In this document: one piece after another, positions 1 through 64,000 of the stretch
Layout: the number at the start of each line of letters is the position of its first letter
How positions within the stretch are numbered: position 1 is the first letter of the stretch
Source: Melioribacteraceae bacterium
GTDB lineage: Bacteria; Bacteroidota; Ignavibacteria; Ignavibacteriales; Melioribacteraceae
Assembly (NCBI GenBank): GCA_027030245.1
Contig: JALVFE010000025.1
Coordinates: 1 to 64,000 of the forward strand
Length of the DNA stretch: 64,000 nt
Direction: 5' to 3'
Notes under the pieces: generated by a model
The model's database searches: none
Told to the model about the DNA's origin: nothing
What the model saw: the letters and a program-made list of their open reading frames with translations, nothing else
Made by a program: the position numbers and the translations under genes

Positions 1-280
1 ATTGTCTTGAGTTCATATTTGCTTTCATAGCCCACATAGCCCTCATCTCAAATCCCCCGCTTGGTGCGCGTCCATCCAGGTCAAAATATTTCAACGGGTT
101 ATCCAACGCATAAGCATAGGGACTAAAGCCAGGGTATTTGTCCGCCAGCGGGTCAACACTTGTCCACCTGCCGATATCGCTATCGTAATACCTTGCACCT
201 GGCAAAGCCATCCCTTTGGGAAAAATAATTAAAATCCGTTTCTTTATCACGTTCTTTTTCAGTAAAATCGTAGCGGTCAT
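1..280 (-). pseudogene. RHS core fragment with start of a toxin tip, runs off left edge
   Basis: Minus-strand reading gives the end of an RHS repeat-associated core ([14 protein letters not shown], then [18 protein letters not shown]) followed by about 20 residues of a tip that continues past position 1. A 22-base insertion at 200-221 shifts the frame between the DRYDFTEK part of the core and ARYYDSD, so the core is not one frame. Upstream of 300 the sequence is hairpin repeat and no secretion or shell part of an RHS protein is present. This is the leftmost of five displaced RHS C-terminal fragments. Its tip type and any immunity gene lie outside the window. Confidence 0.75.
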
Positions 281-313
281 CGACAGCGGTGTTATACTGC
301 AAAACCGGGTTCG

Positions 314-569
314 GTTATTTGTAGGTCAACATGCTATGTTGACCGGGGAAATTGAGATTTTGGTTATGGTGGATTAATATTTGTGTGACCTGCAATTATT
401 TTGCGGACAACTTGGCAAGTTGTCCTACAATTGGGTGGATTGTTGGGACGAGGCATGCCTCGTCCCTACGTTTGTTTATTTATTATAAATAATCTTCCGG
501 AGTCTCATGGCTGGTGAGTTCCACACCTCGGCAGATGCAGAAAAACACGTCGAGGCGTGGGCCTCGACG
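314..569. repeat. Composite hairpin repeat, copy 1 (A-B-C-D-E hairpins)
   Basis: About 256 bp holding five inverted repeats in fixed order: A 324-344 (GGTCAACAT / ATGTTGACC), B 405-425 (GGACAACTT / AAGTTGTCC), C 445-466 (GGGACGAGGCA / TGCCTCGTCCC, a perfect palindrome), a degenerate D near 520-534, and E 548-569 (CGTCGAGGC / GCCTCGACG, loop GTGG). Near-identical copies lie at 3295-3545 and 6553-6808. There is no gene in it. Palindromic units dispersed between genes, with a RAYT gene in the window, fit REP/REPIN-type elements. Confidence 0.85.
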
Positions 570-622
570 ACAGGGGATTTATGATATTGTCGTAGATTAT
601 ATTTCGGTATGAGTTATTTGAA

Positions 623-673
623 GGTCAATATGCTATGTTGTCCAAAATTGTAAGGGACGCATAGTTTGCGTCC
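623..673. repeat. Degenerate A hairpin plus GGACGCA/TGCGTCC hairpin
   Basis: A diverged A palindrome (623-643) is followed by a 7-bp stem GGACGCA / TGCGTCC at 655-673. A relative of the second hairpin recurs near 6970-6990. It sits just beyond the 3' end of the membrane gene ending at 709, so it could also act as a transcription barrier. Confidence 0.55.
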
Positions 674-708
674 ACTACGAATTTTGGATTGAAGTGTTGT
701 CTTTTACT

Positions 709-1110
709 TCAAGAAAATTCCAAATTAAAGACATGGTCAAGTAACATGCGAGCTTCACCATCTTTATTTTTTATTGGGAAAAATATTATTAGTGTAATAA
801 ACCCGTAATTATAAAACAATAAATTCAAAATAAATAATAATATTAATTCCCTCAATACAAACTTCTTTGTATTCTCTTTATCAACCTTTAACTTCAATAA
901 AATTGTACCTATAGTTCTATCCCTAAATAATAGAATTGATAATAAAGTGTTCAAAATATAAATCAAATAAATCCATTCATAAATGCTAATTGAAATTGAT
1001 AAAGATTTTTCAGCAACAAACATATAATAAGAAAGAACACCAATAGTGATTGCTAAAATAAAATCTATAAACTTTGCTAATAAGATTATTAAATACATTT
1101 TGTAATTCAT
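709..1110 (-). CDS. Four-helix membrane protein, presumed immunity to the RHS tip upstream
   Basis: 133 residues with about four hydrophobic segments (near 6-30, 42-62, 88-100 and 102-112). The DRTIGTILLKLKV stretch faintly recalls the RDD membrane family, but I would not assign it. The gene starts 15 bp after the stop of the RHS tip at 1126-1833 on the same strand, the position where immunity genes sit in RHS and CDI systems. If the tip acts on membranes, a membrane immunity partner fits. The function is inference from position only. Confidence 0.6.
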   Translation of the reverse strand: MNYKMYLIILLAKFIDFILAITIGVLSYYMFVAEKSLSISISIYEWIYLIYILNTLLSILLFRDRTIGTILLKLKVDKENTKKFVLRELILLFILNLLFYNYGFITLIIFFPIKNKDGEARMLLDHVFNLEFS

Positions 1111-1125
1111 ACAATTACTCTTTGT

Positions 1126-1833
1126 TTAATAGATTGTTGTTGTTTCATCATCATCATCATCATCTTCTTCTCTCTTTTTCTTTAATTTTTCTTTTCTTTT
1201 TCTTTCTTCATTCTGTTGACTTCTATCTTCTTCTACCTTTGCTTTAATAAAATCCATGAGTTGTTCCGATACCTCACCGCTCTGAATTAGTGCTTCCACA
1301 GCTTTACCATCAATTAAATTCCGTCCCATTTTATAATTTCCCAAAATCATTCCTTCAACAATATTCATAGCTTTTTCAACTGATTCACTTCCGCCAAGTT
1401 CGGTTGCAAATTTTCCTAATAATGTTTTTGTAACTTCCGCTTTCATCCCATCTGGAGTAATTAAAGCAATATTTAAATCGTTAATGCCAGCACCAAGATT
1501 ATAAGCAGCAACAGAGGTTATTCCAATTCCACCGAGCATAACTAAAGTACCTAGTCCAGCAGTTTCTGGAATTGAAGCTGCACCAGTTCCAATTGTTGCG
1601 AGACCAAAACCATAAGCACTTACTGAACTCACTATTCTCCATCCTGCTTTAAAGACTGCCAACCAATCTTCTCTACCATCCGGATCAAAATAATTCAACG
1701 GGTTATCCAACGCATAAGCATAGGGACTAAAACCATGGTATTTTTCCGCCAGCGGGTCTATGGTTGTCCGCTTGGAAATAAAATCGTAAGTTAAATATGA
1801 AATGCTTTTTTGCATAAGTAAATTTATATTCAA
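1126..1833 (-). CDS. Displaced RHS C-terminal toxin tip (tip 1)
   Basis: 235 residues. After about 22 residues of unrelated N-terminus comes the end of the RHS core ([20 protein letters not shown] to NYFDPDG, about 25-53). A variable tip follows, with Gly/Ala-rich hydrophobic stretches at about 68-115 and a charged C-terminus with Lys/Glu and a run of six Asp. The conserved-core / variable-tip layout is typical of polymorphic RHS toxins. The 5' part of the gene is missing, so this is an orphan cassette, probably silent unless recombined into a full RHS gene. Tip activity is unknown; the hydrophobic segments suggest membrane action. The immunity candidate is the 133-residue membrane protein just downstream. 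Confidence 0.7.
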   Translation of the reverse strand: MNINLLMQKSISYLTYDFISKRTTIDPLAEKYHGFSPYAYALDNPLNYFDPDGREDWLAVFKAGWRIVSSVSAYGFGLATIGTGAASIPETAGLGTLVMLGGIGITSVAAYNLGAGINDLNIALITPDGMKAEVTKTLLGKFATELGGSESVEKAMNIVEGMILGNYKMGRNLIDGKAVEALIQSGEVSEQLMDFIKAKVEEDRSQQNEERKRKEKLKKKREEDDDDDDETTTIY

Positions 1834-1979
1834 TATTTAACTATTTCAAACTTAGGGAATAATATTCTACTTGCCTTAGGGATACGTAATGTTTGTGTAC
1901 CGTACGAATTTGTGGTCGAGGGTTGGGTTTAGATTGAAATAGAAAAGCTAACATTAGCTAGTAGCTATATCTTAATTTA

Positions 1980-2159
1980 TCATTCTTTAGTTCTATATTT
2001 TTTAAGTATAAAATACAAGATAAATACTACTATACTGCTAAACATTATAGCAGTATCCGCTGATTTTCCACTAATTACACCAGTAAAACTTAAAATAGCA
2101 GAAATAATAATAATGAAAAGGATAGCTATTCCAATAATATTCTTTTGTTTTTTATTCAT
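1980..2159 (-). CDS. 59-residue two-helix membrane protein in RHS tip 2 operon
   Basis: Starts at the ATG at 2159 with an AGGAGC ribosome site directly upstream, and overlaps the stop of the preceding gene (2152) by 8 bases. The product has two hydrophobic helices (about 8-28 and 38-52) and a basic end (KKYRTKE). It is the last of four overlapping minus-strand genes that begin with RHS tip 2. Translational coupling suggests it is made together with the two genes before it. It may be an immunity component or a passenger; nothing in the sequence names a family. Confidence 0.6.
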   Translation of the reverse strand: MNKKQKNIIGIAILFIIIISAILSFTGVISGKSADTAIMFSSIVVFILYFILKKYRTKE

Positions 2160-2349
2160 AATAAGCTCCTAATTTGTCAAGCATTTCTTTCAATTCAAAA
2201 TATTTTGGCCAATAAGCAGAATGGATTCTAAATTTTCTACCATCTGAAGTTTTTAATAGTAATAAATAGTACCTTTCAAGTGTATAGGTATACTTCTTTT
2301 TATCAGAGATCTTGATATCTTTAATACTATAAATATAAGGTCTATTCAA
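2152..2349 (-). CDS. Small soluble protein in RHS tip 2 operon
   Basis: 65 residues, rich in Tyr and Lys, with no membrane segment; it looks like a small beta-rich domain (YTYTLERYYLLLLKTSDGRK). It starts with TTG, overlapping the TGA of the previous gene (the TTGA junction at 2346-2349), and its own end overlaps the start of the next gene. The tight overlaps on both sides are the main evidence that it is real. The family was not recognised. It could be a small PH-like or immunity domain, but that is a guess. Confidence 0.5.
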   Translation of the reverse strand: MNRPYIYSIKDIKISDKKKYTYTLERYYLLLLKTSDGRKFRIHSAYWPKYFELKEMLDKLGAYYE

Positions 2350-2528
2350 TTTTTTTTAATAATTATATTATTTTTTATCAATAAAATAGTGGTTATAATA
2401 TTATCTATAAAATCAATGAAAATACTTACAAACAGCATAAGAAAAATTAATATATATTCTGCTAACTGAAATTTTTCTCTTTGAAAACTTAATTTTTTAC
2501 TATTATTTAATGTATCCAACATCTTCAT
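2346..2528 (-). CDS. 60-residue membrane protein, first gene after RHS tip 2
   Basis: Read from the ATG at 2528, inside the last codons of the RHS tip (26-base overlap), the product has a basic N-terminus and a hydrophobic region of about 35 residues (ILIFLMLFVSIFIDFID onward) that could form one or two helices. An ATG at 2522 is possible, and so are starts further upstream. The position directly behind a toxin tip suggests immunity. It has no sequence similarity I can see to the two-helix family found behind tips 3 and 4. Confidence 0.5.
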   Translation of the reverse strand: MKMLDTLNNSKKLSFQREKFQLAEYILIFLMLFVSIFIDFIDNIITTILLIKNNIIIKKN

Positions 2529-3261
2529 TGTTATAAGCACTTTCGTTTTCTTCTTCATCATCATCCGGGTCATATAATATTTTCATAGTATTCTTAATTA
2601 AATCATTTGTAGTTTTCACTTGTATACCTAAACCCATAGTTTCTTTAACAACTGTTGCCTTCCGTATCATATCAAAGTTTTTAGCTTCCTTTGCATTTGA
2701 AGGTAATAACTCATTTATATTTTTTACACTCTTAAGCGGAGATGTACCAATTAACCCTATCGCCTCGTCCACAACTTTTCTTACTGTTGCACCCTGTTTA
2801 CCTAATGTTTCACCCCCTATAGCATCAAACAAACCTGTAGCAATTTTTTTTGGCTCATCTTTAAAACCTTCAATTAAATTTGCTGTACCAAATGCAATCG
2901 TTGTAGTACCATAACTTGCTAAAGCCAGTCCACCAACAATACCAACGCCTGTTACACTTGTGCCAACAGCTAAACTCATTCCAAAGCTTACTTGAAATGC
3001 ACCCCCTATTATACTGGCAGCACCACCAACAACTTTCCACCAGTCTATCATTCCATTAGGATCAAATTTATTTAGTGGGTTATTTTGTACATATATATAT
3101 GGTGATAATCCTTGGCGCTTATCCGCCAGCGGGTCAACACTTGTCCACCTGCCGATATCGCTATCGTAATACCTTGCCCCTGGCAAAGCCATCCCTTTGG
3201 GAAAAATAATTAAAATCCGTTTCTTTATCACGTACTTTTTCCGTAAAATCGTAGCAGTCAT
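2503..3261 (-). CDS. Displaced RHS C-terminal toxin tip (tip 2)
   Basis: The frame opens at 3261. Its first 30 residues are an out-of-frame reading of the RHS core (the proper frame would read DRYDFTEK), caused by the 22-base insertion at 3181-3202. After it comes [20 protein letters not shown], then the core end DPNGMIDW and a tip with long Gly-rich hydrophobic stretches (about 78-140) followed by a Lys-rich helical part and an acidic tail. There is no signal or core upstream; the sequence above 3295 is hairpin repeat. I read it as an orphan recombination cassette. Three overlapping small genes follow and include the likely immunity function. Confidence 0.65.
   Translation of the reverse strand: MTATILRKKYVIKKRILIIFPKGMALPGARYYDSDIGRWTSVDPLADKRQGLSPYIYVQNNPLNKFDPNGMIDWWKVVGGAASIIGGAFQVSFGMSLAVGTSVTGVGIVGGLALASYGTTTIAFGTANLIEGFKDEPKKIATGLFDAIGGETLGKQGATVRKVVDEAIGLIGTSPLKSVKNINELLPSNAKEAKNFDMIRKATVVKETMGLGIQVKTTNDLIKNTMKILYDPDDDEEENESAYNNEDVGYIK
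3181..3202. repeat. 22-base frameshifting insertion in the RHS core (also at 200-221 and 6112-6133)
   Basis: Compared with the uninterrupted core copy near 4480, this copy carries 22 extra bases beginning TGGCAAAGCCATCC. They contain the complementary arms CAAAG and CTTTG around GCCATCC-like spacing. The same insertion sits at the same codon in two other copies. Because 22 is not a multiple of 3, it breaks the RHS frame in all three. Confidence 0.75.
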
Positions 3262-3294
3262 CGACAGCGGTGTTATACTGCAAAACCGGGTTCG

Positions 3295-3545
3295 GTTATT
3301 TGTAGGTCAACATGCTATGTTGACCGGGGAAATTGAGATTTTTGTTTTGGTGGATTAATATTTGTGTGACCTGCAATTATTTTGCGGACAACTTGGCAAG
3401 TTGTCCTACAATTGGGTGGATTGTTGGGACGAGGCATGCCTCGTCCCTACGTTTGTTTATTTATTATAATCTTCCGGAGCCTCACGGTTGCCGAGGTCCA
3501 CACCTCGGCAGAGTAGAAAAAACCGTCGAGGCATGGGCCTCGACG
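3295..3545. repeat. Composite hairpin repeat, copy 2
   Basis: Contains A 3305-3325, B 3386-3406, C 3426-3447, D 3490-3509 (GCCGAGGT / ACCTCGGC, loop CCAC) and E 3524-3545. Here D and E are only 14 bp apart (short form), whereas other units hold a spacer of about 100 bp. It lies between the 5' end of tip 2 and the 3' end of the next minus-strand cassette, so E is downstream of that cassette and D upstream of tip 2. Confidence 0.85.
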
Positions 3546-3578
3546 GCAATGTAATATTGGATTGGCATTGGAATGCTA

Positions 3579-3764
3579 TTAATAAAACAATTCAAAAATC
3601 AATAATATAAATCCTATTATACCAATTAAGATCATTATATATACAAAAATAAAATTAATTTTTAACCAAAACTCCGCTTTCTTAAATTGTATCGGTGAAG
3701 TTATAAGTAATATTATTATTCCAAGTATTCCAAGTGAAATAAGTATTAAGTAATCAGAATTCAT
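3579..3764 (-). CDS. Two-helix membrane protein, immunity family member A
   Basis: 61 residues from the ATG at 3764, which has a GGGGAG ribosome site 7 bases upstream; an earlier in-frame start would overlap the toxin tip and is less likely. Two hydrophobic helices (about 4-22 and 37-60) are joined by a short polar loop containing FWLKI. It clearly belongs with the proteins at 4761, 5237, 47556 and 47974: a shared pattern of a hydrophobic helix, K/S-rich loop, [EP].W.KI, then YIMIL.GIIG and a final LLI.[ED]LF. It starts 11 bp after tip 3. Membrane immunity to a membrane-active tip is inferred. Confidence 0.7.
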   Translation of the reverse strand: MNSDYLILISLGILGIIILLITSPIQFKKAEFWLKINFIFVYIMILIGIIGFILLIFELFY

Positions 3765-3775
3765 AAAATACTCCC

Positions 3776-4639
3776 CTATTTTTCTATTCCAAAACCGATA
3801 CCCCACGATGTTACTGAAATATAATTTTTATAAATCTGCCTCAAAACTTTCTCATTCTCTGGTGTTAGAAACTTTCCAGCATTAATGCTATTGGCAGCAA
3901 CACCTATTCCAATTGTTGCACTTTCAAACCAGAAATTATTGAGATATTTTGTTTCACCTGTTATTGCATAATTCAATCCGCTTGCACTACTTGCAACAAT
4001 ACCAGCGAGGGTACTCGTTGTAGTTAAAACTGGCGCAACAAGAGCTGTTTCAGGATTACTAGTAGTCACTAGAGCCGCAATGGCAAAAATACCACTAGAT
4101 GTAGAGGCTATGCCATGAACTTTATTAATTCCACTTACAGTTGCTTTCTTAGCTTTATTTATTTCATTGTTTAATATTTGGGCGCCTTTCATTTCTTCGG
4201 AATTTATTAGCATGTCAACATCATTTTCAACATTTGGTTTTTCGGAGATATTAGCTGTTTCAGATAGGAGGCTAATAAATCTTAAAAATTTGTTCCAAAT
4301 ATTTTTCTTTTCTTTTTCATCTTCATCATCTTCTTCATCATCCAACTGTTTTCCATCCGGATCAAAATATTTCAACGGGTTATCCAAAGCATAAGCATAG
4401 GGACTAAAACCGGGGTATTTTTCCGCCAGCGGGTCAACACTTGTCCACCTGCCGATATCGCTATCGTAATACCTTGCCCCAAAATAATTAAAATCCGTTT
4501 CTTTATCACGTACTTTTTCTGTAAAATCGTAGCGGTCATCGACTGAGTTGTTGTATTCTGCAATAATAGTGCCGTACGGTTGGTAATTTTTAGAAGCAAC
4601 AACGTTATCATTCCCATAGTCTGCTGTTTTATGTATCAC
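3776..4639 (-). CDS. Displaced RHS core end and toxin tip (tip 3), core frame intact
   Basis: 287 residues. The RHS core runs unbroken from about residue 1 to 95 ([60 protein letters not shown]); this is the only copy without the 22-base insertion. An acidic linker (DDEEDDEDEKEKK) follows, then a helical tip with hydrophobic Ala/Gly-rich segments near 168-190, 198-222 and 236-250, ending WGIGFGIEK. About 320 bp (roughly 4157-4480) are almost identical to tip 4, while the last 130 codons differ. That is the pattern left by tip swapping. The gene is cut on its 5' side by degenerate hairpins near 4668. Confidence 0.7.
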   Translation of the reverse strand: MIHKTADYGNDNVVASKNYQPYGTIIAEYNNSVDDRYDFTEKVRDKETDFNYFGARYYDSDIGRWTSVDPLAEKYPGFSPYAYALDNPLKYFDPDGKQLDDEEDDEDEKEKKNIWNKFLRFISLLSETANISEKPNVENDVDMLINSEEMKGAQILNNEINKAKKATVSGINKVHGIASTSSGIFAIAALVTTSNPETALVAPVLTTTSTLAGIVASSASGLNYAITGETKYLNNFWFESATIGIGVAANSINAGKFLTPENEKVLRQIYKNYISVTSWGIGFGIEK

Positions 4640-4667
4640 TTGTCTTATACTGCCAAGGTGGTCTTTT

Positions 4668-4720
4668 CACGGTTACCGAGCGGCAGAGTAGAAAAAACCG
4701 TCGAGGCGTGGGCCTCGACG
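4668..4720. repeat. Degenerate D plus E hairpin (short unit)
   Basis: A worn D element (TTACCGAGCGGCAG at about 4672-4686) is joined by a short A-rich spacer to a perfect E hairpin at 4699-4720, followed by GGCAGGGG. It separates tip 3 (5' side) from the immunity gene ending at 4761. Read on the minus strand, E is followed by a T-run and could terminate transcription of that gene. Confidence 0.7.
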
Positions 4721-4760
4721 GCAGGGGAAAAATAATATTCAGATTTGGCACACTTTTCTA

Positions 4761-4946
4761 TTAAAATAAATCAATAATTAACAAAAGTAGTCCTATAAAA
4801 CCTAAAAAAATCATAATGTAAACAGCAAAAAATTGGAATCTAATTTCAAAAGGTTCTTCACTCTTATTTTTGGATGAAATACTTAGTAAAATCAAACCGA
4901 ATATACCAACAAGAATTAAATACAAATAGTCTTCATTTATTCTCAT
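4761..4946 (-). CDS. Two-helix membrane protein, immunity family member B (orphan)
   Basis: 61 residues, two hydrophobic helices and the family loop (SSKNKSEEPFEIRF), ending LLLLIIDLF. It matches members A and C along its length, including the VYIMIFLGFIGL second helix. A GGAG site lies 11 bases before the ATG. No full toxin tip precedes it: only the reading GMELGVNK followed by a stop (about 4955-4980) remains. That resembles the end of tip 4 (GWEIGLLP), so this looks like an immunity gene whose toxin has been lost to the repeat. Confidence 0.65.
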   Translation of the reverse strand: MRINEDYLYLILVGIFGLILLSISSKNKSEEPFEIRFQFFAVYIMIFLGFIGLLLLIIDLF

Positions 4947-4985
4947 TATTTATTTACTCCTAACTCCATTCCCTAAAAATAGTTT

Positions 4986-5198
4986 TTACGAACAAGGCAT
5001 GCCTCGTCCCTACGTTTGTTTATTTATTATAATCTTCCTGAGCCTCACGGCTGCCGAGATCCACACCTTGCCAGATGTTGGCTTACTTAAAATATTTCCA
5101 TTCCACTTCAAGCTATTTCTAACAAATATTAAAGAACTGTCATATTATATACAATACAATTCTAAGCGTAAAAACACGGCGAGGCGTGGGCCTCGACG
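4986..5198. repeat. Hairpin unit: degenerate C, D, 104-bp spacer, E
   Basis: A worn C palindrome near 4990-5013 is followed by D 5053-5072, a spacer, and E 5177-5198. D to E spans 146 bp. The spacer is the reverse complement of the spacer in the 140-bp elements at 46.2-51.2 kb (TTACTTAAAATATTTCC, then CTTCAAGCTATTTCTAACA), tying the two arrays together. It lies between immunity genes B and C. Confidence 0.8.
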
Positions 5199-5236
5199 GC
5201 AGGGGAAAAAATATTATTAGCCGATTTATCATATAC

Positions 5237-5416
5237 CTAAAATAAGTCAATAATAAACAAGAATAATCCTATAATTCCCAATAGAATCATGATGTATACA
5301 ACCATAATATGTATTTTAAGCCAAAAGGGTTCATTTTCGCTTTTACCGGAAATAATTAAACGAATAATTGTGCCTAATATTCCAATTACAATAAGTGTTA
5401 AATAATCAGTATTCAT
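5237..5416 (-). CDS. Two-helix membrane protein, immunity family member C
   Basis: 59-60 residues from the ATG at 5416 (GGGA upstream); an ATG at 5425 overlapping the stop of tip 4 (TAATG) is also possible. Helices are at about 4-22 and 36-58, with the loop SGKSENEPFWLKI, then VYIMILLGIIGL and the end FIIDLF. It lies immediately after toxin tip 4 and is the clearest toxin/immunity pair in the window. The membrane location of the partner fits a tip that inserts into membranes; this is inference. Confidence 0.7.
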   Translation of the reverse strand: MNTDYLTLIVIGILGTIIRLIISGKSENEPFWLKIHIMVVYIMILLGIIGLFLFIIDLF

Positions 5417-5424
5417 ATTTCCCA

Positions 5425-6192
5425 TTATGGAAGTAATCCAATTTCCCAACCAATACCAGAAATGTTATTTTTATAAATTTGTTGCAATATTTTTGCGTTT
5501 TCTGTAGTTAGAGTTATGCTTGGTTTAATAACTCTTGCCCCAGCACCAATTCCAATAGTTCCAATTTCATAAATAAAATTATTTTTATATATTGATTTAC
5601 CCGTTAGTGCCCAATTTAATCCGCTAGCAACCGCAGCAACTAGACCGGTAGCAGAGCTTGTTGTTGTAAGAACAGGTGATATAGGAGTCCCGGCAGTTGA
5701 AAGAGCACCAATAGCAGAAACACCACTAGTTGTTGATGCAATATCGTGAACATTTTCAATTCCTTTTACAGTTGCTTTCTTTGCTTTTTTTATTTCATTG
5801 TTTAATATTTGGGCGCCTTTCATTTCTTCGGAATTTATTAGCATGTCAACATCATTTTCAACATTTGGTTTTTCGGAGATATTAGCTGTTTCAGATAGGA
5901 GGCTAATAAATCTTAAAAATTTGTTCCAAATATTTTTCTTTTCTTTTTCATCTTCATCATCTTCTTCATCATCCAGCTGTTTTCCATCCGGATCAAAATA
6001 TTTCAACGGGTTATCCAACGCATAAGCATAGGGACTAAAGCCAGGGTATTTGTCCGCCAGCGGGTCAACACTTGTCCACCTGCCGATATCGCTATCGTAA
6101 TACCTTGCACCTGGCAAAGCCATCCCTTTGGGAAAAATAATTAAAATCCGTTTCTTTATCACGTACTTTTTCCGTAAAATCGTAGCGGTCAT
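5425..6192 (-). CDS. Displaced RHS toxin tip (tip 4)
   Basis: 255 residues as read. The first 30 are an out-of-frame reading caused by the 22-base insertion at 6112-6133; the conserved part begins at [13 protein letters not shown]. It continues [18 protein letters not shown], the acidic linker, and then a tip almost identical to tip 3 up to QILNNEI.KAKKATV. After that the sequence diverges, with hydrophobic segments near 160-185, 188-205 and 215-232, and ends GWEIGLLP. The 5' continuation of the core is the fragment at 6092-6415 in another frame. Immunity member C follows with a one-base overlap or small gap. Confidence 0.7.
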   Translation of the reverse strand: MTATILRKKYVIKKRILIIFPKGMALPGARYYDSDIGRWTSVDPLADKYPGFSPYAYALDNPLKYFDPDGKQLDDEEDDEDEKEKKNIWNKFLRFISLLSETANISEKPNVENDVDMLINSEEMKGAQILNNEIKKAKKATVKGIENVHDIASTTSGVSAIGALSTAGTPISPVLTTTSSATGLVAAVASGLNWALTGKSIYKNNFIYEIGTIGIGAGARVIKPSITLTTENAKILQQIYKNNISGIGWEIGLLP

Positions 6193-6415
6193 CGACTACG
6201 TTGTTGTATTCTGCAATAATAGTGCCGTACGGTTGGTAATTTTTAGAAGCAACAACGTTATCATTCCCATAGTCTGCTGTTTTATGTATCACTTGTCTTA
6301 TACTGCCAAGGTGGTCTTTGATGTAATAGTATCTGTTATTACCCGGTTTTTCTACATAACCGAGCAAACCGTTACCATAAAGGTTTATACTTTTCCCTGC
6401 TGCCGAGGTCCACAC
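6092..6415 (-). pseudogene. Upstream RHS core fragment of tip 4, frameshifted
   Basis: Residues LYGNGLLGYVEKPG, YYYIKDHLGSIRQVIH, ASKNYQPYG and [19 protein letters not shown] are typical RHS core, including the DHLGS motif. The frame then leaves the core at the 22-base insertion and ends [13 protein letters not shown]. On its 5' side the reading runs straight into the D hairpin at 6402-6421, so the core has been cut there. It is the longest RHS core segment in the window and shows that the ancestral gene was an ordinary RHS protein. Confidence 0.75.
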
Positions 6416-6508
6416 CTCGGCAGATTTAGGTTTAAAGCTTTACCCCTTAAAATGATCTTATCACAAATAATTTCCAGAACAAAACACGTCGAGGCGTGGG
6501 CCTCGACG
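6402..6508. repeat. Hairpin unit D, 65-bp spacer, E (second spacer type)
   Basis: D 6402-6421 and E 6487-6508 enclose a spacer reading GATTTAGGTTTAAAGC and CCTTAAAATGATCTTAT. This is the reverse complement of the spacer in the unit at 46450-46565 and different from the 140-bp type. It bounds the 5' side of the tip 4 cassette. Confidence 0.8.
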
Positions 6509-6552
6509 GCAAGGGAATTTACGTTGTTATCAGAGTCCAAATTTCGGCATGA

Positions 6553-6808
6553 GTTATTTGTAGGTCAACATGCTATGTTGACCGGGGAAATTGAGATTTT
6601 GGTTATGGTGGATTAATATTTGTGTGGCCTGCAATTATTTTGCGGACAACTTGGCAAGTTGTCCTACAATTGGGTGGATTGTTGGGACGAGGCATGCCTC
6701 GTCCCTACGTTTGTTTATTTATTATAAATAATCTTCCGGAGTCTCATGGCTGGTGAGTTCCACACCTCGGCAGATGCAGAAAAACACGTCGAGGCGTGGG
6801 CCTCGACG
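6553..6808. repeat. Composite hairpin repeat, copy 3
   Basis: Nearly base-for-base the same as 314-569: A 6563-6583, B 6644-6664, C 6684-6705, degenerate D near 6758-6773, and E 6787-6808. No gene is present. It is the last full composite before the housekeeping DNA at mazG. Confidence 0.85.
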
Positions 6809-6862
6809 ACAGGGGAATTTACGTTGTTGTCGGAGTACAAAATTCGGCATGAGTTATTCGTA

Positions 6863-6990
6863 GGTCAACATGCTATGTTGACCAAAGAGAATGTGAGCTG
6901 GATTTTTGATTATTAATATTATTAAATTGTATTTTTTGGACAACCTGGCAGGTTGTCCTACAGTTGTGAGAGACGTAATGTTTGCGTCCC
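6863..6990. repeat. A and B hairpins at the array border
   Basis: A 6863-6883 and a B variant 6938-6958 (GGACAACCT / AGGTTGTCC) are followed by a worn GACGTAATGTTTGCGTCCC element. It marks the right border of the first array. The same B variant reappears at 46073-46091, at the left border of the second array. Confidence 0.7.
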
Positions 6991-7024
6991 TGACGTTTTG
7001 GGGAGAAATTCCAGGATATTATTA

Positions 7025-7055
7025 TTCGGATTCTGAAATTTTCTAAGTATTTTTG
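7025..7055 (+). promoter_or_regulatory. Candidate Bacteroidota-type sigma-A promoter for mazG
   Basis: TTCG at 7025-7028 and TATTTTTG at 7048-7055 (exact TAnnTTTG), 19 bases apart, match the TTTG-N19/20-TAnnTTTG layout known for Bacteroidota. The start would fall about 25 bases before the mazG ATG. Confidence 0.45.
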
Positions 7056-7087
7056 CACAATATTTCTAACAAACAATTCAAACAAAA

Positions 7088-7852
7088 ATGAACGGTTCAA
7101 AATTCGAGAAATTAATGAACATAATGCGCCGCTTGCGCAAGGAATGCCCTTGGGATAGAAAACAAACCCACGATTCCATAAAAGCGGCAACAATAGAAGA
7201 AGCTTATGAAGTAATAGAAGCTATTGACCATAAAAACTACGAAGAGCTAAAAAACGAATTGGGCGACTTACTTCTTCACATCGTGTTCCATTCAGCCATT
7301 GCAGAAGAATCGGGGAAGTTTACAATCGACGATGTGATAGACGGAATAACGGATAAATTAATCCGCCGGCATCCTCACATTTTCGGAGATGTTGTTGCCG
7401 AAACCGGCAAAGAAATTGAACGGAATTGGGAAACAATAAAACTGGAAGAAGGCAGAGATTCCGTCCTCGAAGGGATACCGCGGGTTTTACCGGAACTGCA
7501 AAAAGCATACAGAATTCAAGAGAAAGTTTCAAAAGTCGGTTTCGATTGGAAAAATAAGGATGACGTTTGGGAAAAAGTTAAAGAAGAAATATCCGAACTT
7601 CAAAAGGCGGAGAAATCCGGTGATAAAGAACAAATCGAAAATGAAGTAGGCGACCTGTTTTTCGCATTGGTAAATTATGCAAGATTTCTCGGCGTTAACC
7701 CCGAAAACGCATTACGGAAAACAAATAAAAAATTCCTTAACCGTTTTCAATATATCGAAGAAAACATAAAAAAAACGGGAAGAAAAATTACCGATTCAAA
7801 TTTGGAAGAAATGGATAAGTATTGGGAAGAAAGCAAAAGTAAATTTTCTTAA
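7088..7852 (+). CDS. mazG: Nucleoside triphosphate pyrophosphohydrolase MazG
   Basis: 254 residues, the normal length of the two-domain MazG. It hydrolyses (d)NTPs to monophosphate and pyrophosphate in the cytosol and cleans damaged nucleotides from the pool. The N-terminal domain (about 5-115) has LRKECPWDRKQTH and the metal-binding helices EEAYEVIEAI and ELGDLLLHIVFH. The C-terminal domain (about 135-250) has ENEVGDLFFALVNYARFLG and NPENALRKTNKKF. It stands alone, convergent with the aromatic fusion gene 17 bp away. There is no strong ribosome site, which is common in this phylum. It marks the return to ordinary chromosomal sequence after the hairpin array. Confidence 0.95.
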   Translation: MNGSKFEKLMNIMRRLRKECPWDRKQTHDSIKAATIEEAYEVIEAIDHKNYEELKNELGDLLLHIVFHSAIAEESGKFTIDDVIDGITDKLIRRHPHIFGDVVAETGKEIERNWETIKLEEGRDSVLEGIPRVLPELQKAYRIQEKVSKVGFDWKNKDDVWEKVKEEISELQKAEKSGDKEQIENEVGDLFFALVNYARFLGVNPENALRKTNKKFLNRFQYIEENIKKTGRKITDSNLEEMDKYWEESKSKFS

Positions 7853-7869
7853 TACTTTAATTTTATTAA

Positions 7870-9900
7870 TTATAGCTTTCTTAAATCCCGCATCATTTCT
7901 TCAAACTGATCGAACCTCAATGCTTGATCGGGATCGCTTAAGGCTTTTTCCGGTTCGGGATGAAACTCAACCATTATACCGTGCGCACCCACTACCTTTG
8001 CGGCTTTAGCCAACGGAACCACTTTATCCCTTTGTCCGATTGCATGCGAAGGATCTACAATTATTGGAAGATGGGTTAACTCCTTCAAAATCGGGATGGC
8101 GCTTAAATCCAACGTATTGCGCGTTGCGGTTTCAAAAGTTCTGATTCCGCGTTCACATAAAATTACTTGTCTGTTCCCTTGCGAAAGAATATACTCGGCT
8201 GCGTTCAGAAGTTCATCCAGCGAAGACATCATTCCCCTTTTGAGCATTACCGGTCTGTGGCATCTGCCCACGGCTTTCAAAAGAGAGAAGTTTTGCATAT
8301 TGCGGGCGCCGATTTGCAAAATATCCGCTTGCCTTGCCACGGCTTCCACCTGGTCGGGCGATAAAACCTCGGTAATAACCGGCAAACCGAAAGTTTTTCC
8401 GGCGGCTTCGAGTTCGTTTAATCCTTCGAAACCGAGACCCTGGAAACTATACGGGGAAGTTCGCGGTTTGAAACAACCGCCCCTTAAAATATGCGCTCCG
8501 TGTTCTTTCGCTTCGTTGGCACATGCAAAAATCTGATCGTGCGATTCAACCGAGCAAGGTCCGGCAATAACAATAAAATTATCGCCCCCGATTTCAATAT
8601 CGCCGATTTTAATTATCGTATCTTCCGGTTTGTAATCCCGGCTCGCCAATTTATAACTTTTCTTAACTTTTTGTTTTTTAGGTAATTCTTTTTCAACAGG
8701 TTTTTCTTCCTTCTCGATTTCCGGTTCCCTGCTTGCATCTGCGAACGAATCGATTTTTGTCTTAACGATGTCTTTCGACGGATAAGTTCCCAATATTTTT
8801 AAGAACCTCGTGTATTTGCCCAATTCGTCCAACAGTTGCCTTATTTCCGGATCGGCTGTGTTACCTTCGAAATCCAAATAGAACATTTCTTCCCAAGGAT
8901 TTCCCAATATCGGGCGGGATTCGAGTTTAGTCATATTGACATTATATTTATGAAAAACGGAAATAGCTTTTGCCAACGAACCCGGCGTATGAGAAGTTGC
9001 CATAACCAACGAAGTTTTTGCGGGAATTCTTAAATCTACTTCCTTCGGCTTTCTGGCACAGACCAAAAACCTCGTAAAGTTTTCCGATTGATTGGCAATG
9101 TTTCTTTTTAATATTTTAACGTTAAATAAATTTGCGGCTTCTTCGCTTGCTATTGCTCCGTATTGCGGATTATTTTCCTCAACAATTTTTTTTGCGGACA
9201 TTGCGGTATCGGAATAAAAACTGATTTCGCAGTTCGGCAAAGAAGCTAAAAATTTACTGCACTGCGAAGCTCCTTGGTAATGCGTAAATATTTTAGTCAG
9301 TTTTGAAATTGTGGCGTCTTGCGTTCCAATCAAACAATGTTTTACTTGAAATTTTTCTTCTCCCACAATCGATAACGTTGTATGAAGCAATAAATCGTAC
9401 ACTTCGTTAATTCCGCCGGAAGTTGTGTTTTCAATCGGCAGAACCGCAAAGTCGGCTTCGCCTTTTTCCACAGCTTCAACAACTTCGTCAAAAGTATCTT
9501 TGTAAAGAAAAATCAGCTCTTCTTCATTATGAGCAAAAAATTGCGTGGACGCCAAATAGCTGTAAGAACCTTCAATTCCTTGAATGGCAATCCTTAAAAT
9601 GCCGGCATCGTTTTCCGGTTTGTAGTTTTGCAAATATTTCTGTTGAAGACGGACCGAATCATCTATAATTTCGTAAAATATTTTTGTCAGGAAATGCGAA
9701 TCCAAATTATATTCTTTACCGATCGAGATAATCTTATTCAGAAGTTCCATCTCGCGTTGCTGATCCCTGATCGGTTTGCCCGATTCTTTTTTTGCGATTA
9801 CAACTTCCTTGCTAACCTTTCTGCGTTCGGCAAGAAGTTTTATCAGTTCGGTATCGATATCGTTGATTTTTTTTCTTAATTCTTCGATGTTTTTGTTCAT
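7870..9900 (-). CDS. Trifunctional chorismate mutase / prephenate dehydratase / DAHP synthase
   Basis: 676 residues with four domains. 1-90: AroQ-type chorismate mutase (IEELRKKINDIDTELIKLLA, then RKVSKEVVIAKK). About 105-285: prephenate dehydratase (IQGIEGSYSYLA, LPIENTTSGGINEVYDLL, SENFTRFLV). About 297-375: ACT domain (TPGSLAKAISVF, KLESRP), the usual phenylalanine-sensing site. A Lys/Glu-rich linker (about 385-425) follows, then 430-676: a class I-beta DAHP synthase (VIAGPCSVES, RGGCFKPRTSPYSFQG, PVMLKRGM, IIVDPSHAIGQRD). The first committed step of the shikimate pathway and two phenylalanine steps are thus on one chain. The ACT domain could in principle restrain the whole protein; this is inference. 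All motifs look intact. Confidence 0.93.
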   Translation of the reverse strand: MNKNIEELRKKINDIDTELIKLLAERRKVSKEVVIAKKESGKPIRDQQREMELLNKIISIGKEYNLDSHFLTKIFYEIIDDSVRLQQKYLQNYKPENDAGILRIAIQGIEGSYSYLASTQFFAHNEEELIFLYKDTFDEVVEAVEKGEADFAVLPIENTTSGGINEVYDLLLHTTLSIVGEEKFQVKHCLIGTQDATISKLTKIFTHYQGASQCSKFLASLPNCEISFYSDTAMSAKKIVEENNPQYGAIASEEAANLFNVKILKRNIANQSENFTRFLVCARKPKEVDLRIPAKTSLVMATSHTPGSLAKAISVFHKYNVNMTKLESRPILGNPWEEMFYLDFEGNTADPEIRQLLDELGKYTRFLKILGTYPSKDIVKTKIDSFADASREPEIEKEEKPVEKELPKKQKVKKSYKLASRDYKPEDTIIKIGDIEIGGDNFIVIAGPCSVESHDQIFACANEAKEHGAHILRGGCFKPRTSPYSFQGLGFEGLNELEAAGKTFGLPVITEVLSPDQVEAVARQADILQIGARNMQNFSLLKAVGRCHRPVMLKRGMMSSLDELLNAAEYILSQGNRQVILCERGIRTFETATRNTLDLSAIPILKELTHLPIIVDPSHAIGQRDKVVPLAKAAKVVGAHGIMVEFHPEPEKALSDPDQALRFDQFEEMMRDLRKL

Positions 9901-10022
9901 TTTATATTTGTTCGGTCAGTTTTTTTATAAAGTAAAACGGAAACTACAAATTTTTGAATTGATTGTAAATATCGGAAAACGGATTGGGAAAATTTATTGT
10001 TGACCGGTAAAACGCGGAAAAA

Positions 10023-11939
10023 CTATTCCGCTTTGGGAACCGTAAAGTAAAACGTAGAGCCTTTTCCCTCTTCGCTTTCGACCCAAATTTCGCCGTTATG
10101 TTTTTCCACGCTTTCCTTGCAGAGAATAAGTCCGAGCCCGCTCCCTTTTTCTTTCTCGGTTCCGTATTCACTGAAAGGTACATCAATTCTGAATAGCTTA
10201 TTAATGTTTTCCTTGCTTATTCCTATTCCGGTATCGCTAACGCTAACCTCGTATTTGCCCGGTTGTTCGGAAATGTTTATGCTGATTTTTCCGCCGCGCG
10301 GTGTAAATTTGATTGCGTTGGTCAACAAATTTTCAATCACCGATTCAATCATTTGTTCGTCAACAAAAACATACGTATCGGGTTTCACGTTATTTTCTAT
10401 CGTAAGTTCCTTTGCATCCGCATTTGGTTTCAGCAAATGAATTGCGGTAAGCACAAGTTCGTATAAGTCAACTTTTTCGGGATTAAACTCCGCTCTGCCG
10501 GAAGTTATTCTCGACCAATTAAGCAGATTTTCGAGCAATCTGAAAAGGTTTTTGCCCGCATTGTTTATGTCTTTTACAATTTTAACTACTTCTTCTTTAC
10601 TCAATTCGTCGTAATCTTCGGCAACCAATTGCGAAAGACCTAAAATCGCATTAAACGGTGTGCGCAAATCGTGAGCGAGAATTGAGAAAAATTTATCTTT
10701 ATCCCTGTTAAGCTCAAGCAACTTTTCTTCCGATTCGCGCAATTCTTTATTAAGCTTTTCAAGCTGAATGTTCTTTTGCTCAATCGAGTTTTTGCTAAGC
10801 TTTAATTGATGAATATAATTATCCAGTTCTTCGCGTGTTTTCTTTTGCTCGGTGATATCAAGAATCGAGATAATATATTTTCCGGAATCGATTTTTTTCG
10901 CGCGGAAATCTATTTGTTTGATATCCCCGTTTTTGCATTGTATGCTTAAAGTTTTAATTATATTTTTTCGATTAATTTCTTGATTCCAAACATCCGTTAC
11001 AACGCGTCTGTAACTTTCATCGGGGAACATTTTTTCAAACCAATTTTGCAGATCGCCCAGTTCATCCAAACCGTAACCGGTGATGCGGATAAATTCGGAA
11101 TTAACGAAATCAAACTTATCGCCGGAGAGAAGAGCCACACCGTAAGGAACATTTTCGAGAACCGAAACAAGTTCGTTTTCTTTATCGGTTTCTTCAACCG
11201 CAATATGCACAGGGAAACAATTAAGAATGTATTCGTTTTTCCCGTCGCTTCCGAATACACAGGACACATCGCACGTAAAGTTTATTGTGGCTTCGTTAAA
11301 ATTAAACGCCAACGTAATTCTTTCGCGGGATGAAGTTCCGCATTCCAATTTGTTTACGGATTCAACCAGTTTTTCACTGTTTTCTTCATCGAGAAAATCA
11401 AGAATTTTCTTTCCGGCCAATTCTATACTGCCGGTCAATTTTTTATTTTTCCCCTCGTTGATATATTTAATGAAAAACAGATCGTCCAACACAATCGCAA
11501 AACCGGTTGTATTCGATAATATTTTCTCCGTTATCTCCGCCCTTTCCGAAAGGGTTTTATAACGTGTGAGTGAAAGTTTTGCCCGCTCCATTTGAAATTT
11601 TAACTTCTGAAGCGTAACGGGAATAAACACTACTTCGAATGGGGTTTCCAGCAAAAATTTTGAATCATATTCATTTTCGGCGGCTAAAAATAAAACCGGT
11701 ATGCCGTAAGCTTCGAAAAGGATATTAGCCGTTGTGGATCGATCGATTTTACCTTTCAGAGATTCTGTAAGAAACACATAATCGGGTTTGGAATTAAACG
11801 CAATTTTCAATCCTTCCTCACCGGAGGAAGCAAACATTACGGTCACGTTTCCGGTTTGTTTTAATATTTCCGGAAAATCCGAGTTTTCAAGCTCACCGAT
11901 TATCAATATTTTGTAGTTTTTTTCTTGCACAACCATCAA
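10023..11939 (-). CDS. PAS sensor histidine kinase with degenerate N-terminal receiver
   Basis: 638 residues with no membrane helix, so probably cytosolic. 8-125 resembles a receiver domain, but the phospho-acceptor position reads PDYVFLTE (Thr in place of Asp), so it is probably a non-phosphorylated pseudo-receiver. Two PAS-like regions follow (about 140-255 and 262-372, ending in the PAC-type ISILDITEQKK) and then a coiled coil to about 412. HisKA has His near 423 in SILAHDLRTPF. The ATPase domain (about 520-635) has N-box ENLLTNAIKF, G1 DTGIGIS and G2 GSGLGL. No response regulator is adjacent. It lies divergently next to the cytochrome locus, so a link to respiration is possible but unproven. 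Confidence 0.88.
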   Translation of the reverse strand: MMVVQEKNYKILIIGELENSDFPEILKQTGNVTVMFASSGEEGLKIAFNSKPDYVFLTESLKGKIDRSTTANILFEAYGIPVLFLAAENEYDSKFLLETPFEVVFIPVTLQKLKFQMERAKLSLTRYKTLSERAEITEKILSNTTGFAIVLDDLFFIKYINEGKNKKLTGSIELAGKKILDFLDEENSEKLVESVNKLECGTSSRERITLAFNFNEATINFTCDVSCVFGSDGKNEYILNCFPVHIAVEETDKENELVSVLENVPYGVALLSGDKFDFVNSEFIRITGYGLDELGDLQNWFEKMFPDESYRRVVTDVWNQEINRKNIIKTLSIQCKNGDIKQIDFRAKKIDSGKYIISILDITEQKKTREELDNYIHQLKLSKNSIEQKNIQLEKLNKELRESEEKLLELNRDKDKFFSILAHDLRTPFNAILGLSQLVAEDYDELSKEEVVKIVKDINNAGKNLFRLLENLLNWSRITSGRAEFNPEKVDLYELVLTAIHLLKPNADAKELTIENNVKPDTYVFVDEQMIESVIENLLTNAIKFTPRGGKISINISEQPGKYEVSVSDTGIGISKENINKLFRIDVPFSEYGTEKEKGSGLGLILCKESVEKHNGEIWVESEEGKGSTFYFTVPKAE

Positions 11940-12121
11940 ATAAATTTCTTATCTATAATTAAAAGAATTCAATTCGAAAGTAAAGGAGAAAAATAGTAAT
12001 CAGTTTGATTTATATCACAAAAATGATAGACATTCACTAAATGAAAATGAAAATCTCTTCTACACCTGAACATTCTTTTAATCCAATTTCCACACAATTT
12101 TACATTTGGTAAAGTAAAATA

Positions 12122-12152
12122 TTGACAATCTCATCAATTATAAATATCTTTG
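12122..12152 (+). promoter_or_regulatory. Candidate sigma-A promoter of the multiheme locus
   Basis: TTG at 12122-12124 and TATCTTTG at 12145-12152 (exact TAnnTTTG) are 20 bases apart. The predicted start near 12159 leaves about a 55-base leader before the 23-heme gene. The 276-bp gap (11940-12215) between divergent genes otherwise shows only AT-rich sequence. Confidence 0.5.
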
Positions 12153-12215
12153 AAATAAGATACCTTTATCTTTTATTCAATTGTATCTTTCTTCCTCAAA
12201 AAAAACGATGAGGAT

Positions 12216-14477
12216 ATGAAAGGTGTTTTATCATATCTTATTTTTTTCTTTTTGACTTTAAACCTTACGGGTCAGGTTTCCCACATTTGTTTGGATTGTC
12301 ACGGAGATAAAGAACTCCATATTCTGGAAGACGGAAAGTATCTTTCGCTTTACGTTAACGAAAATAAATATGCGTTATCGGTTCACGCAAAATTGGATTG
12401 TAACGAATGCCACAAAAATTACGACCCGTTTAACCTTCCGCACATAACAAAAGAAGAAAAGACTGAAATAACATGTATAGAATGCCATGAACAAGAGAGT
12501 TCGGAAATAGCTTCGCATTCACCGGAAAAAGTGAAATGTTACGATTGCCATTCCAAACATTATACACAGCAAGGTGAAACATTACTTTTTGAAGAACAAA
12601 AGTTTTGTATTTCATGCCATGATAATTCTTCGGCGAGAAATTATATTAAAAGCATTCACTACTTACCCGCCGGTGAAAATGAGAAACCGGTAAAATGCTT
12701 GGATTGTCACGATCAAAAAGCGCACAGAGTTACTCCTGCCCGATTCACCGAAGAAAAGCTTCACGCCGTTTGCGCTCAATGCCATGAAACCATCGTTGGA
12801 CAATATGAACTTAGCCTTCACGGTAAAGCTCTTGCACAAGGTAAATTTTTAGCGCCCAACTGTATAACATGTCATAATAAGCATAAAATTATTAGTCATA
12901 GAAATCCCGCCGCCAATACTTTTAAGATGAACATCCCGAACCTTTGCGGGAAATGCCACAAGGAAGGCACTAAAGTTTCGGAATTAAAAGTAATATCCCA
13001 AAGAAACGTTTTAGCAAATTATTCCCAGTCAATTCACGGCGAAGGGTTATTCAAGCGCGGATTAATCGTAACGGCTGTTTGTAACGATTGCCATAAATCC
13101 CATAATATTTTACCACATCAAGACCCTAAATCTTCAATAAACAGAAACAATATTGCAAAAACATGCCAACAATGTCACGCTCAAATCGAAAAAGTGCATG
13201 TAAAAGTTATCGAAGGTCAATTGTGGGAAAAAGAGCCGCATAAAATTCCGGCTTGCGTCGATTGCCATCAACCGCATAAAGTAAGGAGGGTTGTTTACGA
13301 AGAAATTTTTACCGACGATTATTGTATGGCATGCCATCAAGATAAGACGTTACAATATGAGCGGAACGGTGAGCAAAAGTCGCTTTTCGTAGATTTGGTA
13401 GAATTTAAAAATTCCGTCCATAAAGAAAACACTTGTATAAAATGTCATTCGAATATTAACATAAGCAATTTACCCGTTTGCAAGGACAGCGGACCTGTCG
13501 ATTGTTCGGCATGTCATGCGGAAGTTGTTGAAATTTATAAAACAAGTACGCACGGGAAATTAGTTGCAGATGCCGATCCAAATGCACCTTATTGCAATGA
13601 TTGTCACGGAACGCACAATGCATTATCCAAAAAAAATGTTAATTCGAAGACTTTCCGTACCAATATCCCTACGCTTTGCGCCGATTGCCACCGGGAAGGA
13701 GAAGAAGCAGCCGAACGTTATGAAGGGAAAGAACATAACATAATTAAAAACTACACGATGAGCGTTCATGGTAAAGGACTTTTAAAAAGCGGTCTTGTAG
13801 TAACCGCAACTTGTGTTGACTGCCATACCACCCACGGAGAGCTCCCCGCTTCCGATCCGCGTTCAACTGTTTACAGCGATAATATCCCGAAAACTTGCGC
13901 GACATGTCATTTGGGAATATATGAAGAATTCAAACGAAGCATCCATAGTCCATTGGTTAGCAAAACAGAAGAAGAATTACCTACGTGTTACGATTGTCAC
14001 CGGTCACACAATATTAAACGGGTTGATGAAACCGATTTCAGACAAAACATAATTGACAGATGCGGAAGATGTCACGAAGACGTGACCGAAACATATTTCG
14101 AATCTTTCCACGGTAAAGTTTCAAAACTCGGGGAAACGAAAGTGGCAAAATGTTATGATTGTCACGGTTCCCATAACATATTGCCTGCTGAAAATCCCGA
14201 ATCGATGATAAGTGCAGCCAACGTTGTGGAAACCTGCGCAAAATGTCATGACGGCTCAAATGAAAGGTTTGCCGGTTATATTACTCACGCAAACCATTAT
14301 GACAAAGAAAAATACCCTTACCTTTATTACACATTTTTATTCATGACGATTTTATTGGTTGGTACATTTGCGTTTTTCTGGTTACATACTTTACTATGGT
14401 TACCGCGGGCATTAATAGATAAAAAAATGATATTTAGGAAAAAGCAAAAGAACAAAGACGATGAATCAAACAATTAG
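12216..14477 (+). CDS. Membrane-anchored 23-heme cytochrome c
   Basis: 753 residues with 23 CXXCH motifs counted from CLDCH (near residue 25) to CAKCH (near 683). An N-terminal signal peptide (MKGVLSYLIFFFLTLNLTGQ) sends it to the periplasm, and one C-terminal helix (about 702-725) anchors it in the inner membrane with a basic cytosolic tail. Recurrent blocks such as SIHGEGLFKRGLIVTAVCND and SVHGKGLLKSGLVVTATCVD show internal duplication. The next gene, a cytochrome b, overlaps it by 17 bases, so the two probably form a quinol-oxidising complex that feeds electrons to periplasmic carriers. Many CXXCH neighbours contain His residues suited to bis-His ligation. The electron partner is inferred from context. 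Confidence 0.9.
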   Translation: MKGVLSYLIFFFLTLNLTGQVSHICLDCHGDKELHILEDGKYLSLYVNENKYALSVHAKLDCNECHKNYDPFNLPHITKEEKTEITCIECHEQESSEIASHSPEKVKCYDCHSKHYTQQGETLLFEEQKFCISCHDNSSARNYIKSIHYLPAGENEKPVKCLDCHDQKAHRVTPARFTEEKLHAVCAQCHETIVGQYELSLHGKALAQGKFLAPNCITCHNKHKIISHRNPAANTFKMNIPNLCGKCHKEGTKVSELKVISQRNVLANYSQSIHGEGLFKRGLIVTAVCNDCHKSHNILPHQDPKSSINRNNIAKTCQQCHAQIEKVHVKVIEGQLWEKEPHKIPACVDCHQPHKVRRVVYEEIFTDDYCMACHQDKTLQYERNGEQKSLFVDLVEFKNSVHKENTCIKCHSNINISNLPVCKDSGPVDCSACHAEVVEIYKTSTHGKLVADADPNAPYCNDCHGTHNALSKKNVNSKTFRTNIPTLCADCHREGEEAAERYEGKEHNIIKNYTMSVHGKGLLKSGLVVTATCVDCHTTHGELPASDPRSTVYSDNIPKTCATCHLGIYEEFKRSIHSPLVSKTEEELPTCYDCHRSHNIKRVDETDFRQNIIDRCGRCHEDVTETYFESFHGKVSKLGETKVAKCYDCHGSHNILPAENPESMISAANVVETCAKCHDGSNERFAGYITHANHYDKEKYPYLYYTFLFMTILLVGTFAFFWLHTLLWLPRALIDKKMIFRKKQKNKDDESNN

Positions 14478-15315
14478 CGCAAATAAATCAAATAATATTT
14501 ACTTTGAAAGGTTCGATTCTTTTTCGCGCTTTCTTCACGTATTGGTTATTGTCAGTTTTCTTTTATTGGCGTTGACCGGAATGACAATCAAATTTTCCGG
14601 TAGTCCGATATTTCAAACCATTTCCAAAATATTAGGCGGATACGAAGTAACAAGCGTAATCCACAGATTTGCTGCAATAATAACCGGCGTTTATTTCGGT
14701 CTTCATATATGGTATCTGTTAAATAAATTAAAAACCGGAAAATTGAGTTTAAAAGAATTACTTTCCGGTGAAAATTCTTTGGTCCCGAACAAACGTGATT
14801 TTACAGACTTTTATAAGACAGTAAAATGGTTTTTGGGACTGGGTCCTCGTCCCGATTACGGCAGATGGACATACTGGGAAAAATTCGATTACTTCGCAGT
14901 ATTTTGGGGAGTTGCCGTTATCGGTTCAAGCGGAATGTTGTTATGGTTTCCTGAATTTTTCACAAATCTGGGATTACCGGGATGGACAATAAACGTGGCC
15001 GCAATAATCCATAGCGATGAGGCATTGTTGGCTACCGGTTTTATTTTTACGGTTCATTTTTTTAATACACATTTTCGCCCCGAAAAATTTCCAATGGATA
15101 CGGTTATTTTTACCGGAACCATATCACTTGAGGAATTGAAGGAAGAACGCCCGAGACAGTATGAATATCTATTAAAAAACAATGAGCTTGAAAATTATTT
15201 GACTAAAACGCCTTCTACAAAGGCAATCAAAGCTTGGAAGGTATTCGGATTTACAGCTTTATCCATCGGTATCATTCTTGTTCTGTTAATTATTTACACA
15301 CTAATATTTTTGTAA
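14461..15315 (+). CDS. Di-heme cytochrome b membrane subunit (FdnI/thiosulfate reductase cyt b type)
   Basis: 284 residues with four to five membrane helices (about 24-44, 64-88, 142-162, 187-203, 258-282). Candidate heme b ligands are His26, His68, His82, His199 and His204, the usual arrangement in the formate dehydrogenase gamma / cytochrome b561-like family. This family oxidises menaquinol at the inner membrane. Start and stop overlap with the 23-heme gene implies coupled translation and a fixed complex. The same architecture appears fused to its cytochrome in the next gene. The C-terminal cytosolic segment includes HFRPEKFPMD, also seen in the fused protein as HPKEYPMS. Confidence 0.88.
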   Translation: MNQTISANKSNNIYFERFDSFSRFLHVLVIVSFLLLALTGMTIKFSGSPIFQTISKILGGYEVTSVIHRFAAIITGVYFGLHIWYLLNKLKTGKLSLKELLSGENSLVPNKRDFTDFYKTVKWFLGLGPRPDYGRWTYWEKFDYFAVFWGVAVIGSSGMLLWFPEFFTNLGLPGWTINVAAIIHSDEALLATGFIFTVHFFNTHFRPEKFPMDTVIFTGTISLEELKEERPRQYEYLLKNNELENYLTKTPSTKAIKAWKVFGFTALSIGIILVLLIIYTLIFL

Positions 15316-15338
15316 TTCAAATTTGGAAAGGCACAAAA

Positions 15339-17873
15339 ATGAGAAATTTTATTCGCGTAAGGGTTTTTGAGAAAAATTATTTAAAGTACGATTTAAATTA
15401 TTTCTTTTTAATGTTAATTCTTAGTCTGTTCACACCAAATTTAAACACCGCACAAATCGGCGAATGTATGGAATGTCACGGAGACGCAAATTTAACAATG
15501 CCCCGGAACGGCAAAATAATTTCACTCTATGTAAATCTATATGAATACAAAAATTCCGTTCACGGCAAATTGGACTGTAACGAATGCCATACAAATTTTG
15601 ATCCACAGGATATTCCGCATAAACCCGGAAAAGATATTTATAAAGTAAACTGTGCTTCATGTCATGAAGAACAAGTTGTACAATCGGAAAACGATATACA
15701 CCACAGATTAGTCGATGTTGTGAAAGACCTTCCAACTTGTGTAACTTGTCACGGAATACACAATACGAAATCAGTTCAGGATATTACAGATAAATCCCAA
15801 GAATATTGTTCGGATTGCCACGAAACCAACATGCTTTTGGTTTATCCGTATCATTTGAAAGAAAAGGATGCAGAGACCAACTGCAGCAATTGCCACGATA
15901 GTGATATATTGCATTCGGACTTAGATTATTCCGTTCATAAGGATTTGTTTTGCACGGATTGTCATATTTGTCCTGAAGATAACAAAGCATTTTTTAAACA
16001 AGCAATTTCAAATAATCCCGATTTAACGGCGACAAATTGTATACCTTGCCATACACAAGAATTTAAAGAGCACAAAACAAGTATCCACGGATTATTAATT
16101 CAAAAGGGCGATACGGATGCCGCCGCTTGTTGGGATTGTCACGGCGGTCATGATATACTTGCGATTAACGACCGTGAAAGTCCGGTGTACATAACAAACA
16201 TCGCAAAAACATGCGGATCTTGTCACGCCGATACAACTTTCCAAGCCGAACATCCCCTGCCGATTGTCGATCCGGTTAGGACTTACGCACAATCGGTTCA
16301 CGGTAAGCTATACGAAGAAGGTGCGGTAAACGTGCCGACATGTATAACATGCCACGGTATCCACGATATTAAAAATGTTGTTCAGCCCGGTTCTCGAATT
16401 TCTCCGTTTAATCTACCGAACGCTTGTGAAGATTGTCATCCCAAGGAAACAAAAGAATATAAGGAATCCATTCACTGGGCTTACGCATTAAAAGGATTCA
16501 GGTTTTCGCCGGTTTGCAACGATTGCCACAACGAGCACGGAATAGAAGCAATAACCGGTCCACAAAGCAGAAAAGAAGCAAAAAAAATACAAGAAGAAAC
16601 CTGTATGAATTGTCATCAAAGTAAAATGCTGGCAAATAAAGTGGGTTTACACGCAGACGAACCTCATACGTATCAAGATAGTTACCACGGATTAGCGGTT
16701 ATGCGAGGCGATGAAGATGCGGCTATGTGCGTCGACTGTCACGAAGTACACAGAATCTTACCTAAAAATAATCCGGAATCATCAGTTAATGTAAATAACG
16801 TGAAAATGACATGTCAAAAATGTCACGAAGATGCTACACAAACATTTGCGGAGAGTTATTCGCATCATGATATAACGGTGGAAAGCAAATTTGTTGAAGG
16901 ACTTATTAAAAACATTTACTTCTGGTTGATTGTAGCCGTGATTGGTGGAATGGTTTTGCATAATCTGATTATATACATTTACGAAGTCAGACGTAAGAAA
17001 AAGCATATTAAATCTTCCCCCACTATTCCAAGATTTACGAAGAATGAAGTTGTTCAACACATATTGCTTTTAACTTCTTTTATTACTCTGGCTATAACCG
17101 GTTTTGCATTAAAATACCCAAACAGCTGGTGGAGCGAGGGACTTGCAGCATTAGGATTAACGGAAACATTAAGACAATATGTTCATAGAACTTCCGCCGT
17201 AATCATGGGAACAACCGGATTTTATCATATACTGTACTTAATTTTTACAAAACGAGGACGCACTGTTTTGGCAGCTCTTTTGCCTAAGTTCAAAGACTTA
17301 AGTCAAGCTGTACAAAATATTGCATATTATCTGCACTTTACAAAATCCAAACCTGAATTTGATGAATATGACTATACTGAAAAAGCGGAATATTGGGCAT
17401 TGATATGGGGTACACTTATAATGGGAGCAACAGGATTTATACTTTGGTTCCCTACTTCCGTTGGCGAATGGGCACCGATTTGGCTAATCAAAGTAAGTGA
17501 AACAATTCATTTTTACGAAGCAATTCTTGCTTCACTTGCAATTTTGGTATGGCATTGGTTCTTTGTTATTTTCCATCCGAAAGAATATCCGATGAGTTTA
17601 ACTTGGACTGACGGTCAAATGACTGTTCATGACTATAAACATCATCATCCTGAACATTTTAAGTTTGTATTGAAAGAATGGATTGAATACAAAACAAATG
17701 CAAAGGAATACAAAAATTTAGATATAGATACTCAGTTATTTATTGAAAATTTGAAAAAACGAGGTTACGATCCGGATAAAGTTTTCTTGGACGAATTAAA
17801 AACAGATATCAATTTAAGAAAATGGCTCGATGAAACTTTTGAAGGAGTTAATCTGGAAAAAATTATGAGTTAA
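15339..17873 (+). CDS. 16-heme cytochrome c fused to cytochrome b (CbcL-like quinol oxidoreductase)
   Basis: 844 residues from the ATG at 15339, which has GGAAAGG 7 bases upstream; an in-frame start 105 bases earlier lies inside the previous gene and is rejected. A signal-like N-terminus (to about 39) is followed by 16 CXXCH motifs (CMECH to CQKCH, about 43-500). A membrane helix near 518-542 precedes a four-helix cytochrome b domain (about 565-740) with His pairs in TM helices (VVQHILLL, YVHRTSAVIMGTTGFYHILY, FYEAILASLAILVWHWFFVIF). In effect it is a single-chain version of the preceding two-gene pair. Known Geobacter CbcL has the same order with fewer hemes; similarity of role is inference. 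Confidence 0.9.
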   Translation: MRNFIRVRVFEKNYLKYDLNYFFLMLILSLFTPNLNTAQIGECMECHGDANLTMPRNGKIISLYVNLYEYKNSVHGKLDCNECHTNFDPQDIPHKPGKDIYKVNCASCHEEQVVQSENDIHHRLVDVVKDLPTCVTCHGIHNTKSVQDITDKSQEYCSDCHETNMLLVYPYHLKEKDAETNCSNCHDSDILHSDLDYSVHKDLFCTDCHICPEDNKAFFKQAISNNPDLTATNCIPCHTQEFKEHKTSIHGLLIQKGDTDAAACWDCHGGHDILAINDRESPVYITNIAKTCGSCHADTTFQAEHPLPIVDPVRTYAQSVHGKLYEEGAVNVPTCITCHGIHDIKNVVQPGSRISPFNLPNACEDCHPKETKEYKESIHWAYALKGFRFSPVCNDCHNEHGIEAITGPQSRKEAKKIQEETCMNCHQSKMLANKVGLHADEPHTYQDSYHGLAVMRGDEDAAMCVDCHEVHRILPKNNPESSVNVNNVKMTCQKCHEDATQTFAESYSHHDITVESKFVEGLIKNIYFWLIVAVIGGMVLHNLIIYIYEVRRKKKHIKSSPTIPRFTKNEVVQHILLLTSFITLAITGFALKYPNSWWSEGLAALGLTETLRQYVHRTSAVIMGTTGFYHILYLIFTKRGRTVLAALLPKFKDLSQAVQNIAYYLHFTKSKPEFDEYDYTEKAEYWALIWGTLIMGATGFILWFPTSVGEWAPIWLIKVSETIHFYEAILASLAILVWHWFFVIFHPKEYPMSLTWTDGQMTVHDYKHHHPEHFKFVLKEWIEYKTNAKEYKNLDIDTQLFIENLKKRGYDPDKVFLDELKTDINLRKWLDETFEGVNLEKIMS

Positions 17874-17880
17874 AAAATTA

Positions 17881-17911
17881 TTGCCAAAATGAATTTTAAA
17901 ACGTATATTTA
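17881..17911 (+). promoter_or_regulatory. Candidate sigma-A promoter for the first tetraheme gene
   Basis: TTG 17881-17883 and TATATTTA 17904-17911 are separated by exactly 20 bases, as in the promoter at 12122. The site lies in the 100-bp gap after the fused cytochrome, giving the tetraheme genes a possible independent start. GGAG precedes the ATG at 17974. Confidence 0.4.
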
Positions 17912-17973
17912 ATTAGGATATTCATGACCTTTTTATTCATTTTTATTGTCCTTTCAAAAAAAAAGGAGTTAAA

Positions 17974-18531
17974 ATGAAATTCAAGAATAATTTATTCCTC
18001 TTCCTTTTCGCCCTTATCTTCGTATCGCTTTTACTTAATGCACAAGAAAAACAACGTACTTACGTCGGTGCGCGAAAATGTAAAACCTGCCATAAAAAAG
18101 AAAAAATAGGTAATCAATTCAAATTATGGCAAGAAAGCAAACATGCAAAAGCCTATAAAACCCTGCTTACGGAAAAAGCAGATTCTATTTCAATGAGCCT
18201 CGACAGCATGAAAGCGGTAGACAATAAAAATTGCTTGAAATGCCACGCAACCGCTTACGATGTTGACAAATCTCTTCTCGGTAAAAAATTTAAAATAGAA
18301 GACGGCGTACAATGTGAATCGTGCCACGGTGCCGGCGGTGATTATAAAAAGAAAAAAATAATGAAAAAACACGACCTTGCCGTAGCAAACGGTCTTGTTG
18401 AATATAAAGACGAATCCGAAATCGAAAAACAGTGCAAAACTTGTCATAACGAAGATAGTCCAACTTATAAAGAATTTGATTTCAAGAAACGCTGGGAAGA
18501 TATAAAACACCCTATTCCCGACAAAAAATAA
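17974..18531 (+). CDS. Periplasmic tetraheme cytochrome c (c554-like), paralogue 1
   Basis: 185 residues: a signal peptide (to about 25, ending LLLNAQ), then four CXXCH motifs (CKTCH, CLKCH, CESCH, CKTCH). The YVGARKCKTCHKKEKIGNQF opening, the QCESCHGAGGDY block and the C-terminal HP.P motif match the cytochrome c554 / tetraheme family. No membrane anchor is seen, so it is probably a soluble periplasmic electron shuttle. It is very Lys-rich, which would suit docking to acidic partners. It sits between the inner-membrane oxidoreductases and the outer-membrane module. A closely similar gene follows after 130 bp. Confidence 0.9.
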   Translation: MKFKNNLFLFLFALIFVSLLLNAQEKQRTYVGARKCKTCHKKEKIGNQFKLWQESKHAKAYKTLLTEKADSISMSLDSMKAVDNKNCLKCHATAYDVDKSLLGKKFKIEDGVQCESCHGAGGDYKKKKIMKKHDLAVANGLVEYKDESEIEKQCKTCHNEDSPTYKEFDFKKRWEDIKHPIPDKK

Positions 18532-18570
18532 TTTTGGTTATATTGTTTTGGAAAGTATGCTAATTATATT

Positions 18571-18600
18571 TTGACAAAGAATAACTATAAAATATTTTTA
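18571..18600 (+). promoter_or_regulatory. Candidate sigma-A promoter for the second tetraheme gene
   Basis: TTG 18571-18573 and TATTTTTA 18593-18600 are 19 bases apart. The site lies in the 130-bp gap before the gene at 18662, which has GAGGAGGG as a strong ribosome site. The promoter would drive the run of genes through 22621. Confidence 0.4.
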
Positions 18601-18661
18601 ATATATACTTTAAATGTTAGTTAATTTGTTAAAACTCGTTTAATTAAAACGAGGAGGGTTC

Positions 18662-19252
18662 ATGCCAACAAAAACATACACATCACTAGTGTTAGTTCTC
18701 TCCCTACTTTTTCTCATAGGATTCTCTTCTTATACTTCCGAGGACTATACTGTCCGCAAATATTTAGGAACAAAAAAATGTAAGAAATGCCACAAGTTCG
18801 AAAAACAAGGGAAGCAATTTCAAATTTGGGCGGAAAGTATTCACGCTCTCGCTTACGAAACTTTGCAGTCGGAAGAAGCAGATAAAATTTGCAAGGAAAT
18901 GGGTTACGGAGATAAAGCTACAGAATCCGAAGAATGTTTGCGTTGCCATGCCAGTGGTTGGGAAGTGGATGAAGAAATGTTAGGACCGAAATTTAAAATA
19001 GAAGACGGTGTGCAATGCGAAACTTGCCACGGTGCAGGCGGCGATTACACAAAATTAAAAATCATGAAAAATTACGAAGTTGCAAAGGAAAAAGGTTTGA
19101 TTGATTTAAAAGATAATGTGGAAGAATTTTGCAGAAGCTGCCACAACCCGGATAGCCCGACTTTTGCCGGATTTAATTTCGAAGAAATGTGGGCAAAAAT
19201 AGAGCATCCGTTACCCTTTAGACATAAAGATAAATCGGCGGGAGAAAAATGA
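18662..19252 (+). CDS. Periplasmic tetraheme cytochrome c (c554-like), paralogue 2
   Basis: 196 residues with a signal or anchor segment (about 7-25) and four CXXCH motifs (CKKCH, CLRCH, CETCH, CRSCH). It aligns along its whole length with the preceding gene (YLGTKKCKKCHKFEKQGKQF, KFKIEDGVQCE.CHGAGGDY, then P.SPTFAGF and EHPLP). It is more acidic than paralogue 1, so the two may serve different partners. It overlaps the barrel gene at ATGA (19249-19252). That tight coupling suggests this copy works directly with the outer-membrane conduit. Confidence 0.9.
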   Translation: MPTKTYTSLVLVLSLLFLIGFSSYTSEDYTVRKYLGTKKCKKCHKFEKQGKQFQIWAESIHALAYETLQSEEADKICKEMGYGDKATESEECLRCHASGWEVDEEMLGPKFKIEDGVQCETCHGAGGDYTKLKIMKNYEVAKEKGLIDLKDNVEEFCRSCHNPDSPTFAGFNFEEMWAKIEHPLPFRHKDKSAGEK

Positions 19253-20529
19253 AATCATTCGTTTACTTTTTGGGAATTTTGCTTATCGTATCGGTTAATT
19301 TAAAAGCGCAAAACGTGAGAGGTAAAATCACTTCGTCATTTTATTCTTTCGAACGGTACAGCAGTTTGGATAACTCCGACCGGTTTCTGCGCGCTTACCA
19401 AACTATGAATTTGAACGTCACCCAAAGTAAGTTTTCTTTCAGAACAAGAATTAATTTTGAAGGTGATTTAATTAACCCCCTTGAACGTGATCCAAAACTA
19501 CGCTTTTACAAACTTTATTTTGAAGGTAAAAACATTTCCGATATTTTAAGTTTTAAAATCGGACGTCAACCAATCTACAACACCGTTGCCGGCGGATTGT
19601 TCGATGGAATACATCTGAAACTTAAATACAAAGGTTTTAAGCTAACGGGATATTTTGGCGGTAACGTTGCACCTTATCAAAAACTAAAATTTACGGACGA
19701 TTTGAGCAACGATTATATCGCCGGCGGCAAATTAACCGTTACTGAAATAAAAAATCTGAAATTCGAATTAAGTTACGTAGATAAAAACTTTAAGCCCGTT
19801 GATTATTCGGCTATTAGACTTGACGAAAATCTTAATCCGATTAACGTCTTAATCAGGAAGAATTCAAATCAGTTCAGATTCATTTCCGGAGCCATTTCTT
19901 ATAAACTGAAAAATGCTTTCAGAATCAATACCAAATACGATTACGATCTCAACTTTGAAACTACTTCCAAGTTTATGGTTTCCGCACGATACGAGCAAAT
20001 CAAAAATCTGGGAATTTCGCTGTTTTATAATTTCAGGGAACCCCGGATAAGATACAATTCCATTTTCGCCGTTTTCAATTACGGAAACACGCAAGAACTG
20101 GAAGGCGGACTGGATTACAAAATAAACAATAAAATAACCGTTTTCGGTAAATTCGGAAACGTTACTTACAAAGACGAAAATTCGCAAAGATTAACCCTTG
20201 GTATTAATTCGAATTTCGGTAGTTTAAGTTTTAGGAAAACATTCGGATACGCCGGCGAACTCGATGCAATTTCGGTTTATTCGGCAAGAACATTCATGAA
20301 CGGATTATTAACTCCTTCAGTCGGACTCGCATACACATCATACAAATTATCTCCGGATGCAGAAAAAAATAAAATTCTATCGTTCTTGGGGGGAATTAAC
20401 ATCAGACCTTGGAAGTTATGGTCGTTTGATCTACAAGCACAATACTTCAACAATAAAATTTATAAAAACGATTTACGTATGTTTTTCAAAATTAATTATT
20501 GGTTCAACACTAACTTAAATTTGTTGTAA
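19249..20529 (+). CDS. Outer-membrane beta-barrel protein, candidate porin of an electron conduit
   Basis: 426 residues: a signal peptide (to about 21, ending LKAQ), then alternating amphipathic strands with many aromatic girdle residues, and a barrel-like end (FFKINYWFNTNLNLL). Motifs such as SFKIGRQPIYNTVAGGLFDG and repeated short turns fit a porin of roughly 16-18 strands. No CXXCH is present. Its place between a tetraheme gene (ATGA overlap upstream) and a 13/14-heme gene (1-bp gap downstream) matches porin-cytochrome complexes, in which a barrel sheathes a multiheme wire. I see no clear similarity to MtrB or PioB, so the role rests on fold and context. Confidence 0.75.
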   Translation: MKSFVYFLGILLIVSVNLKAQNVRGKITSSFYSFERYSSLDNSDRFLRAYQTMNLNVTQSKFSFRTRINFEGDLINPLERDPKLRFYKLYFEGKNISDILSFKIGRQPIYNTVAGGLFDGIHLKLKYKGFKLTGYFGGNVAPYQKLKFTDDLSNDYIAGGKLTVTEIKNLKFELSYVDKNFKPVDYSAIRLDENLNPINVLIRKNSNQFRFISGAISYKLKNAFRINTKYDYDLNFETTSKFMVSARYEQIKNLGISLFYNFREPRIRYNSIFAVFNYGNTQELEGGLDYKINNKITVFGKFGNVTYKDENSQRLTLGINSNFGSLSFRKTFGYAGELDAISVYSARTFMNGLLTPSVGLAYTSYKLSPDAEKNKILSFLGGINIRPWKLWSFDLQAQYFNNKIYKNDLRMFFKINYWFNTNLNLL

Positions 20530-20530
20530 A

Positions 20531-21742
20531 ATGAAAGCAAAATATATTTATGCGGCTTACATTCTTCTCATTGTTGTATTCACTGCGTTTGCATTTCAAG
20601 ACGAAGAGAAGAATAATAAAGTAATTAAATTTTCGCATGGTTATCATCTTACCGAAGCCGATGCCGAGTGCTCAGATTGCCACGGTGCGGTTTGGGAAAG
20701 CGAAAACATGTTCGACCGTTTAATTCCCACGGAAGAAACGTGCGGCGAGTGCCATGATGTTGAAGACAAGGAAGAATGCAGCGAATGCCATTACGAGGGC
20801 GTTGAGAAACTACTTGTTCCTTCCAAACCGACACTTTTTTTCAATCACAAATTACACATGGAACAGGATCTCGAGTGCGAAACATGCCACAAAGGATTGG
20901 AAGACGTCAATTACAGTTTCGAATCGCCCGAATTACTGCCCGATATGGAAAGTTGTTTTAACGAATGCCACAATGAAAATTCGGTCGCCGATAATAATTG
21001 CCAGACTTGTCACATTTCAACAATTGCTCTTATTCCCGATAATCATAAACAAGTCGACTTTTTCGATAACCATAAATTCCTTGCCGAAGATACCGGTGAG
21101 AATTGTGTAATGTGTCATTCAAATTCGTTTTGCGAATCTTGTCATGTTTCCACAAATGCAATTCTAGAAGCTAATACGGCGAAAGATTTTTACACTCCGT
21201 ATTCCCCGCACAATTTTATCGATAACGTAAAACAGCAACAATTAGTAAGGGTTCATGATTTGAATTACGTTTACACTCACGGAATAGATGCCAAAGGGAA
21301 AGAAGCGGAGTGTTTAACATGTCATCAAGATGAAATGTTTTGCGTCGAGTGTCACAATTCCCAAAACGAAGATTTTGCGTTGAGCGGATTTGTTCCCCTT
21401 TCGCATTCAAAGCCCAATTTTACTACGATTGGTGTAGGCAGCGGAGGCGGAGAACATGCAATTTTGGCAAGAAGGGATATCGAAAGCTGCGCGTCTTGTC
21501 ACGATACCGAAGGCGCAGATCCGTCTTGTATCCTTTGTCATTCGGATCCCGACGGAATTAAAGGTACAAATCCGAAAACACACGAAGCTAATTTTATGCA
21601 CGATGTTGAAGGCGATTGGCATAATTCAGAGGGCGCGGTTTGTTATGAATGCCATACAGATTTCAATGCCCGACCAACGGGTCAAGCCGGAATAGGATTT
21701 TGCGGTTATTGTCATTCTAACATTGAAGAAAACGAAGATTAA
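20531..21742 (+). CDS. 13-heme cytochrome c with one extra CX3CH site
   Basis: 403 residues. A signal peptide (to about 21) is followed by 13 CXXCH motifs and one expanded motif, CFNECH near residue 142, so up to 14 hemes. The order includes CSDCH, CGECH, CSECH, CETCH, CQTCH, CVMCH, CESCH, CLTCH, CVECH, CASCH, CILCH, CYECH and CGYCH. The chain is strongly acidic, unlike the Lys-rich tetraheme protein, which would favour pairing. It starts one base after the barrel gene. By position it is the periplasmic or barrel-inserted wire of the conduit. The FSHGYHLTEADAECSDCHG opening resembles cytochrome c7-like and c3-like segments. Confidence 0.88.
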   Translation: MKAKYIYAAYILLIVVFTAFAFQDEEKNNKVIKFSHGYHLTEADAECSDCHGAVWESENMFDRLIPTEETCGECHDVEDKEECSECHYEGVEKLLVPSKPTLFFNHKLHMEQDLECETCHKGLEDVNYSFESPELLPDMESCFNECHNENSVADNNCQTCHISTIALIPDNHKQVDFFDNHKFLAEDTGENCVMCHSNSFCESCHVSTNAILEANTAKDFYTPYSPHNFIDNVKQQQLVRVHDLNYVYTHGIDAKGKEAECLTCHQDEMFCVECHNSQNEDFALSGFVPLSHSKPNFTTIGVGSGGGEHAILARRDIESCASCHDTEGADPSCILCHSDPDGIKGTNPKTHEANFMHDVEGDWHNSEGAVCYECHTDFNARPTGQAGIGFCGYCHSNIEENED

Positions 21743-21757
21743 ATCGGTGTAACCAAA

Positions 21758-22621
21758 ATGAAAATTTTGATAAAATATTTATCGCTTACTTTTTTAATTA
21801 TCTTTGCCGTTCTTTCTTGCAGTAAACTCGAAGACGATATTGCACCGCCGATCAAACCTTCAGGCGTTCATCCGGAAGGATTCGGAAAACCGGGCGCTGT
21901 AAATTTTCATTCCGTTTGGTTCGAACAAAACAACTGGAACTTAAAATACTGCCAACAATGCCACGCAGCCGATTATGGCGGAGGAACAAGCGGAGAAAGT
22001 TGTTTAACGTGCCATACGGAAACCGCGGGACCGGAAGCATGTAATACTTGCCACGGGGATTTCTCTAATCCGGAACGTATTTCACCGCCACGGGATTTAT
22101 CGGGTAATATTGAAACTTCGGCTCGCGGAGTGGGTTCACATTCCGCTCACGTTTACGAAAACGGATTAACGGAAAACATCGATTGTTTCGAATGCCATCC
22201 TAGTGAAACGGGCAGCAACGAAAAATATGTTTACGCACATGTCGGAAATCCTCCGGCGGATATTGAATTCGGGAAATTCTCTTCCCCGAACGGTAACTCG
22301 GAATACGATTATAATTTACTTACATGCTCCAATGTTTACTGTCACGGGAATTTTTCTTTCTCAAGAGACTCATCGCAATTTACATTTTATTATTCCGATT
22401 CGGTTATAACAGGTGAAAAATTTTCACCGGTTTGGAATAAAGTGGACGGGACACAAGCCGCATGCGGAACATGCCATCTTCTGCCTCCGCGCGGTCATAA
22501 AGATGCGGGCACCGACCCGGATGCCACTACGTGCAGTTCTTGTCATCCGAAAGTAGTTGACGCAAACGGGAACATTATTGATAGGTCAAGACATATAAAT
22601 GGTATGAAAGACGTTTTCTAA
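21758..22621 (+). CDS. Multiheme lipoprotein cytochrome c, 6 CXXCH plus CX4CH
   Basis: 287 residues with a lipoprotein signal (LIIFAVLSC, Cys near 21). Six CXXCH motifs (CQQCH, CLTCH, CNTCH, CFECH, CGTCH, CSSCH) and one CX4CH (CSNVYCH) are present. The mix of CXXCH and CX4CH with PP.GHKDAGTDP and HINGMKDV is typical of the Geobacter-type CxxxxCH/CxxCH surface family. A lipid anchor next to a porin gene suggests the outer-membrane, cell-surface member of the conduit. It is the last of five closely spaced genes (16-bp gap from the previous one). Confidence 0.87.
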   Translation: MKILIKYLSLTFLIIFAVLSCSKLEDDIAPPIKPSGVHPEGFGKPGAVNFHSVWFEQNNWNLKYCQQCHAADYGGGTSGESCLTCHTETAGPEACNTCHGDFSNPERISPPRDLSGNIETSARGVGSHSAHVYENGLTENIDCFECHPSETGSNEKYVYAHVGNPPADIEFGKFSSPNGNSEYDYNLLTCSNVYCHGNFSFSRDSSQFTFYYSDSVITGEKFSPVWNKVDGTQAACGTCHLLPPRGHKDAGTDPDATTCSSCHPKVVDANGNIIDRSRHINGMKDVF

Positions 22622-22638
22622 AATCTGTAATTGGAATC

Positions 22639-23967
22639 ATGGAATTCAATAAACATACTGCCGAAGAGATTTTGGATTCGTTGAATGAAGGAGTTTTTAC
22701 CGTCGATAAAAATTTCCGGATAAACTATTTTAACAAATCCGCCGAGAGAATTACGGAATTAAAAAGAAACGAAGTTCTGGGAAAATTCTGCAAACACGTT
22801 TTCAATTCAAAAGCATGTTATAATGAATGTCCCATTGCAATTGTACTGCGTCAGAAAAAAAACATTCACGAATTCGAATCCGAAATTCATTGCCCCTCCG
22901 GAGTAAATAAGCCGATAAAATTAAGCGCTGCTGTTTTATACAACGGCAATGAAGAACCGAGCGGTGGAGTGATTTCATTCAGGGATATATCGGATTTGGA
23001 TAAAATCAAAAGGAAATTGGTACAAAACTCACAATTCCACGGCATAATTGGTCATGCCAAACAAATGCAGGAAATCTATACATTGATTGAAGAGATTGCC
23101 GACTCGGATGCACCGGTTTTCATTCACGGAGAATCCGGAACCGGAAAAGAGATGATTGCCAATGCGATTCAAGCAACAAGCCACCGGCGCGATAAACCTT
23201 TCATAAAAATCAACTGCTCCGTTTTCCCGCCGAACCTTTTGGCAAGCGAACTTTTCGGACACGTTAAAGGCGCATTTACAGACGCAATAAAAGACCGTGT
23301 TGGAAGATTTGAACTTGCAAATACCGGCACCATTTTTCTCGATGAAGTTGCGGAAATGCCTTTACAAATGCAATTGCAGCTACTCAGGGTTTTGCAAGAA
23401 GGAACTTATGAGAGAGTCGGCGAATCAATCACAAGGAAAGTTGACGTCCGCGTTATTGCCGCAACAAACAAAAACATTGAGGAAGCGCTCGCAAAGGGTG
23501 AATTTCGCGAAGACTTATTCTATAGGCTCAACGTTATACCAATTTATGTTCCGCCTTTGAGGGAACGGATGTGCGACATTGCGCCCCTCGCCGATCATTT
23601 TCTTAAAAAGTTTTCATTGATGTACAAAAAAAACATTTCGGAAATTGACGACGCCGCAATGGATATTCTAATGAATTACGAATGGAAAGGAAACGTACGG
23701 GAATTGGAAAACGTATTGGAGTATGCATTTGTAAGAACGCCGGACGGTGAGAAAATTACATCGAGCAAACTGCCCGTTTCGATTAAGCAAAAAGTTTCCA
23801 ACAAAATAAACAACAATTCGTTTTTGTTTAACGACCCCGAAAAAGAAAAACTTATCCGAATTCTCGAAAAACATCAATGGAATAAGAGCAAGGCTGCAAA
23901 AGAATTGGGAATAGGCAGAACAACTTTGTGGCGGAAATTGAAAAAACTTAATCTTGTTGAAAAATAA
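22639..23967 (+). CDS. PAS-AAA-Fis sigma-54 activator (enhancer-binding protein)
   Basis: 442 residues. PAS domain (about 5-118) with four Cys (51, 60, 64, 85; C-X8-C-X3-C and one more) that could hold a metal, heme or redox centre. The AAA+ core (about 135-360) has Walker A GESGTGKE, the sigma-54 contact loop GAFTDA, Walker B FLDEVAEM and the arginine-finger region. A Fis-type HTH closes the protein (about 400-440, NKSKAAKELGIGRTTLWRKL). There is no receiver domain, so the signal is probably sensed by the PAS part. It is 17 bp behind the conduit genes and just before four TGTTTCA repeats and a -24/-12 promoter. It is the likely switch for the exported cytochrome. Confidence 0.92.
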   Translation: MEFNKHTAEEILDSLNEGVFTVDKNFRINYFNKSAERITELKRNEVLGKFCKHVFNSKACYNECPIAIVLRQKKNIHEFESEIHCPSGVNKPIKLSAAVLYNGNEEPSGGVISFRDISDLDKIKRKLVQNSQFHGIIGHAKQMQEIYTLIEEIADSDAPVFIHGESGTGKEMIANAIQATSHRRDKPFIKINCSVFPPNLLASELFGHVKGAFTDAIKDRVGRFELANTGTIFLDEVAEMPLQMQLQLLRVLQEGTYERVGESITRKVDVRVIAATNKNIEEALAKGEFREDLFYRLNVIPIYVPPLRERMCDIAPLADHFLKKFSLMYKKNISEIDDAAMDILMNYEWKGNVRELENVLEYAFVRTPDGEKITSSKLPVSIKQKVSNKINNNSFLFNDPEKEKLIRILEKHQWNKSKAAKELGIGRTTLWRKLKKLNLVEK

Positions 23968-23968
23968 C

Positions 23969-24083
23969 TGTTTCACGTGTTTCAACTGTTACCCAATTTG
24001 TTTCACCTTCATATCTTATTATAATTCAAGCAATTAACTAAACTTCCGGTCAAAAAGATTTTTGTGCGGAACAGTTTGTTTCA
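23969..24083 (+). promoter_or_regulatory. Four TGTTTCA repeats, candidate activator sites
   Basis: TGTTTCA occurs at 23969, 23978, 23999 and 24077, directly after the activator gene and 43-157 bp upstream of a sigma-54-like promoter. Clustered short repeats at this distance are what enhancer-binding proteins use. The 188-bp gap between genes holds little else. Confidence 0.4.
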
Positions 24084-24125
24084 CTTCAACCAATTTAAAT
24101 CTTTGATTTTATTCTAAAATAACAC

Positions 24126-24141
24126 TGGCAAAGAATTTGAA
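24126..24141 (+). promoter_or_regulatory. Candidate sigma-54 (-24/-12) promoter
   Basis: TGGCA at 24126-24130 and TTGA at 24137-24140, with GG and GA spaced 10 bases apart; consensus is GG-N10-GC, so one base differs. It lies 15 bases before the first start codon of the TPR gene, which would leave a very short leader. Confidence 0.4.
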
Positions 24142-24155
24142 CTTATTTTATTACT

Positions 24156-24617
24156 ATGACGGAAATGTTAGGAAATCAATTTTTTATGGCACGTAAATAC
24201 GAAGATGCATTGCGCATCTTCGAAAAGTGCAAAGAAAAAGGAGAGCTAAACAAAAACATCATGAGAAAGATGGTTGTCTGCTACACACAAACCGGTAAAA
24301 TTCAAGAAGCCGCGAAAATGTTATTAACGTTAATTAATGAAGACCTGGATTTTGTGTTAAATACCGATCCGGTAAAAGACGATTGCCCGTGTAGCGAACT
24401 GGTTAAAGAATATGAATCCCGTTTGCAAATATCGGTTGAGAGTTTCGATTTTCTAACATCGCTGGGAATTCTCTGGTTATACTGCGATTTGAATAAGTCG
24501 GTTTGTTATTTCAAGAAAGCTTCTGAAATTTATCCGGACAATAGCATCGTTAATTCCATTTTATCTAAATTAATGAGCAGGCAAACACTTTCGGAAAAAG
24601 AATTAAATAACAATTAA
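24156..24617 (+). CDS. Small TPR-like protein ahead of the exported cytochrome
   Basis: 153 residues, all helical and soluble with no signal peptide. At least two TPR-like helix pairs can be seen (about 3-36, GNQFFMARKYEDALRIFEKC, and 99-132, LGILWLYCDLNKSVCYFKKA). Six Cys include CPC at about 77. The start could be 24156 or 24165; the later ATG at 24186 would cut the first TPR helix. It shares the candidate sigma-54 promoter with the 15/16-heme gene 22 bp downstream. TPR proteins often act in assembly or export, so a chaperone-like role for that cytochrome is possible. No function was recognised. Confidence 0.6.
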   Translation: MTEMLGNQFFMARKYEDALRIFEKCKEKGELNKNIMRKMVVCYTQTGKIQEAAKMLLTLINEDLDFVLNTDPVKDDCPCSELVKEYESRLQISVESFDFLTSLGILWLYCDLNKSVCYFKKASEIYPDNSIVNSILSKLMSRQTLSEKELNNN

Positions 24618-24639
24618 TAAATTCATTTGAGAGGTGTAC

Positions 24640-27075
24640 ATGAATAAAATCAAACTTGTTTTAACCTTGTTCGCAATGATTTGTCTCTCTCAGTACTTAT
24701 ACGGACAGGCATACTTTAACACCAGTCTGCACAATACCCGCGCAGGTAAGATTTCATGGTATAGTGCCGAAAACGGTGGTTTCGAAACGATAACTAACGT
24801 ACCGATCGACAGCTTGGGATGTATTCATTGTCACGGACCCAACAACGCAGACGGTGTGCCTAACGGAGACGATTATGAACCCGGATGCGTAGATTGTCAT
24901 CCGAGCAATTCCAATTTTAATCCGGATTCGATAAAAGTTGAACAGTGCTACAGCTGCCACGGCAGACAAAAAAAAGTAGCGATGGTATTACAATTACCCG
25001 ACGTTCATCGGGATGCCGGTATGGTTTGCTGGGATTGTCACGAAGCCGAAGATATGCATGGGGACGGAAACGAATACGGTTCGCTTTTTGAAGAAGGTGC
25101 AATTAAAGCTAAATGTGAGAACTGCCATATCGATGAAAATTCTAATCCGCCAATGCCCGACCATACGCAGTACGATCCGCATAACGGTAAGCTTGATTGT
25201 ACGGCTTGTCACGTTACTTCCGTAGCGGCTTGTTACAATTGCCATTTCGAAAGTATGACCGAAAGCCATTTAAAACGGGCATACAAAGTAATGAGCGATT
25301 TTGTATTATTGGTAAACAGAGACGGGAAAGTCCACAGTGCAACATTTCAATCTTTAACATATCAAGGTTCGGCTTTTAATGCGATTGGTCCCGGTTCATC
25401 GCATACAATCGGCAAAGGAAGAGATTGCGAAGCTTGCCACGGTAACGATAATGTGAAAGAATATTTTGATACCGGAGAAATCAAGTTTACCACGTGGAAC
25501 GAAGCAGACAGCACATTGACTTGGAAACACGGTATTGTTCCGATTCCACCGGATTACGAAACTACTTTTAAAATGGATTTCATAACTTACAACGGTAATC
25601 CGGATGATCCGGTCGAACCTTCTAAAAATTGGTCGAAAATCGGAAAAGACCTTCCCGATGCGGTTCAAATGAAATTCGCAACGCCGTTAACCGAAACCCA
25701 GATGCTCGCGCTTTCCAAAGACGTTGGTACAATTGCCGACAATTTTGCAACAAGTTTGCACGGCACACGCGCTGGAAAGATTTACTGGTATGGCGCAGAT
25801 AACGGTGGGTTCGAAACTTTAACCAATGTACCGATTTCCGAAATGGGTTGTGTTGAATGCCACGGACCGAATAATGCCGATGGCGTACCGAACGACGAAA
25901 ACTATGAACCAAGTTGTGTCGATTGCCATCCTTCCGGCTCGGCATTTAACCCCGATTCTATTAAAGTAGACCAATGCTACAGCTGTCACGGAAGACAAAA
26001 GAAAGAAATAGCGTTAGGTTTCACCGATGTTCACCGGGATGCCGGAATGAAATGTTGGGATTGCCATACTTCAAAAGATATGCACGGAGACGGCTCGGCA
26101 CCTCAATCAATGTTAGAACCAACTTCGATAGAAGCGGATTGCGCTAACGAAGGATGTCATCCCGAAGGATCGTTGCCTTCGGATCACGCAAGCAAAGATC
26201 CGCATAACGGAAAATTGCATTGTACTACATGCCATGCGCAAACGGTTATAAGTTGTTACAACTGTCATCTTGAAAGTAAAATAGAAGGTCATCTGAAAAG
26301 GGCTTATAAACCGATAAACAACTTTGTTATTTTGGCAAACAGAGAGAAAGACGGTAAAGTCTATCCGATGACTTTCCAATCGCTTACATATCAAGGAAAT
26401 TCGTTTGTAGCTTTCGGACCTTTCACTTCACACACGATTACCAAAGAAGGCGCAAGGGTTTGTACGGATTGCCATGCTAATTTCGGTGGAACTGTGGAAG
26501 CAATTCAAGATTATAACGACGACGGAATTATGCAATTTGCAAAATGGAATGACGAAGACAGCACGCTAACTTGGTTAACCGGTGTTGTTCCCATGCCTGA
26601 AGATTATCAACGTTCTTTCAAAATGGATTTTATTACTTATAACGGCGATCCGCATGATCCGGTAGGACCTTCGAAAAACTGGTCGTTTGTTAAAGGAGAA
26701 TGGGATGGTCATCAAATGTTCTTTGCAACACCGTTAACAACCGAGCAAATGGCGAACCTTGGTTTCGATACTACGCTTGTCGGTGTAAAACGGGAATCCG
26801 GAATTATTCCCAGCAAGTTTGCACTCGAGCAGAATTATCCGAATCCGTTTAACCCGACGACCATTATCGAATATTCGATTCCGCACAGAGCTCAAGTCGA
26901 ATTATCGATTTACGATGTGCTCGGTAATAAAATTAAAACACTGGTTAACAAAAACCTTTCACCCGGTGTTTACAAATATGAATTCGACGGCAGTAATTTA
27001 GCCAGCGGAGTCTATTTCTACAGATTAGCTACAAAAGATTTCACACAAACGAGAAAATTCGTTTTGATGAAATAA
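24640..27075 (+). CDS. T9SS-exported duplicated octaheme cytochrome c (15 CXXCH plus one CX4CH)
   Basis: 811 residues from the ATG at 24640 with GAGAGG upstream. Signal peptide to about 23. Two tandem modules (about 24-345 and 350-715) each begin F.TSLH.TRAGKI.WY and repeat GPNNADGVPN, CYSCHGRQKK, DVHRDAGM.CWDCH, DMHGDG, DPHNGKL, HLKRAYK and FKMDFITYNG. Module 1 has eight CXXCH; module 2 has seven plus CANEGCH at the place of CENCH. The last 80 residues are a type A T9SS sorting domain (LEQNYPNPFNPTT, then SGVYFYRL and KFVLMK). That directs it across the outer membrane to the cell surface. An extracellular electron-transfer role is inferred. Confidence 0.92.
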   Translation: MNKIKLVLTLFAMICLSQYLYGQAYFNTSLHNTRAGKISWYSAENGGFETITNVPIDSLGCIHCHGPNNADGVPNGDDYEPGCVDCHPSNSNFNPDSIKVEQCYSCHGRQKKVAMVLQLPDVHRDAGMVCWDCHEAEDMHGDGNEYGSLFEEGAIKAKCENCHIDENSNPPMPDHTQYDPHNGKLDCTACHVTSVAACYNCHFESMTESHLKRAYKVMSDFVLLVNRDGKVHSATFQSLTYQGSAFNAIGPGSSHTIGKGRDCEACHGNDNVKEYFDTGEIKFTTWNEADSTLTWKHGIVPIPPDYETTFKMDFITYNGNPDDPVEPSKNWSKIGKDLPDAVQMKFATPLTETQMLALSKDVGTIADNFATSLHGTRAGKIYWYGADNGGFETLTNVPISEMGCVECHGPNNADGVPNDENYEPSCVDCHPSGSAFNPDSIKVDQCYSCHGRQKKEIALGFTDVHRDAGMKCWDCHTSKDMHGDGSAPQSMLEPTSIEADCANEGCHPEGSLPSDHASKDPHNGKLHCTTCHAQTVISCYNCHLESKIEGHLKRAYKPINNFVILANREKDGKVYPMTFQSLTYQGNSFVAFGPFTSHTITKEGARVCTDCHANFGGTVEAIQDYNDDGIMQFAKWNDEDSTLTWLTGVVPMPEDYQRSFKMDFITYNGDPHDPVGPSKNWSFVKGEWDGHQMFFATPLTTEQMANLGFDTTLVGVKRESGIIPSKFALEQNYPNPFNPTTIIEYSIPHRAQVELSIYDVLGNKIKTLVNKNLSPGVYKYEFDGSNLASGVYFYRLATKDFTQTRKFVLMK

Positions 27076-27104
27076 AGGTTAAAAGTTAAATCTTCTTGAT
27101 TGAG

Positions 27105-27138
27105 CCCGGTTCGAAAAATTCGGACCGGGTTTCTTTTT
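27105..27138 (+). terminator. Rho-independent terminator after the exported cytochrome
   Basis: An 11-bp stem (27105-27115 with 27119-27129, one G-T pair, AAA loop) is followed by TTTCTTTTT. It ends the plus-strand cytochrome locus 30 bp after the stop codon and abuts the convergent ATP-grasp gene. Confidence 0.85.
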
Positions 27139-28342
27139 AATCGTTCGGCGTATCCGTTAAAGGCTGCGTTGTGAAAAAATCTTCATAAAATCGTTTTACG
27201 TATTTTTCCAAAAGTTCATCAATACGTTCCATATTCTCGGAAGCAATGATTAAACCGGCGTGATATTTCTTTTTTAACTTCCACACAATTTCCGGATCGT
27301 CGTAAGCGGACAAATCGGGCCACTCTTGTTTTGCCAAGGATGTTATAATTGCCGCGTGCTTATTTTCTACGGGTGGAAGTTCATAAGCGGCTCCCTGTGT
27401 TTTTTCAATCTTTGCCCATTCTTCCCAAAGATTAATGCCGGTTGCGGCTTTCACCAATTCCGAAAGATTTGCTCCGCCGACTCGGGCTGAAGTTTCAAGG
27501 AAATATAGTTCTCCGTCTTCTTTTGCTTTAATAAATTCAGTATGCGAAACCCCGTAAACCAAACCCAAAATTTTAATTACGTTTTTATTAAACTCTAAAA
27601 TCTCCTTGGCTTCCGGAGAACCGGAAGGAACGGTTTTGCTTGTAAAAACCCGCCCTTGATGCGCAACTTCCATCGGGGGAAGTCCGTATTTGCTTACCGA
27701 ACCGAAAATAATTTTACCGTTCGTAATAATTGTATCGGAATGATAAACATCTCCTTCGACAAATTTTTCCATAAGATAAAACGATTGCTCGTCACCAAGT
27801 TTTTCCAGCGCCTCCCAAACTTCTTTCTCCGAATTCACTTTGATTAATCCTATTGCCCCGGCTTTCATTCTCGGTTTAATTACATAAGGAAATTCTACTC
27901 TTTCAATAAAATTTTTTATTTCGTTATGATTTAATAAATGGACAAAAGGCGGGATGTTAATTCCTTCGTCCAAAGCTTTTTTTCGCATCGCAAGTTTATC
28001 GCGGAAGTAACGCGCAGTGGTATCGCCCATTCCCCCGATTCTTAAATGTTCGCGTAAAGTTGCGGCTTTTTCCACATCGAAATCGTCAAGGGCAACAATC
28101 CTGTCAATTTTTTCCGTTCTTGCCAAATAACTAACGCCGTAAATTACATCTTTCATATTCCATTCTTTATTGTTATCGGGGATGAAGAAAATTTCGTCTA
28201 TACTTTCGCGGGGCCAGTTTTCATTTTCCAAACTTTGGGATGTCAGCAACAACACTCTGCAACCTTCCCGTTTGCATTGCTTAATGAAATCCGTACCTTT
28301 GAAATAACTGGCTATGCACAAAATTGTTAGTGGTGAATTCAT
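27137..28342 (-). CDS. ATP-grasp superfamily ligase
   Basis: 401 residues. N-terminal pre-ATP-grasp region (about 1-110), then an ATP-grasp fold with FPYVIKPRMKAGAIGL (ATP-binding lysines, about 150-166), FYLMEKFVEGDVYHSD (about 192-207) and ELYFLETSARVGGANL (metal-binding Glu and Asn, about 288-303). Such enzymes join a carboxylate to an amine or thiol using ATP. The substrate is not evident. No biosynthetic partner lies alongside, so a pathway cannot be named. It is convergent with the cytochrome locus across a strong terminator. Confidence 0.8.
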   Translation of the reverse strand: MNSPLTILCIASYFKGTDFIKQCKREGCRVLLLTSQSLENENWPRESIDEIFFIPDNNKEWNMKDVIYGVSYLARTEKIDRIVALDDFDVEKAATLREHLRIGGMGDTTARYFRDKLAMRKKALDEGINIPPFVHLLNHNEIKNFIERVEFPYVIKPRMKAGAIGLIKVNSEKEVWEALEKLGDEQSFYLMEKFVEGDVYHSDTIITNGKIIFGSVSKYGLPPMEVAHQGRVFTSKTVPSGSPEAKEILEFNKNVIKILGLVYGVSHTEFIKAKEDGELYFLETSARVGGANLSELVKAATGINLWEEWAKIEKTQGAAYELPPVENKHAAIITSLAKQEWPDLSAYDDPEIVWKLKKKYHAGLIIASENMERIDELLEKYVKRFYEDFFTTQPLTDTPND

Positions 28343-28407
28343 GGGTCGACCTCGATGTTTAAGTTTGAGTTAATAAAATGTATTACGGTAGGAGAAAAAA
28401 ACAACAT

Positions 28408-28430
28408 GCCCGGAAGAGATAATTCCGGGC
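28408..28430 (-). terminator. Terminator after the B12-binding gene
   Basis: An 8-bp stem GCCCGGAA / TTCCGGGC with a 7-base loop lies 8 bp past the stop of the minus-strand gene at 28438. On that strand it is followed by ATGTTG and then seven T (28393-28400). Confidence 0.6.
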
Positions 28431-28437
28431 TTAATAA

Positions 28438-28851
28438 TTAGATTCCAACTCTCGGATGTTCTTTAACCCAATTTTCCAAGAATTTAATTATTTCCACAGT
28501 GGAAGCACCGGGAGTAAACAATTCGCCGACACCCATTTCCTTTAACTTTTTGATATCTTCTTCGGGAATAATTCCTCCGCCGAAAAGCAGAACATCATCC
28601 ATACCTTTTTCCTTCATCAATTCCAATACCCGCGGGAAGATCGTCATGTGGGCACCCGAGAGAATGCTAATGCCTATCGCATCCACATCTTCTTGCAAGG
28701 CGGCTTCAACAATCATTTCGGGGGTTTGGCGAAGTCCGGTATAAATAACTTCCATACCGGCGTCCCGCAATGCCGAGGCAATAACTTTCGCTCCCCGGTC
28801 GTGACCGTCCAAACCGGCTTTGGCAATAATTACCCTAATTTTTTTATCCAT
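28438..28851 (-). CDS. Stand-alone cobalamin-binding subunit, methylmalonyl-CoA mutase type
   Basis: 137 residues, the size of the B12-binding domain alone. It carries the cobalt-ligand motif [11 protein letters not shown] (His near 17), then [17 protein letters not shown] and [13 protein letters not shown], all characteristic of the C-terminal small domain of methylmalonyl-CoA mutase. It would pair with a separate catalytic chain to interconvert methylmalonyl-CoA and succinyl-CoA; that chain is not in the window. cobO at 45.5 kb makes the adenosylcobalamin it needs. Confidence 0.9.
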
Positions 28852-28931
28852 TCTTCACCCTTAAGTGTTTTAGAATAATCAAATATAAAGAATCTTAATA
28901 AATTGTGCACTAATAAACATCCGTAACGTTT

Positions 28932-29891
28932 TTATTGTTTCAAATAGTTTTTTCTTTTCGCGAAAGCGCCGAACAAACCGCCCGTATGTAAAAACATTAC
29001 ACTCGATATTTTTTTACCTTTCAAAAACAATTCGTTATAGGCATAAAATGCTTTTCCCGTGTAAGCGGGGTCCAAAATAATTCCGGTTTGCCCGGCAAAT
29101 TCTCTTATCACATCAACTTTTTCCGGAGCAATGTGTTTATATCCTTCTTCGGAATAACCGCCGATTACTTCGAAGCGCGAATAATCTATGTTTCGCGTAA
29201 TTTTATATTTCGCATTACATTCATCGGCAAGGTTAATAATTTTCTCGGTCATAAATTCCGGCGAATGGAGAACGTTGACCGCAAAAATCTTAAAATTCAA
29301 ATTATATAAGTGTAAACCCAGAAGAATTCCCGCAGTAGTTCCGCCGCTTCCGGCAGCCACTAAAATTCCTTTAATTCTTTTTTCGCCTATTTGTTCCTTC
29401 AATTCTTTTACAAAATTTATGTATCCCCAAATTCCCAAAGCGGAAGATCCGCCTTCGGGAATCACATAAACTTTTTTGCCTTTCTTCTCAAGTTTTTTCT
29501 TTTCCGTTGCAATATGCGAATCCAAATTTTTGTACTCATCCAGATTTAGAAACATAAGTTCGGCGCCAACCATTTTATCCAAGAATAAATTTCCGTCGTA
29601 ATTATTGCGTTCCCTTCCCCAAAGAAAAAGCTTGCTTTTTATACCGACGGAAGCCGCCGCAATTGCGGTTGCCCGTGCATGATTCGATTGCTCTCCACCA
29701 GAAGTGAAAACATAATCAGCGTCCAATTTTTTAGCTTCGTGTAGGAGGTATTCCAATTTTCTTATTTTGTTACCGCTCAGTTCTGTCCCCGTGTAATCAT
29801 CCCTTTTAATAAAAAACGTACATCCGTTAAAATTAATTTTTTTAACCGGAGTCGGGATGTTAGCCAAATCGATTTTCTTCGGAGTTCTCAT
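28932..29891 (-). CDS. PLP enzyme, D-cysteine desulfhydrase / ACC deaminase family
   Basis: 319 residues from the ATG at 29891, which has GGGGG 6 bases upstream; a longer start would overlap kdsB and lacks such a site. Fold type II PLP enzyme: IKRDDYTG, SGNKIRKLEYLL (PLP lysine near 43), TSGGEQSNHARATA, VAAGSGGTTAGILLG (phosphate cup) and the closing FLHTGGLFGAF. The family splits D-cysteine to pyruvate, H2S and ammonia or opens 1-aminocyclopropane-1-carboxylate; which applies here cannot be decided by eye. It follows kdsB by 13 bp, probably in one transcript. Confidence 0.85.
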   Translation of the reverse strand: MRTPKKIDLANIPTPVKKINFNGCTFFIKRDDYTGTELSGNKIRKLEYLLHEAKKLDADYVFTSGGEQSNHARATAIAAASVGIKSKLFLWGRERNNYDGNLFLDKMVGAELMFLNLDEYKNLDSHIATEKKKLEKKGKKVYVIPEGGSSALGIWGYINFVKELKEQIGEKRIKGILVAAGSGGTTAGILLGLHLYNLNFKIFAVNVLHSPEFMTEKIINLADECNAKYKITRNIDYSRFEVIGGYSEEGYKHIAPEKVDVIREFAGQTGIILDPAYTGKAFYAYNELFLKGKKISSVMFLHTGGLFGAFAKRKNYLKQ

Positions 29892-29904
29892 TTTACCCCC
29901 ATAT

Positions 29905-30663
29905 TTATTTACGTGCAATTATCTTTTTGTAATATTCCCTTGCAAATTCCAGTTCTTTTTGCGTATCTACGGAAATACTGTCGTACTCGGTAACAACAAC
30001 TTTTATTTTCATTCCGTGTTCCAACATTCTTAACTGTTCCAACTTTTCGGCAATCTCCAAATCGGTTGGTTTTAAGGAAGTAAATCTCAACAATTCTTTT
30101 TTTCTGAAAACGTATAAACCGATGTGCTTGTAAACATCGGTCAATAACAATTTTTCCATATTGGTCTTAGCTTCCCGGACGTACGGAATAGGCAGCCGGG
30201 AAAAATAGAGCGCGTAATTGTTATAGTCGAATACAACTTTGGGTATGGAATTTGAACGGAGTTCGGCTATATCCGTAATTTTTTTTGCCAATGTGGAGAT
30301 TTTTACATTTAAATCGAAGAGAAGCGGTTCAATTGCTTGATCTATCATCGTTGGCGGAATAAACGGTTCGTCGCCTTGTATATTCACAATGATTTCAGCG
30401 GAATGAAGACTTTTGGCAACGTAGGCAATTCTATCGGAACCGGAAGGAAGGTCTTTTGGAGTAAGAACAACTTTATCCGTAAAAGTTTTTACGACATTGT
30501 AAACACGGTTATCGTCAACAGCAATAATTATTTCGTCCAAAAGCTTCGCTTTGCTCGCGCTTTCGTAAGTATGTTGAATCATCGGTTTACCGCCAATATC
30601 CGCAAGCGGTTTACCCATCAATCTACTTGATGCAAATCTTGCCGGTATTATTCCGATTATCAT
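29905..30663 (-). CDS. kdsB: 3-deoxy-manno-octulosonate cytidylyltransferase
   Basis: 252 residues, standard length. Activates KDO with CTP to CMP-KDO for lipopolysaccharide inner core synthesis in the cytosol. Motifs: IGIIPARFASSRLMGKPL at the N-terminus (nucleotide binding), PSGSDRIAYVA, VNIQGDEPF, LPIPYVR and KHIGLYVFRK. It shows that the cell makes a lipopolysaccharide outer membrane. It sits between gatC (23 bp upstream) and the PLP enzyme. Confidence 0.95.
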   Translation of the reverse strand: MIIGIIPARFASSRLMGKPLADIGGKPMIQHTYESASKAKLLDEIIIAVDDNRVYNVVKTFTDKVVLTPKDLPSGSDRIAYVAKSLHSAEIIVNIQGDEPFIPPTMIDQAIEPLLFDLNVKISTLAKKITDIAELRSNSIPKVVFDYNNYALYFSRLPIPYVREAKTNMEKLLLTDVYKHIGLYVFRKKELLRFTSLKPTDLEIAEKLEQLRMLEHGMKIKVVVTEYDSISVDTQKELEFAREYYKKIIARK

Positions 30664-30686
30664 TTCGATTTATTCAATTAAGCGAA

Positions 30687-30977
30687 CTATTGTTTAATTA
30701 CTTTCGGCACTTTAAAAAATTCATCTGTCTTATCCGGAGCATTTTTCAAAGCCTCTACGGTTGATACCGAACTTTTTCTTTCATCGGCTCTTAAAACATT
30801 TTCCTTTTCCAACGGGTGGGATAAAGGCTCGGTATTTTCGGTATCAAGCTCATTAAGTTTTTCCACGTATTCCAAAATTCTGCTGAGTTCCACCGAAAGC
30901 TCGTCAACTTCTTCTTCCGAGAATTTCAGTTTTGCAAGCGAAGCTATATACTTTACTTCTTCTTTTGATACTTTCAT
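30687..30977 (-). CDS. gatC: Aspartyl/glutamyl-tRNA amidotransferase subunit C
   Basis: 96 residues, full family length. GatC stabilises GatA and GatB, which convert Glu-tRNA(Gln) and Asp-tRNA(Asn) to the amidated forms. Motifs: YIASLAKLKFSEEE near the N-terminus, ILEYVEKLNELDT, NVLRADE and the end EFFKVPKVI. gatA and gatB are not in the window, so the subunits are dispersed. It is first in a run with kdsB and the PLP gene. Confidence 0.95.
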   Translation of the reverse strand: MKVSKEEVKYIASLAKLKFSEEEVDELSVELSRILEYVEKLNELDTENTEPLSHPLEKENVLRADERKSSVSTVEALKNAPDKTDEFFKVPKVIKQ

Positions 30978-31034
30978 AATTTTTATCCGTATTATCCTAA
31001 AACAAAATTTAATAAATCTAAGTGTGATCTAAAA

Positions 31035-32126
31035 TTAAAATTTTACCGATTTTATAAACCTTATTCTGTTCTTGATGGAAGGATGACTGTAAAAAAACCA
31101 CTCTACAAACGGATGCGGATCTTTATCCGATAAATTCTGCTCGGTTAATTTTTCCAAAGCATTTATAAATACTTCTTTTTTCCCCGTGGAAATTACGGCA
31201 TACTTATCGGCTTCGTATTCGAATTTTCTTGAAATTATATTCGTTACAGGTTCGAGCAAAAGCCCTATAACCATTGCCCATAATGACAAAAGCGGAATGG
31301 CATCTATTTGGGAAATATCCGTAAAGCCAAACCACGGTAAAGAAAGTTTATAGAAATACGCCATTAAATAAAAAGTGAGAAAACTTGAGAAAACGCCGAT
31401 TACTAAATTTTTTACGATATGTTTATGTTTGTAATGCCCGAGTTCATGCGCTATAACCGTTTCTATTTCGTCTTCGTTAAATTTTTCTAGAAGCGTATCG
31501 CCGAGAATTATTTTTTTCGTTTTTCCAAGTCCCGTAAACATTGCATTTGCTTTTTTGGTATTCTTGCTCATATTAAATTGATATAAATTTTCTATTTTCA
31601 TTCCGGCATTTTTTGCAAGCGTATCGATTTTGTTTTTCAAGTTTTCGTTTTCGAGAGGTTTTATTTTGTAAAACAACGGCAGAATTACAACAGGCAGAAA
31701 CTTTGCCAGCACAACTGAAAATAAAAACAAAAGAATTGAAAACGGTAACCACCACAATTCACCGAAGGAACGGATTGAATAATAAAAAGCCAAAAGTAAC
31801 GGAATGCCAATTATGCCTGCAACAAGAGTGCTTTTTAAATTTTCCCAAACCCATTGAAAAAAATTCTGGTTGGATAAGTTATATTTATGCTCGAGTATGA
31901 AATCGGAATAAAAATTCAGCGGGGAAAATACTACGGACATTGCAAATCCGGTTACCGCTACGAAAAGTAAAAAAAGCAGATATTCGTTTCCGGTAAATTT
32001 GCTTAAATAAGAAACAAGCTCCGTACTGTAACCGGTCTTAAGAAACAAGTAGATAAGAATAAAAGTCAGAATCGTTTTTGCAATGGAAATTGCAAGTTTG
32101 ATATTGTTATATTTTTTGGCGTTCAA
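31035..32126 (-). CDS. M48 family membrane zinc metalloprotease (STE24/HtpX-like)
   Basis: 363 residues from the TTG at 32126, which has AAGGA 5 bases upstream. A longer reading to 32225 would translate the terminator hairpin of the gene upstream (VPEFFSGFF) and is rejected. Four to five membrane helices surround the zinc site HELGHYKHKH (about residue 238) with the downstream Glu in RKFEYEADKYAV. FSPLNFYSDFILEHKYNLSN is typical of STE24-like proteases. The family cleaves membrane or prenylated proteins and helps membrane quality control. The ending KNRIRFIKS matches the usual C-terminus. Confidence 0.88.
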   Translation of the reverse strand: MNAKKYNNIKLAISIAKTILTFILIYLFLKTGYSTELVSYLSKFTGNEYLLFLLFVAVTGFAMSVVFSPLNFYSDFILEHKYNLSNQNFFQWVWENLKSTLVAGIIGIPLLLAFYYSIRSFGELWWLPFSILLFLFSVVLAKFLPVVILPLFYKIKPLENENLKNKIDTLAKNAGMKIENLYQFNMSKNTKKANAMFTGLGKTKKIILGDTLLEKFNEDEIETVIAHELGHYKHKHIVKNLVIGVFSSFLTFYLMAYFYKLSLPWFGFTDISQIDAIPLLSLWAMVIGLLLEPVTNIISRKFEYEADKYAVISTGKKEVFINALEKLTEQNLSDKDPHPFVEWFFYSHPSIKNRIRFIKSVKF

Positions 32127-32196
32127 GAGTATCCTTAAATTTTTAAAAAGAAAATATAAAGAATTTCCGGTTGGGTTATAATTTAAGAGAAATGAT

Positions 32197-32223
32197 AAAA
32201 AAAAGCCGGAGAAGAACTCCGGC
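32197..32223 (-). terminator. Strong terminator of the chemoreceptor gene
   Basis: A 7-bp stem GCCGGAG / CTCCGGC with an AAGAA loop (32205-32223) is followed on the minus strand by eight T (32204-32197). It begins 7 bp past the chemoreceptor stop codon, and separates that gene from the M48 protease. Confidence 0.85.
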
Positions 32224-32229
32224 ACAATT

Positions 32230-34359
32230 CTAACTTACAGTCTCTTCCTCTACTTCGGCAGGTTCGTAATCGTCGGATGGTTGCCAAGTGCTCGGACTTG
32301 AATCCGCTAACTTAAATTGATCTATAAGATGACGCAAACCTTCCGTTAAACGGTGCAGGTTTTCGGCAGAATAACTGATTTGCCTTGTATTTTCGGCTGC
32401 TTGTTGCGTAACTTGTGTAATAGCTTCGATATTTGTACTAATTTGTTCACTGGCGGAAGATTGCTCTTCGCTTGCCGCAGCCAATTGTGTAATCAGATCG
32501 GCAACATTTTCGAAATGATAAATAATTTCGTTCAAAGAATTACCGGCTTTCTGTGCAAGATCTTTACCTTTGTTCACCTCTTCGGTTCCCATATCTATCG
32601 ATTTGATAGCGCCGGAAGTATCGTCCTGGATTTTCTTAATCATCAATGCAATCTCTTGAGTTGCCTTTGTTGTTCGTTCTGCAAGTTTACGAACTTCATC
32701 GGCTACGACTGCAAAACCTCTTCCTTGTTCACCGGCACGGGCGGCTTCTATTGCGGCGTTAAGCGCAAGCAGATTCGTCTGATCGGCAATTTCATTAATA
32801 ACTTCGATAATTTCACCGATTTGCAAACTGCTTTCGCCAAGTTTTTCGATAGTTCTTGCCGACTCGGATACGACTTCGGAAATTCTGTTAATTCCTTCGA
32901 TTGTTTGAACCACGATTTCTCCGCCTTCTCTTGCTTTGTCTCCGGCTTCTTTGGCCGTTGTTGCAGCAAGATTTGCATTTTGCGTGCTATCCATAATTGT
33001 GCGTGTCATTTCTTCGATTGAAGTTACAACCTCGCTTGCCTGCTGACTTTGCTCGCTTGCGCCGGCAGCCATTTCTTCCGTACTCGATGATATTTGTGCG
33101 GAGGAACTGGCTAATTCCGCGGCCGACTCCGCAACTTTCCCAATTAATTTATTCAACGAATCGATTACTTTGTTTATGTTATCTTTAATTAACCGATAAT
33201 CGCCTTTGTAATCGCCTTCCATTTTTTTGGTAAAATCTCCAGAAGCCATTGTATTTAAGACTTCCGCAGCTTCTTTCAGAGGTTTAACGAATTCATCCAT
33301 CATCGAATTTATACCTTTGATGATTTCTTTCCATTCACCTTCGAATTGTTCTTCATTGCCACGCTTGGATAGGTCGCCAACTTCATTTGCTTTTATTAAT
33401 TTATGGATTTCGCTCTTCAAGTCAAGTAACGTTTCCACTTCTTTATTAAAAGCATGTGTCAGAGTATCTTTTTCGGATGACGGATTAACTTTGATAAATT
33501 GACCGGAAGCAATTTGCTCGGCAGCTCTGATTTTATCAATCTGAGCGGCTTTTAGTTTACGAGTCATTTCGGCCAGTTCGCCAAACTCGTCGTTCGAATT
33601 AACATCGATATTAACGTCATAATTTCCGAGGGAAAATTCATGCAATACTTCTTTAATTTTCTTAATCGGTTTTGAGAGCGCCGGTGCAAGAAAGAAAAGT
33701 CCGAATAATAAAAATACCGAACCTAAAACCATACCGCTAATAATGAAGATTTTGGAAAATTTTACACCCTCTTTCAAATGTTGATCCATTAATTGAGTTC
33801 TGTGTTCAAGTTTATCGAGAATGTTCTGGAACTGGTCGACGATTTCATTTCTTATCTCTTCGCCCGAAGAAGTAGCTATATCTGCAGCCATATCGTAATT
33901 TTGTGATACGGAAGCACTGATAATAGCGTCGCAAACCAAATTTCTATATTTCTCCCTTAGTTCCCTAACTTTTACAAAATCCGCTTTGAGCAGATCATTA
34001 TTTAATGATTTTTCCAACTTATTAATACGCTCATCGATGCTCTTTTTAATTTCCTCATATTTTTCCATGTCTTTGTTAAAAGATTCGGCAAATTGGGGAA
34101 TAGAAAATTTCAACATCATAAATTGAATTTTTCTAAAATCAGAAAATATTTTTTCAATTTCGCTTTTGGGGCGGATAAACTCCTTGAACATTTTATCCTT
34201 TACTTGTTCCATATTATTAATTTGATAAAGGATATTACCTACGATCAATGATCCAACCGCACCGAGAACGAAAAAACCGAGTTGCATCTTACGAACGAAT
34301 TTCAGTCTGAATTTATTTTTTTTCTTTTGCACAGGATTTTGGGGTTTACGTTTTCTCAT
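32230..34359 (-). CDS. Methyl-accepting chemotaxis protein
   Basis: 709 residues. Short basic cytosolic start, membrane helix 1 (about 30-47), an extracytoplasmic helical sensor of about 155 residues with no recognised ligand motif, helix 2 (about 205-228), HAMP (about 230-280), a second linker region, and a long signalling coiled coil with the conserved tip [18 protein letters not shown]. It would control a CheA kinase. No CheR-tethering pentapeptide is seen at the C-terminus. It is 21 bp behind the TonB-like gene, probably in one transcript, and ends at a strong terminator. No che genes lie in the window. Confidence 0.92.
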
Positions 34360-34380
34360 ATAGACCTCAACAGAAAAGAA

Positions 34381-34788
34381 TTACCTTAATTTGAATTTAA
34401 TTTGAAGTGACAATTTTACTTTTACCGGTTTACCTTCTTTCATACCTGGAGTAAATTTTGCCGCCGAAACCGCTCTAATAACTTCTTCGTCACAGCCGGC
34501 TCCGATTCCTTTTATTATTTGTACCTTATCAACTGTACCGCTTTCGTTAATATAAGCCAATGCATAAACCTTACCTTCCACACCGGCTTTTTTTGCTATT
34601 TCCGGATATTTGATACTTTTATATATTGCTTCGAGTCCACCGATTGGAGAGGGCATTTTTTCGGCAAAAGCCAAATATTTGTCGCCTTCGTTATCGGGAT
34701 TACCGAAATCATTGATTTTGTTTGCAGAAATTGCAGAGGTGAAAATTACCAATAATAATACTGCCAATATTTTGATTTGAACGTACAT
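34381..34788 (-). CDS. TonB C-terminal domain protein
   Basis: 135 residues from the ATG at 34788 (GAGG six bases before it). One signal or anchor helix (about 4-20), then a TonB C-terminal fold (about 45-135): IKYPEIAKKAGVEGKVYALA, ESGTVDKVQIIKGIGAGCDE and VRAVSAAKFTPGMKEGKPVK. It lacks the long Pro-rich spacer of a true TonB, so it may not reach the outer membrane. It could instead be a small periplasmic or anchored domain working with another protein. Its pairing with a chemoreceptor gene is unusual. Confidence 0.82.
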   Translation of the reverse strand: MYVQIKILAVLLLVIFTSAISANKINDFGNPDNEGDKYLAFAEKMPSPIGGLEAIYKSIKYPEIAKKAGVEGKVYALAYINESGTVDKVQIIKGIGAGCDEEVIRAVSAAKFTPGMKEGKPVKVKLSLQIKFKLR

Positions 34789-34950
34789 TTGATGCCTCAT
34801 ACTAATTATTTGTTGAGTGTAGTATGATTATCGAAAAAAGTTTCAAATAGTTTATACTTAAATAATATCATAATTTTATTATTTTCCAGTCAGAGTATTT
34901 TAATATTTAATTATTTAGTTTATCGCTGTATTTCAAACTACACTCTTACT

Positions 34951-36822
34951 TTATACGGCTACCGTTTGCTCTTCCGGTTCTAACGGATTGCTTTCTTCAT
35001 TTTTACGATCGCCTTCTATTTCTTTAATGTAAAATCTCTCCAATTTGGATTTAAGATTTAATGTTAACCGGCTCAAATCATCTACGGCTTCAACTATTTG
35101 TTGCACGCCCAAATTTGTTTGATTTGTTACGTTACTGATAATTTCTATATTCGAACTGATTTTTTCCGCAGTTTCGGCTTGCTCTTTGTTTGCATCGGCA
35201 ACTTGCGAAACAAGTTCAACGGTTTTCTTTACACTATCTATAATATTATTCAGCGATTCACCGGCTACATTAGCTTTTTCTTTTCCTCTCTCAACTTCCG
35301 CTTCCCCTTCTTTTATAGAACTTACGGCTTCATTAGTATCTTTTTGTATTTGTTTGATCATATCTTCAATTTGAGTCGTTGCATTTGTGGTTCTTTCGGC
35401 AAGTTTTCGCACCTCATCGGCTACAACCGCAAAACCTCTGCCTTGTTCTCCCGCTCTCGCAGCCTCGATTGCCGCATTCAATGCCAAGAGATTGGTTTGT
35501 TCGGCTATCTCGTTAATCACCTGAATAATTTCACCTATTTGGTTACTACCTTCTCCCAATTCTTCAATACTTTTAGCCGACTTTTCTACAACCTTTGCAA
35601 TTTTGTCCATTCCTTCGATTGTTTCCAGCACAACTTCACCTCCTGTCGATGCAATTTCACCGGCTTGACGGGAAGCACGCGAAGCTTCTTCGGCAAAATT
35701 GTTTGTTTCCAGAATCGAACTTGTCATTTGGTCGACCGCTGAAGCCACTTCTGCCGTTTGTCCGTTTTGTTGTTGGGTTCCGTTTGCTATTTCTTCGATA
35801 TTCGAAGATATTTGAACACTTGCCGAGGCCGTAGCTTCGACCGCATCGTAAACTTCGAGTATCAAGAATTTAATATTCTCTACCGCTTGGTTGAACCCTT
35901 TGAACAATCTGCAAATATTATCGTTCGAACGTTCGGGTTTCAAACTAACTGTTAAATCGCCCTGGGCAAAACGTTGCATAGCTTTTAACATTTTTTCCGT
36001 GTTCCTGTCCAAGTATCTTCTGTTTTCCTCTATATCTTTAGTAGCTTGCGCTATTTTTTCTTCCACTTCGCTTTTCTCTTTTAATAGAGCGGAGCGGGTC
36101 TTCTTAATACTCGCAACCATTTTATTAAAATCACTGCCCAAAATACCGAGTTCGTCTCTGCTTTTAATTTCTACTTCAACATCGAGGTTACCTTTAATTA
36201 CCTCGTGCGCAGCGGAGCTAATACTTTTTACCGGTTTTACTATCTTCTTATCTATAAATAATAAAACAAAACCCATTACAATTACAGATAAAACGAGAAA
36301 TACTACTTGAAAACTCTTTAAACCTTGCACATTCCCAACCGTTGCTTCCTCGTATAATTTTACGGCTTTATTCATTTCTTTAAGTAACGGAATATTATTA
36401 TCCATTATAAATTTGATGGCATTTTGTTTCTCGGCATACGTTGGCGAGGAAGCTATTACCATAACTTTTTTGTAAAACGGTCCCCATAAATCTTTTACTT
36501 TAAATAATTGCTCAACGATATGTTTTTCCTCCGTTTTCGGTAGACCCAGATCGGGATCCCCGAAAAGCAAACCGTTCAAAGTTTTGTCGAACAGTTTTGC
36601 CGTTGAAATTAATTCCGACGGTTTTACCTTACCGGAAGAAACGCCTAGCGCTTCTTTAGCCAACTTTTGCGAAAGCATACGTTGCTTTCCGGCCAAGTTT
36701 ATTACAACACCGTCTTTTTCTTGCGAAGCCAATACCATAAATGTGTAAACTACCATTGCCGTAATAAACAGCAAAAATACGGTGGAAAGCATGTAAAACT
36801 TTTGTGCGATTTTTAAATTCAT
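34951..36822 (-). CDS. Chemoreceptor with PilJ/NarX-type P-box sensor
   Basis: 623 residues. Helix 1 (about 10-31), then a helical sensor whose start, [20 protein letters not shown] (about 41-60), matches the P-box of PilJ, NarX and NarQ sensors. In NarX this motif binds nitrate or nitrite. Helix 2 is at about 172-191, followed by HAMP (about 193-245) and a signalling domain with [18 protein letters not shown]. The signalling half is close to that of the neighbouring receptor, while the sensor halves differ. The ligand is unproven; nitrate-like anions or an energy-related signal are the first guesses. It has a 150-bp upstream gap to the isochorismatase-like gene and probably its own promoter. 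Confidence 0.92.
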
Positions 36823-36966
36823 TTTACATTTCCATAAATTTTAGAATGATAAACCGTTGATAATGATAAAATAATTTTCATCTATAGTTCATTTTCGGAG
36901 ATTACTTCATTTATTTTAGTATAAATTTTAACTAAGTACAGGAAAGAGACTAGTATGTAGTGAGGT

Positions 36967-37524
36967 TTATTTGACGATTTTTAAAATATCTTTAAACTCT
37001 TGCGTTCCGCAAACGTTAAGAAGTTCGAACAAAATCGATTCTGTTGTGGTAATTTCGGCACCGTTTTTTCCCATTCTGCGCAAAGCGATTTCGTAATCCA
37101 ATTCTTTACGGGAAGATACGGCATCTGCAGGCAAATTTACTTGGAAACCGTTAGCCAATAAATCCAATACGGTCTGTTGAATACAAACGTGTGTTTCGAT
37201 TCCGCAAACAACAATTTGCGAATAATTTTTCTTTTTAAATTCATAAAATAAATCTTCTGCGCCGTAACAGCTAAAGCTCATTTTTTGAATTGCTTCGATC
37301 AATTCCAATTCTTTTTTTATAGAAGTTTCCGTTTCACCGAGACCTTGAGGATATTGTTCGGTATAATAAACGGGAATACCCAAAATCTTAAATCCGTTAA
37401 TCAATTTAATAGTGTTGTCAATTACCCTTTCTTTATGCTGCATAACGTTGAGTATTTTTTCCTGGATATCGACAATTAATAAAACCGTTTTATTTCTATT
37501 AAGAATTTTAGGATTGCGTTGCAT
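36967..37524 (-). CDS. Isochorismatase-like cysteine hydrolase
   Basis: 185 residues. VLLIVDIQEKIL (catalytic Asp near 19) and VVCGIETHVCIQQTVLDLL (catalytic Cys near 114) place it in the isochorismatase/nicotinamidase-like family; ADAVSSR and the end region agree. Substrates in this family range from isochorismate and nicotinamide to ureido compounds, and the sequence does not decide. The start overlaps the end of the HAD gene by 17 bases, so the two are translated from one message. Confidence 0.88.
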   Translation of the reverse strand: MQRNPKILNRNKTVLLIVDIQEKILNVMQHKERVIDNTIKLINGFKILGIPVYYTEQYPQGLGETETSIKKELELIEAIQKMSFSCYGAEDLFYEFKKKNYSQIVVCGIETHVCIQQTVLDLLANGFQVNLPADAVSSRKELDYEIALRRMGKNGAEITTTESILFELLNVCGTQEFKDILKIVK

Positions 37525-38293
37525 CTGTTCTCTCTATATTTTTTAAGATATTAATTACATCATGTAAATTCATTGCTTCAAAATCCGGTTTGATTTTGTT
37601 ACCGTTTGGCAACGGATATTTTGTTTTACCGGTGTAAATCAAAACCGAAATTCCGTTAATTTCTTGTGCTCCTTTTATATCGGTTTCCAAATCGTCGCCG
37701 AGCATAACAAATTTATCGCCCAAAGAAAATCCTAATTTATTCAATGCCGCTTCGAAATAAAAAGGAGAAGGTTTACCGATTAACAATGCTTCTTTTCCCG
37801 AAGCATATTCAATTCCGGCAATAAACGCACCGGCATCGAGCAACATTCCTTTTCCGGGATCTTTCCAAAATTTATTTTTGTGCATTGCTATCAAATCGGC
37901 TCCGGCAAAAACGAAGTTAAAAATTTCGTTCATTATTTCATAATTCCATTTACCGCCAATATCTCCGATTACAACGGCTTCCGGCGAATCGAAAGAGATA
38001 ATTCCTTCGAATGCATGAATCACATTCTCCGAACAGTACACTGCAGCAGATTTATATTTGTTTTTAACATAAGCGGCCGTTGCATCCACGGCGGTTATAA
38101 CCGGAAAATTTATCTCAATGTTATTTCTTTTAAAAAAGTTAACTATATCAGCGGAAGTCGACAAAGTGGAATTACTTAATATGCAGACTTTCCGGTTTTC
38201 GTTTTGCAAGAATTCAATAAACTCGTTCAATCCCGGTGCGGGAGATTTTCCAATCCGTAATACTCCGTCCAAATCGATTAAAAGAGGGAACAT
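37508..38293 (-). CDS. HAD-IIA phosphatase (NagD-like)
   Basis: 261 residues from the ATG at 38293 (CCGGAG 6 bases upstream); a longer frame to 38347 lacks a signal. Motif I LLIDLDGVL at the start, motif II LSNSTLST, the C2-type cap in the middle, and IGKPSPFYFEAALNKLG with VMLGDDLETDIKGAQEIN for motifs III and IV. NagD-like enzymes dephosphorylate nucleotides or small sugar phosphates (p-nitrophenylphosphatase type). Divergent from feoA. Confidence 0.9.
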   Translation of the reverse strand: MFPLLIDLDGVLRIGKSPAPGLNEFIEFLQNENRKVCILSNSTLSTSADIVNFFKRNNIEINFPVITAVDATAAYVKNKYKSAAVYCSENVIHAFEGIISFDSPEAVVIGDIGGKWNYEIMNEIFNFVFAGADLIAMHKNKFWKDPGKGMLLDAGAFIAGIEYASGKEALLIGKPSPFYFEAALNKLGFSLGDKFVMLGDDLETDIKGAQEINGISVLIYTGKTKYPLPNGNKIKPDFEAMNLHDVINILKNIERTDATQS

Positions 38294-38387
38294 ATTCGCT
38301 CCGGTTAATTTAATACAAAGATAAAGAAAAATGTTTTCTACTTCCAAAAACTAAAATAAAATGAAAATTATCCGATAAAAGAATTAC

Positions 38388-38418
38388 TTGACAATGGGTG
38401 TATTCATCCTTATTTTTA
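38388..38418 (+). promoter_or_regulatory. Candidate promoter of feoAB
   Basis: TTGACA at 38388-38393 and TATTTTTA at 38411-38418; TTG to TA spacing is 20 bases as in the other promoters here. The start would fall inside the palindrome described next. Confidence 0.5.
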
Positions 38419-38420
38419 TG

Positions 38421-38433
38421 TAGATTAAATCTA
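38421..38433 (+). promoter_or_regulatory. Palindrome over the feoAB start site, candidate metal-repressor operator
   Basis: TAGATTAAATCTA is a perfect 13-base inverted repeat placed 3-15 bases after the -7 box, where a bound repressor would block initiation. Ferrous uptake genes are commonly controlled by Fur or DtxR-family repressors; which one would act here is not evident. Confidence 0.4.
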
Positions 38434-38454
38434 AATAATGAGCGAATTCATACT

Positions 38455-38676
38455 ATGAAGACAGCAGCCGAGTTAAAGGCGGGAGAAAAAGGGATTATCG
38501 AAAAAATAGATTTCGACAATCCGTGTTCCAAAAGAATTGTAGAGTTCGGGTTTACGCCCGGAAAAGAAATTGAGATGGTAAACGAATCCGTTTTTCGTGA
38601 TCCTGTTACATTTTCGATAAGGGGAACATTAATTGCTATAAGGAAAAACGAGGCTAAGTCTATTATTCTGTCATGA
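38455..38676 (+). CDS. feoA: Ferrous iron transport protein A
   Basis: 73 residues from the ATG at 38455. SH3-like FeoA fold: ELKAGEKGIIEKI, RIVEFGFTPGKEIEMV, DPVTFSIRGTLIAIRKNEA. FeoA is a small cytosolic partner that assists FeoB. It overlaps feoB at ATGA (38673-38676). Longer in-frame readings upstream would include the promoter and are rejected. Confidence 0.93.
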   Translation: MKTAAELKAGEKGIIEKIDFDNPCSKRIVEFGFTPGKEIEMVNESVFRDPVTFSIRGTLIAIRKNEAKSIILS

Positions 38677-40700
38677 ACAATTCCAATACCGGGTCGCTAC
38701 CTTTTGTTATTTTAGTCGGTCCACCGAACTCGGGTAAAACCACACTTTTCAATTCACTTAGCGGAAAAAATTTTAAGACAGTTAACTATCCTGGTTCAAC
38801 CGTAGAGTATCACACCGCAGAAATTTCCGAAAAATATAATTGTAAAGCTTTGCTGTTAGATTCGCCGGGTATCATAAGTTTGGCGCCAAATTCACCCGAT
38901 GAAAAAGTTGCGGTCGATTCGCTTTACAATCATCCCAAATATGGTAAACCAGATTTGGTTGTATTGACTTTGGATTCAAGTCAAATTTCCCGTCATCTTT
39001 TGCTGGCAAAAGAATTAATCGATTCGGGATTTAGAATAATTATCGCTTTAACAATGAATGACATTCTGGAGAAAAAAAATTTACGTATAGATATTGATAA
39101 ACTATCAAACTTACTTGGAGCCAAAATAATTCCCGTTAACGGTCAAACCGGCGATGGTTTGTTTCAATTAACTCAAGCAATCAAAAACGAATTAAAAAAT
39201 AACGGCTCCCCCAAACAATATCATAATCCTAATCTCGATAAAGGAAATTATAACGAATACCTTTTAAAAACATATAACGAAATTGAAAAAATTAAAGACC
39301 AGGTTCTGGTGCCTGTGGTTCCCAAAGAAAAACTGGAACAAGCGAATGCGGAACTCAAGATATTGAACGACCAACTAAAAGAAAAATTGGAAGAACCGGA
39401 TAATCTTACGCTTAAAATCGACAAGATTTTACTTCACAAATTTTGGGGACTGGTTATTTTCAATTTAATAATGGCGGGAACTTTCATTTCCATTTTCTAT
39501 ATTGCTCTTCCTTTAATGGAATTGGTCAACGATTTCTTTACGTTTCTCTCCGGTTCCGCATTAGATTTTTTGGGAAATACATGGTACGGTAATTTGGTTG
39601 CCAACGGAATAATATCCGGAACCGGCGCAGTAATAGTTTTTGTTCCGCAAATTTTTATTTTGTTTCTAATTCTCGGATTCTTAGAAGACACCGGATATCT
39701 TGCCCGCGGTGCAATGTTGGTTGATAAACCGCTTTCAAAACTCGGCTTGAACGGTAGATCGTTTGTCCCGATGCTTTCGGGATTTGCATGCGCAATACCG
39801 GCAATAATGGCTGCGCGTACAATACGGAGCAGAAAAGAACGGCTGCTTACCATTTTCATTATCCCTTTGATGAGCTGCTCTGCGCGGTTACCCGTTTACA
39901 CCTTAATTATTGCCTATCTCACTCCGCCCGAACATTTATGGATAGGCGGATTTGCTCTTGCAGGAATTTATTTGTTCAGCGTGGTCAGTGCGGTTATAAT
40001 CGCCGGAATTGTTAATAAATTCAGTAAAACTTTGATAAGGGAAAAATCCCATTCTTCCTTCATGCTGGAACTTCCCACATACAGAAAGCCGAAACTTAAA
40101 GTAATATTGAACAACGCGTACGTAAATTCCAAAATGTATTTGATTAAAGCGGGAACCGTTATTCTGGTGCTTTCAATTTTTTTATGGTTTATTACATTTT
40201 TCCCGAACACAAATCCTAAAATTAACACCCAAGGTTTAGACAAGGAAGAAATAGAAACTTTAATTAACTCGGAACGATTGGAAAACTCTTATGCAGCAAA
40301 ATTGGGTCATTTGATTCAGCCGATAATGACCCCGATAGGAATGGACTGGCGCGTTGGGGTTTCGCTAATTTCCGCATTTGCCGCAAGGGAAGTTTTCGTC
40401 AGCTCGTTAGCTCTTATTTTCAAAGTTACCGGCGACGGTTCGACGCAAAACTCTTTATTAACCGCAATGCGCAACGCAAAGGTTTCCGGAACAAATCAAA
40501 AATTGTTTACGGTGGCAACAAGCATAGGAATCATTATCTTCTTTGTCTTCGCACTGCAATGTATTTCAACTTTGGCAATTTCCAGGCAGGAAACCGGCGG
40601 GTGGAGAATCCCGATGCTTCAATTATTCATTTATACTTCAATTGCTTATATTTTAACGTTTATTACCGTAAACGGATTGAGAGCTTTCGGAATACAATAA
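38673..40700 (+). CDS. feoB: Ferrous iron transporter FeoB
   Basis: 675 residues. N-terminal G domain (about 8-170): G1 GPPNSGKTTLFN, G2 YPGSTVEYH, G3 LDSPGI and a G4 reading TMND rather than the common NMxD. A helical spacer follows, then the membrane part with gate helices (GFLEDTGYLARGAMLVDK, MLSGFACAIPAIMAARTI, SCSARLPVY) and C-terminal helices with AFAAREVFVSSLALIF. It imports Fe2+ across the inner membrane. Shorter than the E. coli protein (773 residues) because the C-terminal region is reduced. Iron import suits the heavy heme demand of the cytochrome locus. The altered G4 could affect nucleotide specificity. Confidence 0.95.
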   Translation: MNNSNTGSLPFVILVGPPNSGKTTLFNSLSGKNFKTVNYPGSTVEYHTAEISEKYNCKALLLDSPGIISLAPNSPDEKVAVDSLYNHPKYGKPDLVVLTLDSSQISRHLLLAKELIDSGFRIIIALTMNDILEKKNLRIDIDKLSNLLGAKIIPVNGQTGDGLFQLTQAIKNELKNNGSPKQYHNPNLDKGNYNEYLLKTYNEIEKIKDQVLVPVVPKEKLEQANAELKILNDQLKEKLEEPDNLTLKIDKILLHKFWGLVIFNLIMAGTFISIFYIALPLMELVNDFFTFLSGSALDFLGNTWYGNLVANGIISGTGAVIVFVPQIFILFLILGFLEDTGYLARGAMLVDKPLSKLGLNGRSFVPMLSGFACAIPAIMAARTIRSRKERLLTIFIIPLMSCSARLPVYTLIIAYLTPPEHLWIGGFALAGIYLFSVVSAVIIAGIVNKFSKTLIREKSHSSFMLELPTYRKPKLKVILNNAYVNSKMYLIKAGTVILVLSIFLWFITFFPNTNPKINTQGLDKEEIETLINSERLENSYAAKLGHLIQPIMTPIGMDWRVGVSLISAFAAREVFVSSLALIFKVTGDGSTQNSLLTAMRNAKVSGTNQKLFTVATSIGIIIFFVFALQCISTLAISRQETGGWRIPMLQLFIYTSIAYILTFITVNGLRAFGIQ

Positions 40701-40719
40701 TTTTTTTTGCATGAATAAA

Positions 40720-43590
40720 CTATACGCCAATTTTGTTTTTTAATTTGTTTAATCTTTTTCGTGCTTCTACAAATTCCGGTAAATCTTTATCCGCCTCACG
40801 CCAAATGTCAAGAAACTTCTTATAGTTTTCAACGGCTTTAGTTAATTTTCCTAATCCTTCGTAGGTTTTCCCCAAAAAGAAAAATATTTTCGGATGATAC
40901 AGCGGATAAAAAAGGAAAAATTCATCGTGCATATCCGGTAATTTATTTAGTGTTTTCAAAGCTTCATTATAATAACCTAATTCATATTGCAACTTTGCCA
41001 TCTCATAATAAAGCAAATAATTAAACGACTCTTCCTTGTATCTTAGAACACTATCAAGGAGCGCCAAAGCGGCAGGATAATTTTTCCTCTGAATCTCATA
41101 TACACATTTTAACGTTAATTGCCACGGTTTCATTTTTGTATGTTGCATTGCTAAATTCAAATCACCGTGAAAAACGTAAAATAAAGTTATTCCGCCTCTG
41201 TAAATAGCATTGCTGCTTTCAGTGCCATATAAAAGTGCCTTTTTTATTTGTTCCCAAGCTTGGTCAAAATTTCCCCAGCCGTTCCGTAACGTAATGGCTT
41301 TGATGAGATACCAATAACCCATTCCCTCTTTATTATTATTAATTAAACATTTATTAATTAGAGAATCGCAAATTTCCAATGCCTTCAGGTATTTACCGGA
41401 ATACCACAGAACCCCAACAAATTTTCTATAAACCATTTCGCTTTTTTGGGGAGTTACATTTAAATTCAAAAACGGTGTAATGATTTTTTCCGCCTCTAAA
41501 AATTTTCCCGTATAGATGTATAGCTCGGCTAAAGTAGAAGCCGCCGAATAATCATTGGGAAAAAGCTCCAGTCTGCGTTTCAGTTCTTCAATCGCGAAAT
41601 TTTTTTTACCCGATTTGAAATAAGCTACCGCAAGCAAGTTTGTTGATTCGCTTGATGGCGAGACTTTAAAATATTTTTTTGCCGTCTCCAACATTTTATC
41701 GTATTTCCTTTGATCGCGGTATGTCCAAGTTAAATGCTCTAAAGCACGCGGGAAAGTCGGATCTATTTCCAAAACCTTTTTAAGATATTTTTCCGCATTA
41801 ACCAAATCGCCCGAATGATAAGACCAATCGCCGATATTGTAAAGTAATTCTTTATCATCCGGATATTTTTTTTCTCCTTCTTTTAATATTTCAATCGCGG
41901 AATTAAAATCGTATTCGTTTTCTTTCACTAAAGCTTTAAGAATATATTGTTCTTTTTCAGGTATATTGTCCAACAAACTATATGCTTTTGCGATATACTT
42001 TCGTCCTAATTTTTTATTCAATTCCCAATCGATTGCATAAGCCATTCTGTAGTAAGCAAGACCGAAAGTCGAATCGATTTCAATTGCTTTGGCAAATTCT
42101 TTCCGTGCGCCTTCGAAATCAAGGTGATCTATTAATTCTTCACCTTTATAAAAATGTTGATAAGCTTTCAAATTTGCAGTTGTAATTTCCGCAACTTTTT
42201 TGCTCGTCGCATGTATGTCCGATATTTTCTCATTCAATTTTTCACGGGTGTTTTCAGAAAGCCGGTCGATCATATCGGGAATGCTCTCTTTTCCTTTGCC
42301 TTTAACACTCACCGTAAACAAATATTCGTTTTTCCCGACGTCCAAAACTTTCATATCAATAGCATAAACGCTTCCGAATTTACGCAGCGATGCAATTGCC
42401 AAAGTATTAATATCTGCTTGTTTGCAAATTGTTCTACCGAGATGTTCATCAATTTTGTTCAAGTTCTCCTTTCCCAATCGCTTCAGAATATCAAACATTC
42501 TCGAGCGGGTAATAACTTTCAGCCGTTCCGACTGTTCCAAAGCTGTAATAAGCATTCCCGAAAGTCCGTTTAGCTCAGGTTCGCCCGTTTCGTTTTTAAA
42601 ATCGACAACGGCGATTGGTATCCGCTGGCCGCTTTGCGCTTTGGGAGTAAAGAAAAAATAAACCGCCAGAAAAACAAGTAGCAAACCGAAACCCAAAATG
42701 GAAACATATTTTGAAATACGGTTCGGCTTTACCGATTTGATATCCGGATGTTCCACATCGATTTTATTTTTAATTTCGCTCAAGCCTTCAATCAATTCCG
42801 TTACATCCGGAAATCTTTCTTCTTTATTTTTTGCCAAACATTTTTTCAAAATCTCAATTAGTTCGTTACGGAAATTTTTTACGTTTATTAAAGAATAATC
42901 CGGTTCGTCATTTAATATGGAATAAATAACCGCTTGTTCATACTCCCCTTTGAAAGGCAACTCTCCGGTTAACATTTCATATAAAACAACGCCGAGCGAC
43001 CAGATGTCTGTTCGCTGATCGATTTCCTCGCCGCGACTTTGTTCGGGCGACATGTAAGTTGCCGTTCCCAACGTAAATCCTTTTTGCGTCAATCCGCCTT
43101 CGTTCAAACCTTTGGCCAGACCGAAATCCAAAATTTTTACTGTTCCGTCATTGGTAAGAAAAATATTGGCAGGCTTTATATCCCGGTGAATAATTCCCTT
43201 TTCATGGGCTTTTTGCAAGCCTTCGGCAATTTGAATCGCAATTTCCAAAATCTCTTTAAGTGTAAGGTTTCCTCTATCAATTTTCTTTTTTAACGTTTCG
43301 CCTTCGTAATAAGACATTACAATGAAAAGTTGGGGTTCACCGCCTCCGGTTTTCGTTTCGTCAATTTCGTGAACGGTGCAAATGTTTTTATGATCCAATG
43401 CCGAAGCGGATTTCGCCTCGTAAATGAAGCGCTGTTTCATTTCTTCATTGTAACCAAAAACAGAAGGTAAAAATTTTATTGCAACGTAACGGTCGAGTTT
43501 CAAATCGAGCGCTTTATAAACCACGCCCATTCCCCCGCCACCAAGTTTTTCCAAAATTTTATAATGCGATATTATTTCACCGGTCATCAT
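40720..43590 (-). CDS. Membrane Ser/Thr protein kinase with TolB-like and TPR regions
   Basis: 956 residues from the ATG at 43590 (AGG upstream; 43587 also possible). Kinase domain (about 10-270): [34 protein letters not shown], then APE-like SPEQSRGEE. Membrane helix near 292-314. An extracytoplasmic region (about 322-450) resembles the TolB/FlgO-type domain ([20 protein letters not shown]). About ten TPR-like helix pairs follow (470-950). This kinase-TM-TolB-TPR design is common in Ignavibacteria and Acidobacteria. Targets are unknown. It lies head to tail with the STAS/PP2C pair upstream, which hints at a phospho-signalling cluster. Confidence 0.9.
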
Positions 43591-43670
43591 AAGCCTATCC
43601 AATTCAAATTATTATTCGGTTGATTACCGGTAACGAACATACCATATTGACGTTTACCGGCAATCAGTTG

Positions 43671-44024
43671 TTATGCTTCTGCAGTTTGGCGGAAACTCCC
43701 GACCGCTTCGTCCACGGAATCATAAATTTCGAATATTTGATTCAACTTGGTAATCGAAAGCAAACCTCTCATTCTCTCGTTTATTTCCGCGAGTTTCAAT
43801 TTCCCGCCTTCGTTAGCCACCGTAGTATAATTTCTAATCAGCATTCCCATTCCGGTGCTGTTCACGTAAGAAACTCCGGATAAATCCACAACAATATTCT
43901 TTTTGCCTTCTTTGAGATATTTGCGGATTGTTTCGTTAAAGTCGTTTGTTTCGGATCCGCCCAACAATTTTCCTTTGATGGAAAAAATAACCGCGCCGTA
44001 TTTTTCCGATACTTTGAATTTCAT
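43671..44024 (-). CDS. STAS-domain anti-sigma factor antagonist
   Basis: 117 residues, a single STAS domain. The phosphorylation-site region reads DLSGVSYVNSTGMGML with Ser near 58, and GGKLKLAEINERMRGLL follows. These RsbV/SpoIIAA-like switches bind an anti-sigma kinase when dephosphorylated. Its start overlaps the stop of the PP2C gene (ATGA), so phosphatase and substrate are made together. No anti-sigma kinase or alternative sigma factor is seen nearby. Confidence 0.9.
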   Translation of the reverse strand: MKFKVSEKYGAVIFSIKGKLLGGSETNDFNETIRKYLKEGKKNIVVDLSGVSYVNSTGMGMLIRNYTTVANEGGKLKLAEINERMRGLLSITKLNQIFEIYDSVDEAVGSFRQTAEA

Positions 44025-45316
44025 TTTACCCTCCTGATAATTAATAATGTTTTATCATCGCTTTGTAGTTCTTGTCCGGAAAAAGTTTCTGTTTCTTTAA
44101 TAATTTTTTCAAGTAGTCCGGCGGCAGTTAAGTTACGGTAATCGATAATTGTTTGGAGTAACCTGTTCTCGCCGAACTCGGCGCCTTGTGAATTCATCGT
44201 TTCGGTAATACCGTCGGAATAAACAACCAGAATATCTCCTGTTTCAATTTGTATGGTATCTTCTTCATACATAATCCCGTTCATAATTCCCAAAACAATA
44301 CCGCCTTTACTCAGTCTTACCGTTTCGCCGTTTACGGAAACTTTAACCGGTTCGTTGTGCCCGGCATTGCAGTAAGTGATTTTATGATTTTTATAGTCCA
44401 AAATTCCGGCAAAAAACGTGGCATATTTATCAATTTCGGTACTGTTTTTCAGCAACGTATTGCACGAAGTCGTAATGTCTTTAACGGTGGAATGAATTTT
44501 CACTTGACTGCGAAAAGTTGCTTGAAGGTTAGCCATTAATAATGCCGCGGGAATACCCTTCCCCGTAATATCGCCCAAACAAAAAACAATACGATTTTCT
44601 TTCTGAATAAAATCGTAATAATCTCCGCCGACTTCCCTTGCCGGGATGTTAATTGCCGCAATATCGTAACCAGGTATCTCGGGGATTTCTTTCGGTAAGA
44701 TGTTCACTTGAATTTCTGCCGCTGTTTTTAATTCTTGTTCCAATTGCAGAAGTTTTTTCTCTTCTTCAAGCAAACGGGCATTGACTATCGTTTGGGAAGA
44801 TTGGGCGGCAATTATCGAGAGAAGTCTTTTATCTTCCTCGGTAAAATTATTTTCATTCTTTTTATTAAACGCAGAAATGATTCCGATTACTTCCCCTTTG
44901 TGCAGAAGCGGAACACTTAGAACCGATTTGATCATCGAAGAATCCGAGAGCGACCATTTAAATTTTTCGTCTGTTCTAATATCGTTAACAAGTAAAGGTT
45001 TTTTGTTTTTGAGTATCCAGCCCGTGATTTGAGAATTTAATCTAAATGGAATAAATCGGTTTGTTTGTTTATCCGCTTTTCTAATCATTGTTTGTAAAGG
45101 TTTGTCCGGAGTTTTTTCATCCAAAAGCATGACAGCCGCTTGTTCGGTATCCAAATGCTTAATGCACTTCCACACAATTAAATCTATAATTTCATTTAAC
45201 TCGAGAGTCGAGCTTATGGCGGTGGCAATTTCGTTTAATACGGAAAGTTCCTCGAGCGATTTTCTCAAACGCTTGATTTCATTGCGAAGAAATCCGGTTT
45301 GGTTTTCCCTGTCCAT
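44021..45316 (-). CDS. GAF-PP2C (RsbU/SpoIIE-type) phosphatase
   Basis: 431 residues: a short coiled coil (1-35), GAF domain (about 25-180, LEEEKKLLQLEQEL as the following linker), then a PP2C-SIG domain (about 210-428) with REVGGDYYDF, LGDITGKGIPAALLMA, YCNAGHNEP, LVVYSDGITE and a final SDDKTLLIIRR. It would dephosphorylate the STAS protein encoded directly after it. The GAF domain is the likely sensory input. The 200-bp upstream gap (45317-45516) holds no recognised element. Confidence 0.92.
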   Translation of the reverse strand: MDRENQTGFLRNEIKRLRKSLEELSVLNEIATAISSTLELNEIIDLIVWKCIKHLDTEQAAVMLLDEKTPDKPLQTMIRKADKQTNRFIPFRLNSQITGWILKNKKPLLVNDIRTDEKFKWSLSDSSMIKSVLSVPLLHKGEVIGIISAFNKKNENNFTEEDKRLLSIIAAQSSQTIVNARLLEEEKKLLQLEQELKTAAEIQVNILPKEIPEIPGYDIAAINIPAREVGGDYYDFIQKENRIVFCLGDITGKGIPAALLMANLQATFRSQVKIHSTVKDITTSCNTLLKNSTEIDKYATFFAGILDYKNHKITYCNAGHNEPVKVSVNGETVRLSKGGIVLGIMNGIMYEEDTIQIETGDILVVYSDGITETMNSQGAEFGENRLLQTIIDYRNLTAAGLLEKIIKETETFSGQELQSDDKTLLIIRRVK

Positions 45317-45516
45317 TTCTTCGGATTTATTTTATAAGAATAAAATATCCTGCACAACTCAAACAGAAAAGGGAATTTATATTACTACAGTAGTCTCTTT
45401 AGGCAAATGAAGGAATACGGGAAAATGACGGAAAAGTGGAATGAACTTCATAATTATTCCCCCAATTAAGCTCACTTTAAAATAATAAAATTATACGATT
45501 TTTGCTATTCACCGGC

Positions 45517-46050
45517 TTAAGATTCTATTCCCCTCCGGCTTAAAATTCCTTTTTCGTAATAATGTTTTACTTCTTTCATTTCGGTAACAAGGTCCGCCTT
45601 TTCAATAATTTCATCGGGACAGTATCTACCGGTTATAACAATCTCAACGTTTGTTGGTTTCATTTCGAGAATTTTTAATAAATCTCCGGTGCTAATAAGT
45701 TTGAAGTAAACCGATACGCAAGCTTCGTCCAGAATTATAATATCATATTCTCCCGATAACATTTTTTCCGTTGCGGATTTTAAACCCCGTTTTGCCTTAT
45801 CAATATCCTCTTTGCCCGGGAGTTCTTTTTTATAAACGAATTCGTCGCCGCCGAATTGCTCAACCGTAATCCACTCCGATAATTTTAGCAAACTATTTAA
45901 TTCGTTGTATGGAAATTCTTTCATGAATTGAGCAATGTATGTTTTAAGTCCGAACCCCGCAGCCCGGATTGCAAGTCCGATTGCGGCCGTTGTTTTTCCT
46001 TTACCGTTTCCGGTATAAACTTGAACGAATCCTTTATTTAATTTTGGCAT
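45517..46050 (-). CDS. cobO: Cob(I)yrinic acid a,c-diamide adenosyltransferase
   Basis: 177 residues, CobA/CobO/BtuR type. P-loop GNGKGKTTAAIGLAIRAAG at residues 13-31, then YIAQFMK, LDEACVSVYFKLI and EIVITGRYCPDEIIEKADLV. It transfers the adenosyl group from ATP to cobalt, giving adenosylcobalamin. This supplies the B12-binding mutase subunit at 28.4 kb. No cobalamin riboswitch is seen upstream; the sequence above 46050 is hairpin repeat. Confidence 0.93.
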   Translation of the reverse strand: MPKLNKGFVQVYTGNGKGKTTAAIGLAIRAAGFGLKTYIAQFMKEFPYNELNSLLKLSEWITVEQFGGDEFVYKKELPGKEDIDKAKRGLKSATEKMLSGEYDIIILDEACVSVYFKLISTGDLLKILEMKPTNVEIVITGRYCPDEIIEKADLVTEMKEVKHYYEKGILSRRGIES

Positions 46051-46072
46051 ATCGCACCCTACTTAATTGTAA

Positions 46073-46091
46073 GACAACCTGCCAGGTTGTC
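46073..46091. repeat. B hairpin at left border of the second array
   Basis: GACAACCT / AGGTTGTC inverted repeat with a GCC centre, the same variant as 6938-6958 at the right border of the first array. It lies 23 bp upstream of cobO. Confidence 0.75.
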
Positions 46092-46198
46092 CGTAAAAAA
46101 TATTACTAATATCTAAAGTCTTACGGAAAAGATTTTACTAATTTAACAATATTTAATATTGTTTGGGTTCATTTGGTCGACATAGCATGTTCCCCTGC

Positions 46199-46338
46199 CG
46201 TCGAGGCCCATGCCTCGACGAGTTTTTGCGCTATGCATAATATAAAATATGACAGTTTTTAATATTTGTTGGAAATAACTTGAAGTGGAGCGGAAATACT
46301 CTAAATATATCAACATCTGCCGAGGTGTGGACCTCGGC
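46199..46338. repeat. 140-bp hairpin element (E - spacer - D), copy 1
   Basis: E 46199-46220, about 98 bp of spacer, D 46319-46338. The D-proximal spacer (AACTTGAAGTGGAGCGGAAA, then TACTCTAAAT and ATCTGCC) resembles the last codons and trailer of the RAYT gene at 47395-47455. Other copies: 47770, 48227, 49822, 50845 and 51035. The copy is followed by a GGGGCGTTGACCCGCCC segment (about 46404-46423) not found in the first array. Confidence 0.85.
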
Positions 46339-46449
46339 AGCCATGAGACTCCGGAAGATTATTTATAATAAATAAACAAACGTAGTCCCTTCAACCCTTT
46401 TGTCGGGGCGTTGACCCGCCCGTAGTAATATTTCCCAATTCATTTGCAA

Positions 46450-46565
46450 TCAAGGCCCACGCCTCGACGAGTTTTGTTCTTTGAATTATTTGTAATAAGA
46501 ACATTTTTTAATATTCTTAAGGGGAAAAACTTTAAACCTAAATCTGCCGAGGTATGGACCTCGGC
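46450..46565. repeat. Hairpin element with second spacer type
   Basis: Degenerate E (46450-46470), a spacer reading TTTGTTCTTTGAATTATTTG and later AAGGGGAAAAACTTTAAACC, then D 46546-46565. The spacer is the reverse complement of that at 6422-6486. A GCGTTGACCCGCC segment follows at about 46631-46643. Confidence 0.75.
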
Positions 46566-46670
46566 AGCCATGAGATTACGGAAGATTATAATAAATAAAC
46601 AAACGTAGTCCCTTCAACCCTTTTATCTGGGCGTTGACCCGCCGGTAGTAAAATTTCCCAATTCATTTGC

Positions 46671-47466
46671 CGTCGAGGCCATGCCTCGACGTGTTTTACA
46701 TAAATTATTTATTGCAGTTGAGACTGATGCCTTTTATATAGTATAATTGTAAACACTTCTAAAATTACTATCGACACAAAAACATTTTAATTATTTTTTA
46801 ATAAAATTTTATATAATTGAATATTATTTTCTCTTCAAACGAGCGATAAATGTAATACACATATAACCTAAAAACATAAAATGGGTTTACGGAATAGAAA
46901 TAACTTAACGGCGGAGCAATTCTATTTTGTAACAACAACAGTAAGGAAACATGCCAATGTTTTTGTAAATTCGGACTATTGTGATATTTTAATAAATAAC
47001 ATAAAATATTACCAAAAGAAATATGAGTTTATAATACTCGGTTATGTAATAATGCCAAGCCATTTCCATTGGATAGTCAAAACAGAACCAAAGACCGGAA
47101 CAATTTCGGATATAATGAGAGATATAAAAAAATATACGGCTTGGGATGTGCTTGAAAAATTGGAGAAAGAAAAACCGGAAATGTTACAAGTATTTCGTAA
47201 AGAAGTAAAGCCCGGACAAAAAAGGCAATTTTGGATACATAGATTTGATGACCAAGTAATTAGAAATAATAAAATGTTTTGGACAAAGCTAAAGTATATT
47301 CATAATAATCCGGTAAAAGCCGGTTTGGTTGAACGTTCGATAGATTATAAATATTCAAGTGCAAGGAATTATATGAAACAAGATCATTCCGTTATATTTG
47401 TTGACACAACTTGGGGCGGAGTGGAAATACTTTAAATAAATCTGTATCTGCCGAGGTGTGAACCTC
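46671..47466 (+). mobile_element. RAYT element bounded by E and D hairpins
   Basis: A perfect E hairpin (46671-46691), about 190 bp of AT-rich sequence with no gene, the RAYT gene, and a worn D hairpin (47450-47466) reading GCCGAGGTGTGAACCTC. The outline E ... D is the same as in the 140-bp elements, and its right end shares their sequence. That fits an autonomous parent of which the short elements are internally deleted derivatives. No target duplication was seen, as expected for this single-strand transposase class. Confidence 0.6.
46881..47435 (+). CDS. REP-associated tyrosine transposase (RAYT, Y1/HUH family)
   Basis: 184 residues. The HUH motif is HFH within YVIMPSHFHWIVKTEP (about 54-69); the catalytic Tyr is probably in KYSSARNYM near 168, and YIHNNPVKAGLVERSIDY is the family signature. 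These enzymes cut and join single-stranded hairpin DNA. RAYTs are usually single-copy and serve the REP palindromes scattered in their genome. The gene is full length for the family with no frameshift. Its final codons (WGGVEIL) lie in sequence that also forms one half of the dispersed 140-bp hairpin elements. It probably created or spread the D and E hairpins in both arrays. Confidence 0.9.
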   Translation: MGLRNRNNLTAEQFYFVTTTVRKHANVFVNSDYCDILINNIKYYQKKYEFIILGYVIMPSHFHWIVKTEPKTGTISDIMRDIKKYTAWDVLEKLEKEKPEMLQVFRKEVKPGQKRQFWIHRFDDQVIRNNKMFWTKLKYIHNNPVKAGLVERSIDYKYSSARNYMKQDHSVIFVDTTWGGVEIL

Positions 47467-47467
47467 A

Positions 47468-47542
47468 AATGTTATTTATCTTCGGAATATTATTGGAGGT
47501 AGCTATGGCTCATTCATATATGGAATTGTTTTAGGATTTTAA
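47468..47542 (+). pseudogene. C-terminal stub of a toxin tip before immunity gene D
   Basis: Directly after the worn D hairpin, an open stretch reads NVIYLRNIIGGSYGSF then IYGIVLGF and a stop (TAATG junction). Its pattern follows the ends of tips 3 and 4 (LRQIYKNYISVTSWGIGFGI; GWEIGLLP). It has no convincing start of its own. I read it as the last 24-25 codons of a deleted tip. Confidence 0.5.
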
Positions 47543-47555
47543 TGAGTTGATTACT

Positions 47556-47738
47556 ATGTATAAAACTTATTTAGTATTTATTGCGTGCGGGATAATTTCA
47601 TTAATAATATTACTTGCTACATCTAGTAATAAAGAAAATGAACCAATGTGGATGAAATTGGGATGGATTTCATTGATTTTAGGTGTTTTAATTGGAATTT
47701 ATGGATTGGTATTTTTAATTAAAGAGTTATTCTTTTAA
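47556..47738 (+). CDS. Two-helix membrane protein, immunity family member D (orphan)
   Basis: 60 residues from the ATG at 47556; a TTG nine bases earlier is possible. Helix 1 (about 3-21), loop SSNKENEPMWMKLGW, helix 2 (about 36-55), ending FLIKELFF. It matches members A, B, C and E over its length, although they lie over 40 kb away. It is preceded only by a toxin stub and followed after 32 bp by an E hairpin with a T-rich tail. It may protect against a toxin the cell no longer encodes here. Confidence 0.65.
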   Translation: MYKTYLVFIACGIISLIILLATSSNKENEPMWMKLGWISLILGVLIGIYGLVFLIKELFF

Positions 47739-47769
47739 GATAAGCAAGTCTCTACAAATTTCCCCCTGC

Positions 47770-47909
47770 CGTCGAGGCCCGCGCCTCGACGTGTGTTTGC
47801 GCTATGAATGGTATAAAATATGACAGTTCTTGAATATTTGTAGAAACATTTTGAGATGGTGCGGAAATACTTTAATTAAGTTTACATCTGCCGAGGTGTG
47901 GACCTCGGC
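47770..47909. repeat. 140-bp hairpin element, copy 2
   Basis: E 47770-47791 (CGTCGAGGC / GCCTCGACG), spacer, D 47890-47909, then GCAGGGAA. E follows immunity gene D and D precedes the next cassette. The GTGTGTTTG after E is weaker than in other copies as a terminator tail. Confidence 0.85.
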
Positions 47910-47924
47910 AGCAGGGAAAATAGT

Positions 47925-47969
47925 ATGTTTATATATGGACTAGGGTTGGCCTGTAATATGAATGAGTAA
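47925..47969 (+). pseudogene. C-terminal stub of a toxin tip before immunity gene E
   Basis: MFIYGLGLACNMNE followed by TAA, starting 15 bp after a D hairpin and open back into it. FIYG.GL resembles the stub before gene D (FIYGIVLGF). It overlaps an alternative start of gene E. Read as the last codons of a deleted tip. Confidence 0.45.
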
Positions 47970-47973
47970 AATT

Positions 47974-48162
47974 ATGGATAAAACTAATTTATTTATAATA
48001 GCAATTGGTATCATTGCCTTAATAATTTTAATGCTTTCACCAAAAATCAAAAGTGATGAACCGCTTTGGATTAAAATAGGAAATATCGCTCTTTACATTT
48101 TAGTATTAATGTCAATTCTAGCACTTTTTAGATTAATTATAGATATTATTGGTATATTATGA
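47974..48162 (+). CDS. Two-helix membrane protein, immunity family member E (orphan)
   Basis: 62 residues from the ATG at 47974, which aligns with the starts of the other family members; an ATG at 47962 adds four residues. Helix 1 (about 5-23), loop PKIKSDEPLWIKIG, helix 2 (about 37-58), ending IIDIIGIL. Loop and helix pattern match members A-D. The cassette is a toxin stub plus this gene, closed by an E hairpin with a run of T at 48227-48256. Confidence 0.65.
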   Translation: MDKTNLFIIAIGIIALIILMLSPKIKSDEPLWIKIGNIALYILVLMSILALFRLIIDIIGIL

Positions 48163-48226
48163 ATAAACTAATTCATAAGTATACAACATTAAAGTAATGT
48201 GAAAATTTTATTAAGCATTATATTGC

Positions 48227-48364
48227 CGTCGAGGCCCACGCCTCGACGTTTTTTTGCACTATGCATTGTAAAAAACAACCGTTTTTTTAATGTTTGTAGA
48301 AACAGCTTAGGCGGAGTGGAAATTTTTTAAGTAAGTTTACATCTGCCGAGGTGTGGACCTTGGT
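48227..48364. repeat. 138-bp hairpin element, copy 3
   Basis: E 48227-48248 is followed by GTTTTTTTG, a good rho-independent terminator shape for gene E. D 48345-48364 is worn at its last bases (ACCTTGGT). The spacer includes GGCGGAGTGGAAATTTTTTA, very close to the RAYT 3' end (GGCGGAGTGGAAATACTTTA). Confidence 0.85.
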
Positions 48365-48390
48365 TGCAGGGGAATAAATATTGGAGTAAA

Positions 48391-48696
48391 ATGAATTTAG
48401 AATTACAAAAAAAGTTGTTAAACCAATGGGAAGAACAAAATATTTTAACAAAGAAAGAAGCTTCTAGATTAAATTTTCATTTGTCTGAGCTTTCTGATAG
48501 AGTTAAAAATATAAATGTTTTTCTCAACGAAAAAATTTTATTTAGGTTAGAATCTTACGATCCAATAAAACTAGCTGATGAACTTATTAATTTTGAGATT
48601 GAGTTAGGTGTTGCAATTGATTATTTCAAAGATGCGAGAAAGTTTCTTAATAAAGTTACAGATAGACTTTATAAAAAATACTCAGAAGAATCATGA
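48391..48696 (+). CDS. 101-residue helical protein, possible immunity gene
   Basis: Starts at the ATG at 48391 with TTGGAG 5-9 bases upstream. Wholly helical and soluble (QKKLLNQWEEQNILTKKEAS, then helices to the end). The TGA of a short upstream reading, GINIGVK, overlaps its ATG; that reading begins right after a D hairpin and resembles the toxin ends GMELGVNK and WGIGFGIEK. So this appears to be the second gene of another trimmed cassette, with an immunity protein of a different family. An E hairpin follows at 48721. Function unknown. Confidence 0.55.
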   Translation: MNLELQKKLLNQWEEQNILTKKEASRLNFHLSELSDRVKNINVFLNEKILFRLESYDPIKLADELINFEIELGVAIDYFKDARKFLNKVTDRLYKKYSEES

Positions 48697-48720
48697 CTTT
48701 TCCTACTTAATTCACAATGC

Positions 48721-48742
48721 CGTCGAGGCCCACGCCTCGACG
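48721..48742. repeat. Single E hairpin
   Basis: CGTCGAGGC / GCCTCGACG with loop CCAC, 24 bp after the preceding stop codon. No D partner is visible before the next gene, an exception to the element rule. Confidence 0.8.
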
Positions 48743-48811
48743 TGTTCTACAATTGTTGAGGGCATATATCCTGGCAATAAATATGATAAGTAACAATAGT
48801 GGAGCTATGTT

Positions 48812-49294
48812 TTGGTAATATTAAATGTAGTACTACTAATAATTTTGGTTATTTTACTTTATTTTGATGTTGCAATAAGTAACAAGAAAAAGAAAATACA
48901 AAGTAGAAAATTTCATGATCTTATTAACTTAAAAAATTTAATTAAAAAATTATCGGATGATTTTATAGGGCAAGTACTTGTTATAAAGAATGAAAATAAA
49001 ACGCTTATCGAAATATTAAAATATCAAGAAAGAAATATGTGGGGAATAAAAATCTTTTTTTGCAATGATATAAATAATGAAAAATATTCTTTACTTAAAT
49101 CAAAATTTAGTGAAATTGAGATAGTTCGTAAAGCAGGATTAAATTCAGAAAATAAACAATGTATGGTGATTAACTGTAAAAATAATCTCGAAATTGTTTC
49201 AAAGATTTCTTTGTTTTTAATAAATGATATTTTAGAACTTACTAACAAGAATAACTTTGATATATTCTTTAAATGCATAAGTATTGAGGTATAG
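48812..49294 (+). CDS. 160-residue N-terminally anchored protein in the cassette array
   Basis: TTG start with GGAGC 7 bases upstream. One membrane helix at the N-terminus (VVLLIILVILLYFDVAIS), then a Lys/Ile-rich mixed alpha/beta domain (about 25-160) facing the cytosol by the positive-inside rule (NKKKKIQSRK). Strongly AT-rich codons compared with the housekeeping genes. The next gene begins at or just after its stop. No family recognised; the location among immunity cassettes suggests a related role. Confidence 0.5.
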   Translation: MVILNVVLLIILVILLYFDVAISNKKKKIQSRKFHDLINLKNLIKKLSDDFIGQVLVIKNENKTLIEILKYQERNMWGIKIFFCNDINNEKYSLLKSKFSEIEIVRKAGLNSENKQCMVINCKNNLEIVSKISLFLINDILELTNKNNFDIFFKCISIEV

Positions 49295-49307
49295 GTATAA
49301 GTTATTT

Positions 49308-49811
49308 ATGTTATTTATAATAACATTTATATTTGTAATATTAATTATTACAACTCTTATTGATATACGAACAGTTTATCTTTATACTGGTTATTATTTT
49401 ATAGGTAAGACAATAGTGTTTAAACAATTTCCAGCAGTTTTGGAACTGTTAAAGGATGCAAATACTAATGCAATAGCGTCAATTATTTTTCCAAAAGCAC
49501 AGATGAGATTTAAAATAATAAAAAGACAAAATGAAAATGAATGGTGGTTAGAGTTACAAGTGAGTAATAGAAAAAGAAAAATTTTCGATGAAGTTTACGC
49601 ATTATACTTTACGCACAAACCAAAAAAAATAATGAATGGCAAGATTATCTATTATTTAGGTTATGATGTTTCTAAAATATTCTTTTTTTTAAGTGAACTA
49701 TTTATTAAAAATTTGGGAATAAAAGAGACTTCAAAAATATCAGTTGAGTATAAAAACACAAGAATTATGAAAAGTATAAATGAATACATTATGGAATATT
49801 CGGAGTTTTAA
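49308..49811 (+). CDS. 167-residue N-terminally anchored protein in the cassette array
   Basis: Read from the ATG at 49308; a TTG at 49284 would overlap the previous stop. A membrane helix (LFIITFIFVILIITTLI) is followed by a basic domain of about 140 residues (RFKIIKRQNENEWWLELQVS, later KPKKIMNGKIIYYLGYD). Its last 11 codons (NEYIMEYSEF) lie in a 190-bp segment repeated at 50991-51181. An E hairpin follows the stop by 10 bp. Probably co-transcribed with the gene before it. Function unknown. Confidence 0.5.
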   Translation: MLFIITFIFVILIITTLIDIRTVYLYTGYYFIGKTIVFKQFPAVLELLKDANTNAIASIIFPKAQMRFKIIKRQNENEWWLELQVSNRKRKIFDEVYALYFTHKPKKIMNGKIIYYLGYDVSKIFFFLSELFIKNLGIKETSKISVEYKNTRIMKSINEYIMEYSEF

Positions 49812-49968
49812 TTTCCACTACCGTCAAGGCCCACGCCTCGACGTGTTTTTGTACTATGCATTATATAAAATATAACCGCCTTTAATATTTGTTAGAAATA
49901 GCTTGAAGTGGAGCGGAAATACTTTAAGTAAGCCAACATCTGCCTAGGTGTGGACCTCGGCAGCAGGG
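49778..49968. repeat. 190-bp direct repeat, left copy (pair with 50991-51181)
   Basis: Begins AAATGAATACATTATGGAAT, covers the last codons of the preceding gene and the whole 140-bp hairpin element, and ends at CAGCAGGG. The copy at 50991-51181 is almost identical; I see one clear difference (CTAGG for CGAGG in the D stem) and a different end. The two copies, 1213 bp apart, flank the HELSH/lipoprotein cassette. Confidence 0.85.
49822..49961. repeat. 140-bp hairpin element, copy 4
   Basis: E 49822-49843 with one stem change (CGTCAAGGC) followed by GTGTTTTTG; D 49942-49961. The next toxin fragment starts 11 bp after D. Confidence 0.85.
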
Positions 49969-49972
49969 AACT

Positions 49973-50230
49973 ATGGGGTATGGTATGGTTTTTCTACATG
50001 AATTAAGTCATACTGCTTTAGGCAAATCTTTTTATAATTCATCCTCACGCTTAATAGACATAGATGGAACAGTAATGGGACAGGTTGTTCCCAAAATGAA
50101 CGTCATAAGAAGTGAACTGGGAGCAAATTTCGGTCAAAGAACACAATATGCTGCACAACGTGGTATTGGGAACTTATTTTATATTCCATTTGGAAATCAA
50201 AGAATAACTTTTATAAAAACGTGGAAATAA
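49973..50230 (+). CDS. Zincin-type (HELSH) toxin tail fragment
   Basis: 85 residues beginning 11 bp after a D hairpin. FLHELSHTALG (residues 7-17) is an HEXXH zinc site, after which come YNSSSRLIDIDG and a Lys-poor C-terminus (YIPFGNQRITFIKTWK). It is too short for a whole metalloprotease, and the catalytic helix lies right at the start, so this is probably the C-terminal piece of an RHS-type protease tip cut by the hairpin. The MPSHFHW-type RAYT motif is unrelated. The lipoprotein gene 5 bp downstream is its likely immunity partner. Confidence 0.55.
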   Translation: MGYGMVFLHELSHTALGKSFYNSSSRLIDIDGTVMGQVVPKMNVIRSELGANFGQRTQYAAQRGIGNLFYIPFGNQRITFIKTWK

Positions 50231-50235
50231 TTATT

Positions 50236-50823
50236 ATGAAAAAAATAATTAGAATAATTACCATAGGTTTTTCCGTATTTTTTTTTGTTTCGTGTTGTTC
50301 AAGCAAACTAAGTAGTGATGTAATGATGAGAAAACACCTTGCTGTTATTAAGTATCTGGAAAATCATCAAGTAACTAATGATTTTTTAAGGGAACAGAAA
50401 ATTCCAATCGATAAAAATGCAAAAATTGGTTTAGCTGTATCTCCAGAGGTAAATTATATTGATTTAGTTTCATTTGCTTCATTTATTAAAAAGCATAGTT
50501 TATATAATTTGGATATATTAGGATATAAACCAAGACCAAACGATAATGTTTTTGATTCTTTGCTTGTACTTGATAAAAAGTTAAGATTTAAAACATATTA
50601 TAATTATAAATTAGAGAATTTATCGACTGATAAGAAATCAAAAGCTATTATTTTTTTTTCTAAGGTGTTTAATAATATATTAGGAGTTAGACTTATTTAT
50701 GATAGAAATTTTGAAAAAGAATTATTACCAATTAGTTATGAAAATCCTAGTTTAGAGTTGTTATTCATTTTTGATAAGAATGATAAAATAACTCATGTAT
50801 TGTATGAAGAATTTTGGCCATAA
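50236..50823 (+). CDS. Lipoprotein, presumed immunity to the HELSH tip
   Basis: 195 residues from the ATG at 50236. Lipoprotein signal with VFFFVSCCSS (Cys near 20), then a soluble domain of mixed alpha/beta character with no recognised family (KIGLAVSPEVNYIDLVSF; ILGYKPRPNDNV). A lipid-anchored immunity protein fits a toxin that acts in the periplasm. It follows the HELSH fragment by 5 bp and is closed by an E hairpin 21 bp after the stop. AT content is higher than in housekeeping genes. Confidence 0.55.
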   Translation: MKKIIRIITIGFSVFFFVSCCSSKLSSDVMMRKHLAVIKYLENHQVTNDFLREQKIPIDKNAKIGLAVSPEVNYIDLVSFASFIKKHSLYNLDILGYKPRPNDNVFDSLLVLDKKLRFKTYYNYKLENLSTDKKSKAIIFFSKVFNNILGVRLIYDRNFEKELLPISYENPSLELLFIFDKNDKITHVLYEEFWP

Positions 50824-50844
50824 ATTATAGTTTATTTCTCCTGT

Positions 50845-50983
50845 CGTCGAGGCCCGCGCCTCGACGTGTTTTTGTACTATGCATTATATAAAATATGGCC
50901 GTTTTTTAATATTTATAGAAATAGCTTAGGCGGAATGGAAATACCTTAATTAAGTCAACATCTGCCGAGGTGTGGACCTCGGC
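50845..50983. repeat. 139-bp hairpin element, copy 5
   Basis: E 50845-50866 followed by TGTTTTTG, D 50964-50983 followed by AGCAGGG and then directly by the right copy of the 190-bp repeat. Confidence 0.85.
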
Positions 50984-50990
50984 AGCAGGG

Positions 50991-51181
50991 AAATGAATAC
51001 ATTATGGAATATTCGGAGTTTTAATTTCCACTACCGTCAAGGCCCACGCCTCGACGTGTTTTTGTACTATGCATTATATAAAATATAACCGCCTTTAATA
51101 TTTGTTAGAAATAGCTTGAAGTGGAGCGGAAATACTTTAAGTAAGCCAACATCTGCCGAGGTGTGGACCTCGGCAGCAGGA
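50991..51181. repeat. 190-bp direct repeat, right copy
   Basis: Matches 49778-49968. Here the coding end NEYIMEYSEF is orphaned: it has no gene in front of it, only a D hairpin. This shows that the segment was copied or split after the hairpin element was in place. Confidence 0.85.
51035..51174. repeat. 140-bp hairpin element, copy 6
   Basis: E 51035-51056 (with the same CGTCAAGGC change as copy 4) and D 51155-51174. It is contained in the right 190-bp repeat. Copies 5 and 6 lie back to back, 52 bp apart, with no gene between. Confidence 0.85.
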
Positions 51182-51197
51182 GAAACTTAATTTCTTT

Positions 51198-51218
51198 GGT
51201 CAACATAGCATGTTGACC
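51198..51218. repeat. A hairpin closing the second array
   Basis: GGTCAACAT / ATGTTGACC, the A element of the first array in reverse orientation, 16 bp before the stop of the S46 peptidase gene. It marks the right border and may terminate that minus-strand gene. Confidence 0.75.
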
Positions 51219-51233
51219 TACATCCCACTTATC

Positions 51234-53384
51234 CTACAATTTCCCGTGGATTAGTTCATCAACCAACCGATCAGTTTTATAAACATACTTTAATGCTTCT
51301 ATCAAACCTTTAGAATCCGTAGCCACTGTCCGGTTATTCTCCTCCAGAAAAATTATATATCCGGCAAGACTTTCAATATTGCCATCGTGAACAAGTCCTA
51401 CAATTTCGGCATTGCGGTTAATAACGGAACTTCCGGAATTTCCTCCGACTATATCGTTAGTTGACGCAAAACCGACCGGCGTTGCTAAATCCAATTCCGG
51501 CGGCGGTGTTTTCCACCGTTCGTGCAAACCCCACGGATATGTTTTCCCGCCAAATGAAAAATACCTGTCCCACAATCCGTAAAAAGTTGTTTTACCCGGT
51601 GCGATAGTTCCGTTATACTCGTAACCCTTGATTACCCCGTCCGATATTCTTAACGTTAAAGTTGCATCGGGTGGAATCTTATTTCCGTAAACTTGATAAA
51701 CTGCCCCACCTAGCAATTCGTTATAAACATCCAGAGAATTGTTCAATTCTTGCCTGATTAACCGGAGCGAATCTATTTTATTTTCTGAATATTTTACAAA
51801 TCGAATAAACGGATCGTTCGAATTAAGAATGGAATCCGGTGGCAAACTAATAAAATTATTAAACTTTTCTCTCGATGTAATGCCGGATTTTCCGAATACA
51901 TAAACAGCACCGTTTATCCCTTTCCTTCCACCGTATATGTCTTTAATTAGTTTATTATTTTCACCAAGCACGCTTTGGATATATTTGGTATGCGCTTTCA
52001 GAAGCAGCATATTCAATTCTTCGTCAATATCTGCGGGATAAATTTCCGCACGGGTACTGTCAATTTTTTCCGGTAAGTAGTCTTCTTGCCGTTCTGTTTC
52101 TGGTAATTTCATTTGTTCGGCATAACGAATTATCTTTTTTGCAATGTTGAAATACACCGGTTTTATTGCGCTTCTCGCATTCAGCGCATAATATTCATCA
52201 GCGGTAGCCTTTAGTTTGTTTATAACGGTTGCAATTGAATCCCATACAAAACCGTACTCGGCGTTCAAGCTTTCATCGCTGTGTATTTTACTTTTCAAAT
52301 CGTTTTCGAAAGCGGTTTTCTTTTTCATTATATATTCGTCGTTCAAAGCGGCTAAGCGACCGGCATAAGATTTCCTCGCATTTCCCCATCTCATTATTTG
52401 CCTTAAATATTCGCTTTCCTCTTCCGGACGGTTTTGGAATAATCTGAAATAAACGTAATATATTTCATTAAACTGTTTAAGCAAAAATCTATAAACTTTT
52501 TCTCTCAAGTAATTCAGTTCCGCTACGGAAATAAGTCTGTATGTTCTTCCCGGGCGACCAACAACAAAAACGGGTTCGTTTTCCTTAGCACCGTTTTTAC
52601 TCCACTTAAAATAATTATCAACCTTCACGGGCTTCCCTTCTCCGTCGTAAGCGCGGTAAAACGCAAAATCTAATTCGTAACGGGGATAAGTGAAATTATC
52701 CCAATCCCAACCGGTTGCCGCAATTTGGAAATCCGGCGACATTACCAAACGGATATCATCGTAACGTTTGTAACCATAAAGCGAATATTTCCCTCCGTGA
52801 TAAAGCGAAACCACTTTACAAAGCAAACCTGTTCGCTCGGAATAATTACGCTCCAACTCGAGAATTTTCGCATTTTTCAAATCCGTTTTTTCCGCTGCGG
52901 TTTTTCCTTTTGCCGTTTCACTTTTAATCGAGTCAGTTACATCTTCGATAAACTCTAACTGATCTACATATAAACCCGGAATTTTTCTTTCTTCTTCCAA
53001 CGTTTCGGCAAAAAAGCCGTCCCGCAATAAATTTTCACCTTCCTTTTCCACAAGCTTAAGCGTACTTCTACCGCAATGGTGGTTAGTCATAATCAATCCG
53101 TCTTCGGAAACAAAAGCGGCAGAACAACCGCCACCAAATTGCAGAGCGGATTTCATTACTTTGTCCAACCATTCTTTTCCCGGAGAAAAGTTATATTTAG
53201 TTTGCCATTTTAATATTGGCACCGAGTCGAAAGTCCACATACTTCCAAACTCGCCGAGATTAAACCCGACCGTATCGATTTCCAAAGGTTCGTAAAATCC
53301 CCGTTGGGCTAAAAAATTATTTTTAGTTGAAAAAAACATCAAGATAACGGCAATTATGAAATAATGAGCTTTATTCCGCTGCAT
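51234..53384 (-). CDS. S46 dipeptidyl peptidase, DPP7-like, copy 1
   Basis: 716 residues with a signal peptide (to about 26). Chymotrypsin-like S46 fold: LIMTNHHCG holds the catalytic His (about 102), TYPRYELDFAFYR includes the Asp region (about 230), and GGNSGSSVIN has the nucleophilic Ser (about 650). A long helical insert (about 290-530) caps the active site. The residue after the Ser that sets P1 choice lies in VHDGNIESLAG, where Gly points to DPP7-like (hydrophobic P1) rather than DPP11-like (Arg) specificity. It releases dipeptides from oligopeptides in the periplasm. It stands at the border of the hairpin array. Confidence 0.93.
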   Translation of the reverse strand: MQRNKAHYFIIAVILMFFSTKNNFLAQRGFYEPLEIDTVGFNLGEFGSMWTFDSVPILKWQTKYNFSPGKEWLDKVMKSALQFGGGCSAAFVSEDGLIMTNHHCGRSTLKLVEKEGENLLRDGFFAETLEEERKIPGLYVDQLEFIEDVTDSIKSETAKGKTAAEKTDLKNAKILELERNYSERTGLLCKVVSLYHGGKYSLYGYKRYDDIRLVMSPDFQIAATGWDWDNFTYPRYELDFAFYRAYDGEGKPVKVDNYFKWSKNGAKENEPVFVVGRPGRTYRLISVAELNYLREKVYRFLLKQFNEIYYVYFRLFQNRPEEESEYLRQIMRWGNARKSYAGRLAALNDEYIMKKKTAFENDLKSKIHSDESLNAEYGFVWDSIATVINKLKATADEYYALNARSAIKPVYFNIAKKIIRYAEQMKLPETERQEDYLPEKIDSTRAEIYPADIDEELNMLLLKAHTKYIQSVLGENNKLIKDIYGGRKGINGAVYVFGKSGITSREKFNNFISLPPDSILNSNDPFIRFVKYSENKIDSLRLIRQELNNSLDVYNELLGGAVYQVYGNKIPPDATLTLRISDGVIKGYEYNGTIAPGKTTFYGLWDRYFSFGGKTYPWGLHERWKTPPPELDLATPVGFASTNDIVGGNSGSSVINRNAEIVGLVHDGNIESLAGYIIFLEENNRTVATDSKGLIEALKYVYKTDRLVDELIHGKL

Positions 53385-53515
53385 GAATACCTCGGGATAT
53401 TAATTAAATTTTATTTAGATTTATTATTGTTGCAAATCGAATTTGTAACCTTCATTCAAAATACCAAAATATTTTTTATTTTTAATCAGGTTAATTGTAA
53501 AAGGAGAAAAGAAAT

Positions 53516-53929
53516 ATGAACATAAGCTGGAAGGACAAAAGTTTATATTTTAAGGGTTTGTTACTATTAATAGGCAAAGATTTTGTAATCTCCGAAGAAG
53601 AAAGAAAATTACTTCAAGATATCGGAAAAGCCCTCGGTTTCGAACAAAAGTTTATCGATTCTTCCATTGATAACTTGTTGGAAAACAAATATATAACCGA
53701 TGAACCGCCAATATTTTCGGATAAGGAAATAGCAAAGATATTTATCAAAGACGGAATCCGGTTGGCGATTTCGGATAAAAACATGCATCCGTTCGAAATC
53801 GAATGGTTACAGAACGTAGCCCGTTCTAATAATCTGGATACAAACTTTGTTAATGACCAAATTGATTTTTACTTGAAAAATCAATATTTGAAGGAAGACC
53901 AGGACAAATTGGAACTTCACAATTTATAA
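53516..53929 (+). CDS. TerB-like helical protein
   Basis: 137 residues, all helical. GLLLLIGKDFVISEEERKLL and, in a second half, AISDKNMHPFEIEWLQNVA follow the TerB/DjlA pattern of two acidic helix-loop units. There is no signal peptide, so it is cytosolic. AAAGGAG lies 8 bases before the ATG. The next gene starts 16 bp later, suggesting one transcript. TerB-like domains bind metal and associate with membranes or stress proteins in other systems; no role can be fixed here. Confidence 0.7.
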   Translation: MNISWKDKSLYFKGLLLLIGKDFVISEEERKLLQDIGKALGFEQKFIDSSIDNLLENKYITDEPPIFSDKEIAKIFIKDGIRLAISDKNMHPFEIEWLQNVARSNNLDTNFVNDQIDFYLKNQYLKEDQDKLELHNL

Positions 53930-53945
53930 TTAATACGGAATCGAT

Positions 53946-55376
53946 TTGCATTCCCCCGGAAAAATAATTTTTAGTGAAATAGACAAAGTTTTTAATTTAC
54001 AAATTCAAAACAAGTGGAACGTTCGCAACACCGGTTTTACCGAACGGTCGGAAAATTTAGATAAAATCCGGCATTGGATTTTAAACAACAGACAAAAAAT
54101 CCGTGATGCGGTTTATAAAGATTTTAAAAAGCCTTTCCCCGAAACCGACTTAACCGAAATTTTTAACACTTTAGCGGAAATTCGAACAACAAAAGCGAAC
54201 CTGAGAAAATGGATGAAGCCCCAGAAAGCCGCACCAACGCCCTCAATGCTAACCACACACGGTTATGTTATATACGAACCGAAAGGCACCGTATTAATAA
54301 TCTCACCGTGGAATTATCCGTTTCTGCTTGCCGTGGAGCCGTTAATTTCTGCAATTGCAGCCGGTAATACCGTTATTATTAAGCCTTCTGAAATTTCACG
54401 AAACACTTCCGCAGTAATTAAGGAAATGGTAGACGAACTTTTCCCGCCAAACGAAGTCTGTGTTTTCGAAGGCGGAAAAGAAATTGCCACTTACTTATTG
54501 CAAAAACCGTTTGACCACATATTTTTTACCGGAAGCACAACCGTCGGCAAAATCGTTTTGAAAGCAGCGGCAGAACATTTCACTTCCGTTACACTTGAAT
54601 TGGGCGGGAAATCACCCGTCATTGTCGATTCATCCGCTGATTTGAAAGACGCCGCTCAAAAACTTGTTTGGGGTAAATTCTTAAATGCGGGTCAGACTTG
54701 CCAAGGTCCCGATTATCTTTTAATCGATAAACGGATTAAGTCAGAACTTATAGAACTACTAAAAAACTTTATCAATAAATCGTATGGTAAAAACCCTAAC
54801 GAAATTAAACACTCGCACGACTTTGCCAGAATAATAAATTTCAATCACATCGGAAGACTAATAGATTACCTGGAAGAAGCTAAAAAGTATGGAGCAAAAG
54901 TGGAAATAGGCGGAGAATACGACAGAGAAACAAATTATTTTTCCCCTACCGTTTTAAGCGGCAGTTTTACCGGCACCAAATTAATGGAAGAAGAAATTTT
55001 CGGACCAATTTTACCGGTAATGACTTTCGAAAATATTGACGAAGCAATTGAAATAATAAAGCGGCAGCCTCCGCCTCTTGCGGTTTACATTTTCAGCAAC
55101 AAAAATAAAACAATCGAAACGGTTAAAGAAAATACCGTTTCCGGCAGTGTTGTAATTAATGATTTAGTATTACAATTCTCACACTATAATTTGCCGTTCG
55201 GCGGAATAAAAGAAAGCGGATTGGGAACGGCACACGGCTTTTACGGCTTCGAAGCTTTTTCAAACAGACGCACCGTTCTAAAGCATCATAAGTTCAGCCC
55301 GATTAAACTTTTCTATCCACCGTATAACAACGGAAAACAAAAACTGATAAATCTGTTAATTAAATTTTTCCGTTAA
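53946..55376 (+). CDS. Class 3-like aldehyde dehydrogenase
   Basis: 476 residues, read from a TTG at 53946 with CGGA 6-9 bases upstream; no ATG lies near. Oxidises aldehydes to acids with NAD(P)+. Motifs: ISPWNYPFLLAVEPLISAIA, KPSEISRNTSA, FFTGSTTVGKIV, TLELGGKSP (general base Glu, about 219) and NAGQTCQGPDY (catalytic Cys about 253), EEIFGPILPV, and the end LPFGGIKESGLG. The short length and C-terminal hydrophobic tail are like fatty aldehyde dehydrogenases of class 3. No pathway partners are adjacent. Confidence 0.92.
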   Translation: MHSPGKIIFSEIDKVFNLQIQNKWNVRNTGFTERSENLDKIRHWILNNRQKIRDAVYKDFKKPFPETDLTEIFNTLAEIRTTKANLRKWMKPQKAAPTPSMLTTHGYVIYEPKGTVLIISPWNYPFLLAVEPLISAIAAGNTVIIKPSEISRNTSAVIKEMVDELFPPNEVCVFEGGKEIATYLLQKPFDHIFFTGSTTVGKIVLKAAAEHFTSVTLELGGKSPVIVDSSADLKDAAQKLVWGKFLNAGQTCQGPDYLLIDKRIKSELIELLKNFINKSYGKNPNEIKHSHDFARIINFNHIGRLIDYLEEAKKYGAKVEIGGEYDRETNYFSPTVLSGSFTGTKLMEEEIFGPILPVMTFENIDEAIEIIKRQPPPLAVYIFSNKNKTIETVKENTVSGSVVINDLVLQFSHYNLPFGGIKESGLGTAHGFYGFEAFSNRRTVLKHHKFSPIKLFYPPYNNGKQKLINLLIKFFR

Positions 55377-55404
55377 GTTCTTTCCTAATCCGTCTTTAAT
55401 TTAA

Positions 55405-57543
55405 TTAGTCATCCAACTCGCCGGTTTTGAGTTCGTCAACAATTCTATCTGCATGATAAACTTTATCCAACGCTTCCAATATAGCTTGCGAAGCAACGGC
55501 AATCATTCTGTTATTTGCCGGAATGTAAATAAAATCGCCGGCTATACTTTGTACGTTTCCGTCGAATGCAACCCCGACAATTTCTTTATCTTGGTTAATT
55601 ACCGGGCTTCCAGAATTACCGCCTACTATATCGTTCGTGCCAATGAAATTGTACGGAGTCGATAAATCCAAATCTTCCGGCGGTGATGCCCAACGTTCCG
55701 GCAAATCCCAAGGATATTCTTTTTCGTTTCCGTAATATCTGTCGTACATTCCGTAAAATGTTGTTTTCACAATTGCTTTGGTTCCGTTATACGGAAATGT
55801 TTTTACAACGCCGTCGCTTATTCTTAAAGTGAACGTAGCATCGGGTGGAATTGACGTTCCGTATATTTCAAAAATAACGCGACCCAACAAACTTTCGTAA
55901 ACATCTTCGGTATCGTTAATTTCTTTGGAGCGTTTAAGCAATTCTCTCAATTCATCTTGAGTATGAACAATATAATAAATAAAGGGATCTTCAGTAGCGA
56001 GAATTTCTTCCGGCGGTTTTCTTAAAAGTTGTTCGGTTTTTTCTTTGCTTGCCAATACGGATTTTTTTAACATCTCTTCAGCGGCAAGTTCGCCGGACTT
56101 TTCGCCAAACACTTTTAAAACCAACGGATTATCGTTTCCCAAATTCATTTTTACGAAATCGACAAAAATACCAAGTTTAACTTTGCTTAATACGGTATCG
56201 ATTGTTTCCGGGTAAAAATTTGCGATAACCGAATCGAGTTTAGCACCTTTATAAATATCGGGTTTAACGCTATCGGGAAGTTTCATTTTCTCGGCAAACG
56301 CTACAATTTTTTTTGCCAGACTAAAATAATCGTCTCTTATAAACCTGCTTCCTCTGTATGCGGCAATTTTGGTATCAATTTCTCTCAATTCATTTCTGGT
56401 TCTCTCTATTGCTTCCCAAATATGTCCGTAGTTTTTATTCAAATTGGGATCCGCAGCAACGGCTTTTTTAAGTTTCCCTTCAAAATCTTTTTTCCTTGCC
56501 ATTATGTTCGGGTTGCGAAGAGCTTTATACGCGTAATGAAACACCTTTTGTGCATTACCGATTCTCGTTCTCATTTTTTCGAATTCATCTGCTCTTCCGG
56601 GATATAAAGATTTTAATTCTTCAAGTTTTTCGTAATAATTATCTAACAAGAAAGCGCGGTTTCTGTAAGTAACATCCCTAAAATATTCAAGCTGTGCAAC
56701 GGTTTTCAATCTGTTCGTGCGCCCCGGATTACCAACTGTAAAGATCGGTTCGTTTTCCTTCGCTCCGTCTTTACTCCATTTGAAATAATTTTTCGTATTT
56801 AAAGGTTTACCGTCTTCATCGTAAACCCTGAATATTGTAAAATCCAAATCGTAACGCGGATAAGTAAAATTATCAAAATCACCTCCGAAAGCTGCGATTC
56901 TTTGTTCGGGTTCGAATACCAAGCGAACGTCGTTATATCTTTTATATCCGTAAATTGCCCACTTGCCGCCGTTATAAAATTTAACGATTTGGCACTTGAG
57001 TCCTGTATCTTTATTATATCTGTCTACAAGTTCGCTTACTTTTTCGTCACGCAGTTTTATTTTTTCTTCCTCCGTAATTCCGGAATTAAATGCAGCTTCC
57101 ACCGAATCGGTAACGTCAACAATCAATTGTAATTGTTCGACGTACATAAACGGAGCTTGTCTTTCGTCTTCCAAGGTTTCGGCATAAAAGCCTGTTTTAG
57201 CCAAATCTTCGCCCTCTTTTTCAACCGATCTTCTATGCCAAACCGAGCAATGATTGTTCGTTAGAATTAACCCGTTAGGCGAAATAAAACTTGCAGTACA
57301 ACCGGGAATACGCAAAGCGGAAAGTCTTACGTCATCGAACCAATCACCCGAAAATTCAATACCGTATCTGTCATTCAGGTATTCAACGGGCGGATAATCG
57401 AACGTCCACATTTTCCCGATATCGAATTTATCGGACTGCGGACTTAAAGGTTTCTCAAAATCTTGTGCGGATACATTCAATACTAAAAAGAATGTAAGTA
57501 ATATTAACAAAGTTTTTAAGTGAGTAATTGGATGCAATTTCAT
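55405..57543 (-). CDS. S46 dipeptidyl peptidase, DPP7-like, copy 2
   Basis: 712 residues with a signal peptide (to about 26). Same layout as the copy at 51.2 kb: LILTNNHCS (His about 97), TYPRYDLDFTIFRV, GGNSGSPVIN (Ser about 645), then VAFDGNVQSIAG with the Gly of DPP7-like enzymes. The two are clear paralogues along their length (MWTFD.P, RDGFFAETLEEER / KTGFYAETLEDER). They flank two plus-strand genes. Together they suggest growth on proteins or peptides. The first copy has NHHC where this one has NNHC, both compatible with activity. Confidence 0.93.
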   Translation of the reverse strand: MKLHPITHLKTLLILLTFFLVLNVSAQDFEKPLSPQSDKFDIGKMWTFDYPPVEYLNDRYGIEFSGDWFDDVRLSALRIPGCTASFISPNGLILTNNHCSVWHRRSVEKEGEDLAKTGFYAETLEDERQAPFMYVEQLQLIVDVTDSVEAAFNSGITEEEKIKLRDEKVSELVDRYNKDTGLKCQIVKFYNGGKWAIYGYKRYNDVRLVFEPEQRIAAFGGDFDNFTYPRYDLDFTIFRVYDEDGKPLNTKNYFKWSKDGAKENEPIFTVGNPGRTNRLKTVAQLEYFRDVTYRNRAFLLDNYYEKLEELKSLYPGRADEFEKMRTRIGNAQKVFHYAYKALRNPNIMARKKDFEGKLKKAVAADPNLNKNYGHIWEAIERTRNELREIDTKIAAYRGSRFIRDDYFSLAKKIVAFAEKMKLPDSVKPDIYKGAKLDSVIANFYPETIDTVLSKVKLGIFVDFVKMNLGNDNPLVLKVFGEKSGELAAEEMLKKSVLASKEKTEQLLRKPPEEILATEDPFIYYIVHTQDELRELLKRSKEINDTEDVYESLLGRVIFEIYGTSIPPDATFTLRISDGVVKTFPYNGTKAIVKTTFYGMYDRYYGNEKEYPWDLPERWASPPEDLDLSTPYNFIGTNDIVGGNSGSPVINQDKEIVGVAFDGNVQSIAGDFIYIPANNRMIAVASQAILEALDKVYHADRIVDELKTGELDD

Positions 57544-57727
57544 TTTATCTCCTAATAAATGCTAATACAAATAAAATATTTTTTCGAATTCTTAAATATA
57601 AAGAACCATCTTGTAATTAATAATTTTTCTTTGAAAGATTACATTACCCAACTAAAATAAAATAAAACAAATTATTTTATTATTTTACACGAATAAAAAT
57701 CAGAACACAAAAATTTAGGAGAACCAG

Positions 57728-59074
57728 ATGTCCAAAATTCCAGGATTTAAAGCTTACGACATAAGGGGAAAAGTTCCGGGCGAACTGAATAAAGATTTGG
57801 CTTACAAAATAGGCCGGGCTACCGTTAAATATTTGGGAGCGAAAAAAATAGCAATTGGCAGAGACGTAAGAAAATCTTCACCGGAATTAGCAGAAGCACT
57901 GGCAAACGGAATTACCGATATAGGTTGCGACGTAATAGACATAGGGCTTTGCGGAACAGAAATGATTTATTTCTCCACACCTAAATTTAATGCGGACGGC
58001 GGAATTATGATTACCGCCAGCCACAACCCGCCGGAATACAATGGCTTAAAGTTCGTACGGGAAGGTTCAAAACCGATGGGATATGATTCCGACTTAAAAT
58101 ATATTGAAGAGATGATTGTTAACGACAGTTTGGGCGAATTGGCGGAAACGAAGGGACAAATAATAAAAATGGATGTGATGAACGACTTTATTAACAGTTT
58201 GAAAAAGGTTTACAATAAAGAATCCATAAAGCCTTTCAAGGTTGTTGTGAATGCTGGTAACGGTTGTGTTGGTCCCGCTTTGGATGCGATTGAGCCCGAT
58301 TTACCGATACAAATGATAAAAGTTCATCATGAACCTGATCCCGAATTTCCCAACGGTGTTCCGAATCCGCTACTACCGGAAAACAGACAATCTACTATCG
58401 ATGCAATAAAAAAACATAATGCCGATTTGGGTGTAGCGTGGGACGGCGATTACGACAGATGTTTCTTCTTCGATGAAAACGGCGAATTTATTGAAGGATA
58501 TTATATCGTCGGATTGCTGGCAAAATCGATTCTTCAAAAGTTCCCCGGCGAATATATCGTTCACGATCCGCGATTGATTTGGAATACGATTGACATTGTT
58601 GAAAAAGCGGGCGGCAAAGCCGTTGTATCCAAAAGCGGTCACGCTTACATAAAACAAAAAATGAGAGAAGTCGATGCAATCTACGGCGGTGAAATGTCGG
58701 CTCATCATTATTTCCGCGATAACAATTATTCGGATAGCGGGATGATCCCTTTTCTATTGGTAATGGAATTAATGTCTGTGGAAAACAAACCTTTAAGCGC
58801 GTTAGTCGGAGAAATGATTGAAAAATATCCATGCTCGGGTGAAATTAATTCAAAGATAGAAGACCCGGCAGGAAAACTTGAAGAAATAAAACAAAAATAT
58901 TCAGACGGTAAAATCGATTTGCTAGACGGAGTAAGTGTTGAATACGACACTTGGCGTTTTAACGTAAGAATGAGTAACACCGAGCCTTTGCTTAGGCTAA
59001 ACGTGGAAACCAAAGGGGATAAAGAATTACTCGAGCAAAAAACCAATGAATTACTTGAATTTATTAGAAATTAA
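57728..59074 (+). CDS. Phosphomannomutase / phosphoglucomutase
   Basis: 448 residues, alpha-D-phosphohexomutase family. Substrate entry FKAYDIRGKVPGEL, catalytic phosphoserine loop ITASHNPPEYNGLKF (Ser about 100), Mg site WDGDYDRCFFFD (about 238), sugar loop GEMSAHHYFRDNNYSDSGM and phosphate loop RMSNTEPLLRLNVE. It interconverts hexose 1- and 6-phosphates for GDP-mannose or glucan synthesis. It has a GGAG site 6 bases before the ATG and a 184-bp upstream gap with AT-rich sequence. The AHHYFRD loop is the ManB/PMM-PGM type. Confidence 0.93.
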   Translation: MSKIPGFKAYDIRGKVPGELNKDLAYKIGRATVKYLGAKKIAIGRDVRKSSPELAEALANGITDIGCDVIDIGLCGTEMIYFSTPKFNADGGIMITASHNPPEYNGLKFVREGSKPMGYDSDLKYIEEMIVNDSLGELAETKGQIIKMDVMNDFINSLKKVYNKESIKPFKVVVNAGNGCVGPALDAIEPDLPIQMIKVHHEPDPEFPNGVPNPLLPENRQSTIDAIKKHNADLGVAWDGDYDRCFFFDENGEFIEGYYIVGLLAKSILQKFPGEYIVHDPRLIWNTIDIVEKAGGKAVVSKSGHAYIKQKMREVDAIYGGEMSAHHYFRDNNYSDSGMIPFLLVMELMSVENKPLSALVGEMIEKYPCSGEINSKIEDPAGKLEEIKQKYSDGKIDLLDGVSVEYDTWRFNVRMSNTEPLLRLNVETKGDKELLEQKTNELLEFIRN

Positions 59075-59140
59075 ATTTTTTATGTAAACATTTTCTCGGT
59101 TAATTCGTCAAATATAGCGAATTAATTATCGGAGGTAAAA

Positions 59141-59359
59141 ATGAGCGAACAAAAAGAAAAAGCAATTGATGTTGAAAAATTATTAAAGAATAAACTGAAA
59201 TCGGTCAGTGTAGGCGATTTGGAAGACGCAATTGCCAAAGTGGTTTCCGAAATGGTTGGCGAAGATTACAAATGCACAATCAGCGAAGTAAAATACACAT
59301 TGTTCAGCGGTGCCGATTTTCATGTTAAAATTGAACTGACTTATAATCCGGAAGATTAA
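59141..59359 (+). CDS. Conserved-looking 72-residue protein of unknown function
   Basis: Starts at the ATG at 59141 with a strong GGAGG 7 bases upstream. Small alpha/beta protein: two helices (DVEKLLKNKLKSVSVGDLED, then AIAKVVSEMVGEDY) and a beta hairpin (CTISEVKYT; FHVKIELTYN). Acidic overall, cytosolic. It sits between the phosphomutase (66 bp) and the CaCA exchanger (30 bp), same strand. No family recognised. Confidence 0.65.
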   Translation: MSEQKEKAIDVEKLLKNKLKSVSVGDLEDAIAKVVSEMVGEDYKCTISEVKYTLFSGADFHVKIELTYNPED

Positions 59360-59389
59360 ATTCACTTTACCGAAAACAATCCGAACTAA

Positions 59390-60319
59390 ATGGAAATTTT
59401 TCTAAATACTCTAATAATTGCCGGCGCCATTTTAGGACTTTGGGGCGGCGCCGTTTTGGTAGTTGAATCCGCTTCACGCCTTGCAAAAAAATTAGGTCTT
59501 TCCGAACTCGTTATTGGACTAACAGTTGTTGCCATTTCCACATCCGCACCGGAATTTGCCGTAACGGTATCGGCTGCGGTAAAAGGACAATCCGCCATTT
59601 CAGTTGGAAACGTTGTCGGTTCGAATATTTTTAATCTCGGGTTCATTTTAGGATTAGTCGCTATCTTCAGTAAACTTAGAATAAGCAAAAGGCTTCTTTA
59701 CCGGGACGGTTCTTTGCTAATGGGCACGGGGATTCTTTTGCTTATCTTTTTTTACGACCGTACATTGTCGCAGTTTGAAGGTATTTTGCTTGCAGCGACT
59801 TTAATAATTTACGTGGTTTATTTAATCAAGCATAAAGAAAAAGGGGAAATTGTAGAAGAAGTTCCCACCGGGAAATTCAGATGGATTGACATTCCCAAAC
59901 TAATCATTGGCGTCGGGATTATAATAATCAGTGCAGATTATTTGGTTGAAGCTGCAGCGGCTCTAGCCCGGCATTTCGGGGTTTCCGAATGGATGATAGG
60001 AATAACAATTGTAGCTGCCGGCACTTCGATGCCCGAATTTGCCACTTCGGTAGTTGCCATATCAAAAGGCAGACACGGAATTTCGGCAGGCAATTTAATA
60101 GGCAGCGATTTATTTAATTTACTTGGAGTACTCGGTACAGCGGGAATAATACATCCTTTGCACATTCAAACCAACGAGTACACCGGATTAATTTTATTGG
60201 CTGTTTCTTACGTTATTCTTTTAATAATGATGCGCACCGGATGGCGGATCTCTCGCAAGGAAGGAATTTTATTAATCTTAATTGCCCTTCTCCGTTGGTC
60301 GATTGATTTTATATTTTAA
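59390..60319 (+). CDS. Calcium/sodium antiporter, CaCA family (YrbG-like)
   Basis: 309 residues, about ten membrane helices in two inverted repeats. The alpha-1 repeat reads VAISTSAPEFAVTVSAAVKG with GNVVGSNIFNLG (about 45-85), and alpha-2 VAAGTSMPEFATSVVAISKG with GNLIGSDLFNLLG (about 205-245). The acidic Glu residues in PEFA are the ion ligands. It exchanges cytosolic Ca2+ for external Na+ or H+. Its stop codon abuts the stop of the convergent aminotransferase with no terminator hairpin visible. Confidence 0.92.
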   Translation: MEIFLNTLIIAGAILGLWGGAVLVVESASRLAKKLGLSELVIGLTVVAISTSAPEFAVTVSAAVKGQSAISVGNVVGSNIFNLGFILGLVAIFSKLRISKRLLYRDGSLLMGTGILLLIFFYDRTLSQFEGILLAATLIIYVVYLIKHKEKGEIVEEVPTGKFRWIDIPKLIIGVGIIIISADYLVEAAAALARHFGVSEWMIGITIVAAGTSMPEFATSVVAISKGRHGISAGNLIGSDLFNLLGVLGTAGIIHPLHIQTNEYTGLILLAVSYVILLIMMRTGWRISRKEGILLILIALLRWSIDFIF

Positions 60320-61444
60320 TCAAATCAATTTTTTCAATTCTTCAATCACGGTATCGATTTCTTCCTTCGTGTTGTAAAAGTGGGGAGAAAATCTTATCAT
60401 CCCTTCCCTCATTGAGCCTTTAATGTTTTTTGCTATTAACCCCTCGAACACTGCTTCCGCATTATCAATGGGAAAAGTAACAATACCGGAAAGGTTTTCC
60501 CTTTCAACATTTTCCAATAACGGTTTGATACCGACTTCCGGTAACCGGTTTCTGAAATATTCAGTGTTTGACAAAACAGAATTTTCTATTTCACTATAGC
60601 CGATAGATTTCATAAATCTTATCGCAGCGTTAAGTGCTGTTACTCCAATAAAAGAATACGTTCCGGTTTGAAATCTCGATGCGTCCGGTTTTAATTCCAA
60701 TTTATAATCAAGCAAATCCCATTCATTTTCAACTGAAAGCCAGCCCACCATTTTAGAATCGATTTTATCTTGAAGTTCTCCGGTGACCGCAATATAACCC
60801 AAACCCATAAGTCCCATTAGCCATTTATGGGTTCCTCCCGAAAGGAAATCTATTTTGTATTTTTGAAAATCCAATCGCAAAGCGCCAACCCCTTGAATTG
60901 CATCTACGCAAAAAATAATGTTACGTTCCCTGCATAATGCTCCTATTTTTTCAAGTTCGGCTCTGTATCCGGAAAGAAACTGAACAAAACTTATTGAAAT
61001 TAATCTTGTTTCGGGAGTAACTAATTTTTCAATATCTTCAAAAGATACGACACCGTTGCGTGATTTTACAAAATCAATTTCCACACCGTATTTTTTCGTA
61101 TTTAGAAAGGGATAAATATTTGCGGGGAATTCTATATCATTAAGAATTATCCGGTCGCCTTTTTCCCAATGCAAACCTTGCGCCAAGATATTAAGTCCGT
61201 CGGTCACACTACGTGTAAAAGCGATTCTCGCGGGAGAAACGTTTATTAATTCTCCCAATAATTCTTTTGTTTCTTCCACCAAATCCAGTCCGGCATGGTA
61301 ATTATTTATTTCCGAAACACTTCTTTCATGTAAATAATTTTCAATTGCTTCGGTCACCGGTTTAGACAAAGGTGAGATAGCAGCATGATCGAAATAAATC
61401 TTACCGGTTTGTAAATATTGAAACTCAGCCCTTACCGATTTCAT
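60320..61444 (-). CDS. Class V aminotransferase (cysteine desulfurase-like)
   Basis: 374 residues. YFDHAAISPLSKPV at the N-terminus, TRSVTDGLNILAQGL, ISFVQFLSGYRAEL, CVDAIQGVGALRLD (cofactor Asp about 179) and SGGTHKWLMGLMGLGYI with the PLP Lys (about 208). The RFQTGTYSFIGVTALNAAI block is typical of the selenocysteine lyase/IscS-like class V group. No catalytic Cys loop of the IscS kind is obvious, so it may be a kynureninase- or isopenicillin epimerase-like member. Substrate undetermined. Confidence 0.87.
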   Translation of the reverse strand: MKSVRAEFQYLQTGKIYFDHAAISPLSKPVTEAIENYLHERSVSEINNYHAGLDLVEETKELLGELINVSPARIAFTRSVTDGLNILAQGLHWEKGDRIILNDIEFPANIYPFLNTKKYGVEIDFVKSRNGVVSFEDIEKLVTPETRLISISFVQFLSGYRAELEKIGALCRERNIIFCVDAIQGVGALRLDFQKYKIDFLSGGTHKWLMGLMGLGYIAVTGELQDKIDSKMVGWLSVENEWDLLDYKLELKPDASRFQTGTYSFIGVTALNAAIRFMKSIGYSEIENSVLSNTEYFRNRLPEVGIKPLLENVERENLSGIVTFPIDNAEAVFEGLIAKNIKGSMREGMIRFSPHFYNTKEEIDTVIEELKKLI

Positions 61445-61463
61445 TTATATACTTAAATTAATA

Positions 61464-62957
61464 TTACTCTAGTGTAGATAATTTAAATCTATATATTCCA
61501 TTTTTCAAAGTAACAACCCACGCATCACCTTTCGAATCGAAAGCAACGTCTTGAATTTTATTTGTCGTGAGAATTGTATTATTTTGAAAATACCGTATCC
61601 TATCGGAATAATTGACAAATCTAAACAAACCGGCATCCGAAGCTATCCATTTTTCATTTCCATCCTTAATTCTGATGGTATTTACCTGCACGTTGAAAAA
61701 ATCGGGATAATTCAATTTATAAAATAAACCATTGAAATATTTTGAAAGTCCAACCGTGGCATAATTAAGCGGTTTAATATAATGAGCAAACCAAATCTCG
61801 TTATCGGCAGTATGTGCAACCGATTTGTAAAATATATTAGGATCATTCGCTTTATCGTCCGCTTTATTATAATGAGTAAAATAGTGATGCCAGGAGTTTC
61901 CGTCCCAGTAAGCTATCCCATTCTTAAATCTGACTGCCCACCAATTTCCGTTTTCGTCTACATCAATACCGGTAAAATAATTCTGATTGACTTTTTGAGA
62001 TGGGGCTATCCTTAAATCGAATCGGTAAACAATCCATTTGTCATTTTTTAAGCGTGCCAATCCGTCGTAGGTGGCAACAATGGGATTACCGTTCAAATCG
62101 AATGCAATATCGAGAACCAAATTGTCGGGGAAACCATTATTTTGTTCTTTCTTGTAAGTTGTCCAATTAACCCCGTCGAACTTACTTAACCCTTCGGAAG
62201 TGCAAACCCACAAATTATCCAGCTTATCAAACTTTAAAGCATTGATTGTATTATCGACTAGCCCTGAATTACTTTGATTATAATTTACCCACGTTTTCCC
62301 GTCATATTTTACGACCCCGTTTAAGACAGAACCCAACCAAAGATTGTCTTTGCTGTCTATTGCTATTTTGTTATAAGCAAAATCCAAAATTTCGGATGTA
62401 TTAGTGTTATAATCTACCCAATAAGTCGTATCGACCAAGTGAATGACTACATATGTATTTTTATAGCTTCTAACGGTTGCTTCGATACTATCCGTTCTTG
62501 CATTTTCTTTCATCAAAACAATTTTATATTTCCCGGGGATTAAAGAGTAAAAAGTATGCGGTGTTATTTGACCGGTAGCTTTACCATTTAAAAATATATC
62601 AGCTTTATCCGGTGTAGATACACAAGTTATCGAGCCGCGCATTTTAGGATTAGCATTAAAATCGATTAATAAACTTACAATCGAATCCTTATTTGTTTCC
62701 ACGGTAAAACTAGTATCCCTGTATAATTCCCTTTTAAGTGTAACCGTATATTTTTTAACCTCCAGCCAGTCGAGCGTATCCGGGGTTCTTAATCCCGTTG
62801 TTTTTCCGTCCAAGTATATTAAAGCACCGTCCGGAATCGAAGAAATAATCAACTTTGCGGCTACGGGTTTAGGACTGGTCGGCGAACTACGGGATACTTC
62901 TTTTTCACAACTATACACCGATAGTAAAAGTAAAATCATGTAAAAAAATCTTTTCAT
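61464..62957 (-). CDS. PEGA-repeat and propeller lipoprotein
   Basis: 497 residues. Lipobox LLLLSVYSC (Cys about 17). Two PEGA domains (about 34-105, SIPDGALIYLDGKTTGLRTP; about 107-175, STPDKADIFLNGKATGQITP), then a beta-propeller of ligand-binding-sensor type (about 178-495) with repeats such as IDSKDNLWLGSVLNGVVKYD, FDKLDNLWVCTSEGLSKFDG and FDSKGDAWVVTLKNGIYRF. It probably faces the periplasm or cell surface and binds wall or polymer ligands. It follows the DUF4249 gene by 13 bp and belongs to the same operon as the TonB-dependent receptor at the edge. Confidence 0.85.
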   Translation of the reverse strand: MKRFFYMILLLLSVYSCEKEVSRSSPTSPKPVAAKLIISSIPDGALIYLDGKTTGLRTPDTLDWLEVKKYTVTLKRELYRDTSFTVETNKDSIVSLLIDFNANPKMRGSITCVSTPDKADIFLNGKATGQITPHTFYSLIPGKYKIVLMKENARTDSIEATVRSYKNTYVVIHLVDTTYWVDYNTNTSEILDFAYNKIAIDSKDNLWLGSVLNGVVKYDGKTWVNYNQSNSGLVDNTINALKFDKLDNLWVCTSEGLSKFDGVNWTTYKKEQNNGFPDNLVLDIAFDLNGNPIVATYDGLARLKNDKWIVYRFDLRIAPSQKVNQNYFTGIDVDENGNWWAVRFKNGIAYWDGNSWHHYFTHYNKADDKANDPNIFYKSVAHTADNEIWFAHYIKPLNYATVGLSKYFNGLFYKLNYPDFFNVQVNTIRIKDGNEKWIASDAGLFRFVNYSDRIRYFQNNTILTTNKIQDVAFDSKGDAWVVTLKNGIYRFKLSTLE

Positions 62958-62970
62958 ATCAACTTAAATA

Positions 62971-63915
62971 TTAATAATTTTTATATCCAAACTGTCTAAG
63001 AAACTTGTCCGTAAATAACAAGGAAAATCTTTGTTCTATAAAAGAACCGAAAATACCCAAACCGCCCGAAATGTTACCAAAATCCCTAACATCCAAAGAT
63101 ATTGTATATTCGTCGAAGAGCCTGGAAGTTGATAAATAATAAGTGGATAAGTTTTTATCAAAAATACGGAGATGTAAAATAGCACCTGAGATTAAAATTT
63201 GGGAATTTTTTGGTTCGTTTTTCGCAATGTTTCTTAATACACTTTTCACATTATCCAAATCGTACACCACTTTCGGGATTTTCGTAGGTGGTTTGTTAAT
63301 ACCGATTGTTTTTCCATTTTCCTTCACAAACCCCCAAGGAATAGTTACCTTTTTAAGAGTAAGCTTTGTACCTGTATCCACATAATATATCAATGAAAAT
63401 ACAGGAATGTAAATTAAATTATTTTCGTTCGATTTCCATTCAAACACCACGTCACCTCCCTTCGAATCAGGAATAACATGGGAAGACCTGTTAAACTCTA
63501 ATTGAACTTCAGGTACAATAGTTTTCGATCTCAACCGGTTACCATCGGGAAGCAGTGCTTCTATTTCCAATGTATCTCCTTCTTGAATATTGAATTTTGC
63601 ATAATAGTAATTTTTTATGGAATTTTCTTCGTTACCTTCAATAGTGGTGTCGCGTAAAAAATATATTTTATTTACCCCGTTCCATAACAATATTTTAGCG
63701 TTGTGCACGAAATAATCATTCAAATTGCTATTCACTAAATTCTGTTGCGGTTCAGCAGTTTTGAATATTGTGACGGCTTGCAAATTTGTATCCGCTCTTA
63801 TAATTCCGTTTAAAGAATACTTTAATTGATAATTATCGTAAGGGCTGAAATTCTCTTCACAATTCAAACTTGTGATTGTCAGAATTATTAACAATGTTAT
63901 GTTTTTTAAGTTCAT
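62971..63915 (-). CDS. DUF4249-type lipoprotein
   Basis: 314 residues. Lipobox LTITSLNC (Cys about 19), then a beta-rich surface domain: LQAVTIFKTAEPQQNLVNSN, ILLWNGVNKIYFLRD, GDTLEIEALLPDGNRLRSKT. The layout matches the DUF4249 lipoproteins found beside TonB-dependent receptors in Bacteroidota. Its ATG overlaps the receptor stop codon (ATGA). Probably an outer-membrane partner of that receptor. The family assignment is by pattern, not by search. Confidence 0.75.
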   Translation of the reverse strand: MNLKNITLLIILTITSLNCEENFSPYDNYQLKYSLNGIIRADTNLQAVTIFKTAEPQQNLVNSNLNDYFVHNAKILLWNGVNKIYFLRDTTIEGNEENSIKNYYYAKFNIQEGDTLEIEALLPDGNRLRSKTIVPEVQLEFNRSSHVIPDSKGGDVVFEWKSNENNLIYIPVFSLIYYVDTGTKLTLKKVTIPWGFVKENGKTIGINKPPTKIPKVVYDLDNVKSVLRNIAKNEPKNSQILISGAILHLRIFDKNLSTYYLSTSRLFDEYTISLDVRDFGNISGGLGIFGSFIEQRFSLLFTDKFLRQFGYKNY

Positions 63916-64000
63916 AACTTAAAGCCGATATTTACTGTGGGTAAAAACGGGAGCATATTTACTTTTTCCCCTGTAGATCTATCAAAATAGAATAAATTTT
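63912..64000 (-). CDS. C-terminal end of an outer-membrane (TonB-dependent receptor-like) barrel, partial
   Basis: Only the last 28 codons are in the window: NLFYFDRSTGEKVNML, then PFLPTVNIGFKL and a stop. The final strand ending in aromatic-Lys-Leu is typical of TonB-dependent receptors and their relatives. The neighbouring DUF4249 and propeller genes support this. The 5' part lies beyond the right edge. Confidence 0.6.
   Translation of the reverse strand, partial: NLFYFDRSTGEKVNMLPFLPTVNIGFKL

Follow-up and report, generated by a model that had tools for sequence, protein, structure and literature searches.

Surface cytochromes of Shewanella and Geobacter get outside the cell as lipoproteins or via type II secretion. 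Iron-rich sediments, bioanodes and anammox sludge commonly harbor Bacteroidota-type phyla, and we found no description in the searchable literature of the route by which these phyla put cytochromes outside. The known cargo of the type IX secretion system (T9SS) consists mainly of proteases, glycosidases and adhesins. Our literature search, which covered papers outside subscription, likewise returned no description of T9SS-exported multiheme cytochromes, although an earlier one may exist, and no mention of multiheme or secretion terms was found in the multi-omics paper on Melioribacter roseus. Ignavibacteria have been reported to have OmbB-like and MtrB-like porin-cytochrome complexes (PMC7399161), and T9SS substrates are known to pass the outer membrane folded (PMC9251779).

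Here we used sequence analysis and structure modeling to examine a 64,000-nucleotide stretch of Melioribacteraceae DNA (hereafter the window), which contains a gene for a T9SS-tailed protein with 16 heme sites. We propose, with a probability of roughly two in three, that the product is a hexadecaheme c-type cytochrome in which a widespread octaheme module occurs twice, and that it is exported by the T9SS, anchored at the cell surface and relays electrons from an adjacent putative conduit to an extracellular acceptor. Judged from sequence, the locus and its relatives in other phyla, in which the module is fused to other predicted surface anchors, suggest a mode of bringing electron-transfer proteins to the cell surface that has not been described.

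An 811-residue protein with two octaheme modules

The coordinates of the locus are collected in Table 1. By motif count, the 811-aa protein has 15 CXXCH and one CX4CH, i.e. 2 × 8 heme sites, whereas shuffles of the same protein contained CXXCH 0.06 times on average and twice at most. Aligned over 348 aa, the two modules (aa ~24-372 and 373-730 in this comparison) are 60% identical (E 5e-149), and their DNA is 65% identical. The single CX4CH motif, CANEGCH at aa 501 in module B, aligns with CENCH of module A and falls on heme 5. By its multiple heme motifs with conserved ligands, the protein is classed as a predicted multiheme c-type cytochrome, the term octaheme referring throughout to the number of motifs. 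Terminator-like sites numbered 3 in the region compared with 3.8 expected from shuffles, and the stem of the hairpin 3' of the cytochrome gene is by far the longest of them.

Table 1. Features of the cytochrome locus, in window coordinates
Feature	Position	Strand	Remarks
23-CXXCH cytochrome	12216..14477	+	C-terminal membrane helix
Cytochrome b-like membrane protein	14461..15315	+	sequence only
16-CXXCH cytochrome fused to cytochrome b561-like membrane domain	15339..17873	+	putative quinol-side entry
Tetraheme cytochrome, c554 family	17974..18531	+	
Tetraheme cytochrome, c554 family	18662..19252	+	
Putative outer-membrane beta-barrel	19249..20529	+	426 aa, heme-free; putative conduit porin; weak LptD match, E 0.0036
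Multiheme cytochrome	20531..21742	+	403 aa, signal peptide, 13 CXXCH + 1 CX3CH; putative periplasmic conduit part
Seven-heme cytochrome	21758..22621	+	6 CXXCH + 1 CX4CH, lipoprotein-like N-terminus; putative outer conduit part
PAS-AAA-Fis sigma-54 activator	22639..23967	+	442 aa; probable TPR-cytochrome regulator
Four TGTTTCA repeats	23969..24083	+	at 23969, 23978, 23999 and 24077; putative activator binding sites
Sigma-54 (-24/-12) promoter-like box	24126..24141	+	TGGCAAAGAATTTGAA; 14 bp upstream of TPR ATG
TPR protein	24156..24617	+	153 aa; 22 bp upstream of cytochrome gene
T9SS-tailed 16-heme cytochrome	24640..27075	+	811 aa; ATG at 24640, stop ends at 27075; N-terminal start MNKIKLVLTLFAMICLSQYLYGQ; aa 1-~23 signal peptide, followed by both modules and a type A sorting tail
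Octaheme module A (aa 24-372)	24709..25755	+	8 CXXCH
Octaheme module B (aa ~370-721)	25747..26802	+	7 CXXCH + 1 CX4CH
T9SS type A C-terminal sorting domain	26836..27063	+	NYPNPFNPTT...FVLMK; last ~80 residues
Intrinsic terminator-like hairpin	27102..27132	+	14 pairs then T-rich; 3' of cytochrome gene

The sorting tail and the export machinery of the host

The sorting tail scored 40.1 bits against PF18962 (cut-off 27) and 42.2 bits against TIGR04183 (cut-off 23), and the protein is thus built as a sequence-only reading of this DNA had described it, from two eight-heme modules and a NYPNPFNPTT sorting domain. AlphaFold2 modeled module B with the tail at a pLDDT of 91.8. In VIA-align, the modeled tail aligned with the C-terminal domains of PorU (6za2, Z 10.0) and mirolase (8qb1, Z 9.3), and in Foldseek it matched NucA (8glk_D) and PorZ; because unrelated beta-sandwich domains score about as high against it, the fold supports the sequence match but is no proof of it.

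The sequence-only reading had the protein leave through the T9SS and made this depend on T9SS genes elsewhere in the genome, and such genes are present. The host genome (3.8 Mb, 97.7% complete) has 102 T9SS-tail matches, SprA as a 2273-aa frame, PorU at 967 bits, immediately followed by PorV, and 13 PorV-family members that exceed the cut-off. GldM (TIGR03517) was not detected in this genome, but the controls were equally silent, so this result is no evidence of absence; the T9SS motor may be divergent in the host phylum. With respect to heme maturation, the genome encodes two Cytochrom_C_asm proteins (CcmC/CcmF-type), one of ~800 aa, and a search of it for a ResB-type (system II) pathway found none; maturation in the host looks like a Ccm system.

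Multihemes are rare, yet not unique, as T9SS cargo in the host genome. In a cargo census, one of the other 101 tailed ORFs was multiheme, and two more carried a single CXXCH. This second tailed multiheme (L250:13078-14517; G000:C25, ~197 kb) has 480 aa and 8 CXXCH and is c554/decaheme-like; it is encoded on the same contig, with ccmC/ccmF-type genes a few kb away and a two-component system next to it.

T9SS export of the 16-heme cytochrome is probable and, at the sequence level, well supported by the signal peptide, by a tail with the right predicted fold, by the presence of SprA, PorU and PorV together with Ccm genes, and by the occurrence of such tails only alongside SprA (see below). The sequence-only reading had regarded the passage of a folded multiheme protein as a puzzle and the route as unusual. 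The puzzle dissolves, because the T9SS carries folded proteins (PMC9251779) and heme loading ahead of export is therefore no obstacle; what stands is that the cargo is unusual. The 811-aa protein resembles known type A cargo (TIGR04183/PF18962) in its signal peptide, in the sequence and predicted fold of its sorting domain and in the SprA, PorU and PorV of its genome, but differs in being a cytochrome predicted to be heavily heme-loaded.

A cross-phylum octaheme family with different anchors

We used ten modules as queries against 84,980 species genomes and recovered the octaheme module at 79 loci, which are spread over more than 15 phyla and include Archaeoglobales. All eight heme sites are invariant across 73 modules, as are the non-motif histidines H5, H96, H153 and H229, and H113 is conserved at 92%. 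A tail model built from 28 own-genome tails divided the 79 homologues, with a clean gap, into 35 that are tailed (≥48 bits) and 44 that are tailless (<2 bits), and further tailed cytochromes, which the sequence-only reading had proposed to search for, are found both in the host genome and beyond it. The tailless homologues are mostly single-module proteins, many with a lipobox-like start, whereas tailed versions have one to three modules (8, 16 or 24 hemes), single-module proteins being the commonest tailed form. Anchors across the family are thus a T9SS tail (35 of 79 loci), a lipobox or a dockerin, and the module is, as judged from sequence, an unnamed cross-phylum octaheme family whose anchors appear exchangeable. 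We consider this family a more interesting result than the puzzle of folded export; it had escaped the sequence-only reading, as had the adjacent conduit, the sigma-54 regulation and the variation from one to three modules. Two larger proteins also contain the module: a 2081-aa Phycisphaerales fusion with 34 CXXCH (L096:6896-13138), in which one octaheme module stands amid other multiheme and beta-rich domains, and a tailed protein with at least 22 CXXCH (L101:3-3386; 5' end cut by the contig edge), in which unrelated multiheme domains are attached to the module.

We compared the occurrence of the tail with that of SprA. SprA was present in 27 of 27 tailed genomes tested (in one as a sub-threshold fragment) compared with 8 of 23 tailless ones, an association with a Fisher p of 2e-7 over these 50 genomes that ignores kinship. 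In the tree, both modules of the 811-aa protein are part of a 28-module clade with 100/100 support, 27 members of which are tailed. The sole tailless member is a Phycisphaerales protein from an SprA-negative genome, and it has a GC-type dockerin-like C-terminal end (E 1e-5, just under the cut-off). The tree needs five tail changes, of which at least three are forced. Well-supported branches carry just three independent tail changes, of which two or three accompany SprA. A test corrected for phylogeny would need more, and so the association is consistent but lacks phylogenetic proof. These data bear on the possibility that the tailed protein is retained in the periplasm as a conventional multiheme cytochrome of that compartment, as the rarity of multihemes among T9SS cargo (2 of 102 tailed ORFs) might suggest. 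However, the tail is kept in different phyla and, among the genomes tested, occurs only in those with SprA, a dockerin-like end takes its place in an SprA-negative host, and the T9SS carries folded cargo (PMC9251779), and we regard periplasmic retention as very improbable.

The number of modules has changed repeatedly in the tree. The A/B duplication of the 811-aa protein predates the split from its nearest relative (L071), and a congener (L072), which has one A-type module joined to the tail, is best read as having lost module B. The copies in two three-module proteins (L075 and L090) and two two-module proteins (L087 and L111) cluster within each protein and were thus duplicated separately. 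Such clustering, together with module numbers of one, two or three (8, 16 or 24 hemes) within one family, could be expected if the exported protein formed or joined a longer conductive surface fiber in which the repeated modules are links of a heme chain. Against this, single-module proteins predominate among the tailed forms, and anchoring by the T9SS would point to a protein fixed at the surface; we consider a fiber improbable and favor an anchored relay of two modules.

More broadly, we advance, as a tentative idea to which we give somewhat less than even odds, that an octaheme module common to bacteria and archaea is displayed outside by each host's own device: a T9SS tail in Fibrobacterota-Chlorobiota-Bacteroidota-type phyla, a lipid anchor elsewhere and a dockerin in a planctomycete. 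Where the host has a T9SS, copies of the module would have been strung together into surface chains of 16 and 24 hemes that lengthen a porin-cytochrome conduit, and the T9SS would serve generally as an export path in extracellular electron transfer. With its clear sequence signature, a T9SS-exported octaheme family could be used to flag extracellular electron transfer in uncultured groups of Bacteroidota-type phyla, and the way in which tail and SprA go together across phyla would represent a natural experiment in which one redox module is re-anchored between envelopes.

Relation of the module to known multiheme cytochromes

The octaheme module alone (module B) was modeled by AlphaFold2 at a pLDDT of 92.9 and a pTM of 0.90. 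Foldseek gave no match for this model at E <0.001, and the only PDB chain at Z ≥2 was 1sp3, the octaheme tetrathionate reductase (OTR) of Shewanella (Z 8.4, rmsd 4.4, 230 aligned residues, 18% identity). A PDB sequence search with the module returned weak matches to many multihemes, none of them specific. The 811-aa protein had no match to the OTR family TIGR04315 (curated cut-off 375 bits) at E 0.01. Membership in the OTR family by profile-profile comparison (97.9%, E 6e-13) was rejected, as an unrelated 16-heme cytochrome scored equally (97.8%, E 1e-12). The module has eight heme sites, as OTR does, and 1sp3 is its only match among solved folds, but it differs in the missing family match, in its smaller size (~345 compared with ~440 positions) and in an unspecific sequence link; it represents an unnamed octaheme family, perhaps of OTR fold.

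In contrast to the OTR link, a profile match to 10-heme lipoproteins of Melioribacteraceae (L228, L231 and L249) was specific (99.7%, E 4e-25). These proteins share the DVHxxxAG..C..CH...HGDG core with the module but have ten CXXCH and a lipobox-like start instead of the tail, and align over about half of the module. Ten-heme lipoproteins (L228, L231, L245 and L249) with the DVH..C..CH..HGDG core are common in Melioribacteraceae, and in the three-module locus L249 separates the TPR gene from that of the sigma-54 activator. ExtM, a cytochrome of selenite/tellurite reduction operons (NF040943), was matched by 73 of 73 modules over a stretch of ~45 residues around the same core, but the whole protein reached 66 bits against a cut-off of 800 and covered a small part of the 599-position profile.

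The resemblance to OTR raises the possibility that the T9SS displays an octaheme enzyme, i.e. an OTR-like surface reductase of a soluble substrate such as a sulfur or nitrogen oxyanion, and not a relay to a solid acceptor. Besides the fold match to 1sp3, TIGR04315 is weakly matched by 9 of the 73 modules, and many homologues are lone genes. Furthermore, only five non-motif histidine columns are ≥90% conserved for eight hemes, which would allow a heme to be open or to have unusual ligands, and some hemes may thus be catalytic and not conductive. However, the 811-aa protein itself lacks a TIGR04315 match, its profile link to OTR is no better than that to an unrelated 16-heme cytochrome, a true OTR is present elsewhere in the host genome, and tandem copies fit a relay better than an enzyme. 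We therefore consider a surface reductase unlikely, albeit an alternative to be taken seriously, and retain electron relay as the preferred role.

Neighboring genes and the putative conduit

The genes upstream of the cytochrome resemble the porin-cytochrome conduits MtrCAB, OmaB-OmbB-OmcB and the Ext complexes in that genes for a putative cytochrome b entry, periplasmic multiheme, barrel and outer lipoprotein multiheme are neighbors. They differ in that the barrel matched no named porin family and the distal cytochrome is T9SS-tailed, not a lipoprotein. For the barrel, a sequence search found no PDB relative, and the protein is a putative porin by weak similarity.

The genes for the barrel, the 14-heme cytochrome and the lipoprotein adjoin in four Melioribacteraceae genomes, including that of the window, and in one KSB1 genome (L104). 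Most homologues elsewhere, including many tailed ones, have no conduit or redox neighbors, and many are lone genes. The conduit thus appears to be a lineage-specific partner, and we infer electron supply by the conduit for this lineage. In Kryptonia (L094, L102 and L113), the tailed octaheme is found with a MerR regulator and with DsrE-like, NarI-like membrane and HdrD-like Fe-S proteins (families judged by eye), a cassette that may be a different, putative electron supply for the same surface module. By sequence inspection, the window also contains a gene for a FeoB-like ferrous iron transporter (38673-40700, +), and short ORFs at 709-6192 (-), with RHS-core-like ends followed by differing C-termini, look like orphan RHS C-terminal cassettes.

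In the relay that we propose, the 16-heme precursor would be exported to the periplasm by Sec, and its hemes would be attached there covalently by the Ccm system. The folded protein would then pass through SprA with its tail bound by PorV, and the sortase PorU would remove the tail, leaving the protein attached to the cell surface. Electrons would be taken from the conduit (cytochrome b/16-heme cytochrome, 14-heme cytochrome, barrel and 7-heme lipoprotein) and would pass along both heme modules to an extracellular acceptor.

Regulation of the TPR-cytochrome unit

A sigma-54 activator gene and/or a TPR gene precedes the tailed cytochrome gene in ~15 loci. A scan with the strict sigma-54 consensus, allowing one mismatch, found nothing near the gene, and a looser comparative scan gave the box listed in Table 1. 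Across 14 TPR loci, a TGGCA-N6-TTG/ATG box tends to lie 12-21 bp upstream of the listed start (combined p 5e-7 against mononucleotide shuffles), and TGTTTCA/TGAAACA repeats were seen 27 times in the upstream regions compared with 0.9 expected from block shuffles; both figures include closely related loci, which are not fully independent cases. The arrangement is consistent with a TPR-cytochrome unit that is sigma-54-dependent and under the adjacent PAS activator, and transcription would begin when this activator turns on the sigma-54 promoter. The upstream region of one locus (L118:3854) has CAACAATTTGTTGC-type palindromes in place of the TGTTTCA repeats, which suggests another activator specificity for the same operon.
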